Shown here: in pieces, positions 1-64,000 of the stretch
How positions within the stretch are numbered: the stretch's first letter is position 1
Layout of the letters: the number at the start of each line of letters is the position of its first letter
DNA from: Coleophoma eucalyptorum
Taxonomy: Eukaryota; Ascomycota; Leotiomycetes; Helotiales; Dermateaceae
Assembly: GCA_026120035.1 (NCBI GenBank)
Contig: JALRME010000004.1
Location: 372,001-436,000 of the forward strand
Direction of reading: 5' to 3'
Length of the DNA stretch: 64,000 nucleotides
Program-made: the position numbers and the translations under genes
Notes under the pieces: model-generated
What the model was told of the DNA's origin: nothing
The model's input: the letters and a program-made list of their open reading frames with translations, nothing else
Database searches by the model: none

Positions 1-1598
1 GCATGGTGTTTAATTTATTGATCAGGAGATTTGTTGGTGCAGATGAGGCAGAGCAGTGGGATATCAGGGCTGTAAGATTACGCCTATTTGCTCAGCTCAA
101 GGTTATCTTAAGCAGGTTCAGGAAAGAACAAAAAGTCGCAAAGACAGAATAAAAGTACTGTTTCAATCCGGTCTTAATCAAGCCTATTCATGATGTTGGC
201 CTTTGTATGCGGACATGCCATAGAGTGAAACTAAACTTTATGCGCCGAGCGGATCAACTTATCCGCGTTCTGACTATCACAACTGTGTGTTAACAGAAGA
301 ATCCATTGGGCCTATTTTTCGCGTATGGTTTCAGCCAACTTCTTGATTCCTTTGCATCTCTTTCGGAGGGAATCCAAAATTTGAGCCCGGCAGCAAGTTG
401 GGAATCATGCAAAAGCGGGGTTACTAAAATGACTCGCCCAGAAAGACAGGGCCCTTGGTTACAGTCTATCTACTTGCTTGATTCCTTATCTGTACTACTC
501 TACTACCTTTGCTATCTACAGGAGTTAAGGAAAGAATCAAAAATCAAGAAGAGGGGCAAGCAACCATTCTGGTTTCCTGCGTCTCGCCTATTAAAAGGGG
601 TGGAAGTTTAGCGAGCAGAGGCTGAATAACAGCAGCATGTGGTGGTGCCTTGACTCACCGAAGCACCGCACTTCTCTCTGCCTAGTTCCCATGGCTTTGG
701 TTTTTTCACTATTTATGCTTCCTGCTCTGATCATGTATAACTCACTTGTGTGCTTTGACGGTGCTGATTGTCCATGTTGGAGCCACTGGTGCAATTTCTC
801 AATTTAACATATATTTGTTGTAGCAGGCAGGCACTCCTCCCTTACCTTAGTGTATGAGTTTCAGCTTACCGTATACGAAGTAAAAAGGGCATTATCGTTG
901 TGAGCATCGCAAGTTAATCGTAATTTGCCTCAGGTTGCCAGTGTACATTGTGGTGTGGAAAGGACGACTCTAGAACTACGCGGCTGGACAACTCAAGTCG
1001 TCACGGTTACCTGCTGTCATAAACGACGCGGCTATGCCTTCCCTCTAGATTGTAATACCAAAGCAAACAGAACCCCAGTTCCTGACGAAAGTCCTGTTTT
1101 GACAACGCAACAGAATTCTGCAGGCGACAGACTACATTCATGGTTTCTTTACCCCCGGAAGCAGGTCCTTCTTTATCGCCAGAATCTTATAAGGCAGACA
1201 ACGAGAATATATGATATTTTCAAGGTGGTACTTGGCACGAGGTCAGCGATGTCGTGAGCAATCTTGACCAGATCTCAGACCAGGAAAATTCCTCTCACAG
1301 CCGTCGAAAATCTGCGGATCTTGCCAGGGCTCACTCAGCCTCTTCATTATATGCTAACGGTGTATTCCATGAGTCTAAGAATCGGTCCAGCAAAGCTTTA
1401 GCTCCCACACAAGTTTCCACGCGTTATGAATCTTATTCCCAACTGGACTCGCCGACATCGACATGCGCTATCCCTCTTTTCCCACCCGTCACAAACATAT
1501 TCTCAATTCCACGACTTCCTCGTTATCATTCACATCCCATCGACAGCATCGGAGAACAGCTGCCAATATCGCCTCCGCATCCTGTTAGTGATTTAATC
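1..1598. other. Left flank and probable 5' leader of the Gln/Pro-rich gene
   Basis: No convincing gene is seen in bases 1-1138. An ATG at 1140 opens a 24-codon reading frame that ends in TGA at 1212. The same frame then stays open, without an ATG, into the gene that starts at 1599. This may be an upstream ORF or a 5' exon that I could not connect. No tRNA or repeat was recognised. Confidence 0.4.
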
Positions 1599-3941
1599 AT
1601 GGCGTCAGGCCAAGAATCTACGCCGTGGACCAGTAACTGTTCGCCTACACAATCTTCGTCTTCTGGTCAGACACCCCAGCATGGAAAGACTTTCAAGCGC
1701 AAAGCAGACTTGAACTCTAACGACTCCGAGGCGAAGAGAGCAAAGCTGGAGCCAGAACATGGTCCAGCTGGTAGTCTGGATGAGCAATGGCTATCAGATT
1801 TCGACCCCGGACCAGTTCCCAATGATGTAAGTTGTGCTTTCTTGTCATGCTCTTCGATTAGTGGCACTAATATAACATTTCAGATGATAGAGTTCTTCAA
1901 TTTCATGCCTCCAAGTGAGGCGCAGGATTTCCTCACGTTTGGTGCCAATCAAATTGTGTGGGACGCCATCAATAACGGTTGGGGAGAACTGAAAATAATA
2001 AACAATGCGTCCGGTGTTGAGTCAGCTACAGGTCAATTCATCACCAACGACTTCGGCTTTGACTATAGCGCTATGCTCCTTGAACATACTCAAGATAGTC
2101 TTCCCATTCATTCGGCAGCAGCACCAGTACTTCAATCATCTCAGAATGAATCGAGCGATCAGGCAATTTTATCGCAAGAAATACCGAGTCAGCAGCAGCA
2201 AAAGCCTTCAACAGCATATCCATCACCCCCTCAGCAAGACGGTGAACAGAATACCACTCAGAATATCCAGGGACAACCGGCATCAATTCCACAATTTTCA
2301 TCTGCAATACCAAACTCACTATCCCAAAATAAGTCCCACGTGCAACCAACATCCAGCCAGCACCAGGACGCATCTGTAATATCACTTCTGTCTTGCTCAC
2401 AGCCACCAGATGAGCAGGAGACTTCTCAAGATATTCCCCGACAGCTGTTATCAGACCAAAACCGCCTACCATCAGACCAAATAATACCTATACCAGCACC
2501 AGATGCAACATTCCAGCTACAAGAACAAGCCCCCGGTGAACTACCGTCCAATTTTGAGGACGTTGTCGGTCAACTACCAGCAAGCCAACAATTACCAGGA
2601 TCTTTACCAGCTCGCTTACCTGGACCGTTACCTAACCTACCACTCTACCTATCATCTGGCCCTGGTTCTAAGAGACGTCTAAGAAATCGGCGGTTGTCAT
2701 CTCACAGCCCATCACAGTCACTGGCTTTGGGGCTAGGACAGGCTCAATCAGTTCCATCTCCTCATCAAAAGCCTATAACTGGACAAGAAATTCCACCTCC
2801 CTGGCAGAGGATTTCAAGTCCGCAAACCCATCCTCCACCTCAAGGCTATCCAGTTCAATTCCTCCAGCTTCCTGACAAATTTTTGCCAGCGCCGCCCCAT
2901 TTACCACAATCACGTCCACCGCCAGCAAACCCATTGCCATTAGGACCATGTAATTCCTATTCTGGACAGGTCCTAACTCCACAAAATCCTATGGCCCAAG
3001 GCTTTTATCAAGACAATCAATGGCAGTTTAGGTCTGGCCAACAACCTTACACACAACCTTATGGCGTACCAAATTACCAAGGCGACCAGTCATTAGTAGT
3101 ACTTCCTTTGCAGGAATATGTTCCATTCACAGCGCCTCAACCACAATTCCAGAGTGGGCAACATATTCATCAAGGCGGCCACTCATCCCCTTCTATGGCG
3201 TTTCCACTATCACGTCCTTCACAAAACCCATCGCATCATCCACAACCAAATTATTGGCAGCCTCCTCCAATTCCACCATGCGCTCTGTACAACCAGCCGT
3301 TTCATGTTCCACATCCTGTTACTCACCAAGGTGCTCACTCACAGTCATTCCCAAGCGCAACAGCACCTGGCAGAGCAGGTTCAAATCCAACAATGCAAGG
3401 TCCACCACCAAAGAGCTGGATAGCACCAAGATCACAATCTCGAAATAGCACTCCAAACGCACAAAATGCATACCACAATCCTCCTTATCCCCAGCAACCT
3501 TGGCCAAAACAGTTCCAGCAGCTGGGACCGGTTATTCACTCACCAATGGGAGCATGTATGCAAGGAAATCTTATGCCTCAGATGGGTGGACAAAATGCTC
3601 CTGTAATGACAAATCACCATCATTACCACTCACACTATTCTCAACCCCAACCTCCACCTTCCCCTCCCCCTCCCCCAAACTATCCTCCACCGCCTCCGCC
3701 TCCCTCGCCTCCTCGGGATGGTAACTGATTTCCCTCACAGCATTCCCCCTCGCAAATTCTCCACATGCCCCAAGCGACGATGCAGCAGAACGAACCGCCC
3801 CTCCCCCGCAAAGCCGATCAATATGGCTGGCAGTTCCCTGCACCAGTCTCGACGAGATTTGACGAAGCATTCTTTGCAGTGCCTTATGACAGTTCCTGTA
3901 TTCTGAAATGGGAGGATCTCAGACCTTTGGAACACATGTAG
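1599..3941 (+). CDS. Gln/Pro-rich protein of unknown function; C-terminus lies beyond an in-frame TGA
   Basis: I do not recognise the family. The start chosen is the ATG at 1599, which has a good context (ATCATGGCG). The frame is open upstream to 1215 but has no ATG there. An in-frame 57-nt intron at 1827-1883 has a GTAAGT donor and a CAG acceptor. After a short nuclear-type basic stretch (KRKADLN) and one ordered-looking segment near residues 80-110, the protein is almost entirely Gln-, Pro- and Ser-rich, ending in poly-Pro. The frame meets TGA at 3726. The same frame continues from 3741 to a TAG at 3939 with clearly coding sequence rich in Trp, Tyr and Phe (for example QYGWQFPAPVSTRFDEAFF). 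The simplest explanation is an intron at 3603-3740 (GTAATG donor, CTGAT branch site, CACAG acceptor). Retention of that intron would give a protein stopping at 3728. A disordered transcription or RNA-linked factor is possible, but this is unproven. Confidence 0.65.
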
Positions 3942-4035
3942 AAGAGTATTGATTATGGTCTTTTGTTATGGAGTTATAGATTGGATACCAGATTCTGTAG
4001 CATTCAGAAATAGGTGGATTGTGTCTTTGTGTAGC

Positions 4036-4048
4036 GGGGGGGGGGGGG
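4036..4048. repeat. Poly-G tract (13 nt)
   Basis: An uninterrupted run of G lies in the gap between two convergent genes. Similar runs of 11-14 G or C occur at 4425-4438, 39489-39499 and 51580-51591. Confidence 0.9.
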
Positions 4049-4209
4049 CTTCCTGTGTTTGTATAACCTGAAATTGTAGAGTCCAATTACGTCTATTATA
4101 CATGCAGCGAAATCAAGTTGAACTCTGTGAAAAGCAATCCGGCCACTCAGCAACGCCAATCCGTTCCTATTTCTTCAAGCAGCCTTTCTATTACTCTACT
4201 AGTAGAGCT

Positions 4210-5036
4210 TCAAGTATATTGCCAAGCGCCAAAAGCATTAGTAGGAGTCGCGTGTGGCAGCAAGCCGTCCAACTCAACACAATCAGTACGGTTGAACTGT
4301 GGTGTCACGCCGTAGATCTTATACGTAGTAGGACCATCTACAGGCGAATACACAGGACATGCCAAGACGCCGCCTGTGGAAGATAAGTTAGTACAACTAC
4401 TAAGGCAAGCAGAACCCCCCCCCCCCCCGCGGGCCCTCCTCGCCGGAAGCAAGCCAACTTACCAACTGTAGCATTATACGCCTGGAAAGTAAAGACGGTA
4501 TATGGCTCCTCCTCTTCGCACTCGGGCGTGATGGTCTTGTTTTGCCAGCCGCCCTGGTACGCGCCAATGGGCACGAAGGCCGAATGCGCCTGCGTGAAGC
4601 CGTACAGCCCTTCTTTGGTCACGTAGGTTGCTTGGCCGCCGGGGACTTCGACCTAGAGGTTTTGGAGATCTGAGTCAGTGTTTTAAATTTTTTTTTTTCT
4701 TGTCAGGGTTGAGGGGTATGGGGGATTGTTAAATTCGGGGTGGTTTTGTATGTATCCGAGTTTTTGGGGAGGGGTTGGTGAAGCTCTTACCCATAAAGCA
4801 CCGGTGCCTGCAAAGATGGTGCCTGTGACGTTGGGACAGTTTGGCTCAACGGACGTGGGGCAGTAGGTTGCGGGTGAGTCGGTTTCTCCTAGAGTGAAGG
4901 ATGCGCCGCCTGCGACGACGAATTGGCCGTCGAAAGCACTGCCGGGGAGGGACGCGGTCATGGAGAATAGAGTCGCTGTGGTGGTGTCCAATAAGGCAAG
5001 GACGGCGCCAAGCACAGTGAGGGATTTGGTAAACAT
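4210..5036 (-). CDS. Secreted IgE-binding-protein-like, 199 aa
   Basis: This is a small secreted protein of the fungal family usually annotated 'IgE-binding protein', after homologues detected as allergens. Its biological role is unknown. Exons on the minus strand are 5036-4791, 4652-4463 and 4373-4210. Introns have GTAAGA/CTAG and GTAAGT/CACAG ends, and the second contains a GTACTAACT branch site and a 14-nt C run. The three exons sum to 600 nt with phases that agree. Residues 1-21 form a signal peptide ending near TTTATL. Family landmarks follow: a Cys-containing segment (TYCPTSVEPNCP), the block VEVPGGQATYV, the block GFTQAHSAF, a late GVLACP and a C-terminal AWQY. Three N-x-S/T sequons suggest glycosylation. 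Confidence 0.85.
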
Positions 5037-5745
5037 TGTGAAAGTACGTATTGATATAGGGTATGTTGCAGTGGGTGTATTATTGACTTGATGGGTTCAG
5101 ATAGGATTGCATTGGCTTGTCAAGGCCCAGGGGATCAGTCACTTAAATAATACAACAAGGGTTCTGATATTAAAGCATGTCATACAAAACGTTCGTATTT
5201 GAATCAATATAGTTTATTCCCACTGCAGTCCAATCTGATAGCCAAGTCCCTACCCTGCGTCATGGAGAATTAGCAAGGAGGCGAGTAGGTTGTGAACCTG
5301 CTCGTATTTGACAATAGGCGACACGGCATGTGATGCAGTACCGATCGCCCGCTTTCTCAGAGGACACTGGTTATTGGGCAGACCGTCAACCCGGCGAATC
5401 GGCGTCGAATAAGCATGAATTAAGCGACGTCGATCATCTAGTAGCCCAAAGGAATTCCTGGAGACTGGCGCAACTGGCTTCTATTTCGGGAACAAGGGGT
5501 CTCTTTGCCGCACCGACTTGATGTTGTTTACTAAAGTAGGTGAGGGATCTGAACAGATTGGCAAGTCCTCGTCATACTTCAGCCTTAAGTCCTCGCAGAT
5601 ACGAAACGCTGTGGCCGTGATCACTGCATTCGTCTACACAGATCAGAGAAGGCAGCCTTTGACGTCGAGTACCACGTTACATCTTGCTGAGCCTCCTACT
5701 TCGCTTTATTCTGAATTAAGAATAATGCCATCATCTCATCAAATT
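5037..5745. other. Intergenic, 709 bp
   Basis: This is the upstream region of the secreted-protein gene and the 3' side of URN1. Nothing gene-like was recognised. Confidence 0.5.
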
Positions 5746-7558
5746 CTACTCTGTCCGGTCAATATCCATGAGATGGTCTTTGAGTCCTTTCTTTGTGACA
5801 TTCATAGCCCGTGCTATTTCGGCCTCTTCCTCCCTCAGTCGCCCTTTGCCATACTCCAGGCTTCGCTGCTGTCGTTTCTTTTCTTCCGCAACCGCCCTTT
5901 CTCTATCTTCAAGCGCCTTCTGTCGCCTTTCGCGGTCCTTTCTTACTCGGACTGCTTCTTCTGTCTCTTCTGCTTCTGCTGCTTCTGGAGGTGGAGCTAG
6001 GGTGGAGATGTATCCTTCGATCAAGGGATCTCGTACTGATGGGTCCAGAGATATGTATCTGATATCGGCTAGGACTGCAGGTGGAAGATGTGAGGTCAGT
6101 GTTGCGTTGTTGAGGAGTGAAAGCGACTGCGCCTTAAGCAAAGTCGTAAGATCAGATTTCAAAGTCGATTGCGGAAGCTTTAGTCGATTGATATGCTCGC
6201 GGTAAAACTTCTCCCGATCTTTATCTGCAAGCGCCGTGTCTCTCATCTCTGCCTCTTTCTTATACTTCCTCTTGAATTCTGGCCAGTACAGCTTCGGAGT
6301 AGCTTGCTTCTGGAGAAAGGCCAGGTATGGAATTCGCGGGTCTTTCTTTTCCTCCTTGGCCCTTAATTCCCTCAACTGCTTAATCTTCTCCCTACTCCAA
6401 TCCTCCCAAACTTCCCTCCTGGCTTTCATCGTCGTCAAAGCGGTATATCTTGTGTCATCAACAAGCCTGCCCTCCTCAACCAGCTTATCCCACGGACTGT
6501 AAGGATTAATACCGAAGTCGTTGAGTAGGTCCTTGAATAATGCGGCCGAGTCTTCCTCTGATAACTCCAATCCTTCTACTCCTTCTTCCCAATTCTCCAT
6601 ATTTCCATCATCATACTCACCAGGATCCAGACCATATTCCTGGCCCATTTGAGCTAACTGGAATGCAATGTCATCCTCGTTAAACTCGACAGGTTCGTCC
6701 GGAGCATCCTCCTCAGTCCGCTGTCTCTTGGACGGATTTCCTTCTTCTTCTCCCTCGCCTCCCTCCTCTGCCTCATCATCTGTTACCTCGACTTCCTCAT
6801 ACTCAGAGCTGTCTTCAGCCTCTACGTCTTCTTCGGGCTCTTTTTGTACTGCTGTTGGTGCAGTAGCTCCTGGGGGTCCTTCAGTTTGTTTGTCTGCGTT
6901 TAGAGCATCGGCTTTCTCCTTAATACGCAGCTGATCAAGAGCTAGAATCCCGTCCTTCAACTTGTCCGGAATGCGCCAGTAACTTTGATTTTTCTCGGTG
7001 TTGAACACAAATCTCCTACCAAGCTTCGTATGTACTAATTCCCACGGTTCACATCCAGGGATTGGGTGCCGTGACTTAGGCTTATCTGTAGGCTGAGGTC
7101 GTCCTTCTCTATGTTGGTGGCCACCTCTGCCGCCTCTCTGTCCTTGAAATCCACCTCGACCATTCGGGTGGGTCCCCTGCGGAGGAAAGCCATCGAAAGT
7201 AGTTCCAGCACTTGGTATACTTCCGATTGCTTGATATTGCAAGAAACTTTGGGATGGATCGACAGGACCCGGTGGAAATCCAGCTGCCACCGGAGGCGCA
7301 GCTGATTTGTCTACTGGTCGCGTATATGTAGATTGTTTGGTTTCGGCATTGTAGTAATAAGAATGCCCTGATCAGAGAGTACAGTTAGCACAAATCTCAC
7401 CAAAAAGACAGTATGGAGGCCTTTTGCATCTTGCTTCACAAGACATGATCTAAATGATAGAGGGGCATTCCTATATACTGACCTGTTGGAGCTTTATGCT
7501 CTGTCCAACCTGGAGGAAGAGGTGGAGGACCGGCAGGGCGATGGGTAGATTTCAACAT
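5746..7558 (-). CDS. URN1: WW/FF-domain splicing factor, Urn1-like, 565 aa
   Basis: Homologues (yeast Urn1, S. pombe Dre4, related to TCERG1/CA150) associate with the spliceosome in the nucleus. Exons are 7558-7483 and 7367-5746. The 115-nt intron (GTCAGT...ATCAG) splits a WW domain at about residues 14-47, with LPPGW before it and a Tyr-rich strand and TRP after it. A degenerate second WW-like segment lies near 130-161. An RGG-rich linker lies between them. A long acidic stretch and a basic KRQR signal precede a single FF domain at about 300-351 (LFKDLLNDFG...VWEDW). The C-terminus is a charged helix. The start chosen is the Met 13 residues before LPPGW. An in-frame ATG about 45 codons further upstream would give a longer N-terminus. 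It shares a 325-bp divergent promoter with the proteasome gene. Confidence 0.88.
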
Positions 7559-7883
7559 TTTTCGCGCATAGTATGTTGCGTGCTTTGTCTTGCTGGCGGG
7601 CGTTGGAGCACAAATAGAAGTGATTGTTTTCCTGAGTGAGGGTCTGGGAGCATTCAGAAATTCGACTTGGAATAAAATCCGCGACCATGTCATTGCTGCC
7701 TGAGGTTGCAAGGGTGCGCTAGCCACGCGTGGAAGCGTGCCTGGAGCTTCATGAGCTTCCCTCTCACGCCTTGTCCAATTCTCCCCCCAAACCACTCCAA
7801 TACCACATCTACAACGCTCGTCACATAGTCATACACCCTGCCGAGCTGTGCAGATTGATACTTTCTTCAGATACACGCCCATC
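7559..7883. promoter_or_regulatory. Divergent promoter region URN1/PRE9, 325 bp
   Basis: This is the gap between two opposite-facing start codons. No specific element was identified with confidence. Confidence 0.5.
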
Positions 7884-8803
7884 ATGTCACGAAGATACGA
7901 TTCCAGAGTACGAGGCCTAAACCAGCTATGTTTCCAATATCACAGCTAACAAGATGTCCAGACTACTATCTTCTCGCCCGAAGGACGTCTTTACCAAGTC
8001 GAATATGCTCTCGAGGCCATCTCTCATGCTGGTACGGCATTAGGTATATTGGCAAAGGATGGAATTGTATTGGCAGCAGAGCGAAAGGTCACAAGCAAGC
8101 TGTTGGAGCAGGACACTTCAGCAGAGAAGCTGTACATCTTGAACGAGTATGCTGAACCAAGACTCTCTTCTGAGTGCTTAGAGACTAACTTTCATTCAGC
8201 AATATGATCTGCGCTGTTGCGGGAATGACTGCCGACGCAAACATCCTCATCAACTATGCACGACAAGCTGCCCAACGATATCTCCTCACCTACAACGAAG
8301 ACATCCCTTGCGAACAACTTGTGCGAAGATTATGTGATTTGAAGCAAGGTTACACTCAACATGGTGGTCTGCGACCATTCGGTGTGTCATTCATCTATGC
8401 TGGATACGACCCGCAGAGACAGTTCCAACTCTACCAGAGCAATCCCAGTGGTAACTATGGAGGATGGAAGGCTACCAGCGTTGGAGCAAACAATGCTAGC
8501 GCACAGAGTTTGTTGAAGCAAGACTACAAGGAGGACTGCGACTTGAAGGAGGCTTGTGGCATGGCTGTGAAGGTACTGAGTAAGACTATGGACTCAACCA
8601 AGTTGAGCAGTGAGAAGAGTATGCCCATCCTCCCTGAACGATTGGCACCAAACACTAATGATATTCTAGTTGAGTTTGCCACTGTTGGAAAGACTAAGGA
8701 TGGCCGAATCTACCACCACTTGTGGGGCGCTGATGAGATTACGACATTATTGAAGGAACACGATCTGGCAAAGGATGAGGCGTCGGATGCGGTTGTCGGT
8801 TAG
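7884..8803 (+). CDS. PRE9: 20S proteasome subunit alpha-3 (PSMA4/Pre9), 270 aa
   Basis: This is a structural alpha-ring subunit of the 20S proteasome, found in cytosol and nucleus. Exons are 7884-7907, 7962-8146 and 8200-8803, and the phases agree to give 813 nt. The first exon is only 24 nt and encodes MSRRYDSR. Exon 2 completes the alpha-subunit signature ([20 protein letters not shown]), and the fold continues through [30 protein letters not shown] and [14 protein letters not shown]. Those blocks identify the alpha-3/PSMA4 type rather than another alpha subunit. Like all alpha subunits it lacks a catalytic N-terminal Thr. Length is normal for the family. Confidence 0.95.
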
Positions 8804-11063
8804 ATATGGAAATTGTAATGGAAAGTCGGATTACGACTATGTAACAATAAAAACGGCATTGCAAACAAGATGCTTGCCCTTCTACAAAACATCTTCGAGG
8901 TGTTGTTTTCGATATGTGATAAAGTGGTGATGATAAAAGGCTTTTGCCCCGTCTTCTCCCTCCACCTATCAGTCCAGCTTTGCTTCCCATTGTGAACTCT
9001 TACTCGCTCACCTCCAGCTCCAAAGCCTATCCAGTCAGAATGTCTAAAGGCATCACCTGCGCCTGTCAAGTTCGACCTCAATCATGCTGGCGTGGCTATA
9101 ATAATGTAAGAATAACACGCAATACCCCATCGCCCCGTCTATGACGATAGGCAGTAAGCTACTGGTAAGGACCCCTTGATTGGATAGACCATAAAAGATC
9201 CGTCTGTCCTAGCGGTGCTGTATATATTTCCTCGAGTGCTTTTCCGCATCTACTAAACCGATCAACGGAGCATATCCGTCTAGAAGTGACTGAAGAATAT
9301 CTGAGTAATCATATGTGTGATGAAGCCAAGGATTCACCAAGCACAAGCATCCCCTCGCGGGTAACAAGAAATAAAGACGTGGTTTCAGGGACTGTCATGG
9401 ATTGCGCTGGGTATCAATTTGATAGGTCGTGTTACGATGAATTGTTTTTTTTTTGGGAAACAGGCTTAGAGCTATAGTATCCTATATGCCACTGTGGTGT
9501 ATCCGTACAGGTTGTGACAAATTCGAGGGATACCTTCTGTATTTATTGTGTGTTCGTTAGAAAGATGATGATACAGACAACAGCGGTGGGCGCAGGATGC
9601 ACTATCCTATGAGTGGCAATGTAGCTGAGTCCAAGGGGGAAGATCAGCGCAATCAATTCTTCAATTATGTTTTTCAAATATTGCAATGTGCAAGATTGTG
9701 GCAGACCGAGTGTTCCTGATCGTGGATGCGGCGTCAAAACAAGAAGAAACACAATAGAGCGTTGGTCATCTAAAGTTGCCTTCAAATCATCAGTATACCC
9801 GGTATTCATGATAGTTGATAGAAGATAATTCAACAGCTGATAGAAGATAATTCAACAATGAATTTCATTTTGTGCCGCTGTTCCAAGTACAACAAGCCAG
9901 GCGTGTTTACTTTCATCGTTTATAAGCGACAGGAAGCTTTAACCTCCCCGAATGTATATCATTACTCTCACTTGTTCAGCATTTAATGCAGGAACAGACA
10001 TTTTCCTTGGCTATGCAACTGAGTTGACGCGGTTTTTGAAGCTGGTTGATAGTTTTTTTTAGTTATACTTAGAGAGGATCTTAGAGTAGGAAGTCTAGTT
10101 GAGACTTCGAAGTTTGGAAGTGAGAGTGGTGGGAAGAATGGGGAGGGGAAGCAGCAGAATAATGAATTATTTCCTGTTAGAAAATACTAAATCCATAGCT
10201 GAGAAACTCCTACAGGCAAAGAGAGCGCTTATTTCTCTTGGGTTGATTATGGACTGTCATTTCATGGCAAGGATCCATTGTATATGTGATGTACAAAACT
10301 TCATGTGAGGTAAGAATAGTTTGCAAGTTAGGCAAACCACAAATTTTCTTGCGAGAAGCTCCCGCACAAGCAAAAGTGGATTTACTGGCACCGAAATTAA
10401 GCTCGTGCCTGATAGAGGCTTTGATCCTATGAAGAAACGGTGATGTACCGCTTCAAACCCATTTCTTAAGAAATAACAAATGTGTAATATCCCAGAATAG
10501 TCTCATAGAAATTCGGTTTCTTATGGCCAGGTTTAGTTGTAGAAGTGACTGACGATCCCGGACCCAGTATGATTCGGGATTCGCAATTACAATGTTCCTA
10601 TGGTTGAAATGATTTCGATTGTTTAAACGAGCCTTTGTCGCTTGAATTCGCACCGATTAGATAGTATTGTCACCACCCTATTAAAGCTAAGTCTTGGAAA
10701 AATAGTATAGTAGTCTCAGTTGACGAGAACAAAGCACCTTATTCACTTAATATTGTTCTGGATGTATCCAAATCACGCGAATGTAAGAAATCGGCAAATT
10801 TTTAAGCTATACATAAATTTGCGCGTCCTCAGATTCTGTCTTTCTTTCCTGCCCCCTTTTTTTTTCTTTGTCCGCATTGAACTCTTGAACTTCACTCACT
10901 GCTGGTCACAAGGATGCGACAATTGACAAACATCTTTCTTAATCATTGACACTGTCATCGGCGCGAATGCTACTTTTCGACACAACTTGGACATTCACTT
11001 TCATTATTCTGACTGGAGACCGTCCGACTCCCGCATATTTTCTGCTTGTCCCAAAGCTCTCTC
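8804..11063. other. Intergenic, 2.26 kb
   Basis: No gene, tRNA or transposon could be supported. The stretch is AT-rich with short open frames that lack conserved features. A 20-bp direct repeat occurs at 9816-9857. Confidence 0.5.
9816..9857. repeat. 20-bp direct repeat, two copies
   Basis: Two identical 20-nt units (TGATAGAAG...TTCAACA) lie at 9816-9835 and 9838-9857, separated by 2 nt. This is a simple tandem duplication. Confidence 0.85.
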
Positions 11064-12516
11064 ATGATGGACCCTCAGACCACCACTGTTAAAATGGCCA
11101 TGAGCCTATATTCAAACGTCCTTCTTATCCTCACACTCTTTGTCGCGGGCCTCTTCATTCCATACAACCCATACAGACGTACTACTCTCATCTCTCTTCT
11201 CACTGCCCACGCCATCCTCTGGTTCATTATCCAAGACGAGTATCTCGCAAAGTGTGTTGGCGGACGGCTTGGCTACTTCATTGGGTTCTTGCATGCTGTG
11301 GATGGGCGACGGCTTCATTGCACGCTCCACCCGGGAGAGCTCAACAAATTCACACGCTTTCCTCCAGAGTTATGGGTTCTGGAGAAAATTTGCGAGGGCC
11401 AATCTGACGGATTTAATGCCGGAGTTTTAGGCACCCGCACTGCCCTTATTACTGTAAGTGCACTGCATCTTGCTATGCTCCTATAGCTAATCAGTATAAT
11501 TCTAGTTATTTAAGACTTGCCTCTCTGGAGTTCCGGCAAGTCTCCCATTCTTTGGCTTTGCTATCTGGCTCCGGTTTGTTGTCAATTTAGGGCTTGCTTC
11601 TATAGATGACTTGCAATTTGAACAACACCAAACCAAGGATGTTCTCAGGATATCAGCAGTACCGGCACCAGAACGAGAAATGCAAGGCGCTAGAGTCACG
11701 GAAATGGAGCGAGAAATTGAAGATCTCAAAGAAGAGGTAAAGCGCCTGGTTTTAGAGGTGAGGATGGGGAAGGAGAGAAGAGTGGAGTTAGGGGAGAGAT
11801 TGAGAAAGGCGGAGTCAGAAAGAGAAGGGAGAGAGAGGGCAGAGTTAGAGAGGGTAGAGAGAGAGAAATCGGAGTTAGCGGCAAGGTTGAGTAAGGCTGA
11901 GGGCGAGAGAGAAGAGAGGGAGAATGCTGGGGTCGAGTCAGTGGAAAGGGTGAAGGTGGAGTTGGAGAGAGTAAAGAAGGAGAAATCGGAGTTAGCGGCG
12001 AGGTTGAGCAAGGCTGAGGTCGAGAGAGAAGAGAGGGAGAATGCTGGGGTTGAGACAGTAGAAAGGGTGAAGGTGGAGTTGGAGAAAGTAAAGAGTGAGA
12101 AGGCCGAGTTAGCAGAGAGACTGAGGAAGGCTGAGTTAGAGCGACAAGAGAAGGAGAAAGCTGAGGTAGAGCAAATCGAAAGGGACAAGGTGGAGTTAGC
12201 GGAGAGGTCAAGGAAGGAGGAGTTCGAGAGAGCAGAAAGGGAGAAGGAGGCAGAAAAAGAAAAGGAGGAGCAGGAAGAGAAAGCTGAGATTAAAGAAGAA
12301 GATTTGGAGGCCAAGACCGAAGAAGCATCGGCTTCGGCGGAGGATAAGGAGACGAAGAAGAAGAAGAGCAGAAGAAGTACACGCGGCAGAAAGGACAAGA
12401 AGCACAGGATTGCAGCAGAGACAGCAGCAGCAGCAGCAGCCGGTCATCTGGAGGATCTGGAGGCGTTGGAGGAGGAAGATGAGGATAAAGATGTGGAGGG
12501 TAAAGAAGGGGAGTAG
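11064..12516 (+). CDS. Membrane-anchored coiled-coil protein with 117-bp internal repeats, 466 aa
   Basis: The function and family are not recognised. Exons are 11064-11453 and 11506-12516, with a 52-nt intron (GTAAGT...TCTAG) and matching phases. The N-terminal part has two hydrophobic helices at about residues 15-33 and 41-58, and a third after the splice at about 135-160 (GFAIWLRFVV). From about residue 185 the protein is an almost uninterrupted charged coiled coil of Glu, Lys, Arg and Leu. A 39-residue unit beginning EKSELAARLSKAE repeats at 11863 and 11980, with about nine differences in 117 nt, and a more diverged copy begins at 12097. The tail is a basic KKKKSRRSTRGRKDKK block, a poly-Ala run and an acidic end. 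An anchored tether or organelle-contact role is only a guess. Confidence 0.8.
11863..12213 (+). repeat. 117-bp tandem coding repeats
   Basis: Two well-preserved 117-nt units (11863-11979 and 11980-12096) and a diverged third (to 12213) lie in frame inside the coiled-coil gene. Each adds 39 residues, keeping heptad-like spacing. Confidence 0.8.
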
Positions 12517-12824
12517 GTTATGAGGAAGCAACTCTGGAGCACATATAGGGAACTTTGCCTTCTGCATGTTGCTATGAACTTTTCTGTGGTATTCTTGCGA
12601 ATAATCAGGTGCTTTTTCTAATCCTTGAATTGGCTCCTTAGGTGATTCTGGTGATTGCATTTAGTAATGCTGAGATGTAGCAAAATTTTCTTGCAATAAC
12701 AGTTTTCTGGTCCTGGGAAAACGCTTGATTTGAGAGAAGTATCGTTGTGACGATATTCTTCATGCCTTGCTTGTTCTATTGGGTATATCAGCGTACATAT
12801 CTTACAATGGTAGCCTCGCCTATC
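12517..12824. other. Convergent 3' gap, 308 bp
   Basis: This is the space between two convergent genes. No further feature was seen. Confidence 0.5.
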
Positions 12825-13685
12825 TCATCTTCTAAGTCTGAAGCTATCCCAATCATCATCGTCCTCGTCGTCATCGTCGTCCTCGTCATCTTCTTCCGCC
12901 GGAACCTCAACATCTTCCGAAATAGATGGGGGGTTTACTGCCGCTATTTCAGCTCCATTTTGTGCCTCCTTCTGCCGTAGTGCCTCCCTTTTTTCCCTAA
13001 GTCTTCTTACTCTGGCCTCTAGACTTTCCATCTCTTCGAACTCGTCCTCCAACTTTCGAGCTGCATCCTCTTTGTCCCCTTCTAATTCTGCTTCCATCCT
13101 CTGTTTCCGTTGTGCATTCGTTTCTCGTTCTGCTTGTGCTGCGAGTTCTGCTGTTGTCATGGCCGGGGCAGAAATCACAGCATCCTCTACTATAGGTGCT
13201 TCAGCCGCTGCAATATCTGCCTCAAATGCCGCCCATTCATCTTCATCAACGTCTTGTGTTTTTGGCGGTATAATTTCAACAGGTTTGGGTTGCATCGGTG
13301 TGGCTGGTCTTGAGGGGATTTGGATCTCTTGTGGTAGAGCAGGTATCGCTACGGGTTCTGATACTTCCATGCCATCGTCGAAGAAACCTTCAGGCAGACC
13401 GTCTGACCGAGTTCGTTTCTTCAAGGTTCCACCGTCATCGCTGGCCTTTCTCTTCTTCCCTACCGAAGCTACCACGGTAGGATCTGGATCCGTACCGTCT
13501 CGTATTCTTTGCAGTCCCATCAAGTGTTGCTGTGACTTCGAATGAGATTCCCATAAAGATTCACTCTTGAGTTGTGTTTTACAGACTAAGCAGACTGGAC
13601 TGCCTGATGAGGAATATGTGACATGAGGATGTTGTATGCGACGCGAGGCACGCTCATTTCGTAGGAGGGATCGAACATCAGCCAT
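12825..13685 (-). CDS. ZNF830/CCDC16-like zinc-finger protein, 286 aa
   Basis: Single exon. The N-terminal segment MADVRSLLRNERASRRI is followed by a C2H2-type finger at about residues 30-55 (CLVCKTQLKSESLWESH...QQH). This is the U1-like finger arrangement of ZNF830 (CCDC16), a nuclear protein associated with the spliceosome in animals. The middle is disordered with a basic KKRK block. A segment with DEDEWAAFEADIAAAEA follows, then a long coiled coil (about 190-245) and a strongly acidic Glu/Asp tail ending WDSFRLRR, also typical of the family. The start ATG at 13685 is the only reasonable one. Upstream, 868 bp are shared divergently with BYE1. Confidence 0.85.
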   Translation of the reverse strand: MADVRSLLRNERASRRIQHPHVTYSSSGSPVCLVCKTQLKSESLWESHSKSQQHLMGLQRIRDGTDPDPTVVASVGKKRKASDDGGTLKKRTRSDGLPEGFFDDGMEVSEPVAIPALPQEIQIPSRPATPMQPKPVEIIPPKTQDVDEDEWAAFEADIAAAEAPIVEDAVISAPAMTTAELAAQAERETNAQRKQRMEAELEGDKEDAARKLEDEFEEMESLEARVRRLREKREALRQKEAQNGAEIAAVNPPSISEDVEVPAEEDDEDDDDDEDDDDWDSFRLRR

Positions 13686-14553
13686 GGTTGTTGTGGGAAC
13701 TGAATGAAACTATTGGCTGTTGAAGTGGCGTCGAATACCAATGTCGTTCATAGGATGAATGCTGGATGCTTTAAGGATGCTTGAAGGTGTGAGGCAGGAA
13801 CAGGTATTGTGGTTGTCGTTGTTTTGTTGTCGAGTCGAGAAGCTTTGCTCAAATAATTCGTCTTACAGCTTCCTTCGTAGCTGGACAAGGCTGGGAATTG
13901 CTACAGTTTTAATGCAACCCCTGTAGCAGTCCACGTGATGCGGGGAAAAGTCAGCATGAGGCTCAGAAGCCGGCCCGCTAAACTTAAAGAAGCAAAAGTG
14001 CGTCAAAGCAGGAAGAAAGCTCAAAGTTCGCCTCTTTCCTTCAACTCCTCGATTCCTCCCTCAACAACACAATCGACCTCCCATCACGATAACCAGTAGC
14101 CGCCCAGCACTACGCGACTTTGCCATCGTTATCGTCGCTATTGTTGCGCGACGGTGTTGACTGCATATTGTACCAGACTGCACCCTTCTACCAGCTCCCC
14201 ACGCGTGCGCGAAGCTGGCCGGTGTGTGCTTTGGCATCAGGAAGTTTGCGATAAACTACACAGCGCATCACCACACATCGCTTCACCACAGCTCGACAGG
14301 GCACAAAAGGGAGGATACAAGTCCGCTTCTTCGGGATAGCTTCATTGTCTTCTTGTCCACTTCTACACCTCTTCTCTGTCGTTGCCCACCAGCATAGCTT
14401 GTTTGTGAAGTCAATAGTGATTCGCGTGAACAACGCGCCGTTTGAATATCTTTCGGCATACCGCTGCTACATACACTATTACTCTTGTAAAGCCCTCCAC
14501 GAATCGTGAAGCATCGCATCGCATCCTCGCCTTCCTTGATATACGTACCCATT
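13686..14553. promoter_or_regulatory. Divergent promoter region, ZNF830-like/BYE1, 868 bp
   Basis: This lies between two opposite-facing starts. CT-rich leader sequence precedes BYE1. No specific operator is claimed. Confidence 0.45.
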
Positions 14554-17114
14554 ATGGCTGGTAAGCAATATCATGCCTCAAGCTGTAGTCGGCGCCGCAA
14601 GGTGCCAGAAAATAGCACCCCAGCCAGCTCAGGCAAGATGAGACTGACCAAATTTCATGCAGATGAACCACGAAGGTCGGTTCGCGCAACCAAAGGCCAG
14701 CACACGAAGAAGGACGACGAATTGCCAGTACCCGAGCCAGCCAAGAAGAGATCGAAAAAGAATGCGAAGAAAGCCGAGGAGGAAGAAGCTACACCAGAAG
14801 CCGAAATTATTCGCTGCGTTTGTGGTGCACGGGAGACCCACGAGGAAGATGATGAGCCATGGATTGCATGCGACAATTGTCAGGCATGGCAGCACAATGT
14901 CTGCATGGGTATCAGCACATTTGACGAGGATGTACCGGACTCTTACCTGTGCGAGATGTGCTCGCCGCCCGCACACAAGGAGCTTTTGGATGGCATAACA
15001 AAAGGCATAAAGGTATGGGAAGATCGACGCCGAGCGTACGAAAAGTCTCAAGAGAAGCCAACCAAGAAGGGAGGGAAGAAGGCAAAGCAGAGCAAGAGAA
15101 CAAGCGATCCAAAGTCGGAGCTTAGCACCAATGGAAAGGCGAAATCTCCCTCAGTTCCAGCACCAGAGAAGAAAGAAAAGAAGGAAGCCACAAGAGCTGG
15201 AAAGCGAAAGGACGGTCCAAGTGAGGCCGAATCGGCACCTGTACGTTGCCCTATCACTCGATTTTCGTGTATACTAACAATCGGTAGAAAGTTCGCAAGG
15301 TCTCCAACTCTACACCAGGCCCAGCTACAAAATCTCCTATATCTGATCTACCAACGAAAATTATTGACCTCGAACATACTCGCCAGGGACCAGCTAAGCT
15401 GCTACAAAAATCTTTACTTGCGACTATCCCTGATGCCGTCAACCATGGAATATACCAGCTACACCCTGATGACACTATTGAGCTCAAAGCCGAGCGACTC
15501 GCAATCCAAGTCGAGGATGCGATTTACAAGGCCCATCCTAACACTTCCTCATACGGCTCGCAATCTCGAGCTGTCGTTGCAAACATCAAAGGCAATCAAG
15601 AACTTTGTAATAACTTGCTCATCGGGACACTTACTCCCCACAACCTTGCTGTGATGGAGACGGACCAAATGGCTTCTAAGGAGCTCCAACGTGAACGAGC
15701 TGAAATGAAGGCAAAGTCAGACAAGCAATCGATTATGATCACAGACGATGGACCTCGTGTACGACGCACTCATAAAGGCGAGGAAATCGTGGAGCAAGAT
15801 AATTTTGCTGTGCCAAGTGACATGTCAGCAGCGGCTAGGATTCGGCGAGACGCTGATCCAAATGGCGACATGGCTACGCGTTCTCGAGAGAATTCGCCGG
15901 GAGATCAAGTTGAGCTTCCTGACAACATTGATGATTATAGGTCGCAAGACAACATCCGAGCCAACGCCACCCCCAAGGAACCACTAAAGGTCGATACAAA
16001 GTCAAGACCGGCTGTCAGAAAGCAATCCTCGGTACAAGACTTCGATATCAAGACTATATTTTCTAGCGTACAGTCCCCGACTGGTGGACAGCATGTACGG
16101 AATCCCTCGTTGGCCGGCAGTGCACCACCGGTCAATGGTCCAGGAGTCGACCCTGAAATTGATAAGATGCTTGAGGATGATGGCAATGAATCTCCGCCAT
16201 ATTCGCCGGCAGAGTACAGCTCAGATCCTGATGTCGTCTGGAGGGGATCTCTTATAATGGATACAATTGCACAATTCGCAGCGATTGCAAAACACGTTGG
16301 CGGTGCAGACTTGAGCCGCCAACCAATTACTTGGACGGATGTTCTTCATAGAGAGCTCCGAGTTGCGGGACGAATTGCTGAAGACAAGGCAAACGAGTAC
16401 CTTTGTGGTCTTCGGTGGTCCCAGAACACTGATTTGGTCGTTATTTCGCTAACCCCTACTGGCGAAGCCGGTATACCGGCATATGAAGCGTTGTTCAACT
16501 ACTTCCGAGACAAAAAGCGATATGGTGTCTTCTCCCCGAAGAGCCCAGGTAACGTGCGCGACACCTATCTCATCCCAGTACCAGCAAGCCCGGCGAGTCT
16601 TCCCGACTTTATGGAAAATCTCGAGGGCCATAAGCTCACGGGTGAGCGACCTGATCCTATTATGCTCATCGCCCTCGTAATCCGCCATGATTGGCAATCG
16701 ACCGAGCAGCGGGGTATGGGATTTGATGGCTCCCAAGAAGCACAGAGTCCTTCCGTGATGGCACATCCACATCGGCAAATGTCGATATCAGGTACTGGTC
16801 CTTCAATGTCACCAATTGTACCACAAGGCGCTTTCCGATCCCCAGCACCACCTGCACATTCAGATGAAGCACAACGCCAACACGCTCAAGATGAGCAAAG
16901 ACTTCGAGACCAAGCCGAGGGCGAGTTAACCGCTGCTAGAATCTTAGGAGCTTTTGTTAATGCGCCTACTGTCCACTTCCTGATGCCACAGGCGCATCAC
17001 ATGCGTTCAATTGAGTGGGAAGTGATCCGGGATATCTTCCAAAAGGACGCCAAGGCACAAAATGATCTGGCACACCTCAGCCAGCTCTTGGAACAGCGAG
17101 GACCTCGAGCTTAA
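14554..17114 (+). CDS. BYE1: Bye1-like transcription elongation regulator (PHD, TFIIS-M, SPOC), 803 aa
   Basis: Bye1 binds RNA polymerase II through a TFIIS-like central domain and H3K4-methylated histones through a PHD finger. Exons are 14554-14560, 14663-15240 and 15288-17114. The first exon is a 7-nt micro-exon. Removing the 102-nt intron (GTAAGC, CTGAC branch site, GCAG) produces the family N-terminus MADEPRRSVRATKGQHTK, which is why it is preferred over in-frame retention. The second intron is 47 nt with a TACTAAC branch site. The PHD finger is at about 52-107 (CVCGARE, WIACDNCQAWQH, CEMC). The TFIIS central domain is at about 220-330, and the SPOC domain at about 510-662 (VVWRGSLIMD to LIALVIRH). 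The rest is low-complexity. The phases sum to 2412 nt. Confidence 0.92.
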
Positions 17115-17880
17115 TGAGCGAGAAGCAGCAATAAGTTGAAAATGGCGGCTTGAATGTTTGAATTCTTTGTTATTCTTCACGTTCTGTTTGACGCTTGAAT
17201 CTTTGCTTGTTTTTACGATACCACCAGATTCTTCTTATGAGATCATGACTTCTTGATCCTTATTTTTCTTCCAAAAAGCTTATTTATTCCCTTTTGAAAT
17301 TCTTGATGGATGAATGGGTGATGGATGGCTGCACGGATGCCTGGAACAGAGATTCCAGTGATACTGTGCTCTACCTGTTTCTATATGAATACTTGAGCTA
17401 GGATGTTCTTTGTACATTACTTCCGAGAGGGAGACGAATGGTTCGTTAATGAATAGACGGTGATTGTTGAGGTCCACCTGAATTTCCAATGCCGTGAGAC
17501 TCGCGCAACTTATTTGCAAATGTGCTTAATTTGATTTATACCTTGAGGTACCCTACAGCAGCAGCTTATCTCATGACATCCCCAACGAGGCAGAAGCCTC
17601 TCTGATGATGTCGAGCATTTTCTGCATTTTGAGATGAAGTTAACATTATTCTTGTTTCGTGTCGTAGGATACCAATTCCCCCAATCTTCAATCCCTTATC
17701 ATCGTGCATGTCATTAAAGCCATGCTCCCTTGTTCCTCAACCCATCCCGATGCAAAGCTGCTGGCTGTATTCAAAGCAACGCACCGAAGACTAAGATCCT
17801 CTCTATGGGTATATGACCATTCCCCAATCATGCTCCATACCAATCCAGCTTCACATACTGCATTCCCATCTATTATACCT
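17115..17880. other. Convergent 3' gap, 766 bp
   Basis: This lies between BYE1 and the RGG gene. Nothing further was recognised. Confidence 0.5.
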
Positions 17881-18996
17881 TTAGGAAGCAATAACAGGCG
17901 TCTTCTCTTCAACTGGCGTAGCCATCTCCTCAGCCCAGTCGCCAGCTGGGGCGACTGGAGATTTCATCGCCTCTCCTTTCTTAGCACTTGGGAGCGAGGG
18001 GAAGTCTTCTGGTACAGGGACCTTGGGCGAGCCAGACTGGGCCTGGCCATTTCTTCCTCGTGCAGCACCGCCACGGCCACGGATGTTAAACCCTCCTCTT
18101 CCCCGTCCAGATGGAGGACTGTTTGGTTCTTGCGAATCATCGCCGCCATCATCTTGCGTGGCATACCGACTTCCCGCAAGACCAAAGCCACCACGCTTGA
18201 CTCCTCCATGGCCACCGCGAACATACTGGCTCCGTCGCTTATCCTCGAACATCTCCTCTTCCTTGCCTTCATCCCACTCACGGCCACCTTGCGCTTTGAG
18301 TTTCCTCTCGCGGTTCTTTGCGCGCTCCATGTCCATCTCGCGCCGGCTCTTTTGCTCCTCGACCCGCTTTTTCTGCTGCTCTTTCTCGCGCCTCTCGAAG
18401 GCTGCCGAGTCAGCCTCGGAGAGGCGATGCCGCTCTGCTTTCTTTGCGTTTAGAATTGCCATCTCGGCCATTTTGGCAGTTAGTTCTTCCTCTGTCAACT
18501 TCTTCTTTGCTGGCCCGCCTGTGAGTGTGCGATCGCCGCGGACGGCGTGGACGCGGGCTTCTTTGGGCTCGGTAGGTGCTTGCGTCTGCTGAGCTTGAGG
18601 CGACTGTGTGGCTTCTTCCGTACTTTTGCTCTCGGTCTGCTGCGCAGGTGGAGCTTGCGTAGGCTCAGCAGATGGCACAGAAGCTGGCACTGCTGTTGAC
18701 TCTGCCCAGCGTGAAGTGTTCAATCCCTTATTCGCATCGTGCTCTGCGCCAGCCCTCGCAGCGCCTCCTCGACCGCCGCCGCCTCCACGCCCTCTACCAC
18801 GTCCCTGCTGCTGTCCTCTTCCTTCTCTCGGATTGCTGGTGCCATTGAAAAAATGTTTCTCGGGTGCGGGAGCTTCAAGCTCTTCTGTAGGTTGCGGTTG
18901 TGGCTGTGGCTCATCTACAATGGCTGGCTCAGAGACAGGTTCGAACTCGTCGGCGAAGAGGTCGTCATCCTCGCGCGATTGCGCAAATTCGTCCAT
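17881..18996 (-). CDS. RGG/RG-rich, probably RNA-binding protein, 371 aa
   Basis: Single exon and not assigned to a named family. The N-terminus is acidic (EDDDLFADEF) with a QPQPQPQP stretch. A first RGG box lies near residues 60-82 (GRGRGRGGGGGRGG). A conserved-looking charged helix of about 90 residues runs from RTLTGGPAKKKLTEEEL through repeated Glu/Lys/Arg. A second RGG region (GRGRGGFNIRGRGG) leads into a short motif PVPEDFPSLPSA near the C-terminus. RG-rich segments are usual targets of arginine methylation and bind RNA. A cytoplasmic mRNP or translation-associated role is an inference from composition. Convergent with BYE1. Confidence 0.75.
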   Translation of the reverse strand: MDEFAQSREDDDLFADEFEPVSEPAIVDEPQPQPQPTEELEAPAPEKHFFNGTSNPREGRGQQQGRGRGRGGGGGRGGAARAGAEHDANKGLNTSRWAESTAVPASVPSAEPTQAPPAQQTESKSTEEATQSPQAQQTQAPTEPKEARVHAVRGDRTLTGGPAKKKLTEEELTAKMAEMAILNAKKAERHRLSEADSAAFERREKEQQKKRVEEQKSRREMDMERAKNRERKLKAQGGREWDEGKEEEMFEDKRRSQYVRGGHGGVKRGGFGLAGSRYATQDDGGDDSQEPNSPPSGRGRGGFNIRGRGGAARGRNGQAQSGSPKVPVPEDFPSLPSAKKGEAMKSPVAPAGDWAEEMATPVEEKTPVIAS

Positions 18997-20232
18997 TGCT
19001 TCTAATGGATATTCTCGAGCTGGTATACAGCTGTCCGGGGGCAGTTTAGTATATATTGATTTTCTTAAAGTTGACTAGAGATGCTAGGAAAACCCGTGGG
19101 GTTGGATAAAATGTGGGGTGCGCTGCTGCACTTTAAAATGCGATCCAAGCTTCTTCCAGCGGGGCGAATTGAAAGCTGGAAAGTAAATGGTGCCAAGAAG
19201 AACGGGATAAGAATTAATTTTCAAGGACAATAATGATGTATGGTTCTCTTGGGATCTGACTGAGAGGCAGAGACACTTAGAGGCACCCAAATAAGTCCCA
19301 AATATAGAGTGTTCATCTGAACTTTGGAAGATTTGTTGAAAATTGATCTCCCGAAAGGCGTCGGGTTTACATTCCTCCGAGGTATGCATTCTCAATTCTT
19401 GGTAAAAATCCTTGCCTGGACACATCATTGATTGGTATTAATTGGCTAAAGAGCGGCCCCTTAGATGACCTGTGAGGGGTTCATGCCACTACGATGGTTG
19501 CTAAACAATGGACAGGTCGATTGGCAGATTCCTCCACTCTATGAGAAAACCCCTTTTTCCATCAAGCGACGAAATAAACAACTGGCATATCAGGTACAAA
19601 CGATAAGCGGACAAAGTTCTAGAACAGAGGTTCAGAAGGGACTAAGTCAATGTAGCTGAAATTCTCAATGTCACGTTTGTAGTTCATAATTTACTGAAAA
19701 GGCTCGTGCTTGAGATTTCTATATTCCATGGCACGCCCGTCACTCCCACCGAGTGTGGTTCATAGCATGGGAGCGAAGGGGAATGGCTGGCCTAATGACT
19801 CCAATTGATGATTCTCAAACTGCTTCAATGAGTCCCTTTTCTCGTGCAATGAAAACCAATTATAAGTCTTCGATGCAGTGATCTACTTTTCTATGTGGTG
19901 TTGCGTAGTTCCACCACGTAGGTCGCTTGGCTCAGCCACTGATTGGCTCACCGCCTTGGTCTGCGCCACGATAATCAGTGAGCTTCCCTGGAACTGCTGA
20001 ACTTGGCTTCATCCTTCCAAGAAATTTGGCTGCGTTGCATAAAAACCGTCTTTCCTCCTTCAATTGATCCAATTCCTCATTCAACCTGATATACCACCTA
20101 CTCTGAACTCATCCAATCGAGAACTCTGCAGGTAATCTGCCATCACACTCCAGCAGGCTTTTGATACCGAAATTTTGACTGACATCATCCAAGCGTCACA
20201 GCCAAATCGGAAACCAAACCAATCAATTGACC
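18997..20232. other. Intergenic, 1.24 kb, with probable promoter of the small Cys-rich ORF
   Basis: No other gene was supported. From about 20040 there is a TATA-like GCATAAAAACC, then a CT-rich leader. A candidate leader intron may start at a GGTAATC near 20132 and end CACAG near 20200. Confidence 0.4.
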
Positions 20233-20406
20233 ATGTGCACCTCCACCCCCTTCACCCTCGTGAACCGGAACGGCCCTGGCTCAGCAGCGGCATCAACCAT
20301 CAGCAGCATCGTGAAGCCGGAGGGTGCTGCGGCAGGCAAGACTAAATGCATCGAGTGTGATGGTTATGAGTGCTGCTGCATTCCCATTCCCTGCACGGTC
20401 ATGTAA
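20233..20406 (+). CDS. Small Cys-rich ORF, 57 aa, function unknown
   Basis: A 57-codon frame runs from an ATG at 20233 to TAA at 20404-20406. It has no signal peptide. The N-terminal half is Ser/Ala/Gly-rich. The C-terminal 20 residues hold six cysteines in the pattern CIECDGYECCCIPIPC. Support for it being a real gene comes from a TATA-like box and a pyrimidine-rich leader about 100-190 bp upstream, and a compact Cys cluster unlikely in random sequence. Metal binding or a palmitoylated tail (Cys run at the C-terminus) are both possible. No homologue is claimed. Confidence 0.45.
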   Translation: MCTSTPFTLVNRNGPGSAAASTISSIVKPEGAAAGKTKCIECDGYECCCIPIPCTVM

Positions 20407-20660
20407 TGAAAAGCCGATAATTATATGACAATCGACGTGGCGGATATAATTCAGTAGGGTTGTTGAATCTCTTGACTTTGGGATGGGAAAACGGATGTTT
20501 GCCTTGCTGGGTGACAAGCTTATGAGCGTTGATGTACCGAATACCAATTTACTCAAGTTCATCCATAATGGTATCGAATTACCCTGGTATTGGTGTGGCC
20601 AAATTGTCAGGATCCTGGTGCCTCTGTCACTGACGTCGTTCAGCGTCCACGAGAACAAGC

Positions 20661-21501
20661 TCATGAAAATTCCTTTCCCAGTTCCTCCCATATGCTCTCC
20701 CCAATGTCGTCTTCCGTAGTATCTGTGCCATCCATCTTGGTGTCATCAGTTTCTGGCAGTTTTGTCTCACCCAATCCTTCAAGTATGCCCTCCACCTTTT
20801 CTTTCATGCGCATTATTCCTTCTGTTTCTGCCCTCGACCGATCCAGCTGATCTTGCATCATGAGTATTAGAGACTCTCTGGCCTGGTGTGGTCGATATTC
20901 GTTCAAAAGATGATGGAAATTGATAAATATTGTTCGTAAATCTTGTATCTTCTCCGTATTCTGAACAGCAAAGTAGTATCAGTATGTTATTTTTTGGGCA
21001 ATTGGAGTGATAATACCTGAGTTGGATCTACACTCATCATGCCCACAAGTTCGAGAAAGTTCAGCAGTAAGGATTTTGCAAGGCGTTTAAGGATCAAAGC
21101 GCGATCGACATGTTTGCCTGTTGGTGTTGCTGGAGGAGTGTATAGTTGTTCAACTCCTGCCTCTGCCAAGGTAGGGATTGGTTCATTGAGCTGCAGCATT
21201 ATTATCAGTACTGTTCAACACATGGTCTTTCAAGAAAGTGCAGCCTTACAAAGTATCTCCCCCCAAAGCAGTTCCAGGTGCCATCCGCGGGGGGTTCTGG
21301 AGGTTGTAAGAATCGCAGTTCGGAGGGAAGATCAAGTACACGGATTGGCTTCGTATCAGAGGCAGTGTTCTGTGCCTCTCCGGCTTGAGCAGCGCGTAAC
21401 TCTGCTATGCGATCAACATTCTCAGGCGTGAAGGCCTGCCAAAAAGGCGGAGGTGCTGGAAATGTTGCGCCAAGAGCCGACTGCTGTGGTTGCTCGGCCA
21501 T
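20661..21501 (-). CDS. MED7: Mediator complex subunit 7, 241 aa
   Basis: Med7 is a middle-module subunit of Mediator, paired with Med21 and Med31, in RNA polymerase II transcription. Exons are 21501-21250, 21190-21017 and 20960-20661, all in phase 0. Introns have GTAAGG/GCAG and GTATTA/TTCAG ends. The family pattern is clear: an N-terminal FPAPPPFWQAFT, then LPSELRFLQPPEPP and GTWNCFGGRYF. These lead to the hinge-like segment KRLAKSLLLNFLELVGMMS and the C-terminal helix beginning NTEKIQDLRTIFINFHHLLN. Then comes NEYRPHQARESLI, the most diagnostic motif. The acidic C-terminus is normal. Confidence 0.95.
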
Positions 21502-21889
21502 TGCGGTGTTTCAAAGGGAGTTGTTGGCGAAATTGATGTTTCTGGGTCGAGGAAAGTTGGATATTATTGGCGCATCGCATCGAAAGGTTCGAATCGATAG
21601 ATAGAGTGATGTGGGAAGTGGTAATCCGGGGAATCTGAGATCGCGAAAGACATGGGCAGATTATGTAAGTAAGGCTGTGGACAAGCTAGGAGCTACAGGT
21701 AATCCGCCAGCTAGATCTCGTGGCTGAATTGAAGACAGTAACGTCACACGACCATCGTCTCCTACAATTCTTCTCATAAACAACTACATATAACTTCAAT
21801 TTCCTTACTTATTAATTCCTTTAATACTCCCTCTCCAGTTTGCCATTCTCATGCTTTTTCGACGCTGACTATTCAGGATTCTGTGGACC
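21502..21889. promoter_or_regulatory. Divergent promoter region MED7/PAP2, 388 bp
   Basis: This is the gap between opposite-facing start codons. No specific site was identified. Confidence 0.45.
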
Positions 21890-22966
21890 ATGAATCGAGG
21901 TAAAGGCAGATCGAGAAGCCCAGCGCGCAGTCTTGCCGCTCGCAAGGGTTGGATTGGATCTGTTGCTAGGTTCTGGGAGGTTCGTGTACAGTGATTGTCT
22001 GAGGGGAATATCATTGACCAGATTGCAGAAGACTTATGCCCCGGACTATGTTGGATTTGCGTTGCTGCTGACAGCATACTTCCTCACGCAATTCCTCATC
22101 GAGCCTTTCCACCGAATGTTCACTCTTAGCAACATCAACATTCAATATCCACATGCTTTAGTTGAAAGAGTCTCTGTCTTTTGGAATATTACCTACGCTG
22201 GTGCAGTACCATTGTTAACATTGTTGATTTGCCTGGGAGTTACAAGAGCTGGACTGCACAAGTGCCACGTTACAATTCTTGGATTTATTATCAGGTAATT
22301 CCATCGACCTTTGGTGTACGCTCCGCTAAGTTCTCTAAAGCTTGGCTCTTTCGTCCTTTATAACGGATGTTGTCAAGAATGCTGTGGGACGTCCTCGACC
22401 GGATCTCATCTCACGCTGCAAGCCTGCTGCGGGAACAAATCCTAATATCCTTGTGACTATCAGCGTCTGCACCGAGACAGATCACCATACTCTTCATGAT
22501 GGCTGGAGAAGTTTTCCGTCGGGGCATTCTTCCTTCTCATTTGCTGGTTTAGGATATCTGGCCTTGTTCTTCTGTGGTCAGATGCACGTTTTCAGACCCA
22601 GAACAGATCTTGGGAGGGCTCTACTCGCATTTGCCCCGCTTCTAGGTGCGGCCATGATTGCAATCAGCCGGTGTGAGGATTATCGGTGAGCTTCATGCAT
22701 ACCTTTTGTCACTAAGAAGTCATGCTAACCGGCTCAGACATGATGTTTATGACGTGACTTGTGGTTCTATCCTCGGATTGGCAGTTGCATTTTTCTCATA
22801 TAGACGTTATTACCCACGTCTTCGCTCTGCCAAATGTGACGAGCCGTTCGCATCTAGAGAAGCAACCTTTAATGAAGGATTCGGAAAATTGAAGGATGAC
22901 GAGGAAACTGGTCTAAGAAGAGGTCAGAATGCTTTGGACGAGCCAGATAGCGATGAAGATGCTTGA
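21890..22966 (+). CDS. PAP2-family lipid phosphate phosphatase, 309 aa
   Basis: An integral membrane phosphatase related to yeast Dpp1/Lpp1, expected to act on diacylglycerol pyrophosphate, phosphatidate and similar lipids. Exons are 21890-21979, 22029-22294, 22341-22685 and 22738-22966, which sum to 930 nt. The first intron uses an unusual GTTCGT donor. All three catalytic signatures are present: KNAVGRPRP, the Ser/His block FPSGHSSFS, and SRCEDYRHDVYDV with the nucleophile-region His and Asp. They are separated by hydrophobic helices, giving about six membrane segments. The N-terminus is basic. The C-terminus is acidic and soluble. Substrate preference cannot be read from sequence. Confidence 0.92.
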
Positions 22967-23408
22967 ATTTAGTTAGTACCAATTATTGATTATACCATCT
23001 CCGTTGCTATTTCATGTTTTACTCGCGGCAGCGCTACTGGTAGTACTATTTCCCCTACCTACGGCCAACTGAGTTGGTATGATATACTGCCTAGTTAGCA
23101 TAACTGCCAGCTTACTGATGGATCGAAACATCATCTATTCGATTGTCAAAAGCGTCAGCAACGTATATGGAAGTTAGAGGTCTAATACCCCTGTCCTCAA
23201 TTACTGTATAATCGCGAAAACTCACAATCTGTGAGCATGAAAGTGGAAGATCAGGGTGAAATTCCAAGCCGAGAACTCTACGTAAAAGACAGAACTCAAA
23301 ACAGAACCACATCCGAACTCCTACAAACGCCATCCTAACCACCAAAGACAAAGGAAAGACACTCCCGCAAACACCCCCGTAACCCCTGCAACAACCCCAC
23401 AGTCCCCC
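22967..23408. other. Convergent 3' gap, 442 bp
   Basis: Nothing recognised. Confidence 0.5.
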
Positions 23409-25666
23409 TCACCACTCCTCCTTCCTCTCCTGGAAGTCCCCAAGCACCAACTTCTCCAGAGAGTACTCCCCACCCTCCACCTCAACCGGCTCTGTCTCTC
23501 CTCTGCAATTACTACAGTAGCAGAAGGGAACTTCCTCTGGCGTTTCCCAGACCAAAGAGGCCTCGGGACCAAGGTAATTCTGTAAGAATGCTTGGTGGCT
23601 AATCAACAGAGTTGAGAGCTTGCTCAGAGTCAGATCACCTGACTGCTCCGTAAAATGCTTGGAGTTCCAGCACGTCCAGGCATCATCTGTCCCATCGACC
23701 TGATCCCTCTGCAAGACTCGCTCCATATCACGGATATTCTCCACAATAGTGGAGATATCCATGAGTTGTCTCATCTCTGGGTTCTCAAACTGAGCTTCTC
23801 CAGAGCCTTCTGCAAATTGGTGCGAGTCGTCGAGGAGGTCTTTCTCGTCCTCGTCGGGAGCAGCAGCTGCTTCTACTGCTGGTGGAACTTGCGAGGCCCC
23901 ACCGAACGCGACCGAGAACGTGAACGGGATAGACGGCATTGAAGAAGGTAAAGCCGCTGGTACCTGAGCCAGAACCAAGCTTTGGTCTCCTCCCGCTGCC
24001 GTAACGCCATCAACAACTCCACTACGACTGGAAGATCCAGGAGCAGAGACACTAGCGACCATGCTACAACTGGAAGATCCAGGAGCATAGTTGCCAGCAT
24101 CTCGACTCAGACTAGGAAAACCAGGAGCAAAGCCGTGAGCGCTTATTGCGACAGGAGGAATTGGAACCGCTGCTGTTTGCATTGGTTTTGCTTGATTTCC
24201 AGCCGGTACCAGTGCTGAGAAAGACTGCTGAGCTTGGAGAGCAGCTTCAAGCTCCTGTACTCGTCCCATAAGAGACTCGTACATTTGCTTCCACCGCAAG
24301 GCCTCCGCTCCAGCATCGTCTCTCTGCTTCTCCACATGCTGGCCTTTCTTGTTGAGGTCATCAAAGACGGCAGATGCTTGCTGCTCCCAAGATGCCATCA
24401 CAGAATTCTTGCTGCTGATATCTTTATCCTTCTGTTGGACAGCTCCATGCAGAGCAGAAATCTGATCCGCCATCTCGCGAAGACTCAAGTCCATCTCGGA
24501 AACCCGTTTCGTCTTTGATTGAACTGCCGAGTTCAAGTCAGAGATAAGAAGATCCTTACTTGGGTTCCTAGCTTCTAAATCGGAGATTCTGGCGAGCTTG
24601 GCCTTGATCTCTGTCTCGAGCTGGGTGATTCGCAAGGTCTTGCTTGGGATCTCCGACTCGAACTCAGCAGTTTTTGATGCCATGACGAGAACCTGTGACT
24701 CCAGTTCCACGATTCTTTGATTGGCTGCGAATGCGGCTGGAACTGGGACAACTTGTCTGGCAGTAGCCAGTTGAGCTTGAAGCTGCGTCAACTGGTTTCG
24801 CATGACATCAACTTCTCCGTGGGCTTTGCTGGCTCGGCTCTCATAAGTCTGCAACATTGCTCTCTCTGAGTTGAGTTGAAGAGATAGTTTGTTGTAATTG
24901 GCTTGCAGAGACTTATGAGTGTCGGCTGGGATGAGGTCTTTGAAGCAGCGACAGTTCTTGGCGTGAGCGCATGATTCAGACAGACGTCGGATTGCCCACT
25001 GAATCATGTTGGAGAGGAGGTCCAAGACAGCTTCGAGACCAGCAAAAAGGAGGCAGATGAGTTTGGTACCTGGGTTCACGACGTTGTCATAAGTGCTTCG
25101 AGTCCATCTGGGTATCAGGACGGGAAGTTTGATCAACGCGTGGCAGGTCTTCTTCAATGCTTCAAAGACAGAAGATGTTGCAGCCTGGAACAAGAAGAGG
25201 CTAACAAGGAAGGAGATGGTAGTAATGACGATGACCTGTAAAGACATTAGCAACACGTCGTGAGGAACCAAGAAAAACTTACTTGAATGAAGAAGAAGAT
25301 GTCTTCTTTGAAGTACCACCTTCCATCAATACGACCATTACACTTCGCAGTGTGGTAGAAGTCCTCTGTTATTTCTTGGGGAGTTCCCAAAGGGAAGAAG
25401 CCTGTACAAGGATCTCCATATGTGGTTGGGAGATCGAGAGCACCAATAACAATGCCAATGTAGTAGTAGATGAAAGCCCATTGGTCACAGAAGATGTCGG
25501 TCCAGAAGACCGTGAAGGTGAGGAGTACGGTGAAGAAGGGTCTCAGACAGGTCTTTTTGTCTGCTGCGAGGCAAGACAAGACACCGAGGATAAGGCCCAT
25601 AGCCGTAGAATAGGTGGAGATGAAGATGGCCAGTGCCACCCAAAGACTCTGGTAAAGATTCATCAT
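23409..25666 (-). CDS. Multi-pass membrane protein with long coiled coil, 736 aa
   Basis: Family not recognised. Exons are 25666-25283 and 25235-23409, with a 47-nt intron (GTAAGT, GCTAATG branch site, TACAG) and matching phases. The N-terminal 150 residues contain about four hydrophobic helices, including WVALAIFISTYSTAMGLI, FIYYYIGIVIGALDL and the segment crossing the splice, FFFIQVIVITTISFLVSLF. A Cys-containing loop (CNGRIDGRWYF) lies before the last helix. A coiled coil runs at about 215-420 with repeated ISDL/ITQLE-type units. A Ser/Ala/Pro-rich linker follows, then a C-terminal globular-looking segment containing WTCWNSKHFTEQSGDLTLSKL and a CYCSNC motif. Layout resembles the gene at 11064-12516 (membrane helices then coiled coil), but no sequence kinship was seen. 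Confidence 0.75.
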
Positions 25667-27446
25667 TTTTGATGAAAGTGACGATCTGAATTGATTCTGC
25701 TGACGAACGTGAGAAGAATGTATATTACCAAGCTGATGTTGCTTACTTTTTTGAGGAGGTAAAAACCAAGCTGATGCTAGTTGTTTAAGGGTGAAGGTGG
25801 TGACGTGAACTTATTTTGGTTAACGACGTGAGTAGAAGGTGAGTTGACAGGCCGATTTTGCTTACCGACGTAAGAAGGCAGATTGCCAATTGATAGCTGT
25901 TGGAAATTGAAGGTATGGTGTGTCACGAAGTTGATGTATGATTGGATTGAGTAGGTATCTTTGTATGGTTGTTCAATTTTTCAATTGAACGTGTCGAGAC
26001 AGAGAGAGAAGAGAGAAAAGAAGGAAGAAAGGAAGGAAGATCTGAAAATGGAGTGAAGAGATTCTGTGATTATGCACTAGCGCTCTATTCAAGGCCAGCT
26101 ACAATATTAATGCCAAATCGACAATACTAAGATGACAATAGCAAGACTATTATCGACAATACTAAGAATGACAATAGTAGCGCTTCCTCAAGAAAACACG
26201 CATCTCACACGCGACGCGTCAAGTCAATATGTTACTGTGTAATATCAATGGCTTCTCTCCTGGTAGTGGTCCTTTTTTCAATAATATTGAGCACTGATAA
26301 TTATAATTCTAAGGGCATCCCAAATGAACTTTATGCAAGTGGACTTTGGTGCGCACGGTAGAGTCTACATATCTACAGATAACAGAACGTTCATGAAGTT
26401 CCATATACCGTATTCTCAGTGATTAGATTTAGATTAGCTACTTGATTAATATCTGCGGTAGATGAATAAGAAGACTACTGCAGACTTGAGAGAGTTGGAC
26501 GAAGTAGCTCAAGAAAACTAAGCGACGACAAAGCTGAGCTCGCTTAACTCAGCTTCAAGTCGTTTCGTTATGGACAAGAACAGTAAGGCATCTTAAGAAA
26601 CACTTTGAAATGACTAAAGAAATCTTTGGAGAAATTTGCCTCACGAGGAAGGATTAAAGATCTACGAGTGCAGTTTATGGTTAAAGAAGACCTCATACCA
26701 ATACTGTCCAACCCATGCTTTCTCGTGCAGGGTGGCTTCATCGACAACCTTTAAGCAGCGTCAAACCGCATAGAAGCTGTAGAATTGAATAAGGGGAAAC
26801 CAGAATAAATTTAGTGTTTGTCTATAAAATGAAGTGTTGATTATATAGAACCTGGTGAACATCCCTCCCGTACATCGACTGTGCTTCGAGATGGGGAAAG
26901 AATCCAGCAAGGGGCTCTCAATCAAACCGGATACCCGAAGTTGAGCTAACAGGTGGGTGCCTTAGTTTGGGTGGTATGAAAGATCATGATTCGTTCAAGA
27001 ATAAAGACTCTTGGTAGCTCAGCAATCATTAGAAATAAACCATTTGTTCGGTGCCAAATTCAGGAAAGGAGCTTAGCACTATAGAGACGGATCACACAAT
27101 TGGGATTAAAACACATGGCAAATCCCAACTCATGCATAGTGGAGCTGCTTGAGAAGACAGAGAAGGATCCGACGAGAGAGAGTTGTGTGTGGAGAACTAA
27201 GAAACGAAAAGATGTCACTGATCACGTGTCAGCTCGGCGCTTCGGGACTTTCGGAGGTTCCGAGCTGAGTTCCTGATCAACCACCGTCTATCCAGCTTAC
27301 TTTGTGTTTGCTGCCCAGCTTACACCATCGGGACATTATCTTGATACCATTTATCTGATATCGATAGACAACCAAGCTGAGGTTATGCTGGAGATCTGCC
27401 CGGAAATTTAAGAGTGGAATTCAGCGTAAGCTGAGTCGGGACCGTC
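25667..27446. other. Intergenic, 1.78 kb, repeat-bearing
   Basis: This separates the divergent membrane protein and the first Zn2Cys6 regulator. It contains a GA-rich tract near 26000-26040, a short direct repeat at 26118-26177, and several CAAGCTGATG-type short repeats near 25730-25780. No gene was supported. Confidence 0.5.
26118..26177. repeat. 24/25-bp direct repeat
   Basis: TCGACAATACTAAG units at 26118-26141 and 26153-26177 differ by one inserted A. The spacer is 11 nt. Confidence 0.75.
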
Positions 27447-29719
27447 ATGGCTGACACCATTATCAACCCCCCTGCCGCTCTATCGTCTGCACCTTCCAAC
27501 AAGATCACCCGTGGCCACTCATGCTTGGTATGCCAGCAGAGGAAAGTCAAATGTGATGGACAACGGCCGTGTTCGACTTGCGCCAAGAATGGAGTTGACT
27601 GTGTCACGAAGCCTCCGTCACAACCCCGACGCCGAAAGGACCGACAGACTCCGAAGCAAGATGTACTTTCGAGGATTCAGAAATTGGAGAGGGAGCTTTT
27701 GACTAAACCCGAGAATGAAGATTCCCCGAAAAGCATCTCGACCCTCGGGACCATCAATACTGAACCCACACCTACTTGTGACAAATCTGAATCACCCAAG
27801 AAGGACAACGGCGGAGTCATGGTTCAAGAAGGCGGACACTCAAGATATGTAGAGAAGTATGCCTTTGTGTTTGTAGATTGTGTAGGTTTTTTGGCTGATT
27901 GCCTTTAGTATTCTATGGGCTAGCTTGAGGAATGAGGTAAGGAAGCATGAATGGCTTTGAAAACATTTGATACTAATCCTTCAAGCTACAAACCACCCCC
28001 AGCTCTACGCAGCAAACCATTGAGCAGCCCAAACGGGCTGGCGAAGGACTCATATTTGGCCAATCTGCTTCCGATCCTAATTTGACTCAGTACCACCCTC
28101 CAGCTGTTCAGATCTTCAAACTGTGGCAAACATTTCTCGACAATGTTAACCCCGTTGTCAAGTTGTTCCATGCTCCAACTACGCAACAGATGATACTAGA
28201 GGCAATCGGGGACCTGGGGAAGATTTCTGCCAGTACCGAGGTCGTGATGTTCGCCATCTATGTGTCTGCAATTATCTCGATGAGTGATAGAGATTGTCAA
28301 ACCTCTTTCAAGGAATCCAAAACTGTACTCATCGATAAGTATGCACAATATACAGAAACCGCTCTCAGCAATGCTCGGTTTTTAAAATCTTATGATATTG
28401 CTGTGCTTCAAGCCTTCACTCTATTTCTTGTAAGTCGACGCCATAGTGAGTTGTTCTTGCTAATGACATGCTAGCTTGCAATGCGACAGCATCACGACCC
28501 TCAATCATCGTGGCTGCTTGCTGGAATTGCTGTTCGAGGTGGCCAGAGGATCGGCCTTCATCGCGAAACTGCCTCTCAAGGCTTCTCTGTATTTAACGCT
28601 GAAGTTCGTCGTCGATTATGGTGGCAGATCAGCATACTTGACAGCATCGCGGCGAAACGATCAGGTGCTGCACTTCAGGCAACCTTCCGGATGCTGTCGG
28701 ATACAAAGAAGCCCCTCAATGTCAATGATAGCGACTTGTGGCCGAGCATGAGAGAACCGCCCCAAGAACATGCTGGACTTACGGAGATGCTCTTCACGCG
28801 GATCCGCTGCGATATTGGCGAATTTATGGTCCACTCGAGGTGGTCCAGTACTTGCTTGAATGGACAAATGCCGTTCGGGCCAGCTATAACTAACAACGAA
28901 ACTTCCATGGAAGAGAAGGACAAGGGAATCCAACAACTTGAAAGTCATCTGGAGACCCGCTATCTAAGACACTGTGACCCTTCTATTCCACTACATCGTC
29001 TTGCCATGTTTCTTGGAAAAGGTGTAGTCGTACAACTTCGCCTTGCAGCTCACCATCCCTTTCAATACGCCGATAAAGGTGCAACATTACCACAACAAGA
29101 AAAAGACATGCTCATCTCTACTGCGCTCCAAATCCTTGAATATCACAATTCGGTAAACTCACTCCCGGAATTGCACGGTTTCTTATGGCACATCAATGTT
29201 GTCTTCCCATTCGAAGCATTAATATACACATTGAGAGAAATGAAAACTCTAAAGGATCCCGATATTCTAGCCAGGGCAAGATATTTGGTTGAGAAGGCCT
29301 ACGAGTTTCACCCAGAGCTGATCAACGAGCCTGGAAATGCACTATACTTTGCAATAGGAAACCTTACTATCTCGGCATGGCGATCTAGTTCAGTTACAGA
29401 GGAAGGCCCACAGGGCCAGTACCCGCAATATGTACCTTCCTTTATAAGCAGGCTAGAATCACAAAGGAAGGGAAAAGTAACCGCAGCTGAACAAGCCAGC
29501 ATCCCGGCAGATAATGTCTCTAATCAGCTTACTAATGACCAGGTTTTCTCATCTACTGCACAGGGGTATACTGCGGGTAATGGAATGGGTCAGAGTTTCT
29601 TTCAGACACCTTTTGCAATGGACAATACGGCTGAGATGGATTGGGAGTATTGGCAAACCTTGTTGGATGGGCCACAGGCAACAATGATGTATGTAAATGA
29701 GATGCAAAGCCTTCAATAA
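27447..29719 (+). CDS. Zn(II)2Cys6 transcription factor, 708 aa
   Basis: A nuclear fungal-specific regulator. Exons are 27447-27856, 27909-27936, 27986-28429 and 28475-29719, totalling 2127 nt. The second exon is only 28 nt. Joining it gives SRYVENILWASLRNE, a block characteristic of this regulator class, which supports the splice choice. Residues 26-52 hold the binuclear cluster (Cys 26, 29, 36, 42, 45, 52) with CQQRKVKC. A basic linker (PRRRKDRQTPKQ) and a short coiled coil (LSRIQKLEREL) follow. The middle homology region runs from FKLWQTFLDNVNPVVKL to SRYLRHCDP-type sequence, including RRRLWWQISILDSIAAKRSG. The C-terminus has WEYWQTLLDG. The target is unknown. It stands at the edge of the accessory cluster and could regulate it. 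Confidence 0.9.
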
Positions 29720-29842
29720 AATTATATTTCGGTGTTGCAGTGCAGCACCGCCTGAAAGCTACGCCATTTGCTTATTAATTTCCGTATGCTCCAGCTTTCA
29801 GGACGATGTCTTGCCCTGTATGTATATATGTCACTTCTTTGT

Positions 29843-31716
29843 TCATCGTAATACATCACTCATGAATCCTTCATGAATCCTCTCTGGTAGTCTGTAGGAA
29901 AAAAGTGGAGAGGTGCAGTGAACATGAGCAAGCCTGATCTCGAGGGTGCCTTGTTTCCTCTTGCTTTCTTGGCTCCACTGAGACATCAAGCAGTTCATGG
30001 AAGTCACGCAGACCCTCCACTCCGGTGGCACGAAATCTCCTCGCAGGCCCCTTTCTTCAGCCTCTATTACCCATGTCGCTACTCTCAGGCAAAGCTCACT
30101 ATCCCATACTCCCTCTCGACACCGCGCTCTCTTTAGCAGCGCCAGAGCAACGCGACGAATCGTGGGATGCCGACATTTCATTGCACACCGGCAAAGATTG
30201 ACTACGAGGCCCAGATCCGACGTGTATCTGGAGCCCTGTCGATTATCTATCATCTCCCAGTTGTCCATAGCCACCTTGATGAGCTCCAAACAGTCCGCCA
30301 TTAAGTTGTTGTGTTCGTCATAAGCCATCTCTCGGCACGGCGCTATATGGACGTGCAAGCCAATGACTCTGGACCTTGCGTGAATTATGAGGACTATGAT
30401 GCCCATTAGATCGCCGCCTCTTTCGCCTGACATTGCCCGTTTTAGAATGGGTTCTGAGGCTGCTAGCCATCGCTGAGTGTCATCTAACAGTTGGTATGTT
30501 TCGACGAGTTGATTCTCGGAGATCCTGTTGAATGAATGGAAGATGACGTGTGGCTCATGGTCCTGCTTCGGACCATCCGTCCTTTCGTAGCTTGAGAAAA
30601 AGAAATGCATGATTCGGGATTCGAGCACATTCCAGTATATTCTTGCCTCTTGCACCGTCGAGAATTCAGTTGGCATGTTCCTAATATCTGCCACTCCAAT
30701 GTATTTCATTTTCAGATGCCAACTTTGAGGCCGCGAGTCTAGATAGGTCATGATCTCACAATCAAGCCGTGTAAATGCATGAAAAAGCTCATCTTCCACA
30801 ATATATGGAGCAGGAGAAGTAATACCCATCATACTTTGTTCAGTCTCGAGTTGGTCTGACCATGCAATGCCAGAACGCTGCTGTTCCAGCCATTCTAACC
30901 AGATCTTCAGTCCAGCTTGCGCATGGCCGAGGGCAGTTTCGTGGTCACCGTGATAGGTCTCGAAGCAGTATATGAGCAGGCTCCAAACCAGAGCGCGGCG
31001 GATTTGATTCTCACCTACATTATTCAATTCATGCCGCATGAGCCTCACCGCGGCACCGTAGCGATGGAGAGCAAACCGGTGATGCTGTTCTGCCGGGGAG
31101 AATCCCACCCTTGATGGATTGCACTGCATCAGCACTTGTGCTTCCTCCTTGGTCTTGCCCAGTGCTGCGATCGCCACGACTGCTTTCCGGACGGCTGGCT
31201 CATGGTGACAAGCTTGAAGAACCAACCTTCCCCAGAAATTGTTTTCGAAATAGCCAGACAGCTCGGGAACGGTGACTCTGCAGAAGTAAAAGAAATAAGG
31301 TTGCTCTTCGGCATCAAAGAGAGAGGTCGACAGCTGGGAAGATGCCAAGGGATCTGGCGTCTGCTTGGGTAGAAGAAGTACCTTAGTTCTACCCGTGAAA
31401 GCGTGGGCCGAATTCCGAGCTATGGGTGCATATCCATCACACTCGGTTCCGAACTTGATGCAACGCTGACAGTGCGGCTTTCCTTCGTCACATTTCACTC
31501 TACGGATTCTACATGCGCAAACTTCTCGTTAGCGGTCCAAGCTGTGGTCTTGGTTTCGCGGGGATACACGTACTTGCTTACCGCCGTCAGCTTGCGGGTG
31601 CGATATCATCAGGGGTATGGCTACACTTACCATGTGAGACATCCGCTCCGGACTTTGGGGAGACGTTTCCTCACCCTCGTCTTGAGGCTTTGCGGATTGC
31701 TGTCTGCGGTCTGCAT
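29843..31716 (-). CDS. Zn(II)2Cys6 transcription factor with damaged splice acceptor, 584 aa if spliced
   Basis: A second fungal-specific regulator, convergent with the first. Exon 1 (31716-31631) encodes a basic N-terminus and the first half of the cluster, SGCLT plus the first two bases of the next Cys codon, followed by a GTAAGT donor. Exon 2 would start at 31511 and continue RIRRVKCDEGKPHCQRC to 29843. The cluster cysteines would be 26, 29, 36, 43, 46 and 53. The intron has a GCTAAC branch site, but the acceptor reads CATG where a CAG is needed. One extra base at 31513 breaks it. The nearest intact AG (31509) would create a TGA. The remainder of the gene is intact, with regulatory-domain sequence such as LLIYCFETYHGD. 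It may be a recent pseudogene, use a non-AG acceptor, or reflect a sequence error. Confidence 0.7.
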
Positions 31717-32309
31717 GCCGGACAACTAGAAGTGCTCAGGCATACGGCATAGTGCGATATCTGTAGATGCGATATTGCTGACCTGTACGTAAACAATTTA
31801 AGCCATCTATGTGCGATCGATCCCTCGTTTAAGATACCGATTGCAGATGTTGTGCAATACAAAAACATAACAGGGAAGGTAGGATAACCGGGGTGCTTCC
31901 GCTTTCGTATTATTGAGTGGGATGAATTACGCGAGGAGAGGAGACGTTGGTTTTTTGCGCTTGGATTTATTTCATCGGCATGAGATCTTCGCTCAAATGA
32001 CTGACATTAAATTTCTCCTATGTTTATCATGTACTAAGAATTTGCGACGACGCTTCAGATAAGTAAGAAATCTGAGTGAAGCCATAAACTACTCTTATTC
32101 TGTCTTTTAGAGCCCAGTATTGAATTATTTGGCGTGTGTTTATGGAGCCAGCCCGACCAAGAAAACATGAAAGCAGAAAAGCAGAAAGGCAGCCAAGAGA
32201 GCACATTTCATGAGCAAAATGTGATCAAGAATAAGAACATAGACATGGAAGAACTACACCTCGAGACATTGGCTCAAACTTTCGCAGTTCTTGCTTCTCG
32301 GACAGCCTT
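31717..32309. other. Intergenic, 593 bp
   Basis: Upstream of the second regulator and downstream of the oxidase gene. Nothing recognised. Confidence 0.5.
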
Positions 32310-33955
32310 TCAGCTCTCTGCCACAAATTTCCTCTTGTTTCCAAATAACTTGAATCCACCAGGGACACACTTCTGGAACAATCCTCGCGGATCATACTTG
32401 AAGCTAGTTGCCTCCATATTCTTATTGCTCAATTCCCCATAACTCTTGATTGGATCTTGATACCGGTTCGCATAGTTGAGATACTGGAAAGGATGGTAAG
32501 CGTCCAGCTTTTTAGCCGCATCGTTGATTTTATCTATAGCCTCAAAGTGAGCTGCTATGATGCGGTCATCATCTGTTTCGAGAGAGTGGACTGTGATGAG
32601 AAGACACAGTATTAATGGACCATCGGCTGGATCAATACCCAGAGAGTTTCCACCACTTGGAGCGGATTTGGAACTGATTGCTGGAGGGATGGGTTGCATA
32701 GCTAAGGATGAGATAACTCCGGGTGCATCGATGTACTGAGCGAGGGTCGAGTTGAAAATTTGAATAGCTTCATCCATGAGCTTGCGGTTTACTTTGATTG
32801 TCAATGAGGACCATGTATGCCTGTGACAGAAGTCAGCCCAAGAAGGGAAGAAGCATCGCGGGGGGTAAACTTGCCGTTGGCCTATGGGATTATGCACACT
32901 CATCTCTAATGCCAGATCACTTAGATTGGTCAGACGCATTGTATCATGCACTGGAGCTGGTTCCAGGGCTCTGAACGCCTTAAAAGCCTCAGGATCTGGA
33001 TCCTCTTGCGTATATGCCAGATTGGAAGCGATCAAAAACCCACGATCGCCCGCAAAGATAAAAGATTGAATCCATGCCGCATTCTCATCGTAGTTCTCAG
33101 ACGCGGCAAACTCAGCAAAATGGTTGTATACCACAGGAATGTTGCTCGTCTCTGAGAAACTGAAGCCTCCGAACATCTTGCCCAATGAGAAGGCCTTCAG
33201 ATCAAATCTGGTGACGATACCGAAATTGTTGGAGCCACCTTTGAGCGATTGGAAAAGATCAGGATATGAGTCCTGATTGACATTGATGATCTCGCCACTG
33301 GCTAGAACGAGTTCATAATTGGCAACATTGTCACACGCAAAGCCGTATCGTGGGCTGAAGAATGATATCCCACCTGCTGAGCATTAGTTATTATTTTCCC
33401 CAGTGAACGTGGAGATTTGCCTCCGGTCAAAAGGCCACCAACGCCAACATCAAACACTCTTCCTCCTGCGACTGAAAGACCCATCTCGTCAAGCTCCATG
33501 TAGACATCGCCCCATTTTGCACCGGGCTCTACTGATGCCATTGCCCGATCCTCACTCACAGAGACGTGATTAAGAGAACTCAGATCGATAACAGCACCCT
33601 GATCAACACTCGCGGCTCCCGCCCAATGCATATGACCCCCGCTGCGAATAGCAAATCGGCAGTAGTCTGGGCTTATTCGCTGAAAGAATGAAAGCACCTT
33701 GACTGCTGTCGCTACATCGCTGCTACTGGTTGCTTTCACAATACATCTAGGTACCACACTTGAGCCCTGAACTGAGAAGTAGGACGCTATGGAATTTGCA
33801 AATTCCGCATTGTTTGCATATGAAACCTTACTGCCCAGAAATAGCGAGAGTGCCGTACATTGCGGCGATTTAAGATCGAAATCGGGGACTTGTCGAGAGA
33901 AGAAGAAAAGTGAGAGCAGCACGGGGACTGTCGCGAAAAGTGTCCACGAAACCAT
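32310..33955 (-). CDS. Secreted FAD-linked oxidase (BBE-type) with two GC-AG introns, 514 aa
   Basis: A berberine-bridge-enzyme-like oxidoreductase. Family members oxidise sugars, alcohols or secondary-metabolite intermediates with O2. Exons are 33955-33421, 33373-32875 and 32820-32310, totalling 1545 nt. Both introns begin GC (GCAAAT and GCAAGT) and end CAG, with CTAAT and CTGAC branch sites. Only these junctions give the conserved LLTGGGISFFSPRYG and the continuous QRHTWSSLTIKVN. The N-terminus is a hydrophobic signal peptide (VPVLLSLFFFS). The FAD-binding domain contains RSGGH (His108, the usual covalent flavin attachment site) and GGRVFDVGVGGLLTGG. The C-terminal BBE motif NYANRYQDPIKSYG is present. 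It lies between a regulator and a PLP enzyme, in the same orientation as both. Confidence 0.9.
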
Positions 33956-34558
33956 ATTGAGCGACTCTATACGTTTTCCTGTTCAATCTATTGAAGGTAA
34001 AGAATGAGGCGAAAGAGGTTTGCTTTAAATATACTGACAATACAACAGTAGTTTCATTTCATGCTGTGCCTTATTTACGAGCGAAACACCCTTTCTCACA
34101 TAAGAATAGTTTAATCCCGCCTGCGGCACAGTGATATTAATTCCAATATACCCCGCGTACAGATGGAGGAACCAGTTGGAATTCTTTGTACAACGCCACT
34201 AAAATTCTTCTGTCTCACCTTAAACCGCTGACTGGCTCGCTCGTATTTGACACCATTAGTTAAGCTTCAGCTTTCTGTACGGCTGAGCCTTGTGAGGGCA
34301 CGATATTTACAAGATATATTATTGTAGTCACTGTGCTTTGAAGGAGCCGGTAAGTGGTAGAAGAAGTTCGATAAGAATTATTATATAATGCATGGTATCA
34401 TGTTGCAGGGACACGGATGTCTTCAGAGCCAAAGAGCCGCTACTCCTCTGCGGGTCATAATTTGTTTGACACGGGCGTAAAAACCAGCCAAGGCTCTCAG
34501 GCCAAATGGATATAATCCTGTTAAAAGCCAGGAGGCGTATTGAGAAGTAAGCCTGAGA
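33956..34558. other. Intergenic, 603 bp
   Basis: Promoter side of the oxidase gene. No further element was recognised. Confidence 0.5.
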
Positions 34559-36307
34559 TCATTGGCAGCTCTCTCTCACCCCCTCCATCCCGCCTTTGAT
34601 GCTGCTAGCCTCGATCCCTTTCGCTCTCAACACAGACGTTGCAACCCTCGAAGTATCTCCGTTGTAGCACAATACAGAGACATGGCACCCTTTCAACCCC
34701 CTTAACCGCAGTGCGTCGAAAGCGAGCTCAAGCTCACTCCACTGTTCCTCTAGAATTTGTGGGTTTCGGAATGGGCTCTGGGTCTTTGCGCCGCACGTTG
34801 ATAAGGGCATAGAAATTGCTCCAGGCAGGTACTGTTTCGCGTAGTCTTCGAATGTCCGCAGATCCAGCAAGATGTTGTCTTTGCAGAGTTGAAGTGGGAA
34901 GGGAGCGTCCTTCTCATCGGGAGTTCCTGGAGGTGTTATCAAGTCGGTAGCATCGGGTGCAGAGACTTTCAGGAGTCCTGCAAGCTCCTTCAAAGAGGCA
35001 GAATATAGTTTTTGTAGAGCTTGTGTGCTTGGTACCTCCCATGCCTCATCATAGCGATGTTTATCGACATTGAGAAGATTTCTATTCTGTAGAGGGTGGA
35101 AGGGCGATTCGCCAAGTTTCTCGAAGTAATCATCGAGATATTGATATGGAAGATCGCAGCAGATGAAGACGCAGTTTACGGTCGTGTTAGTACTTGAGAG
35201 TTCTTTCAGACGACCTTCGTCTTTGCACTTTTGCAGAAAGTTGTAAAGCCCTTTCAGGTTAAATCCACTTGATGGGCCACATATCAACCCTTCCCGAGAA
35301 AGTTCTAGGGAGAGCTTGTAGCTGTCATACGAGCCGACTTCTTCGATAGTGTCGACAGCATCTCTCCATGGAAATTCTACTGGTGACATGAGCGCATATG
35401 ACCTGGGTCCGGGAACACGGTCTCCTGCTTTGGTGCAGACACTACAGAAGGTTAATAATAGACCAATCCGACAGTCTTGGAATTACTAACCCAACTCGTG
35501 TCACTGATGGTTTTGCACTTTTCATGTATGTTCCGATTCCAGTCATGGTGCCAGCTGTTCCCATTCCGGCACAGATGACATCGATATCTGGCAGTTGCTT
35601 GATAATCTGTGGTCCGGTCCATCGTACATGAGCACCCCAGTTCTGTAATCTGGTCAGTTCCATCCCATCGAGCGAACGAAAGGGGATATATTTACTAGAT
35701 CATTCATATATTGATTTGGATTTATAACACCGTTGTTGAGTTTTGACATCTCATCCGCTCGGAAGATTCCACCCCGGTTGTCGGTTGGCTCGGGCTGTGA
35801 AGGGCCTCCGAATAATGTTCTGATCGGCCTATTAGTAAGGCACAATGATCAAGGGAATAAATGTATCTCACATGTTGAGTCCAAAGAATCGCATGAGTTG
35901 TAGTTTCGTGAATGAAGTCTTGTTGCTAAGGAACGCGCGAGTGTCTTCGATGCCGAACAGTACTCGAGCAATAAGGGACATGGAAATCACCGTTGATCCC
36001 GAGCTATACTCTATAATGGTTTTGGTCTCTGGAGTAACGGTCTTTTGCAGCATATTCAAAGCTAACTTCATCAGCTCGCTGCTTTCTCTGGTTTTTGCAG
36101 AGCAATCCACATACCTGGTAGAGCCTTGACATTATTTGCTGGCAGGGTACTCATCATCTTTGCGTAGATACGCACTCCATCATCGTAGAAGGGATTCAAC
36201 TTTCGCGGGATTTCGACCAGAGGGATCATCGGTTGAAGATCTGGGTTGTAATAATTGCGGATTGAGTCCTCGCCATGATAAACGTTAAACGGATTGGTTT
36301 CTGTCAT
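34559..36307 (-). CDS. PLP-dependent cysteine-synthase-like enzyme fused to rhodanese domain, 516 aa
   Basis: Exons are 36307-36115, 36061-35872, 35828-35696, 35642-35491 and 35441-34559, totalling 1551 nt with consistent phases. Residues 1 to about 300 have the fold-type II PLP enzyme pattern: KLNPFYDDGVRIYAKMM, the likely PLP lysine in NNVKALPAL (about residue 61), the substrate loop EYSSGSTVISM and the glycine-rich phosphate loop CAGMGTAGTMTGIG. A late LICGPSSGFNLKG also fits cysteine synthase/cystathionine synthase relatives. The C-terminal 130 residues are a rhodanese module: ILLDLRTFEDYAKQYLPGA and the active loop CYNGDTSR (Cys about 481). A fused beta-replacement or desulfhydrase enzyme and sulfurtransferase implies handling of sulfane or cysteine sulfur. 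The precise substrate is unknown. Confidence 0.87.
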
Positions 36308-37247
36308 TTTTGGGTATGTTTCGATGCAGTGTTTGGCAATCTGGTAATAAAAAATGCTCTACCAAGAGTGAAAGCGAGCAAGAACTTGGACACAGAAAGG
36401 ATGCTACAAGAAATGCAAGCAGATGTGCGCAATATAATCTACAACTGATTCTTTGTTTCCTTTTCTTTTTTCTACGTTCCGTGTCTAAGTAGAATATCTA
36501 GCTCTTGAAATAATCTGTCACTCAATCCCGGGGCCCTTGTATGTACCTAGCAATACGAAAGCACCATATACTTGCTCATGATCTACATTGCAGGTCAGAA
36601 TGCGTATAGGAATCTCACTCACGTCTCCGTATCCCAAACTTTCAAGCGATCAAGACACGAAACAATTACCCGGTGTCGGCTTGCACTTGACACCCTTGAT
36701 AGGCCTGCACTTATCAGATCGTCGGTGTTTTGTGGCGTCGGCAGTTGCAGTTCGCGATGAAGTAACATCGACAAGGATTGTATGTCAAAACAGCCTCTAA
36801 CGTTCTCATCTGGAAATGCACTCTAAATGTCTCGTCCCGCAATGCCAAGTGACCCCAGATCCACATCAACATCAGCCAATCCATCTCATGGTATGTTGCA
36901 CTGGTCGCAGTGAGCACATTCCTCCGGGTTAGTATTCGGGAGGAGTATGTCAGAGGCTGTTTTTTCTGCTGTGCAATCATCATGTCATTGAGTCAATTGT
37001 TTTGCGCAATGCATATTCCCCGTCGAGATCATATCCACAACCGTCACAAAACGGAGTTTGCTAAAGTGGGACGGCAATGTCGAAAAGAACACAATCCTTC
37101 TCATATTCTGCACTGCGTACCATAATGTCTTTGGGGGAGAAGAAACATATTCCCAGGTCGAATCGGTCGTCGCAGCTCAGTGCTTTTTGAGCATACTGTA
37201 TTTCTTGCGAGGCAGGTCTGCTGTCGTAGAAACCGAGGTCGGATACA
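36308..37247. promoter_or_regulatory. Divergent promoter region PLP-rhodanese/MFS, 940 bp
   Basis: Opposite-facing starts suggest shared control of enzyme and transporter. No operator was identified. Confidence 0.45.
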
Positions 37248-39015
37248 ATGTCGAAAATGCCACCATCAGACACAACCTCGAAGGAGCTTTCCAGGACCGC
37301 GCTGTCAGACAATAGCGATGTCGAAGAGCAAATACCATCGGCACAACAACTAACCGACCAGACAATTCGGCTCCCGCGCAGCAAGATTGTAACCGTGAGT
37401 TGTGTCCAGTGGCGCAAAGAACCGATAATCACTTTTTGTCTCCCATTGACCATTCGTAGATCTTCCTTGCTTGTGCCAGTGTAGACCTCGTCGCTCTTAT
37501 CGACCAGACCAGTCTTGCCGCCGCCTTGTCTATCGTCAGTTCGTCCCTCAATGCGGGAACAAAAGCCTCCTGGATAGCTGGCGGTTACTTCATGTGAGTC
37601 TAACCATAAATCCAGACTTTACTGTTTCCTCAAGTTTCATTGCTAATTATATGGGTTTCAGTACTTCGACCTCATTCCAACTCCTCTATGGCCGATTGAG
37701 TGATATCTGGTCGCGAAAGCTCGTCCTTCTGACCGGACTAGCGATATTCTTCATCGGCTCCCTGGCATCGTCTCTCTCCCAAAATGTGATCCAACTCATT
37801 ATCTTCCGGGCATTGACTGGTGTTGGAGGCGGAGGCTTGATGACTGTCGCTCAGATTATCGTCAGCGACGTAGTTAGTCTTCGCGATCGAGGGAAATATC
37901 AAGGTATCCTGGGTGCTGTCGTGGCTATTGCAAATGGCATTGGTCCAGTCATTGGTGGCGCACTTGCCGGTATCTCTACTGAATCCTGGCGCTGGATCTT
38001 CCGTCTCAATATGCCGATGACAGTCATAACAACAATCTGTGTCGTCTTCTTCATGCCTCTCAAGCAAGTTGAAGGGAGCTGGAGGGAAAAGATCGCGAAG
38101 GTTGACTTCTTCGGCTGTGCTCTCACGCTTGCTGGTTCAACGCTTTTCATCCTGGGCCTGACATGGGGAGGTGTAGATTATGCCTGGGACTCCGCCCAAG
38201 TTCTCAGCACCATCATCCTCGGCATCGCTTCAACAGTAGCATTCATCCTTTGGCAAGGTTACGGTACTTCGTTCCCACTCGTCCCTCTCCACATCTTCAG
38301 ATCTCGAATGGTCAATGGGGCCTGTATAACAATGTTCATCAATGGCTGGAATTTTGTAGTCCAGGTCTACTACATTCCCACGTTCTACCAACTTGCATAC
38401 GGGTACTCCGCCGTCTACTCAGCAACGCTGCTGCTTCCGCTTACCCTCATTCAAACCCTTTCATCCACTCTATCTGGCTTGATTGTCACAGGGCGTGGTA
38501 GATACCGCGAAAGCATTCTCTTCGGCTGGATTTGCTGGGCTGTCGGCCTTGGACTATTTTCCACTCTTGATGCCAATTCCGGGTTGGGCAAGCAGATTGG
38601 ATATGCCATCTTGACCGGCATCGGTGTTGGGCAAACGCTGCAACCAAGTTTGATAGCCATCCAGGCCGGCGTCGAGAAAGAAAACATGGCCGTTGTAACT
38701 GGCACGAGAAACTTCGTGCGAAATCTTGGAAGCACCGTCGGCCTTTCGGTTGCGGGGTCCATCATCAACAATGCCTTGACCTCTGGTCTGAGTGATGTTG
38801 CCTTGAACCTGACCATGGAGCAGGTCAAGGTCATTAGGAACGACCCAGCGGGTTTCTTAAAGTCGAGTTCGGCGGATCAGACGTTGAGAGATGCAGTACT
38901 TGCCGCCTATAGACATGGCTTTCAAACAGTTTTCCTCGTGGGTGCTTCGCTTGCTGGGTTTGCAATGTTTGTTGCTGCGCTGCTCATGCCGCAGATTGAT
39001 CTGGACAAGAGATGA
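37248..39015 (+). CDS. MFS transporter, DHA2-like drug/metabolite exporter, 544 aa
   Basis: A 14-helix-type major facilitator protein in the plasma or vacuolar membrane. Exons are 37248-37394, 37460-37593 and 37662-39015. Introns have GTGAGT/CGTAG and GTGAGT/TTCAG ends, and the phases sum to 1635 nt. The N-terminus is a soluble acidic tail of about 47 residues. Helix 1 carries the DHA-type motif VDLVALIDQTSLAAAL. The A-like loop is YGRLSDIWSRK. The antiporter-type motif C region reads GAVVAIANGIGPVIGGALAG, and WRWIFRLNMP follows, typical of the drug:H+ antiporter-2 family. Next to the PLP-rhodanese and oxidase genes, export of or self-protection from a cluster product is plausible but inferred. 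Confidence 0.92.
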
Positions 39016-40268
39016 TGTCACATATGCCAGTATTAGGAACTCAATAGTACAATAATTTAATTGAAAACGTCCAATTCTGGTCATCAGAAAACGTGCTTGA
39101 TTGTTGTGCAACCACATGAATGTTGCCGTCAGTACCTAAACTTTACATTGGTATTCGAATGCGTAGTATATCGCTTATCATATGTGATTGCACGGCCCAT
39201 CTCAAGTACAGATGGCAATGTCACCTCCTGTTTGGTTTTGTAGACATGATGTAAAACTTTCCATGACTTCTGAGGCTGACTTGTAAGATACGACTTCCTC
39301 TTCTTGAAAGCACGGGGGCCTACTTTACGCGTCTGTCATTACTGTTTGGGCGGGCTGAGGAAACTTGATTGCACAACCAAGGTGAAAGATTACTGGAAAC
39401 TTCATGCAAAGACGCTTGATTAATATTGATTTACACGTGACGCACCATGTGAAGGACAAGTTTGATCCTGCTCAAGAATTTAAATGATGGGGGGGGGGGT
39501 AAATTGCCATATATATAGACCACTGCCGTTGTTGTAAACCAACTGCATCAATCGACCAACATGTAATCTACAATTACCACGATGTCATATATAAAACCAG
39601 GTCAAGGGAACTGGTAGATGGTAGCTTCAATGTTTGATCTTACACTATATCAAGTGATTCGATTATTTCGTTCTAAGATTTCTGTTTTCCTTCAATACCA
39701 GATCAAGGAAACTGGTAGATAGTAGCTTCGATATCTGGTATCATCTATATTAAGTAATATACTTAGGCGTGTCTAGTTATTCGACAGAGGCTGTCGAAAG
39801 GATATTGGATTATGAATTCGTCTCTATCAAATAATCTTCGTACTGTTATTGTTGTGGCCTGTTGGGGCCTACCGTCCGCACTTGCACTTGCCAGCACTTG
39901 CCAGTACTAGGTGCTAGCGCGACCTCTCTTTCTCTATTGTATTCCTTCTTGACTGTACTTAGCTTTTCTTCTCTCGTTATCGAGATTACACACACAGAAA
40001 CAATGGCATAGCTTTGCAGATACACGAGTCTATCGTATCAGATGAGTCTATCATCTTCTGCTTATTGACCTGTTTATACCCAAGGACCAAGATCTTACAT
40101 GGCCTAAGGCTCTTGCCGTAGCACACACATGGCGCTAGTACCCATATCATCTTTCCTTTCCTGTATGTAGCTCTTCTCTTCTTCATCAAGAACACACAAC
40201 ATAGCTTGCATACGCACACGTAGCAATTCAAGAGTCAATCTTACATTACGACTCGATCGTAAATACAA
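39016..40268. other. Intergenic, repeat-bearing spacer, 1.25 kb
   Basis: Contains an 11-nt G run at 39489-39499, a diverged direct repeat at 39596-39758 and short CACTTGCCAG iterations near 39880-39905. No gene was supported. Confidence 0.5.
39596..39758. repeat. About 62-bp diverged direct repeat
   Basis: Units at 39596-39658 and 39697-39758 share ACCAG.TCAAGG.AACTGGTAGAT and TAGCTTC, then a looser 3' half. Many of the differences are G/A or C/T. Confidence 0.7.
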
Positions 40269-40496
40269 TTGTGCAACGCATCCCCTGATAGTTATACATT
40301 CAATGCAGAGCAGTTGATTGCATTCCAAAGGGCAATGAGCCCATCTAATGGGGTAAGCCTGATGGAAGGACCGCCAGGTACAGGAAAGACCAGAGTTGTC
40401 GTAACAGTGGCGTATCTATTGGCATGGCTTGGATACACTGTTCTGGTTGTAGGTGCTACCAATAGTCAACTGGATGAGGTTGCTATTACGATATAG
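40269..40496 (+). pseudogene. Fragment of an SF1-type helicase (P-loop region)
   Basis: A 75-codon frame without its own ATG reads through an N-terminal helicase block (FNAEQLIAFQRAM), motif I GPPGTGKT, and a motif Ia-like VVGATNSQLD, then stops at TAG. Superfamily 1 helicases of the Upf1/NFX1-associated type continue for several hundred residues past this point. No later helicase motif was found downstream in any frame I examined. It is best read as a relic or captured fragment. It sits in repeat-rich spacer, which fits a decayed duplication. Confidence 0.6.
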
Positions 40497-41475
40497 TTTT
40501 ACATATTTATAAAGTTTGAACACATTAGAAGGTTACGGTTTGGTAATATATACACTCTAATACTTGAATTCGATTTCTTTGGCCTTTTCTATGCGTTTCT
40601 TTGATCTAATCAGCTCGCTCTTGGTCTCTACTAGCTATAAACATCTTCGTATTCTCTCTTCTACACTTTCTTTCTTTCATCTCTTCCACACCTTCTCACT
40701 CTGATCCCTTTACCAGAGCAAGACAACACAACAAAGTTCTCTATATTTCAAAATACTTCGTCTCTTCTTGTCCCTTCCCTTTCGTCGGGGTCTATTAAGG
40801 TAAATCCCCTTGAAACAATTCAGCCTCTCCAACCGTTAAGGACTCTACCAAGGTAACCACAGCCGATGAACAATTGTGCAACCCTGCTTCAGATGCAGAG
40901 CCTCATTGTAGTCTATCTTGCGTGGTGGGGGCTGTTTGTTAACAACATCATGTGGGGGATGATACTTACTGTAGATGATGTCCCTTACGCATTTCGCACC
41001 GGGTACTCACTCACCAAAGCGAGCAAAGCAATACCAAATACAAACAAGTAATCACATTGTCTGTTGAAAGATTACTCCCTGCTGTAATTGTTCATTTGGT
41101 TACATGAGCTCGCTCAATGTGCCATATGCACAAGAAGCTGAGGATGCGTAACATCACCATCTTTATTTTTACAATGGAACTCAATCCAATAGCATTGACT
41201 GAATCAGTGCTACAACACCCACATCGCGGTTGTTTTCTTCGACATTATTAATGAAGAGGGAGGAAATGAGAAAGTATCACAATAAAAATACAAGTTGCTT
41301 GATTGTGGTATATAGAAGACCGCCCCCTGATAAATGCCATGCATACAAACTCCATGCACACAAACGCCATTCACACAAACGCCTTACAAAACCTGCCTTA
41401 CATACTATACCTACAAACACCATGGCCAGCCTACAGTGAAAAAAAAAGAACCCAACAATTCAGTCAAGCCAGCGA
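40497..41475. other. Intergenic, 979 bp
   Basis: CT-rich sequence near 40600-40760 and short ACAAACGCCAT-type iterations near 41340-41400. A 61-codon frame at 40866-41051 has no recognisable features. Confidence 0.45.
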
Positions 41476-42135
41476 TCATTTTCTGCCAGAGTCAATACTC
41501 TCCACCACAACACCTTTCGCATGCACGCGGCCCAGATCCTCCGCAGACAGCTTCCGCCGCCAGAAACCAATGGCAGCTTCGAGGATCAAGAGGAGGGCAT
41601 AGACGCCCGCCATGACAGCGACGTCCAGGATCTGGTCGCTGACGGGGTATTTGCTTCCCTTGCGCCCATGCGATCCACCGGGCAGCTGGCTCAACTCGAT
41701 GCATTGAATGACGCTCATGATGATTCCACCGAGCCAGACGATGCCGTTGATGAGCTCCCAGTTGCTGAGGCGGAGGACGGGGTTGACGAAGTGCAGGGCG
41801 GCGCCGAGGAGGATGCCGACGTAGATGAAAGGCAACAAGCCGATGCCAAAGTCGAGGAGGGAGAGGCGTACGACTTCAAGAGTGGTCATGAGGATGTTGG
41901 CGATGATCAAAACATAGTAGATGCCCTGGACGATTCTCATTCCAAGGCTACTCCGGCCTGGGATGCTCTGTCGGAGCTGCATGGTGGCTGGATCGAAATG
42001 CCGACTGTGTGCTCGGCTGACTAGGTGGCTGACAATAAGAAGAACTGGGATGAATAGTATTGCTAGCCATACTGGTAGGGGTAGGAGGATGGTATCGATG
42101 AAGCAGGAAGTCGGCAGCACCGAGTACTGTGACAT
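41476..42135 (-). CDS. Multi-pass membrane protein, 219 aa, unknown function
   Basis: Single exon from ATG at 42135. About five hydrophobic helices are visible: LPVWLAILFIPVLLIVSHLV (about 18-38), IYYVLIIANILMTTLEVV (about 72-90), LDFGIGLLPFIYVGILLGAAL, LINGIVWLGGIIMSVIQCI, and ILDVAVMAGVYALLLILEAA. A basic RRKLSAEDLGR segment follows the last helix. The arrangement resembles the extra N-terminal membrane domain of some half-size ABC transporters of the HMT1/ABCB6 type, but no nucleotide-binding domain follows, so this is only a suggestion. Short single-exon fungal membrane proteins of this size are common and mostly unassigned. Confidence 0.75.
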   Translation of the reverse strand: MSQYSVLPTSCFIDTILLPLPVWLAILFIPVLLIVSHLVSRAHSRHFDPATMQLRQSIPGRSSLGMRIVQGIYYVLIIANILMTTLEVVRLSLLDFGIGLLPFIYVGILLGAALHFVNPVLRLSNWELINGIVWLGGIIMSVIQCIELSQLPGGSHGRKGSKYPVSDQILDVAVMAGVYALLLILEAAIGFWRRKLSAEDLGRVHAKGVVVESIDSGRK

Positions 42136-43457
42136 AGGACTCTAATCGAGAAGTATTAGTATATCGTGCATGGGGCCAGTGGTAGAGAGCCATACAAAGC
42201 CTTCCGGCCGGTTTGGACAGAGATGCATCGCGAAGTGGTAAGGGGATCCACTCGTGATAGTATTTTATCTGAGCCCGTGCTGCAGGTATTAATACACGGG
42301 GATTTATTTGCGATCCTGGTGAGTACAAATCCTGCTGGGTACGAAGACTACGGCGATGATATATGGAGTTGAATTGTCGCGAGTATGGATGAAACAGAAC
42401 CGGTGGTCAAAGCACGGCGAGAGCAAAGACTTTTGATGTGATGAACTGAACAGAGAAGTTGGGTTACCAGAGGCCTAGTCATCCGGTTGTGTGTGTTTGA
42501 AGTCGTGTTTCAAATCCAAGCCACTCCCCCACACGAAGTAGTCGGTCTGGTCTGATCTGGTCTGGTCTATCAACGAGTCTTGCGGCACTTAGCACAATCG
42601 CAAGATGAATGTTCTCTCGATCTATCCTGGAGCCGTGTCGCGAGCTGGTGTGGTAGGGAAAGAGGAGCAGAGGGGAGCCCGAGGCACAAGCGAACAGGAA
42701 AGCAACAATACTTAAGGGATCAGCAAGTCTCGAAGCATCCTGTCGTGATCGCCGTGACAGCACATTTCAGATGATGTAAACGACAAATTTAGGTCTGCTC
42801 TTCTCCATTCTGGCAAAGCTTCACGCTATCGAATCCGGAAGATGAGGACTCCGGCCAGCCTCGACCGCACCGTGTCTGGTCCTCGTGCGCTAGATCTGCA
42901 AGGCTTGTCCTCTTTGGATTAACCTTAATTGCAAGCAGTACTGCAGGAGGGAATGTGGCGCACTTGGGTCGGTGTAAGTGGTGTGCATGGTGTGCATGGT
43001 GTGGCTGATGTGGCTGATGTGGCGGTGATTTTTGGAGAGGTTGCTGTGGCTTCCTTGGTTGCCGCGGGTACTCTGCATTCCGGTGTGCGTGGGTGTGTGA
43101 ATGGGCATGTGGAGATGAGCCACTGAAGATTTTTCTCCTGGATAGTTCCAGCCGTTATGACAGTATCAGTACCGCATTAGCCCCAGTGACCTAATCACTG
43201 GGCCGGAAGGACACATTTTCCCATACACATTCTGCTTCCTTTCATCCTTTGTTCAGGGGCGTATCTGGTTGTCAGCCTACCACGTAGAGTATCGCGATGG
43301 ACTCTGAAATGGGTCTTGGGAGAGCCCGAGGATCTCATTGGAGTTGGTATACAAAGACTCGAACTTGAATTAGTATGAATAATAGTCGCTAGTTGTCTGA
43401 AAAGAATACAAGGACCAAAGCCAACCCTGACTACAAACGGCATTCAGGTACCCGCCC
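42136..43457. other. Intergenic, 1.32 kb
   Basis: Holds short tandem iterations (TGGTGTGCATGG and TGATGTGGC types) near 42975-43025. No gene was supported. Confidence 0.5.
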
Positions 43458-45404
43458 CTATTCAATGCTCATTTTCATCAGGCCATCATTTGTATCCACC
43501 ATACCCTGATATCCAACCCTCTTAATTCCGCCATTACCCTTACCGGTTTCGCCATTGCTGGAAGGCCGACTGCCCCACGGCGTATCCCTTTGCATTGGAC
43601 TCTGCATAATCGGACTATTGTGCACGCTCATACCTGGGCTCACTGCTCTTCGTTTGAAGCTGGATGGATCAAAGTCATCGTCTCTTCGGCGCTTCTTGTT
43701 GACCTTTTGGGTGATCTCGGCTGCTGTGGGTCCCATCCCGGGCTGTGGTGTAGAAGACCGAGAAGGCGAAGACTGGCGTTCGGAACCCGATGCGGTAGCC
43801 AGGGCTGGCATAATGAACGAGGACGGCGGTGTGGATTCTAGCAACGATATATCATCACTAATACCTGATGATGATGCCCGAGGCAAGAAGTTTGGTGGAG
43901 GTGGTGTACGATTAGGTTCATCCGTGAATGTCTCCCAGAATTCTTTGCCTTTGGAGTTTCGCATGGCATGCTGTTTGAAGCTACTCGAAGGTACAACGGT
44001 ATCGTCCATGATCGCATCCTCAGGTATACCTTCCAAAGAGTCATGTGCCAAAGGTCCCAGGCTTGGTGATGACTGTGCGGTCGAGGTTGAAGGGTGTCGT
44101 GGCTCTAAATCCATATCGCTCTCTCTAGTTTGTTTTACCACTTCTGCCTCTCGGCGAACTTCAGTCTCAACCGGAGCGCTCTCCTCAGCCAAAGCTGCTC
44201 GAATACGAGCGAATCCTTTCGTTTTGGGCTGTATGGTTAGCTTGCGATAAGCAGGAAAAGCCAAAATACTTACCAGCATGTTTCCTCGTCGCGTGACAGC
44301 CCTTCGAATGACACCGCGTTGCTGATCTCGGCCTGGGGTGATTGGGTCTGCATTTTCCAAAGTTGACTTCAATGTACCATCATCACTCTCACTTCCTGAT
44401 ATATGCAGTTGATTGGCGGCCCAACTTATACTCTCCCTCCGTGAATGAAATCCCTCCCCAATGTCACGTACAAAATACCCGTTGTTTATGCCATCAATAT
44501 TGCGAGCAATAGGCGGTGATTTCGAGCTCGGGCTTGCCATAGAATTCCCACTCCCACTACTAGAGCTTTTCCTGCCCTTCCCATGTCGAAGTCGTGCGCG
44601 CTGGAATTGCATCAAGCTGCTTGCTGCTGGTGACTGTCCCGATGTCCACGGATTGCCAGGACTCGGCTGTGCCATGGCCCCAAATGGCCCCGACATTTTA
44701 CTGACTTGCGGGGTCGTGAGTATGGAATCATCGATATCGTCTGCGTCCATCATCACATCTTCGTCAGAGCTGCTACTGGAACAATCAGAGCCCATCATAT
44801 TCACACTGCCCAGAGATCCAGAGACATGCATTCGATCCGCATTTCCTATTGTCGACCACAGTGAGCTTGAGTTGAGGTTGTGTGAATCGGAGAAATGTAA
44901 GCCATTCTTTCGGTTGGGGATATTCATAGCTCGTCCGCCGATGGTTGGTGAAGAGTCGGGGGAGGATTGTTCGGCGAGAGTAGAATGATGTAAGTTGGTG
45001 GCAGCCCTAGAGAAATCCAATCCTCGTGATCGTCGAGGCAGTACAGATGTAGGGGAGCCGTAGCTTTGGGAATGGTCCAGCTGGGGTGACAGAGGTCCGC
45101 GATTGATGTAGGTAGAGTTGGGCGACACCAGCTCACGCGGCGGCATCTGCAGAGAAAGACCACGGAGAGGAAATGCAGGACGTCGCGGCGTGGTTGGGCT
45201 TTCATTGAGAGAGCTGTCATCTCTGGACATGCGCTTTTCTGGCTCCCGGAACTTAGGTGATGGACTGAGCTTGGGAGGGACGTCGCATAAAGAACGCGCT
45301 TTGGAGGGAGATCGATATTTGTCCAAGGTGCCTCCTTCCTCCGCACTAGACTTCTCCATATTCAGAGCCGCCAGGGCTTGTTCGTTGAGCTGGGTGCTTA
45401 ACAT
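43458..45404 (-). CDS. Ser-rich, probably nuclear phosphoprotein, 633 aa
   Basis: Exons are 45404-44274 and 44228-43458, with a 45-nt in-frame intron (GTAAGT, GCTAAC branch site, TACAG). The start is ATG at 45404 (MLSTQLNEQALAALN). The protein is disordered and Ser/Pro-rich with many SP and TP sites (possible CDK/MAPK sites), an acidic Ser cluster (SDCSSSSSDEDVMMDADD) and a basic signal NKKRRRDDD near the C-terminus. One conserved-looking ordered segment spans the splice: RRGNMLPKTKGFARIRAALA followed by EVRREAEVVKQTRESD. I do not recognise the named family. A cell-cycle or chromatin regulator would fit the composition, but this is an inference. Divergent from the UHRF1-like gene, sharing 558 bp. 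Confidence 0.75.
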   Translation of the reverse strand: MLSTQLNEQALAALNMEKSSAEEGGTLDKYRSPSKARSLCDVPPKLSPSPKFREPEKRMSRDDSSLNESPTTPRRPAFPLRGLSLQMPPRELVSPNSTYINRGPLSPQLDHSQSYGSPTSVLPRRSRGLDFSRAATNLHHSTLAEQSSPDSSPTIGGRAMNIPNRKNGLHFSDSHNLNSSSLWSTIGNADRMHVSGSLGSVNMMGSDCSSSSSDEDVMMDADDIDDSILTTPQVSKMSGPFGAMAQPSPGNPWTSGQSPAASSLMQFQRARLRHGKGRKSSSSGSGNSMASPSSKSPPIARNIDGINNGYFVRDIGEGFHSRRESISWAANQLHISGSESDDGTLKSTLENADPITPGRDQQRGVIRRAVTRRGNMLVSILAFPAYRKLTIQPKTKGFARIRAALAEESAPVETEVRREAEVVKQTRESDMDLEPRHPSTSTAQSSPSLGPLAHDSLEGIPEDAIMDDTVVPSSSFKQHAMRNSKGKEFWETFTDEPNRTPPPPNFLPRASSSGISDDISLLESTPPSSFIMPALATASGSERQSSPSRSSTPQPGMGPTAAEITQKVNKKRRRDDDFDPSSFKRRAVSPGMSVHNSPIMQSPMQRDTPWGSRPSSNGETGKGNGGIKRVGYQGMVDTNDGLMKMSIE

Positions 45405-45962
45405 GATGTGTATCAATTATATTCGAGCTTTCGTACTTTCACACAAGGTCTGGGAAGCGCGGTATCATACTGGGAGAAGGGATGTCAATAGGCAGTGGGA
45501 ATATGTTGATAGAGATAGTGTCGATGACTGAGCGGTAGTCAAATGCCGTATGGATATATCGCGCCGTCCTGGCTGTCTCATAACAAAAGCTACAAGTATT
45601 TGAAGATGTGGTATGGTATATAAATCAGGTAGCAGTTCATTTCGATGATGATTGAAGTCGACCTCTTCTTTAGCGCCGGCCGCCGGGTTATCATCGGGTT
45701 AATGGATCTCAGTCGCGTTTCCCCTCTACGCGTGACGAAGCCAATATCACGACCCTTACCTCTGTTCTCATCACGACATGCCAAGAACGATTCAAGGCCA
45801 ACACGACCAGAATTATGTCAGCTCTACGCCGATAGTATGCTAAATTTCTGTTGAGCAATATCAATCAACTTTTCTTAAGTGACATGTTCCTTTAAGACTA
45901 GAAAATTCCTCCAGCACGATACGCGAGAACCTCTAATTTTAGACTCCTCCTTTTAACAATAC
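45405..45962. promoter_or_regulatory. Divergent promoter region, 558 bp
   Basis: Between the Ser-rich protein and the UHRF1-like gene. No specific site was identified. Confidence 0.45.
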
Positions 45963-48234
45963 ATGTGGTTTTGTATGAGTAGCCCTAGCTGATTGATAAG
46001 ATCATGTCCTGTACTAATGTTTGTCAGTTGCTCAGATTGCTGGCCAGCCCTCTGCCAGTAGAGTGAGAATCGATGGATATGGTTCTGGCACAGACTGGGC
46101 GCAGGCCCAAATTATGATCGCACGCAAGCTTAATCTACCACTGGTACAATGCCGATTCATGCATAAGGGAAAGGTATTGGAAGATCACTCCGGTACTCTT
46201 CACCAATGTCGCATCCAGGCAGATGACGTGGTAATTGTCCAGAAACTAGTTTCTTCAGTCCCTACAGGTCCGGAAGCCCTTTCTGGCAACAAAGCACAGG
46301 AAAGAGAATCCATTGTGGAAGCTCTGGCAGTAGATGATGGCAGGATATTGGTTGCGAATTTTGTCTGCTCCAGCTGCCAAAAACGGCCGAAGTCCAAATG
46401 CTACGAATGTGGTTGTGCACAGTGCGGCGTGAAGGACGATTCCCAAGACAACATTGTTTGCGAAGAGTGCGATCTTTGGTACCATTGGGTACGTACATTA
46501 TTCTTCTACAGCTATATACATATTTTAAATCAAGTCCAGAAATGCCTAGATCCCCCCCTCGAACAGCTTCCCGAAGACAGTTGGTACTGTCCCCGCTGCA
46601 GGAATGACCACGACACTGTTATTCTCCCAGGTCAAAAAGGTATGGATAGTCTATCTAACAAAAGGGGGAAAGGTGGGAAAGGAGGTAGTGGTATGGGAAA
46701 TATCGGCCATCCAAAGAAATGCACAATTGTACCACCTAATTACCGAGGTCCCATACCTGGCATCGAAGTCGGGCAGTCATGGAAATACCGAGCCTGCTGT
46801 GGAGGTGACGGTGTTCATAGACCCCCTATTGCTGGAATTGCTGGGTCAGCCTCGGGTGGAGGGGCGGTCTCTATTGTACTTTCTGATGGATATCCAGAGG
46901 ACAAAGACTTCGGTGATACGTTCACATATACTGGAAGTGGTGGCAGAGATCTCAGTGGAAAACGAGTAGCGGTGCAATCTTTCCACCAGGAATTGACGCG
47001 TGAGAATCTTGCATTGGCTATGACATGCGATGCAGAGCCCAGCGAAGATGGCGCCGTTGCCAAAGACTGGAGGAAGTCGCTTGGCGTGCGAGTCATTCGA
47101 AGCTTTAAGTTAAAGAAAATGCATCCGAAATTTGCACCAGAGGATGGCTACCGTTATGATGGTATCTACAAGCTCGTCAAGTATGGGCCTGGCGAGGGCG
47201 CATTTGGATTTACAGTCTACCGATATGAGTACGCAGGGTTTTTTTTCCTCTCGCATATACATACTAATTCATGTAGATTCCGCCGTGATGATGCATCGCC
47301 AGCCCCGTGGACAGAGGCGGGAAAATTGAGGATAGAAAAACTCGGTTTGGAGATGGTTATACCAGAGGGCTACGTCCCAAAGAACCAAAAGAAGGCGGCT
47401 GAACCAAAGGTGTCGGGGAGCAATGTAACTCAGAAGCCCAAATCAGAAATGACTCCCACGGCTGGTGTTATCAGCCGTGGTCGGAAGCGAAACTTTGAGG
47501 GCTATCAGCAAGGTCAGACCAAAGCCGACCTTGATGTGTTTTATATTGAAATTACTCCAGGTGAACTATGGCTCACTGATCTTGGTAACGACAATGACCA
47601 AGTTAACAGTGGCCACGAGGTCAAAGAGTCGAAAGACTTCTCGGTACCACATACCAGCTCCAGCCCTCCACTTCAGGCTTCTACGGACAGTAAGTCGGCA
47701 TCAAAACGCAAGAAGTCGCATATTAGAGAATCTTCTTTCTCAGCACAACTCCAGACCAAGCCTTCGGAAGTGCAGCAGTGGAGGCTGCCAGAAGAGCTAT
47801 GTCTTCTTCTCGACAAAGCGACGAAGATAAATCCTCTCCATCGACCTTTAATAGATTCGCTTACTCCCAAAGAGCATCGAAACCTTCGCTCATTTGTGGA
47901 GAGGTTGGAAAAGGAATTTGCATGTCCTATATGCCAAGAATTCGTTCAGATGCCTGTCACAAGTCCTTGTGGGCATGTAGCATGTCTCCGCTGCCTAAAT
48001 GCAAGCATTGACACGGCTTTTGGCGCGCGTTGCTCCTTATGCCGGGCTTCGCTTATTTCACAAGAATCATTGGCAGGAGGCGTACGGAAGCTCAATCCAG
48101 TTGCAGAGAAGAATATGTGGCGGAAGCAGGTAAGTGTTGATCGTGCACTAGTGGAGATTATAGACTTCTGTGTTCCTGGATACTCTAAGAATATGGACAT
48201 AGAAGAAGGGAAGATAAAGCGAAGGGCCGGTTAA
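45963..48234 (+). CDS. UHRF1-like protein: UBL, PHD, SRA (YDG) and RING domains, 705 aa
   Basis: UHRF1-type proteins recognise hemimethylated DNA through the SRA domain and ubiquitinate histone H3 through RING to direct maintenance methylation. Exons are 45963-45972, 46028-46488, 46540-47228 and 47277-48234, totalling 2118 nt. The first exon is a 10-nt micro-exon giving MWFFAQIAGQ. Its intron has a TACTAAT branch site and TCAG acceptor. Domains: UBL about 1-77 (CRFMHKGKVLEDHSGTL), zinc-rich PHD about 117-182 (CYECGCAQCG, CEECDLWYHWKCLDPPL, WYCPRCRND), SRA about 225-400 (IPGIEVGQSWKYRACCGGDG, KRVAVQSFHQ, YRYDGIYKL) and C3HC4 RING about 600-646 (CPICQEFV, CGHVACLRC, CSLCRASL). Only about 40 residues separate UBL and PHD, so the tandem Tudor domain of animal UHRF1 is absent. 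Confidence 0.9.
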
Positions 48235-48834
48235 GGATTGTTTATTTGGGAGTACTGGATATTTTGGTTGGGCAAAGGGTGGCGCTTGGGGAACATGAAT
48301 GACTGAGTATCTTGCCTGCTCTGGCAAGATGGTACGTCATCTTATACGATTAGATCTTGTATAATTAGATCCAACTATGCCTTTGTTATGCACTTTGCAA
48401 CTTGGTTTGCGACGCTTATGGTTAATTAGCTGCTATTATGCTGGTAGAAACAAATCAGACCGAATTTAAGCGGCGCGAAAAAAAAAGTTCAAGCATATCT
48501 GAGCAAACTTCCGCTTGCGACTCGTGTATTCTGATAGTTCGCAGCTCGAGGTCATATAACGACCGTAAATTCACCGGCCTTTCGTTTAAAAGCCACTCCC
48601 CCATTTTTAACCAAGCCTGATGAGTCATTCAGTCAAACGCGTAGATGGGGGACATCTGCGCCCTTCGAAATCGAGCACCTAAAGGTCAGGACACTTGCGC
48701 CCTTCGAAATACGATCACTTAAAAACAGTCGTGGTCCTCTTTGCATTTTCATTTCGAGTATCTGCATTCTGACGCGAACCCTTGGGTGAAGCAGTGGCTT
48801 AGAATTATAGTTGAGCAAGCAAGTAAAGTTAGAA
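48235..48834. other. Intergenic, 600 bp
   Basis: Contains a diverged direct repeat at 48652-48723. The rest shows nothing recognisable. Confidence 0.5.
48652..48723. repeat. 32/33-bp direct repeat sharing TGCGCCCTTCGAAAT
   Basis: Units at 48652-48683 and 48691-48723 share the core TGCGCCCTTCGAAAT and a following CACYTAAA. The core includes TTCGAA, so each unit carries a small palindrome. The location is about 110-180 bp upstream of the GNAT-like start, so a promoter element is possible. Confidence 0.75.
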
Positions 48835-49710
48835 ATGGGTTCTACAGCGAAACCACTTGTGACCTTGATCCCATGGGACTCGGAGTCGCCGGAACATAGA
48901 GAAAGGCTATATCATCAGCGAATCGCTTGTGGTTGGAATCAGCAAGCAATTGGAAAATGGAAGGACGCACAATTAAAGGGCGAAATGGCTCTTCATTGGG
49001 TGGTAAGTTCCTTGGCCTCCTGGCGGTATTATCCGCCATCATGTGACCATATACGATCAACCCAACTGTGATGCCAAGTACTAAAGAGAGAATACAGATT
49101 CTTACTGATGCAAATGAAGACAAAGAGGCCAAATTAGCAGCCCATACGTCCAAATACCCCGCCGAACTCCTCCCTATCACGGATACCGCCCTGCAACTTC
49201 AAACCAAACCACGCACACCAACCCATGTTTCCTTCATACCCGTGGGACACATTTCACTGGACTCGGCACTGGACTATTCAAGCGATCCACGGTTTATTGA
49301 CGCTTCCAACGGCGTCTATCATATCTCATCGTTCTACATCTCCAATGCTTTGCAAAGTGGGGGTTTGGGTAGAGCTACGATGGATGTGCTCGAGGACATG
49401 GCAACTGCAGAGCCCCTTTGCGCAAAGGTGCTAACGCTGCGTACCATGGCCAAAGCCTCTTCTCTTAACACAGATAGGCGTATTGCACTTGAGATGTCTC
49501 CAGCTCCAAAGGTACGTTGTTTCGCTCTCTGATACACTTGTTTGTTACTGGAGCCGTTTACTAACGTGATTAAAGATTATAAACCAGGACTGGTATGAGA
49601 GAAGAGGTTATGAGATATTTGATTCAATAGAGAAGTGCTGGCGCGAGAAGGATAAGACTGGGAAGGAGTGGACGGCCGACGCTGTGTTAATGCGGAAATC
49701 CATTGTATAA
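48835..49710 (+). CDS. GNAT-like N-acetyltransferase, 238 aa
   Basis: Exons are 48835-49002, 49098-49511 and 49576-49710, all phase 0, with introns GTAAGT/ATACAG and GTACGT/TAAAG (TACTAAC branch site). The N-terminal segment LIPWDSESPEHRERLYHQRI is followed, after the splice, by VGHISLDS and by YHISSFYISNALQSGGLGRA. The latter is the beta4-alpha3 acetyl-CoA loop pattern of the GNAT fold, with GGLGRA in place of the canonical R/QxxGxA. The C-terminal strand is QDWYERRGYEIFD, a typical GNAT ending. Length matches fungal GNAT proteins. The acceptor substrate is not predictable. Confidence 0.82.
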
Positions 49711-49860
49711 CTCAAAGTCCTCCCAAAGAGGTGATTTTGGAAAGCAGTAATGGGAACCTTGTGAAAAGGAATTGTTTGAAATATGATTTTAATTTTCATA
49801 ATGACTCACACCAAAAAAACAATGCTTTGTACAGACTACGAATGATACCAAATAACGCCC
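49711..49860. other. 3' flank of the GNAT-like gene
   Basis: AT-rich, with nothing recognisable. Confidence 0.4.
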
Positions 49861-50544
49861 TATTGTGAACGCAGAAACCACAACGCAGACTCGCTCCAGA
49901 GATCACTTCACCCGACTGAACCCATCTCATCTGAACCAGGCACGAATGATACCAACCAATGTCACTACAAGTGTGAGCACAGAGACCACAAGGCTGACCC
50001 ACCCCGAAATCATGTTCCATCGACTAAGCCTTCTCAGCTGATGTTTCTATGTGTAAGAGGTATTGAAATTTACTTCCACAAGCCAAAATTCTGAGAGGAC
50101 CCTGGCCGACCATCCTCTCCTGTCTCAAATTGTTCGCATGTACGATCTCTACTTGTGGCTATTGGCAGTTAGCACAATGGAGTATATATATATATATATA
50201 TATATATCATTTCTATACGTAATTCGCTGGCGGAGCAGAGCAGTGGCAGCGACCTCGTGGTCCACATCTTCGTGTTCTGGAGATCCCCTAGGTGTTCAAA
50301 AGACTGTTGACGATCTAAATAGCAAAGGAATTAGTATGCAGTCGAGTTTAAGTTCAGATACATTTACAATGATGCAGTTGTGGGAGAAGACATCTTATAA
50401 GTTCTGGTGATCAGTACAAAGAAATCCAGGGAGGTTGCAAACAAATATACTCACCAGAGTACTTAAATTTGCAAGTGCAACTACACAGATTCCTCCTGCA
50501 TCTCCGCCATTCTGGGCTATTGCATAGGCTTGATCGACAACCAT
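49861..50544 (-). CDS. Unresolved small membrane-protein locus (exon structure uncertain)
   Basis: Several minus-strand segments look coding but I cannot join them into one convincing frame. A first segment from ATG at 50544 reads 30 codons (DQAYAIAQNGGDAGGICVVA) and ends at a GTGAGT donor at 50454. Middle segments near 50150-50290 are open in more than one frame. A last segment near 49945-50035 encodes a very clear single transmembrane helix, WVSLVVSVLTLVVTLVGIIR, then stops. A diverged copy of this last part lies at about 49840-49910 with the end GIIRS preserved. A small single-pass membrane protein, intact or decaying, is the best reading. Function unknown. Confidence 0.3.
50180..50207. 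repeat. (TA)n microsatellite
   Basis: About 13 TA dinucleotides in a row. Confidence 0.85.
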
Positions 50545-51116
50545 TGCTCTTTCCAAGTGCAAATCTGAACATACTTATGAATCTTTAAACCTTGGAATGA
50601 AGGACCTTTTATCAAACAGGCTACCATTTAGGTTCGGCACTTCTGGGCTAATTGTTTAAGCAAGTGCATCGGTACATGATAGTTCCTTCAATTCGTGCAA
50701 TATGTGGGACAGCCTTTTGTAGTCAATGCTACCGATTCACCTAACATTTCGACTGCTACCTGGGCGGAACCATTCGAATAAGAGTTTTATGGGTGTGACT
50801 TTCCAGTAACCAACAATATCTACTAACTAAATAATAATAACCTCAAAAATTCTACATTGGAGCTTCACAGCTTGAGGCGTAGCGTCAAGCTAGGTATCTC
50901 TCGCGCCCTTTGACTTTATATAAGTCTTTATTATAGTTTCAAATTCACACCTAGGTAATTAAATACCCAAAACCACCATTCCTATCACTCAAATACTCTC
51001 ATTCATTTACACACTTGCATACATTTAAGCGTCTTCACAATCAATATTGCCAACAAAATATCGCTCCTGCCAAAACTTCACACAACAACTTGCCAAAATC
51101 AAGCACGCAAGCAACC
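50545..51116. promoter_or_regulatory. Intergenic; promoter of the 83-aa membrane protein
   Basis: A TATATAAG element near 50917-50924 is followed by a long CA/CT-rich leader without G-rich stretches up to the ATG at 51117, the usual look of a highly expressed fungal leader. Confidence 0.5.
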
Positions 51117-51368
51117 ATGATCCCCGAAGCAGCTATCATGGTTCTCGCTTGCCTTAGTGCCTTTACCTTTGTTATCGGCTTCAGTATTCTCTTAACATGG
51201 CTCTGTGGTCCCCTTGAGGTGACTTATACATGGCACCGGCGCGGGAAGGCTACAGCAACTATTCCCGGAGGCGAAGAGCGATCTATCCGCAGGACGACCA
51301 AGACATCGCTACAAAATCCTTCTACCAATAGAACTGCAATTCAAAAACAAGCTATAAGTATGGTCTAG
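51117..51368 (+). CDS. Small single-pass membrane protein, 83 aa
   Basis: Single-exon frame from ATG at 51117 (context GCAACCATGA) to TAG. One long hydrophobic helix at about residues 6-30 (MVLACLSAFTFVIGFSIL followed by LTWLC) is followed by a basic, soluble tail (WHRRGKATATIPGGEERSIRRTTK). The hydrophobic helix starts a few residues from the N-terminus, so it could be an uncleaved anchor. A TATA element and a pyrimidine/CA-rich leader upstream support expression. No family was recognised. The frame is short, so chance cannot be excluded. Confidence 0.55.
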   Translation: MIPEAAIMVLACLSAFTFVIGFSILLTWLCGPLEVTYTWHRRGKATATIPGGEERSIRRTTKTSLQNPSTNRTAIQKQAISMV

Positions 51369-52208
51369 GTGGTGGGTGGACAATGACCAGCACATTGGTG
51401 GCTGTGCTAGGCTTTGAGAAGATTTTGTTCGAGTCTGGTAGTTTAGAATTTTTCAGGCCCCGGATGTATCATCGGTGGTTAAGGAAATGTATGTAGATGG
51501 TTCCTGTGTTCTTCACAAACGTTATCTGGTTGCTGATTCAGAAATCCCTGTTACAATGTTTTCGTTGTATTCGTTAATTGGGGGGGGGGGGTAGACAAGA
51601 TAACATCGAATTGATCAATTCGTAAATCTAACGTGATTGCTAAGAAATATCATCGTTTTCAAGAAGTGAAGTGGAATTGTAATCTGAGCGACTCGATATG
51701 AGTTTATCATCCCTAAAGAAAAATCTGCAGATTTTAGGTTCGTGGAAATCTCAGCAGTTTGACACAGGAAAAAACTCAACATAGAAATCTTAGTTTGCAA
51801 TAGAAGCTTGGAAACTAAGACTCTGGAGATGCAATGATCTTTCTACACTCTATGTATCAGTAAGACCAGTATCCATTCTCTTAGATGGCCAATTCACACA
51901 CCACTCATTTCTCGTCAGTTTCTATAACATCGCATTTACCAGCAGTACGCTACATAACACGACTGCAGATTGCGAAATGGGTCCTGACTGCGATAAACAT
52001 TCGAGATAGAAGTACTCGTTTTTTCACCAGAAACTTTCGGCTGGTATGCTATATTTGGCAAAAAGTACGCATTGTATGCACAAAGATTAATAAAAAGAGT
52101 TCAAGCGTAGACATTTTGTACTTTGGGATTTCGCTCTAGATGGAGATATGTAAGACCACAGCTGTAATGTAATAATATATTACTATAAAGCTACGCTCAT
52201 AACAACAA
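51369..52208. other. AT-rich intergenic, 840 bp
   Basis: Contains a 12-nt G run at 51580-51591. No gene was supported. Confidence 0.5.
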
Positions 52209-52296
52209 GGCCTGATAGTTCAGTGGTAGAATTCTTGCTTTGGGTTCATGTGATTCAAATTGTAAGAGGTCTCCGGTTCGATCCCGGATTAGGCCC
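52209..52296 (+). tRNA. tRNA-Pro (anticodon TGG) with 16-nt intron
   Basis: The acceptor stem GGCCTGA pairs with TTAGGCC, followed by discriminator C. The D-arm is TAGTTCAGTGGTAGAAT. The anticodon stem CTTGC/GTAAG encloses loop TTTGGG+T with anticodon TGG at 52241-52243. The intron is 52245-52260, one base 3' of the anticodon as is canonical. The T-arm TCCGG-TTCGATC-CCGGA is perfect. Mature length is 72 nt. A T-run terminator follows from about 52306. Confidence 0.93.
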
Positions 52297-54381
52297 TGTG
52301 AAATTAAATTTTTTACAGGAATCGCGTTCTCGTTGCCTATTCTTTGTGAAATTTTTTTACATTATATTACTATTATATTGTTGTCCTTGTTATTTAGGTG
52401 TCCTTCCTATTATTCTCTTTTTGGATTACCATTTCGAGTTATCGCTTCTACGGTGAACTTATTTTTTTCGGCTACCGTACCAACCAAAGCGAGGGACATG
52501 TATAAAGTTAGCATAAATCCTATATCCCGTTTCTCGTTTGTTGAAGTCCTTCCTTTCTTTAGTGCTGCTTTTTCTATATCTTTCTGTTGAATTCTATGCC
52601 TTACAAGAAAGGTTACTAACAAGATAACTACTATAAATCAATTTCCAATTATGCAGCAGAGGCTGATTGTTGTACGGGTATTGCCTGCCACCCACTCCCT
52701 GTTACGTCCCACCTTTGGAGGTAAGGTCATGTGATGTGAGTAGTGTTTTGAGGACGTGAGTAGTACTGCTCGCCTCGAGAAATCACTGCTCATTCAATGG
52801 CGACGGGTCAAATAATGATTGACGGTGGCGAGTAAAAGCATCATTTGGAAGTTACGACAACTCCCATATCAAAAGAAACCTAGGTAGTCCAGAGTAATTG
52901 CCACTGGGGAGAACTAATGCCTGCAGGTTTCGGGCTGGATCGACGGCGAGCATATGTCAAGTTTGACGAGACAAGGTTCCGACTATTCTTAGTTAAATAG
53001 GTAAGAACACTCTTCCCAGGATCGCTCGAATCATATAGCAGGTTGTTATCCCCAAATATACGGTATCGTTAGTGAACATGATGCTCCTGTGGGGTACGGA
53101 GTGGCCACACGGAAGAAAGGTATTGTAAATCATATGAGGCCCTTCTAGTGCCGGTAGCTGCTTTACTTACCTTGGAGTATTATGTTAAGTAACATACCAT
53201 AATAAACGGAACACTTATTAAACCCATATCGGCTTCTACTTAGTATACCTTCCTGATGCCATTCTTACCGGCTCTGCCAAGTCTTCGACTTGTGGATATT
53301 CTTCCAGCCACAATTTTAGTGCATCGCATACGGCGACTGCATTAAATAGATGTGCCACGCGTTGCACATAAGAATAAAGTTAATCAGTATTTAAAATGTT
53401 GCTGATAATTTCTCAATTATATAATAATAGAAAGAACTATGAGCCTTGCCAGGGTTGGGAGCTTTAGAACCTAATCTGGCCGGGTAAGCTCCCTATACAC
53501 ATTATGGTAATTTAATACCAAAAGAGCCAAAACCAATCCTGTAAGCTTTCACCAATTAGACCGGACGTATCTTGTTTAAATCGGTAGAAATCAGAGCCTA
53601 CCTACATCAACTCCCACCTTTTAGAGTAATCTATGGCGTAATGGCGTGATTCCCACTACTAGTTACTGTGAAGCTGGTTGCAAACTACGACATCTAAGTT
53701 ACCATACTCACATATAAAGATCAATTGAATTCGAGAAACCCAAATAAAATATATACATATACAGTTCCATACTTTCTATTCTTGTTATTTTTAATACATA
53801 GTAACTCATCTAGTGAGAACTTTTCGTTGCCTAAGTTTTGCTTGCAGATATAGCCTTAACTATCAAAAGTCTCTGTTCGATTAATTGAGTGACAAAATAT
53901 TCATAGGAATACCAAAAGCTTGTAAGCTTTATTATGTAACTCTCCAGCTATTCTAAGCTAGAGATTATAATCAAGTCTATAAGGAGCCGCTCTATGAAAA
54001 TTGAAATGACTACTATGTTATTGTATCTAGGGCAAAGGATCAATAGGACTTATGTTTAGAAATACGCTAAGATCGTATAAGAATGTATATCGAAATGCGC
54101 CAAGCCAAGTAAAAGAAAAAAGCAGCATGGATAGGTATACGGCTAGAGAAGATGAGAATACTTCAATACTCTCAGTGCTAAAAGTCAGAGGTAACAATAC
54201 TGGTCAAGAAGTCGCCGAGGCTGAAGGCCCGAGGCACAACAATCAAACTTTCCAAGTGGATCGGTATACATGCTTGGAGCCGGACCAATTTTTATATGTT
54301 AAGTTAAGTATACACTTTGTACAGTTAGTCTACGCAAGAATTTATACTAAAAGTATAATAACGATAAACGGATATCTAGGA
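52297..54381. other. AT-rich gene-poor stretch, 2.1 kb
   Basis: No protein gene was supported. A 117-codon ATG frame at 54052-54405 has no recognisable feature and runs into the tRNA relic. The many TA steps and lack of coding bias suggest decayed, possibly RIP-mutated, sequence. Confidence 0.45.
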
Positions 54382-54474
54382 TGCCTTAAAAGTAAGTATG
54401 AGTAGAAGAATTTTTAATTTAAGTTTAGCGATTTAAACTATAAGAGGTCTTCAACTCGATCCAAGATTTAAGCC
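54382..54474 (+). pseudogene. Decayed copy of the tRNA-Pro(TGG) gene
   Basis: Aligns end to end with the tRNA at 52209-52296. TATAAGAGGTCT corresponds to TGTAAGAGGTCT, CTCGATCC to TTCGATCC, and the end TTTAAGCC to ATTAGGCC. Most changes replace G or C by A or T and destroy the acceptor and T stems. A T-run follows, as in the intact copy. No functional tRNA is expected. Confidence 0.65.
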
Positions 54475-54924
54475 AACTTTTTTATCGAAATATATAGTGT
54501 CTATACTTCTCTACAAAGCATAGTTGTAATATATTGTTTTCCCCAGCTATTGCTCTGCTCTTTTGCTCTTTTGTAGTCTAAATCCAATTAGTGCTTCTTC
54601 TCTTATACAGGCGTTGGCGTACGTGGCGAACCGAGGAATGAGCCAATAGCTTCCAAGGCTGGTAGAGACACAATCCCGCTGTCCAACCATCGTAATGAAG
54701 GAGTTTGGACGTAATGAAGGAGTTTGAAGTGATTTATATAGGTACCTTAAGTACACCTAGCACTGCCTCAAATTGTGTGTGATTGATCACGTCGCTCGTT
54801 GGTGGGGCAACCGAAATGTGATAATTCACGCTAAGTAAACCTTTCTCGGCTGATAAGAAAGAAAGTCAACGACGTCCATCTAACATAAGCTAAGGTAGTT
54901 TACACCACAGATGAATCATCCCCA
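54475..54924. other. Intergenic, 450 bp, upstream of the third regulator
   Basis: A short duplicated GGAGTTTG..GTAATGAA element lies near 54690-54730. Otherwise nothing was recognised. Confidence 0.45.
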
Positions 54925-57372
54925 ATGGAAACAAGGAGGAGGATTTCGTAAGCAATAAGGGCTCTCCAAGCAGTGGCCAATACTAACCGTGGCTAGGTGT
55001 CAGCGTTGTCAGCTCCGAAAGGTAAGTAGTGGAAGCTCAGAGTTGCGCTTCTCTGGCTCATATGACCACCACCTCAACAGATTAAGTGCACACGCGTCTA
55101 CCCATGTTCCAACTGTACCCTTGTCGAACAGGAGTGTGTGTTTCGAGCCGATGACACAAAGAGAAGACCCGTAGGCCGCAATTATGTTGTAGCCCTCGAA
55201 TGTCAGCTTGAACAGTATAAGTCTCTTCTTCGAAAGGCTAAAGCCGCATCCGAGGAGGAACGGAGCATGCTACTGGAAAGCATCCCTGTCGATGATCTGT
55301 CTCTCTCCCAGAGCAGCAGCAATACTGAGTTTAACATTGATACTACTGGATCGGCCCGCATGGCGACGATGTCTTTACAGCCCAGTCCTCAAGGTGAGCA
55401 AGTATGCTAGTTAGTACTGCGGTGGCCTGGACCTGACATGCATAATGGAAACATGTAGGATCACTCTTGTTTCATGGGCCCACGAGTATGTATCACAGAG
55501 ACGTCTCTCTTAACAATACGCAAGAGGCCACTAGTACCGAACCCAACGTCGGCCCCAAAATGTGGCAGAACTTAGGCGTGCCGCAAAATGGACACATCGA
55601 TGACGAGCTTGTCAACAAAGCCTTATCCTTGTTCTTTCTTTATCAGTACCCTCAGTTTATGTTTATCTACCGAGAAGCATTCCTCGAGGATTACTATGAG
55701 AATGCGCACCAGGGGAAATACTGGTCTTATCCACTTTTGTATGCCGTATGTGCTTTAGGACTCAGAGCATCACCTGATCCCAAGATCAGAGAGAAAGGCG
55801 ATGTTATATACCACTTTGCAGAGAATATCATATTACCCAAGGCCTTAGACAGCCCTCACGTCACAGTGGTTCAGTCACTGCTCTGCTTGGCGTTTTACGA
55901 ATTAGGGGCGGGAAACCATTCGAAGGGATGGGTGCTGGCTGGTAGGTTATCTTGAATTCATGACACGCGTATTGATCCGATGCATTCTAACATTTACTTA
56001 GGTATGGCATTTCGCATGGGACAAGATTTAGGATTTCAACAAGACCCTAAATTCCTCGTCTCACAAGATTCAACTATCGCTTCGCATCAAGATCTGGTGA
56101 TAAGGCGACGTGTATATTACGGATTATATGTCTCAGACAAGTGAGAACATTCCTATTCGTGCGAGACTGTTTCTAATAAACACAAAGAATTATAAGCCTA
56201 TACCTTGGGCGACCAGTCATGTTATATGAGGAAGAAGCTGCAGTTGACCTTCCCGAGCCACTGCCGTAAGATCTCCCATCAACTGTAGATAACGCTGCAG
56301 TATTAATTGATTGGAACAGAGACTTTCCCCCGGGGCACAACTGGTATGGACTTAATAAACTGACCGAATCAGAGCTCGGACATCTGGGCGGAACGGTCCT
56401 TATGCCATCATTTGAGGGACTAATAGAGCTCTCTAAGATCGCCGAAGAAATGCTTTTCAAGGTTTTTTCAACCAAGATGATTAAGAAGCCGCAGAGAGAC
56501 CTTATACTCTCTCGATCTTCACGACTAGAGGATTTAAGTGTGCGGCTGCGTCGATGGTATTCCAACTTGCCTATTCACCTCAAATGGAACCAATGGAATG
56601 CTAGTTCAGAAAGCCTAATGCCGCATGTGCTCATTTTGCAGTTCGTCCTACCTTTTGAAGCGTCTGGCCATTTGGATGACATCTCGGCTAACTGATTTTC
56701 AATAGTCTCCTGTACCACAGCATTTTGATCTCTTTGAACCGACACTTTGTTCGGCCAACATCTGGCTTTGCTGCAAATGCAGGATCGAAGGAAACCTGTA
56801 TAGCGTCGGCTGACACGATAATTGCCCTAATACGCCAGTTTCGGTTTCAGCAGGGACTTGGGCATTCTCCAGTTCTTGTCGTGTATAGTGCCGTGATGGC
56901 AAGTAGTGCTATCTTCTTTGTACAAGAATCCACGACGCATACTATAGAGAAGGACCGACGACTGTCGTTCATTCTTAAAGCGCTAGAAGAATGCTCGCAG
57001 ACATACAATCTAGCGAAAGAAGCTTGTATCAAGCTCCAGGCTAATATTGATGCTCGGCATACGGCGACGGCTGAAAAACTGGCTCTGGAGGCGACCACAG
57101 ACTCAGGCGTATATCCGCAGCCCGATTATACGGAAGTGCCTTTCATGGGTTGGGTGGATGGAAGTATGTTTGACTTGGGCGCCTTCGACTTGGGCGTGTT
57201 TGGTTCGCTTGACCCTATGGCCTTCCGGGGAATTGGAGCAGATCCATCTCAATTGCTGATGGCCTCTGCCGACCGTATTACTGAACCTGCCCTTCCCGAG
57301 GGTTGGGTCTCCAGTGACCCATGGATGGGCTTCCCGTCGACCACAAACAATGGGACCTATGATACTACTTAA
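54925..57372 (+). CDS. Zn(II)2Cys6 transcription factor, eight exons, 682 aa
   Basis: Exons are 54925-54947, 54997-55021, 55081-55393, 55459-55941, 56002-56140, 56188-56265, 56320-56640 and 56706-57372, totalling 2049 nt with all phases matching. Two very short exons (23 and 25 nt) build the DNA-binding domain: METRRRISCQRCQLRK joined to IKCTRVYPCSNC, Cys 9, 12, 19, 25, 28 and 35. The fungal_trans middle homology region follows, with LFHGPTSMY, DELVNKALSLFFLYQYPQ, RRRVYYGLYVSDKIISLYLG and LLYHSILISLNRHFV. The last intron uses a GTTCGT donor, as in the PAP2 gene. It stands immediately upstream of the glycine/serine genes in the same orientation as GCV3 and is the obvious candidate for their pathway regulator, though this is positional inference only. 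Confidence 0.9.
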
Positions 57373-58058
57373 AACTTTGGCTCGCAAAATCATGATGCGA
57401 CTCAACAATGAGGGAACGGCATGGTCTCGTGCCGAACTTGTGTCGAAAGCGACAGTGAAGATGAATTTTTACACATAGCTTTCTCTATAGATACTGATTT
57501 TTAATGGATATTTGGGGCGTTCGAGGAAAAAGGAACAGCGAGGAGGCAATGGTTATCTATTAGTACTCTATTGGTTTAAGACCCCTCAATTCAACTTGGA
57601 AAGAGAGAGAATTTACACCCAACTTCTCATTGGTTCTTAGTGTTCGGCGATCCACTTTATAATGGCTCCCTAATTACCCCCCCATAGTTTATCACTGCAG
57701 GGTTGTGCATCTTGGCTCTGCGTCGGTTATGGGGCATCTTTGCGCTAGCGTCAAATTGACGCGGATTATGAACTCCATTGCTTCTAAGCGACGGCAAAGC
57801 TATCGATCGTTACTCTTTGGTGGCCGTCTTTGTCCGACCAATGTACTTCCAGACCCGAACCTATGCGTTATTGGCGCCGGTTTACTGCCGGTGGGCAGAG
57901 AAATTCCCCTGCCATTTTCGGTGCTTTATATGCATGTGATTGTAGCATGGGCTCATAGGGAAGGAAGAGCTAATTGAACCACTTAATGTCATTCCTTTTG
58001 GTGGTAAACCAGGCACTTTGTTTTTCTCGTCCTTCATCTCTCCGTCAATTCATTCACA
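57373..58058. promoter_or_regulatory. Intergenic, 686 bp, promoter side of the H-protein gene
   Basis: No gene was supported. CT-rich leader sequence precedes the ATG at 58059. Confidence 0.45.
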
Positions 58059-58643
58059 ATGGCCTCGGTATCTTTCAGACTCGCTCATCTTTCATCTAGA
58101 CTTTACACACTGCCTATAAGAAGCTCACAGCTGCCCGTCTGTCTGCACCGGTATAGACGCTTCTCAACCACGCCCCTCAGTAAGAACACGCCCACATCCC
58201 AAAAACATATCACCCCGCTGTAGCACTTAAATACTGACACGAAATAAAAAGAGCAAGAGAAGAGATACACAGCTGACCACGAATGGATTGACCTGCCTCG
58301 CGGTACCACGGTAGGGACCGTTGGAATTACCAACCATGCGGCACATGAGCTCGGCGATATCGTTTACGTAGAACTCCCGGAATTATCGACTGAAGTCGAG
58401 GCTGGTGACGCCTTGGGAGCGGTTGAATCGGTGAAGAGCGCCGCTGATATTAAGACGCCAGTGGCCGGAATCGTCACCGCCGTCAACTCGCTGTTGGAGG
58501 AGAAGCCATCCATTATGAACGAACAGCCCGAACAGACCGGTGCAGAGGGCGGCTGGGTTGCGAAGATTGAGGTGGGCGAGGCAGGAGTAGTGGAGTGGGA
58601 AGGCTTGATGACGGAAGAGCAATACAAAGCGTTTCTTGAGTGA
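58059..58643 (+). CDS. GCV3: Glycine cleavage system H protein, mitochondrial, 170 aa
   Basis: The lipoylated carrier protein of the mitochondrial glycine cleavage system shuttles the aminomethyl group between P, T and L proteins. Exons are 58059-58179 and 58252-58643. The 72-nt intron has GTAAGA, ATACTGAC and AAAAG ends. Residues 1 to about 38 form an Arg/Ser/Leu-rich presequence without acids (FRLAHLSSRLYTLPIRSS, RRFSTTP), as expected for mitochondrial import. The mature part starts near YTADHEWIDL. The H-protein fold contains VGITNHAAHELGDIVYVELP and the lipoylation site GAVESVKSAADI, with the acceptor lysine at residue 102. The C-terminus YKAFLE is typical. Convergent with SHMT, leaving 320 bp. 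Confidence 0.95.
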
Positions 58644-58963
58644 AGCAGGCTCTTGAGGAGAGGGGGATAGGTGATAGCTCTTGGTTATAGATAGAGTATA
58701 GTATCCAAAAGGTTCAGTCTTGGGCATAGAAGACTAGATGATGAGGGAACGGGAAAAGAAAGATACCACAAAATAGAAAGACATGTCCAACATGGATTAT
58801 TGATTGGTCAATATAAGAACCTGCCTGTAGAGCGTGAGATTATGGTATATGATTTGTCCTTATATATGTTTATATCCGCTCAGTACCTAACTCAACAAAA
58901 AAACTGAAAAAAGAAAAAGCATTTAAATTCTAAAGTACTCTAGCGCCCAAGTTTTTATTTCAG
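58644..58963. other. Convergent 3' gap GCV3/SHM, 320 bp
   Basis: A-rich, with no other feature. Confidence 0.5.
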
Positions 58964-60696
58964 CTACTCCCAAGGCAGCAAGAACTTCCCAGCCCACTCC
59001 TCATTTTCCTCGCGCAACTTAACGACATCCTTATCCTCATGATCCCGCAAGAACTCATAAAAAGCGCCCACACTCAGAGGGTTCTTCCTCCCGCGTTCTC
59101 GACTCGCCACCTTCGCCTCATGATCCAGCCGCTGCGTAATGCCAACAGCCCTATGAATGATCTCAGCGATCCTCGCAAAATCCGCCTCTTGCATTCCCCG
59201 CGTGGTCATGGCCGGCGATCCAATCCGCAGTCCGCCAGGCTTCAGCGCCGAGACATCACCCGGCACGGTATTCTTGTTGGAGGTGAGGGACACAAGATCA
59301 AGGACGCGCTCTAGCCGTGCCCCGTCGATCCCACGGTCCCGGAGATCGATCAAGATAAGGTGGTTGTCGGTACCCCCCGAAACAAGGTTATAACCTAGCC
59401 CGCCGTGGTCCTTGCCTAGCCTATCCGCGAGGGCTTTGGCATTACGCAGCACCTGGTGCTGGTAGGCCTTGAATGTTCCCGTCTTGGCCTGCTCCAAGGC
59501 CACGGCCAGCGCGGTGATGGTGTGATTGTGTGGACCGCCTTGGTGGCCGGGGAAGACGGAGAAGTTGATTTTCTCTTCGAGGTCGTACGGGACCTCCTTC
59601 CCTTTGACCACGTGCCGGATTCCTTTGCGGTAGAAAATCATGGCGCCACGAGGCCCTCGGAGGGATTTGTGGGTGGTGGTTGTCACGATATCGGAGTGGG
59701 TGAAGGGAGACGGTAGAGCGCCGGCGGCAACCAGGCCGGAGATGTGCGCCATGTCACTCAAGAGATATGCACCGACTTTGTTAGCAACCTCACGAAAGCG
59801 GTCATACTGAATCAGTCGACTATATGCTGATGCTCCAGCCACGATCAGCTTGGGGCGGTAAAGAATCGCGGTTTGCTCCAGTTTAGAGTAGTCAATCAGT
59901 CCAGTCGACTCGTCGAGGCGGTACGGGAGCGTTTCAAAGTATTTTGAGATGGCCGAGATTTTCTTGGTCGCCGTTTGATAGCCGTGGGATAGGTGGCCGC
60001 CGTGAGGAAGATCGAGTCCCATGAGACGGTCATGAACATCGAGTACCGCTGAATAGGCTTGGAGATTGGCAGGAGACCCTGAGTGTGCTACAAATATTTC
60101 ATCATTAGCAAGTATTTTCTGATAGAAAATGACGCTTAGCAAGAGAAACTTACGTTGGATATTCACCCCCCATTCATTTTCATCCAAATTGAATGCCTCA
60201 AGGGCACGTTGCTGGCACAATCGCTCCGCTTGATCAATGAACTCATTGCCGCCATAGTACCTCGCGCCGGGATAACCCTCAGAATATTTATCTGTACATT
60301 TAGGTGTCAGTAGGGCATTTCCACGAAATTCCAATTTTGGGTTACTTGCTTTGCATAACACTTCCTAGTGCTTCTAGGACCGCTTCAGACGTAAAATTCT
60401 CTGATGGAATGAGATTTATATAGTGCTTTTGACGGTGTTTTTCCTATAGTTCCTGGGAGTTAATTCTTAATATCTCACAGCCCGCTGCTAAGCCGGTTCG
60501 AATAAGGATTGAAAGTACCTTTTGAATAATACCATAAACCATAGGGTCTGATGTTGCCAGGTCATTGCAGAGCAGCTATCATATTATAAAGTCAACATCT
60601 ATTCTGGTGTGGTTACTCCGGTTTGTACCGCACCTTATGTTGATGGCCCAACGAAAAGGTTGAAGCTGCTCGTTTTGTCAATATGCGTGGATGCAT
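58964..60696 (-). CDS. SHM1: Serine hydroxymethyltransferase, mitochondrial form, 491 aa
   Basis: A PLP enzyme interconverting serine plus THF and glycine plus 5,10-methylene-THF. Exons are 60696-60634, 60575-60519, 60443-60350, 60291-60154 and 60087-58964, totalling 1476 nt. The third intron is GC-AG (GCAAGT...TACAG). Only that junction yields the conserved [19 protein letters not shown], whereas the GTAACC donor two codons away gives a stop. The N-terminus [17 protein letters not shown] is a basic, acid-free presequence, arguing for mitochondrial location alongside glycine cleavage. Family blocks: [41 protein letters not shown], the PLP-lysine motif [13 protein letters not shown] (Lys about 258), [13 protein letters not shown] and [12 protein letters not shown]. 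Length is normal. Divergent from the dehydratase gene. Confidence 0.95.
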
Positions 60697-61222
60697 GCTG
60701 AGTCTCTGCGACGTAGAGAGCCATTGCTGTTCCCCGGTCGCTTGCAAAAAAGCTGCTGATCTTGTATAAATGGACAAATTAGACACCCTCATCCTCGAAT
60801 GTTGGTTTATAGAGTAACGAGAAAAGCAAAAGCAGTAGCGTAAAGAAGGGAGTGACGGTGAGTATGAGGGTATGTAAACCCTAATACTACTAAATTGAAG
60901 TATTTTAACTAGAAAGTAGTTTTCGCCAAGGTAAAGGTTTCGCCCCGTGCAGTAGGTGGGATCTCGTTTCGTTTAATGTCGACAACGGACTTTCAAATCC
61001 GTGCAGTTGGTAACGTGGAGAGTGGGGACCGCAACACTTAGTTGGTGGTGGAGAAGCGTTCCCTTGGACCCTGTAGCCATCAATGGCCTGAATGGCCGAT
61101 ACAGTGCAATAGATAATTGCTTAATGATAATCCAGCATGGTTGAAGACTTCATCATCCTCCGTTAATATTATGATTGTATGCTTTCAGTTCTCAGACAAC
61201 ATCTCATCTCGTACTTATAACT
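60697..61222. promoter_or_regulatory. Shared divergent promoter SHMT/serine dehydratase, 526 bp
   Basis: Start codons at 60696 (minus) and 61223 (plus) face away from each other, so one regulatory region can serve both the enzyme that makes serine from glycine and the one that deaminates serine. It includes an 11-base AAAAGCAAAAG stretch and GTGG-type repeats near 61030-61050. No operator is assigned. Confidence 0.5.
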
Positions 61223-62553
61223 ATGGGATCTCAATGCCAGACCACCACCTCCAGACCACCCTGGGTCATGACGCCATGCGTGGAGTCGCTTTCTCTCTCT
61301 GCTTCAGCTCACTGGTAAGTGAGGTGGCACAATCTGATGGAATACCACGATGACCAATTTCTGATCGCGCCGAAGTGAAGTACACTTGAAGCTCGAACAA
61401 TTCCAGCCGTCGGGCTCATTCAAATCGAGGTCAGTAGTTATACGCGATCTTATAATAGATCCAGTCAGACGCTTGACTGTTCCTAAATACTCTCTATTAC
61501 TGAAAATGAATTCACTGACTGTACGCTTCCAGAGGGGTTGGGAACCTCGTCTGGCGTGTCGTCCAGCAGCGCTCTCAGATGAAGGGTGGCTCGGGGAAAA
61601 AGACTCACTTCATTTCCAGCTCTGGTGGAAATGCCGGGCTCGCCGCAACAACCGCAGCGAAGACGTTGGGCCAAGATGCGACGGTCGTGGTGCCGGAGAC
61701 CACAGGGAAATACATACGCAACAAGATCATCACTGCCGGAGGGAATGTGATTGTGCATGGTCCCACATTGGCGGAGGCAGACAACTACGTGCGGTCGCTC
61801 GTCGCTAAAGACCCATCTCTGGTGTACGTCCCGCCCTTCGACCACGAAGATATCTGGGAGGGTAAGTTCGGTTTGCTTTCGCAACTTCCGTGTTGTTTGA
61901 TAGGCTAGGTATACTGTGCACAGAATAACTATAACTCTTGCTTATCTAGGAAATTCCACCATCATCGACGAGCTCTACCTCCAGTTCGGCGGATCCCCAC
62001 CATCCGCCATCGTCTGCAGTGTTGGCGGCGGGGGCCTACTGAATGGCATCATGATTGGCCTCGCTCGCTACAGTTGGTCGGACGCGGTAACGGTCATTGG
62101 GATGGAAACGCAGGGTGCTGACTCCCTCGCGGCTTCAGTACGCGAGGGCTGCCTGGTAACGCTCCCCGAGATCACTAGCATTGCACGCTCACTCGGCGTC
62201 AAAAGGGTGAGTGAGAAGACGTGGGAGTTTTCGAAGATGCCGAACGTCAAGAGTGTAGTGCTCAGCGATGCCCAAGCCGCCATGGCGTGTGTCCGCTTGG
62301 CCGACGAGGAGAATATCCTAGTCGAGCCTGCCTGTGGCGTGTCGGTCGCTGCATGCTATCAGCCGGTCTTGCGTGAGGTTGTCCCTGACTTTGGTCGGGA
62401 GAGCAAAGTGGTGGTGATTCTGTGCGGTGGTAAGCTTCCCATGCTATGCTTTTGGTTCCATATAGGGTTCTCATGTCCATGTGTATAGGTAGTAGCGTTT
62501 CTGCTGAGACTCTGGTCGAGTATCGGAACCAGTACTCGGCCGCCCTGGCATAG
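61223..62553 (+). CDS. CHA1: L-serine/threonine dehydratase (PLP), 339 aa
   Basis: Deaminates L-serine to pyruvate and ammonia (and threonine to 2-oxobutyrate). Exons are 61223-61314, 61376-61429, 61533-61861, 61950-62429 and 62489-62553, totalling 1020 nt with matching phases. The start MGSQCQTTTSRPPWVMTPCV aligns with the family N-terminus (PWxxTPxxES). The PLP lysine is in EQFQPSGSFKSRGVG (Lys47). ISSSGGNAGLAATTAAK is the substrate loop, and CSVGGGGLLNGI the glycine-rich phosphate loop. Near the end VEPACGVSVA and VVILCGG are typical of eukaryotic serine dehydratases such as yeast Cha1 and mammalian SDS. No presequence is evident, so a cytosolic location is likely. It is not the bacterial iron-sulfur SdaA. 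Convergent with the T-protein gene. Confidence 0.93.
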
Positions 62554-62979
62554 AGCAGCTGGAATAATGCCCGAGGAACTGAGGAAATGAACAAAAATAA
62601 ACCAAACAAACGTGATTTCGACATTTGGATATCATGATTGAGAGGGAATACGTGCAACAGAAAACATACTCACAATCGAAACTGCTGAAGACTTAACCTA
62701 GTTGAACTTGGAAAATACATTTATGTGTAACTCATATCTGAATCGACGTTACAATCTATTATAATTTCTAGTATTGAACTTGTTCTACTGCTTCGTTACT
62801 TTCTTTCTAGAGTCTTTTGTAGCTTTAAAGCAGTCAGATCATGCCCCTTCGGTTATATTCTCCATCATAAACTCCAATACATATATCTGTGAAGAAGTTT
62901 CTGTTTGTTTCAATCCTTGTTTCAAGCAACTTTATATTTTGTCAGTAAAGCGGAATACGCTACCAAGCTCGAAGTCGCT
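62554..62979. other. Convergent 3' gap, 426 bp
   Basis: AT-rich, with no gene seen. Confidence 0.5.
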
Positions 62980-64000
62980 TCAACAATCCTTCTTCCAATA
63001 TTTGCTTGCCACAAACGGCATCTTCGTAACGACAGCTTTCCGTTGCTTTCCCCTTACTACAACTGCTACCTCAGTTTTGCTCTTATGGAATCCCTCCTTG
63101 ACATATCCCATCGCAACATTGATACCCAACGTTGGGCTCGGACACCCACTCGTCACCTTTCCAATAACAGTTCCGGCGCTATCAACAATTTCCGCACCCT
63201 CTCGTGCGGGTGCGCCGTTAAACACAAGCCCTACTCTTCGTCTGCTCAGCCCCAGCCCACCATCTTTCCTTGACTTGAGTTGGCCTAGAATCACTTTATC
63301 ACCAAAAAATCCACCTTCAGTCCTTCGGTCACGACCAACGACCCATCCTAGACTTGCCTCGACGGGTGTTGTGGTGTCATCAAGATCGTGCCCGTATAGA
63401 CACATTCCCGCTTCCAGACGGAGGCTGTCTCTCGCACCGAGGCCCGCCCACTGTAATTTTCCCGCGCCGCCTGCCTTTAAGAGCGCCTCAGCCACGGAAA
63501 CAGTAGACGCAGGGGGAATGGAGATCTCGAAGCCATCTTCACCAGTGTACCCGGCACGAGAGATCAGCAGTGGCGGCGAAGTTGAGCCATCAGCGAGATT
63601 GATGGAAAGAAACTTGCTTTGTCCGAAATAGAGCGTCTCTAAATTTGCGGTTTGCAGATCAGCAAGGACATTGGAGAGTATCGAAGCACTAAGGGGTCCT
63701 TGTAGGGCAATCAGTCCCCAGTCTTCTAGAATCTCCCAGGCCAGATTCTGAGTTGGGAATTCGGCTCGGTAGGCAGCCAGGTGCGTCGTGAGGTAGGAGA
63801 TATCTTTGTCTCGGCACGCCGCATTGGTAACGATGTAGAACTCCTCGGGCCCAATCCGACTGATGATAGTGTCGTCCACGATGCCGCCCGTAATAGGGTG
63901 CAAGAAGGTGGATAGGGTGCTGCCGTGAAGCGGGAGAGTATCAATGGACGCTGGTGTTAGCCTTTTCAAAAGACCGGCTGCTCCAGGGCCGGTCAGACGA
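62980..64000 (-). CDS. GCV1: Glycine cleavage system T protein (aminomethyltransferase), 5' end beyond window
   Basis: The T protein transfers the methylene unit from the H-protein-bound aminomethyl group to THF, releasing ammonia. The 3' part of the gene is present, about 340 codons without an intron. The N-terminus, including any mitochondrial presequence, lies past base 64000. Visible blocks are RLTGPGAAGLLKRLTPAS at the edge, GGIVDDTIISR (the folate-binding region with its Asp), FYIVTNAACRDKD, LIALQGPLSASIL, SRAGYTGEDGFEI, ARDSLRLEAGMCLYGHDL and TPVEASLGW. The C-terminal domain has GKVTSGCPSPTLGINVAMGYV. All are standard for GcvT. It is convergent with the serine dehydratase and completes a four-gene glycine/serine block. 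P-protein and L-protein genes are not in the window. Confidence 0.94.
   Translation of the reverse strand, partial: RLTGPGAAGLLKRLTPASIDTLPLHGSTLSTFLHPITGGIVDDTIISRIGPEEFYIVTNAACRDKDISYLTTHLAAYRAEFPTQNLAWEILEDWGLIALQGPLSASILSNVLADLQTANLETLYFGQSKFLSINLADGSTSPPLLISRAGYTGEDGFEISIPPASTVSVAEALLKAGGAGKLQWAGLGARDSLRLEAGMCLYGHDLDDTTTPVEASLGWVVGRDRRTEGGFFGDKVILGQLKSRKDGGLGLSRRRVGLVFNGAPAREGAEIVDSAGTVIGKVTSGCPSPTLGINVAMGYVKEGFHKSKTEVAVVVRGKQRKAVVTKMPFVASKYWKKDC

Follow-up and report, generated by a model that had tools for sequence, protein, structure and literature searches.

In Pseudomonas aeruginosa, the gcs2 operon (gcvH2-gcvP2-glyA2-sdaA-gcvT2), a second glycine cleavage system (GCS) set beside another in the same genome, feeds glycine to pyruvate under the control of the activator GcsR, a TyrR-like enhancer-binding protein, by way of a palindromic operator, as described in the available part of the report (PMC4894688). 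Among eukaryotes, the hxn nicotinate cluster of Aspergillus nidulans, proven by experiment, combines its own regulator with a duplicated core enzyme and is convergent with bacterial pathways (available part of PMC5746545). In yeast and Cryptococcus, GCV1, GCV2, GCV3 and SHM encode the same enzymes as the cluster described in the following, with one gene per subunit and under general nitrogen control, the GCV genes of Cryptococcus responding to Gat1 and being induced when glycine is the nitrogen source; the available part of that text mentions neither a gene cluster nor a dedicated regulator (PMC3313984). No fungal glycine-cleavage gene cluster was found among the matches listed in open-licence PMC texts.

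The locus presented here lies at the right end of a 64,000-nucleotide stretch of the Coleophoma eucalyptorum genome (45.26 Mb), referred to as the window, and comprises a Zn2Cys6 protein gene followed by genes for the GCS H protein, serine hydroxymethyltransferase (SHMT), a PLP-type dehydratase and the GCS T and P proteins (table 1). It resembles gcs2 in having the same five enzyme activities and in being a second GCS set, and also in a predicted single regulator, a candidate palindromic operator and the proposed conversion of glycine to pyruvate (PMC4894688, in part). In contrast to the gcs2 operon, the fungal genes contain introns, occupy both strands and are in part divergently transcribed, their enzymes are of the mitochondrial type, and a Zn2Cys6 protein takes the place of GcsR. 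With hxn, the cluster shares the organization of a eukaryotic nutrient-use cluster with its own (here predicted) regulator and duplicated core enzymes, but it serves another pathway, and duplication extends here to every specific subunit of a mitochondrial complex (PMC5746545, in part).

The part of the cluster contained in the window spans positions 54925-64000, where all genes are intact and intron-bearing. Splice models were made by hand from the sequence alone, and each of the five window genes scores above the curated Pfam cut-offs; the order and orientation of the genes, their fungal introns and the divergent promoter common to SHMT and dehydratase, all claimed in a preliminary description of this DNA, are borne out by these models. 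The T gene extends 485 bp beyond the window at its 5' end, and its modelled start codon is less secure than any other. The same description had suggested a search for the P protein gene (GCV2) to the right of the window, and extension of the sequence revealed it immediately past the edge, divergent from T. The route from glycine via serine to pyruvate, held to be continuous, is indeed enzymatically complete, although with the contribution of this P protein from outside the window. Thus, P, H, T, SHMT and dehydratase are all encoded within 13.5 kb, and every GCS-specific subunit is clustered. We infer that chance does not account for five pathway enzymes being encoded side by side, the random expectation being of the order of 1e-11 if an estimate of about 13,000 genes and 2-3 copies per enzyme are assumed. 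No transporter was recognized between the regulator and P genes. Of known RNA elements, there is only a tRNA (52209-52296). The size of the genome, its short introns and the presence of a HET-domain gene are suggestive of Pezizomycotina.

Table 1. Features of the cluster and dispersed copies of its enzymes (window numbering, continued beyond position 64000; C numbers are contig handles)
Feature	Position	Strand	Details
Zn2Cys6 regulator (predicted)	54925-57372	+	682 aa, 8 exons, 7 introns; Pfam Zn_clus + Fungal_trans
Glycine cleavage H protein	58059-58643	+	170 aa, 2 exons, 1 intron; Pfam GCV_H, NCBIfam
SHMT	58964-60792	-	523 aa, 5 exons, 4 introns (one with GC donor); Pfam SHMT 658.6 bits
PLP-type L-serine (threonine) dehydratase	61223-62553	+	339 aa, 5 exons, 4 introns; Pfam PALP 228.1 bits
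Glycine cleavage T protein	62980-64485 (window end 64000)	-	480 aa, 2 exons, 1 intron; Pfam GCV_T + GCV_T_C
P protein	65247-68462 (C46:437247-440462)	+	1051 aa, 2 exons; outside window
SHMT/dehydratase divergent promoter	60793-61222		430 bp between modelled start codons
T/P divergent promoter	64486-65246		beyond window
Operator-like palindrome CGGATTATGAACTCCA	57762-57777	+	7/8 arm bases; 297 bp from H start codon
Operator-like palindrome CGGACTTTCAAATCCG	60986-61001	+	exact; 194 bp to SHMT start, 237 bp to dehydratase start
Operator-like palindrome CGGATTATGGACTCCG	64882		exact; T/P divergent promoter, beyond window
Dispersed H paralogue	C24:1614211		54.5% identical to cluster H; intron common to both
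Dispersed SHMT paralogue, mitochondrial-type	C6:532793		70.8% identical; 4/4 cluster introns shared
Dispersed T paralogue	C24:945k		57.0% identical; the one intron of T not shared
Dispersed P paralogue	C79:1124k		72.4% identical; C-terminal intron shared

The P, H and T proteins are each full length and over the Pfam and NCBIfam cut-offs, with 1380 bits for P (TIGR00461 gcvP, cut-off 859.2), 128.3 bits for H (TIGR00527 gcvH, cut-off 115.85) and matches of T to three gcvT models, two of them above cut-off and PRK13579 below. The motifs HLNLHKTFC of P and ESVKSA (lipoyl-lysine) of H, which we take to be those of the cofactor lysines, are present, and the PLP-lysine motif of SHMT and the lysine motif PSGSFKSRG of the dehydratase are intact. 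Mitochondrial-type presequences are found in the models of H and of SHMT, as previously noted for the latter; that of the dehydratase is without one, so that the final step is probably cytosolic. Two homologues of the dehydratase (46-53% identity) are found on contig C4. The GCS L protein would be supplied from outside the cluster, where, with 8 of 62 candidates scored, at least one lipoamide dehydrogenase is over cut-off (C5:74000-75376). SdaA belongs to the iron-sulphur (SDH_alpha) dehydratase family, whereas the dehydratase of the cluster is of the PLP type, and no match to the bacterial-type SDH_alpha dehydratase was obtained in the whole genome (9 of 14 control genomes do give matches). 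The same gene content as gcs2, without the SDH_alpha enzyme, therefore points to convergence.

Dispersed second copies of the GCV and SHM genes, another check that had been proposed, were found in this genome for P, T, H and mitochondrial-type SHMT (table 1). Six of the seven introns of the four duplicated enzymes match those of the dispersed paralogues in both column and phase, and cluster and dispersed copies are saturated at synonymous sites (pS 0.84-0.89), with pN 0.20-0.33. GC3 is 0.51-0.59 in cluster H, SHMT, T and P and 0.43-0.55 in the dispersed copies. As judged from these sequences, the four duplicated enzymes are old duplicates of eukaryotic genes and not a bacterial operon, since introns are shared and P is nearer to its fungal paralogue than to the best 80 of at least 590 bacterial P proteins. 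The possibility raised earlier that these are decayed paralogues of real copies located elsewhere is correct in that other copies do exist, but decay is ruled out by the full-length models, the preserved cofactor-lysine motifs and the pN values at saturated pS.

The palindrome CGGA-N8-TCCG, spotted by eye before it was scored, occurs exactly in both divergent promoters and with 7/8 arm bases in the H promoter. When 4 flanking bases and 19 spacings are compared, the best score across these three regions is 23 of 24 arm bases, a value reached by none of 200 dinucleotide shuffles and by 3 of 5000 triples drawn from the real sequence of the same genome. Only the extended arms are significant, since the bare CGG/CCG pair with one spacing in common is equalled in 49/200 shuffles. 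Furthermore, the 16-mer GCGGATTATGNACTCC has exactly two genomic occurrences, namely the palindrome site upstream of H and the T/P promoter. The signal resides in which promoters hold copies and not in overall counts. There are 322 exact sites in the 45.26 Mb; the two in the whole window, including one at position 250 that is remote from the cluster, are not above chance (17/100 shuffles reach two), and one-mismatch palindromes are not enriched in the window (13 against 17.6 expected) or in locus L003 (4 against 2.9). The exact palindrome is absent from the five loci fetched for the dispersed GCS/SHMT copies (6-10 kb each), but 7/8 matches are present in three of them, one lying about 590 bp before the start codon of the dispersed SHMT gene (L031:4454), so that the 7/8 site at H, taken by itself, carries little weight. 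The region upstream of the regulator gene (54300-54924) shares no 16-mer, with up to two mismatches, with the other promoters. One exact site falls within the coding region of one of the C4 dehydratase homologues. GATA sites for the nitrogen regulator were also considered and are not enriched in the promoters, their counts of 4, 3, 2 and 4 (shuffle means 2.7, 2.2, 1.4 and 2.0) being reached by 87, 107, 120 and 36 of 300 shuffles.

The Zn2Cys6 protein has both the six-cysteine cluster (Zn_clus, 26.8 bits) and Fungal_trans (132.3 bits), as found in activators such as Gal4, Ppr1 and Put3, and a PDB search matches its DNA-binding domain to Ppr1 (E 2e-6) and Gal4 (E 7e-5), and weakly to Put3 (E 0.3). 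It is probably the regulator of the cluster, with putative binding to CGG-N10-CCG; the regulatory link, previously proposed from adjacency only, gains some sequence support from the shared palindrome. In Saccharomyces, the Zn2Cys6 activator Cha4 controls CHA1, a PLP serine/threonine dehydratase that, to our knowledge, is not clustered with GCS genes, and the cluster would repeat this pairing of protein families, if the regulation predicted here is correct.

The four highest-scoring other genomic loci for the regulator (top-scoring exon identity 55, 51, 40 and 33%) all have an exact CGGA-N8-TCCG at about 1.9-3.0 kb from the paralogue, the chance of four out of four, with 18-20 kb fetched around each, being 2.8e-4. 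As a control, an exact site lies within 10 kb of one of seven distant Zn2Cys6-type matches on contigs with complete site lists. Among the genes at the paralogue loci are those for a threonine aldolase, for a class-V PLP enzyme accompanied by an amino-acid permease, for a D-glutamate cyclase and for a sulfatase/transporter pair; threonine aldolase makes glycine. The refined motif CGGAYTWNNNNNTCCG has 41 sites in 45.26 Mb, six of which are in the cluster and the four paralogue loci, but this YTW refinement followed sight of the sites and the associated figure of 1e-6 is not independent; the independent test is that of CGGA-N8-TCCG at the paralogue loci. Beyond the five loci, only the motif-like places at C5:927609, C13:825416, C79:1421815 and C7:455910 were inspected: the first sits in a long open frame, the second is without the exact palindrome, and the third, a perfect refined site, has no evident link, the adjoining frame being membrane-protein-like by eye. 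The refined site at C7:455910 lies about 3 kb from a distant regulator match. It is conceivable, though the odds are somewhat against it, that the glycine cluster belongs to a wider network, in which duplicated Zn2Cys6 regulators, five or more in number, each sit beside their own target locus and have kept the same operator.

In our preferred reading, to which a probability of about 0.78 is assigned, the locus is a fungal nutrient-use cluster that converts glycine to pyruvate and ammonia. The mitochondrial part would begin with P, H and T of the cluster, which, together with a lipoamide dehydrogenase encoded elsewhere, would split one glycine into CO2, NH3, NADH and methylene-THF; the mitochondrial SHMT of the cluster would then combine the methylene-THF carbon with another glycine, yielding serine. 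This serine would exit the mitochondrion to be deaminated by the PLP dehydratase to pyruvate and NH3, for a net conversion of 2 glycine to pyruvate, 2 NH3, CO2 and NADH. The Zn2Cys6 protein probably binds the palindromes in the SHMT/dehydratase and T/P intergenic regions and before H, and may activate these genes in response to plentiful glycine (or serine). Alternatively, but with much lower probability, serine could be the true inducer and substrate of a serine/threonine catabolism or one-carbon cluster, with the dehydratase using serine directly and SHMT and GCS running from serine via glycine to methylene-THF as a source of one-carbon units. The same enzymes serve both directions, the reversibility of SHMT being established, a threonine aldolase gene lies beside a regulator paralogue, and the PDB protein that the dehydratase matches best bears the name L-serine dehydratase/L-threonine deaminase (E 2.8e-66). 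However, three GCS-specific subunits, SHMT and a serine-removing dehydratase pull together towards pyruvate, a one-carbon role would need no dehydratase, and the same bacterial set is induced by glycine (PMC4894688, in part). That the genes are chance neighbours or relic duplicates with no joint function is very improbable: other, probably functional, copies do exist elsewhere, but six adjacent genes of one pathway are intact and constrained, and have common promoter palindromes.

As for its origin, the glycine-to-pyruvate cluster would have been built from old GCS and SHMT duplicates, the dispersed copies being kept for housekeeping. Acquisition of a ready-made bacterial gcv-glyA-sda operon, with introns gained later, could account for a gene content equal to that of gcs2 (PMC4894688, in part), but is hardly credible and is rejected on the basis of the introns in register with the fungal paralogues, the identity levels and the lack of any SDH_alpha match, besides the mitochondrial-type presequences, the PLP-type dehydratase and the placing of genes on both strands. 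The best bacterial P protein (among the best 80 of at least 590) is 57% identical, against 72% for the fungal paralogue; a viral scan with P gave three loci at 49-50%. Because their introns are shared, the bacterial source is refuted for H, SHMT and P, the case being weaker for T, whose intron is not shared, and for the dehydratase. The earlier opinion that recent operon transfer is unlikely and that the set was assembled from eukaryotic genes is thereby upheld. Assembly in another fungus, followed by transfer of the whole cluster, fares better but is still unlikely. It would fit with the saturated divergence from the resident copies, the somewhat higher GC3 of the cluster and the catabolic-cluster transfers between fungi on record (PMC4347624, in part); yet these observations are also explained by old duplication within the lineage, GC3 differs only slightly, and this genome has regulator paralogues with the same palindrome nearby.

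The GCS and SHMT are core mitochondrial housekeeping enzymes, and a second complete, clustered set with a likely regulator would give a eukaryotic one-carbon complex a separate catabolic life, in what appears to be a convergent copy, in gene content, of a bacterial operon, with another dehydratase family and another regulator family. In practical terms, the locus provides candidate genes through which a filamentous fungus may draw nitrogen and carbon from glycine. The palindrome at the loci of the regulator paralogues makes it testable how eukaryotic gene clusters gain joint control. If the network outlined above is real, catabolic clusters of eukaryotes would be seeded in some cases by duplication of a regulator along with an operator, and such duplication would have led independently to the pathway set of Pseudomonas gcs2.

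The stretch that the preliminary description had read as a five-gene route from glycine to pyruvate (genome of 45,259,943 bases in 101 contigs; window G000:C46:372001-436000) is a real, complete and intact fungal cluster, the function of which would follow from the well-known enzymes it encodes. Splice models were made by hand from the raw sequence for all cluster genes; the five originally named all lie above the Pfam cut-off (5/5), and the P protein, to be looked for right of 64 kb, is found just past the window edge, with a main exon scoring 1380 bits versus the NCBIfam gcvP cut-off of 859 (see table). The gene order is regulator, H protein, serine hydroxymethyltransferase (SHMT), serine dehydratase, T protein and P protein, with two divergent promoters, one of 430 bp shared by the SHMT/dehydratase pair, as had been proposed, and one of 761 bp. 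The SHMT intron at 60292-60349 has a GC donor (GCAAGT), and a GT donor is found at the same position in a dispersed SHMT. The cluster showed no transporter gene.

Cluster genes, neighbouring features, dispersed copies and palindrome sites beside regulator paralogues (window numbering, continued past its right edge; C, contigs of the same genome; L003, stretch right of the window)
Feature	Position	Strand	Remarks
UHRF1-like protein, SAD/SRA and RING domains	46018-48231		left of cluster
tRNA gene	52209-52296		left of cluster; Rfam RF00005
Zn2Cys6 regulator	54925-57372	+	7 introns
H protein	58059-58643	+	1 intron
SHMT	58964-60792	-	4 introns
Serine dehydratase	61223-62553	+	4 introns
T protein	62980-64485	-	1 intron
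P protein	65247-68462 (C46:437247-440462)	+	one intron near C terminus
HET (heterokaryon incompatibility) domain frame	L003:4952-5266		directly right of P gene
Dispersed H	C24:1614211
Dispersed T	C24:945k
Dispersed SHMT, two copies	C6:533k and C9:763k
Dispersed P	C79:1125k
Palindrome site	C4:773864		between class-V PLP enzyme and amino-acid permease genes
Palindrome site	C10:868698		upstream of threonine aldolase gene
Palindrome site	C13:557670		between sulfatase and MFS genes
Palindrome site	C11:887286		upstream of D-glutamate cyclase gene; NCS1-type permease also near
Further exact site	C11:892357		same paralogue locus

Right of the P gene, the HET-domain frame is accompanied by others without evident pathway link; the tRNA is the sole Rfam match at gathering threshold within the window. 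At 28475-39012, two transcription-factor-like genes, an FAD-binding frame, a rhodanese-domain frame and an MFS transporter stand in a row, possibly as another small cluster.

Second, dispersed copies, which had been suggested as worth a search, are present in this genome for H, T, SHMT and P. For lipoamide dehydrogenase, 8 of 62 candidates were scored, which gives at least one gene over cut-off, and the dehydratase has two close homologues on C4 besides more distant PALP genes; the GCV_T matches on C24 include a third, with a frame that we liken to the Iba57 family. Identity between cluster and dispersed copies is 72.4% over 1040 aa for P, 70.8% over 504 aa for SHMT (C6 copy), 57.0% over 463 aa for T and 54.5% over 165 aa for H, with saturated pS (0.84-0.89) and pN of 0.20-0.33. 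The earlier view that the cluster was assembled from fungal genes is borne out by introns that agree with the dispersed copy in column and phase for SHMT (4/4), H (1/1) and P (1/1), T being the exception (0/1); dispersed P and SHMT have one extra intron each. Saturated pS, low pN and common intron positions thus identify, at the level of sequence comparison, old DNA-level duplicates of eukaryotic genes, which purifying selection has since preserved. Against the cluster P, the highest identity among the best 80 of at least 590 bacterial P matches is 57%, and viral matches (3 loci) stand at 49-50%. An acidic stretch of ~60 residues is inserted in the dispersed T protein and absent from the cluster T.

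As to control of the cluster, GCGGATTATGRACTCC is common to two promoters and CGGACTTTCAAATCCG occurs in a third, a likeness spotted by eye and tested afterwards. A scan of 4 flanking bases and 19 spacings gave CGGA-N8-TCCG as the top palindrome; it matches 23/24 arm bases across the three promoters, a score reached by 0/200 dinucleotide shuffles and by 3/5000 random same-length triples of real DNA from this genome. In the promoters, a bare CGG-N-CCG pair at one shared spacing lacks significance (49/200 shuffles reach it) and GATA-type nitrogen sites are not enriched; in the whole window, exact palindromes (two, one at position 250) are not above chance (17/100 shuffles), nor are one-mismatch ones (13 versus 17.6 expected; in L003, 4 versus 2.9). 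The genome holds 322 occurrences of CGGA-N8-TCCG, versus 581 of the pattern read backwards, and exactly two of GCGGATTATGNACTCC, both in the cluster, with two one-mismatch places elsewhere. At five fetched dispersed glycine cleavage system (GCS)/SHMT loci the exact palindrome is absent (0/5), and 7/8 matches occur at three, that at L031:4454 lying ~590 bp upstream of a dispersed SHMT start. The sequence gives fair evidence that the cluster genes may be jointly controlled.

The four highest-scoring other regulator loci were examined in surroundings of 18-20 kb, the identity of the top-scoring exon being 55, 51, 40 and 33% for C10, C4, C13 and C11, respectively. All four have the exact palindrome ~1.9-3.0 kb from the matched exons (chance, 2.8e-4), versus one within 10 kb among a control set of seven more distant regulator matches on the stretch covered by the site listing, C3 to C9:362813 (4/4 versus 1/7, 0.015); this one, C7:455910, near C7:452k, also fits the refined form CGGAYTWNNNNNTCCG. 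That form, picked after the sites had been seen, has 41 distinct genome places (45 rows, four palindromic ones doubled; backwards-read controls, 45 and 46 rows), two in the glycine cluster, four beside the four paralogues and 35 remaining, of which the one whose surroundings were inspected, C79:1421815, adjoins a membrane-protein-like frame. The C4 permease was assigned by Pfam on a later exon, its N terminus being read by eye. Besides the permease/PLP pair, C4:766001-786000 holds CoA-transferase genes (Pfam) as well as frames judged by eye to be iron-ADH-like and thiolase-like, a set that resembles an aromatic or acid catabolism cluster.

The N termini of H, P, T and SHMT are basic with few acidic residues, as in the dispersed copies, and the modelled dehydratase is without such a presequence, which suggests that the GCS and SHMT steps would take place in mitochondria and serine deamination in the cytosol. 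The closest solved structures to the dehydratase are L-serine dehydratases, presumably the human and rat enzymes; it reaches none of the NCBIfam curated cut-offs shown, the models being made for prokaryotes.

Among the matches listed in open-licence PMC texts, no fungal glycine cluster was found. In Cryptococcus, the GCV genes are responsive to both glycine and Gat1, with no gene cluster mentioned for them in the passages compared (PMC3313984). The nearest precedent in kind among the literature compared is the Aspergillus nidulans hxn cluster, in which a duplicated core enzyme is reported to have been drawn into a regulated catabolic cluster independently of bacteria (PMC5746545). The Pseudomonas aeruginosa gcs2 operon, gcvH2-gcvP2-glyA2-sdaA-gcvT2, equals the fungal cluster in gene content; its activator GcsR is reported to respond to glycine and to act through a palindrome, another GCS set being present in that genome (PMC4894688). 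However, the fungal dehydratase is PLP-type, SDH_alpha has no match in the fungal genome (the same search being positive in 9/14 control genomes), and the two sets also differ in regulator family, in strand layout and in introns; the cluster is therefore an apparent case of convergence with gcs2, not a member of it, and, by analogy, should work like it.
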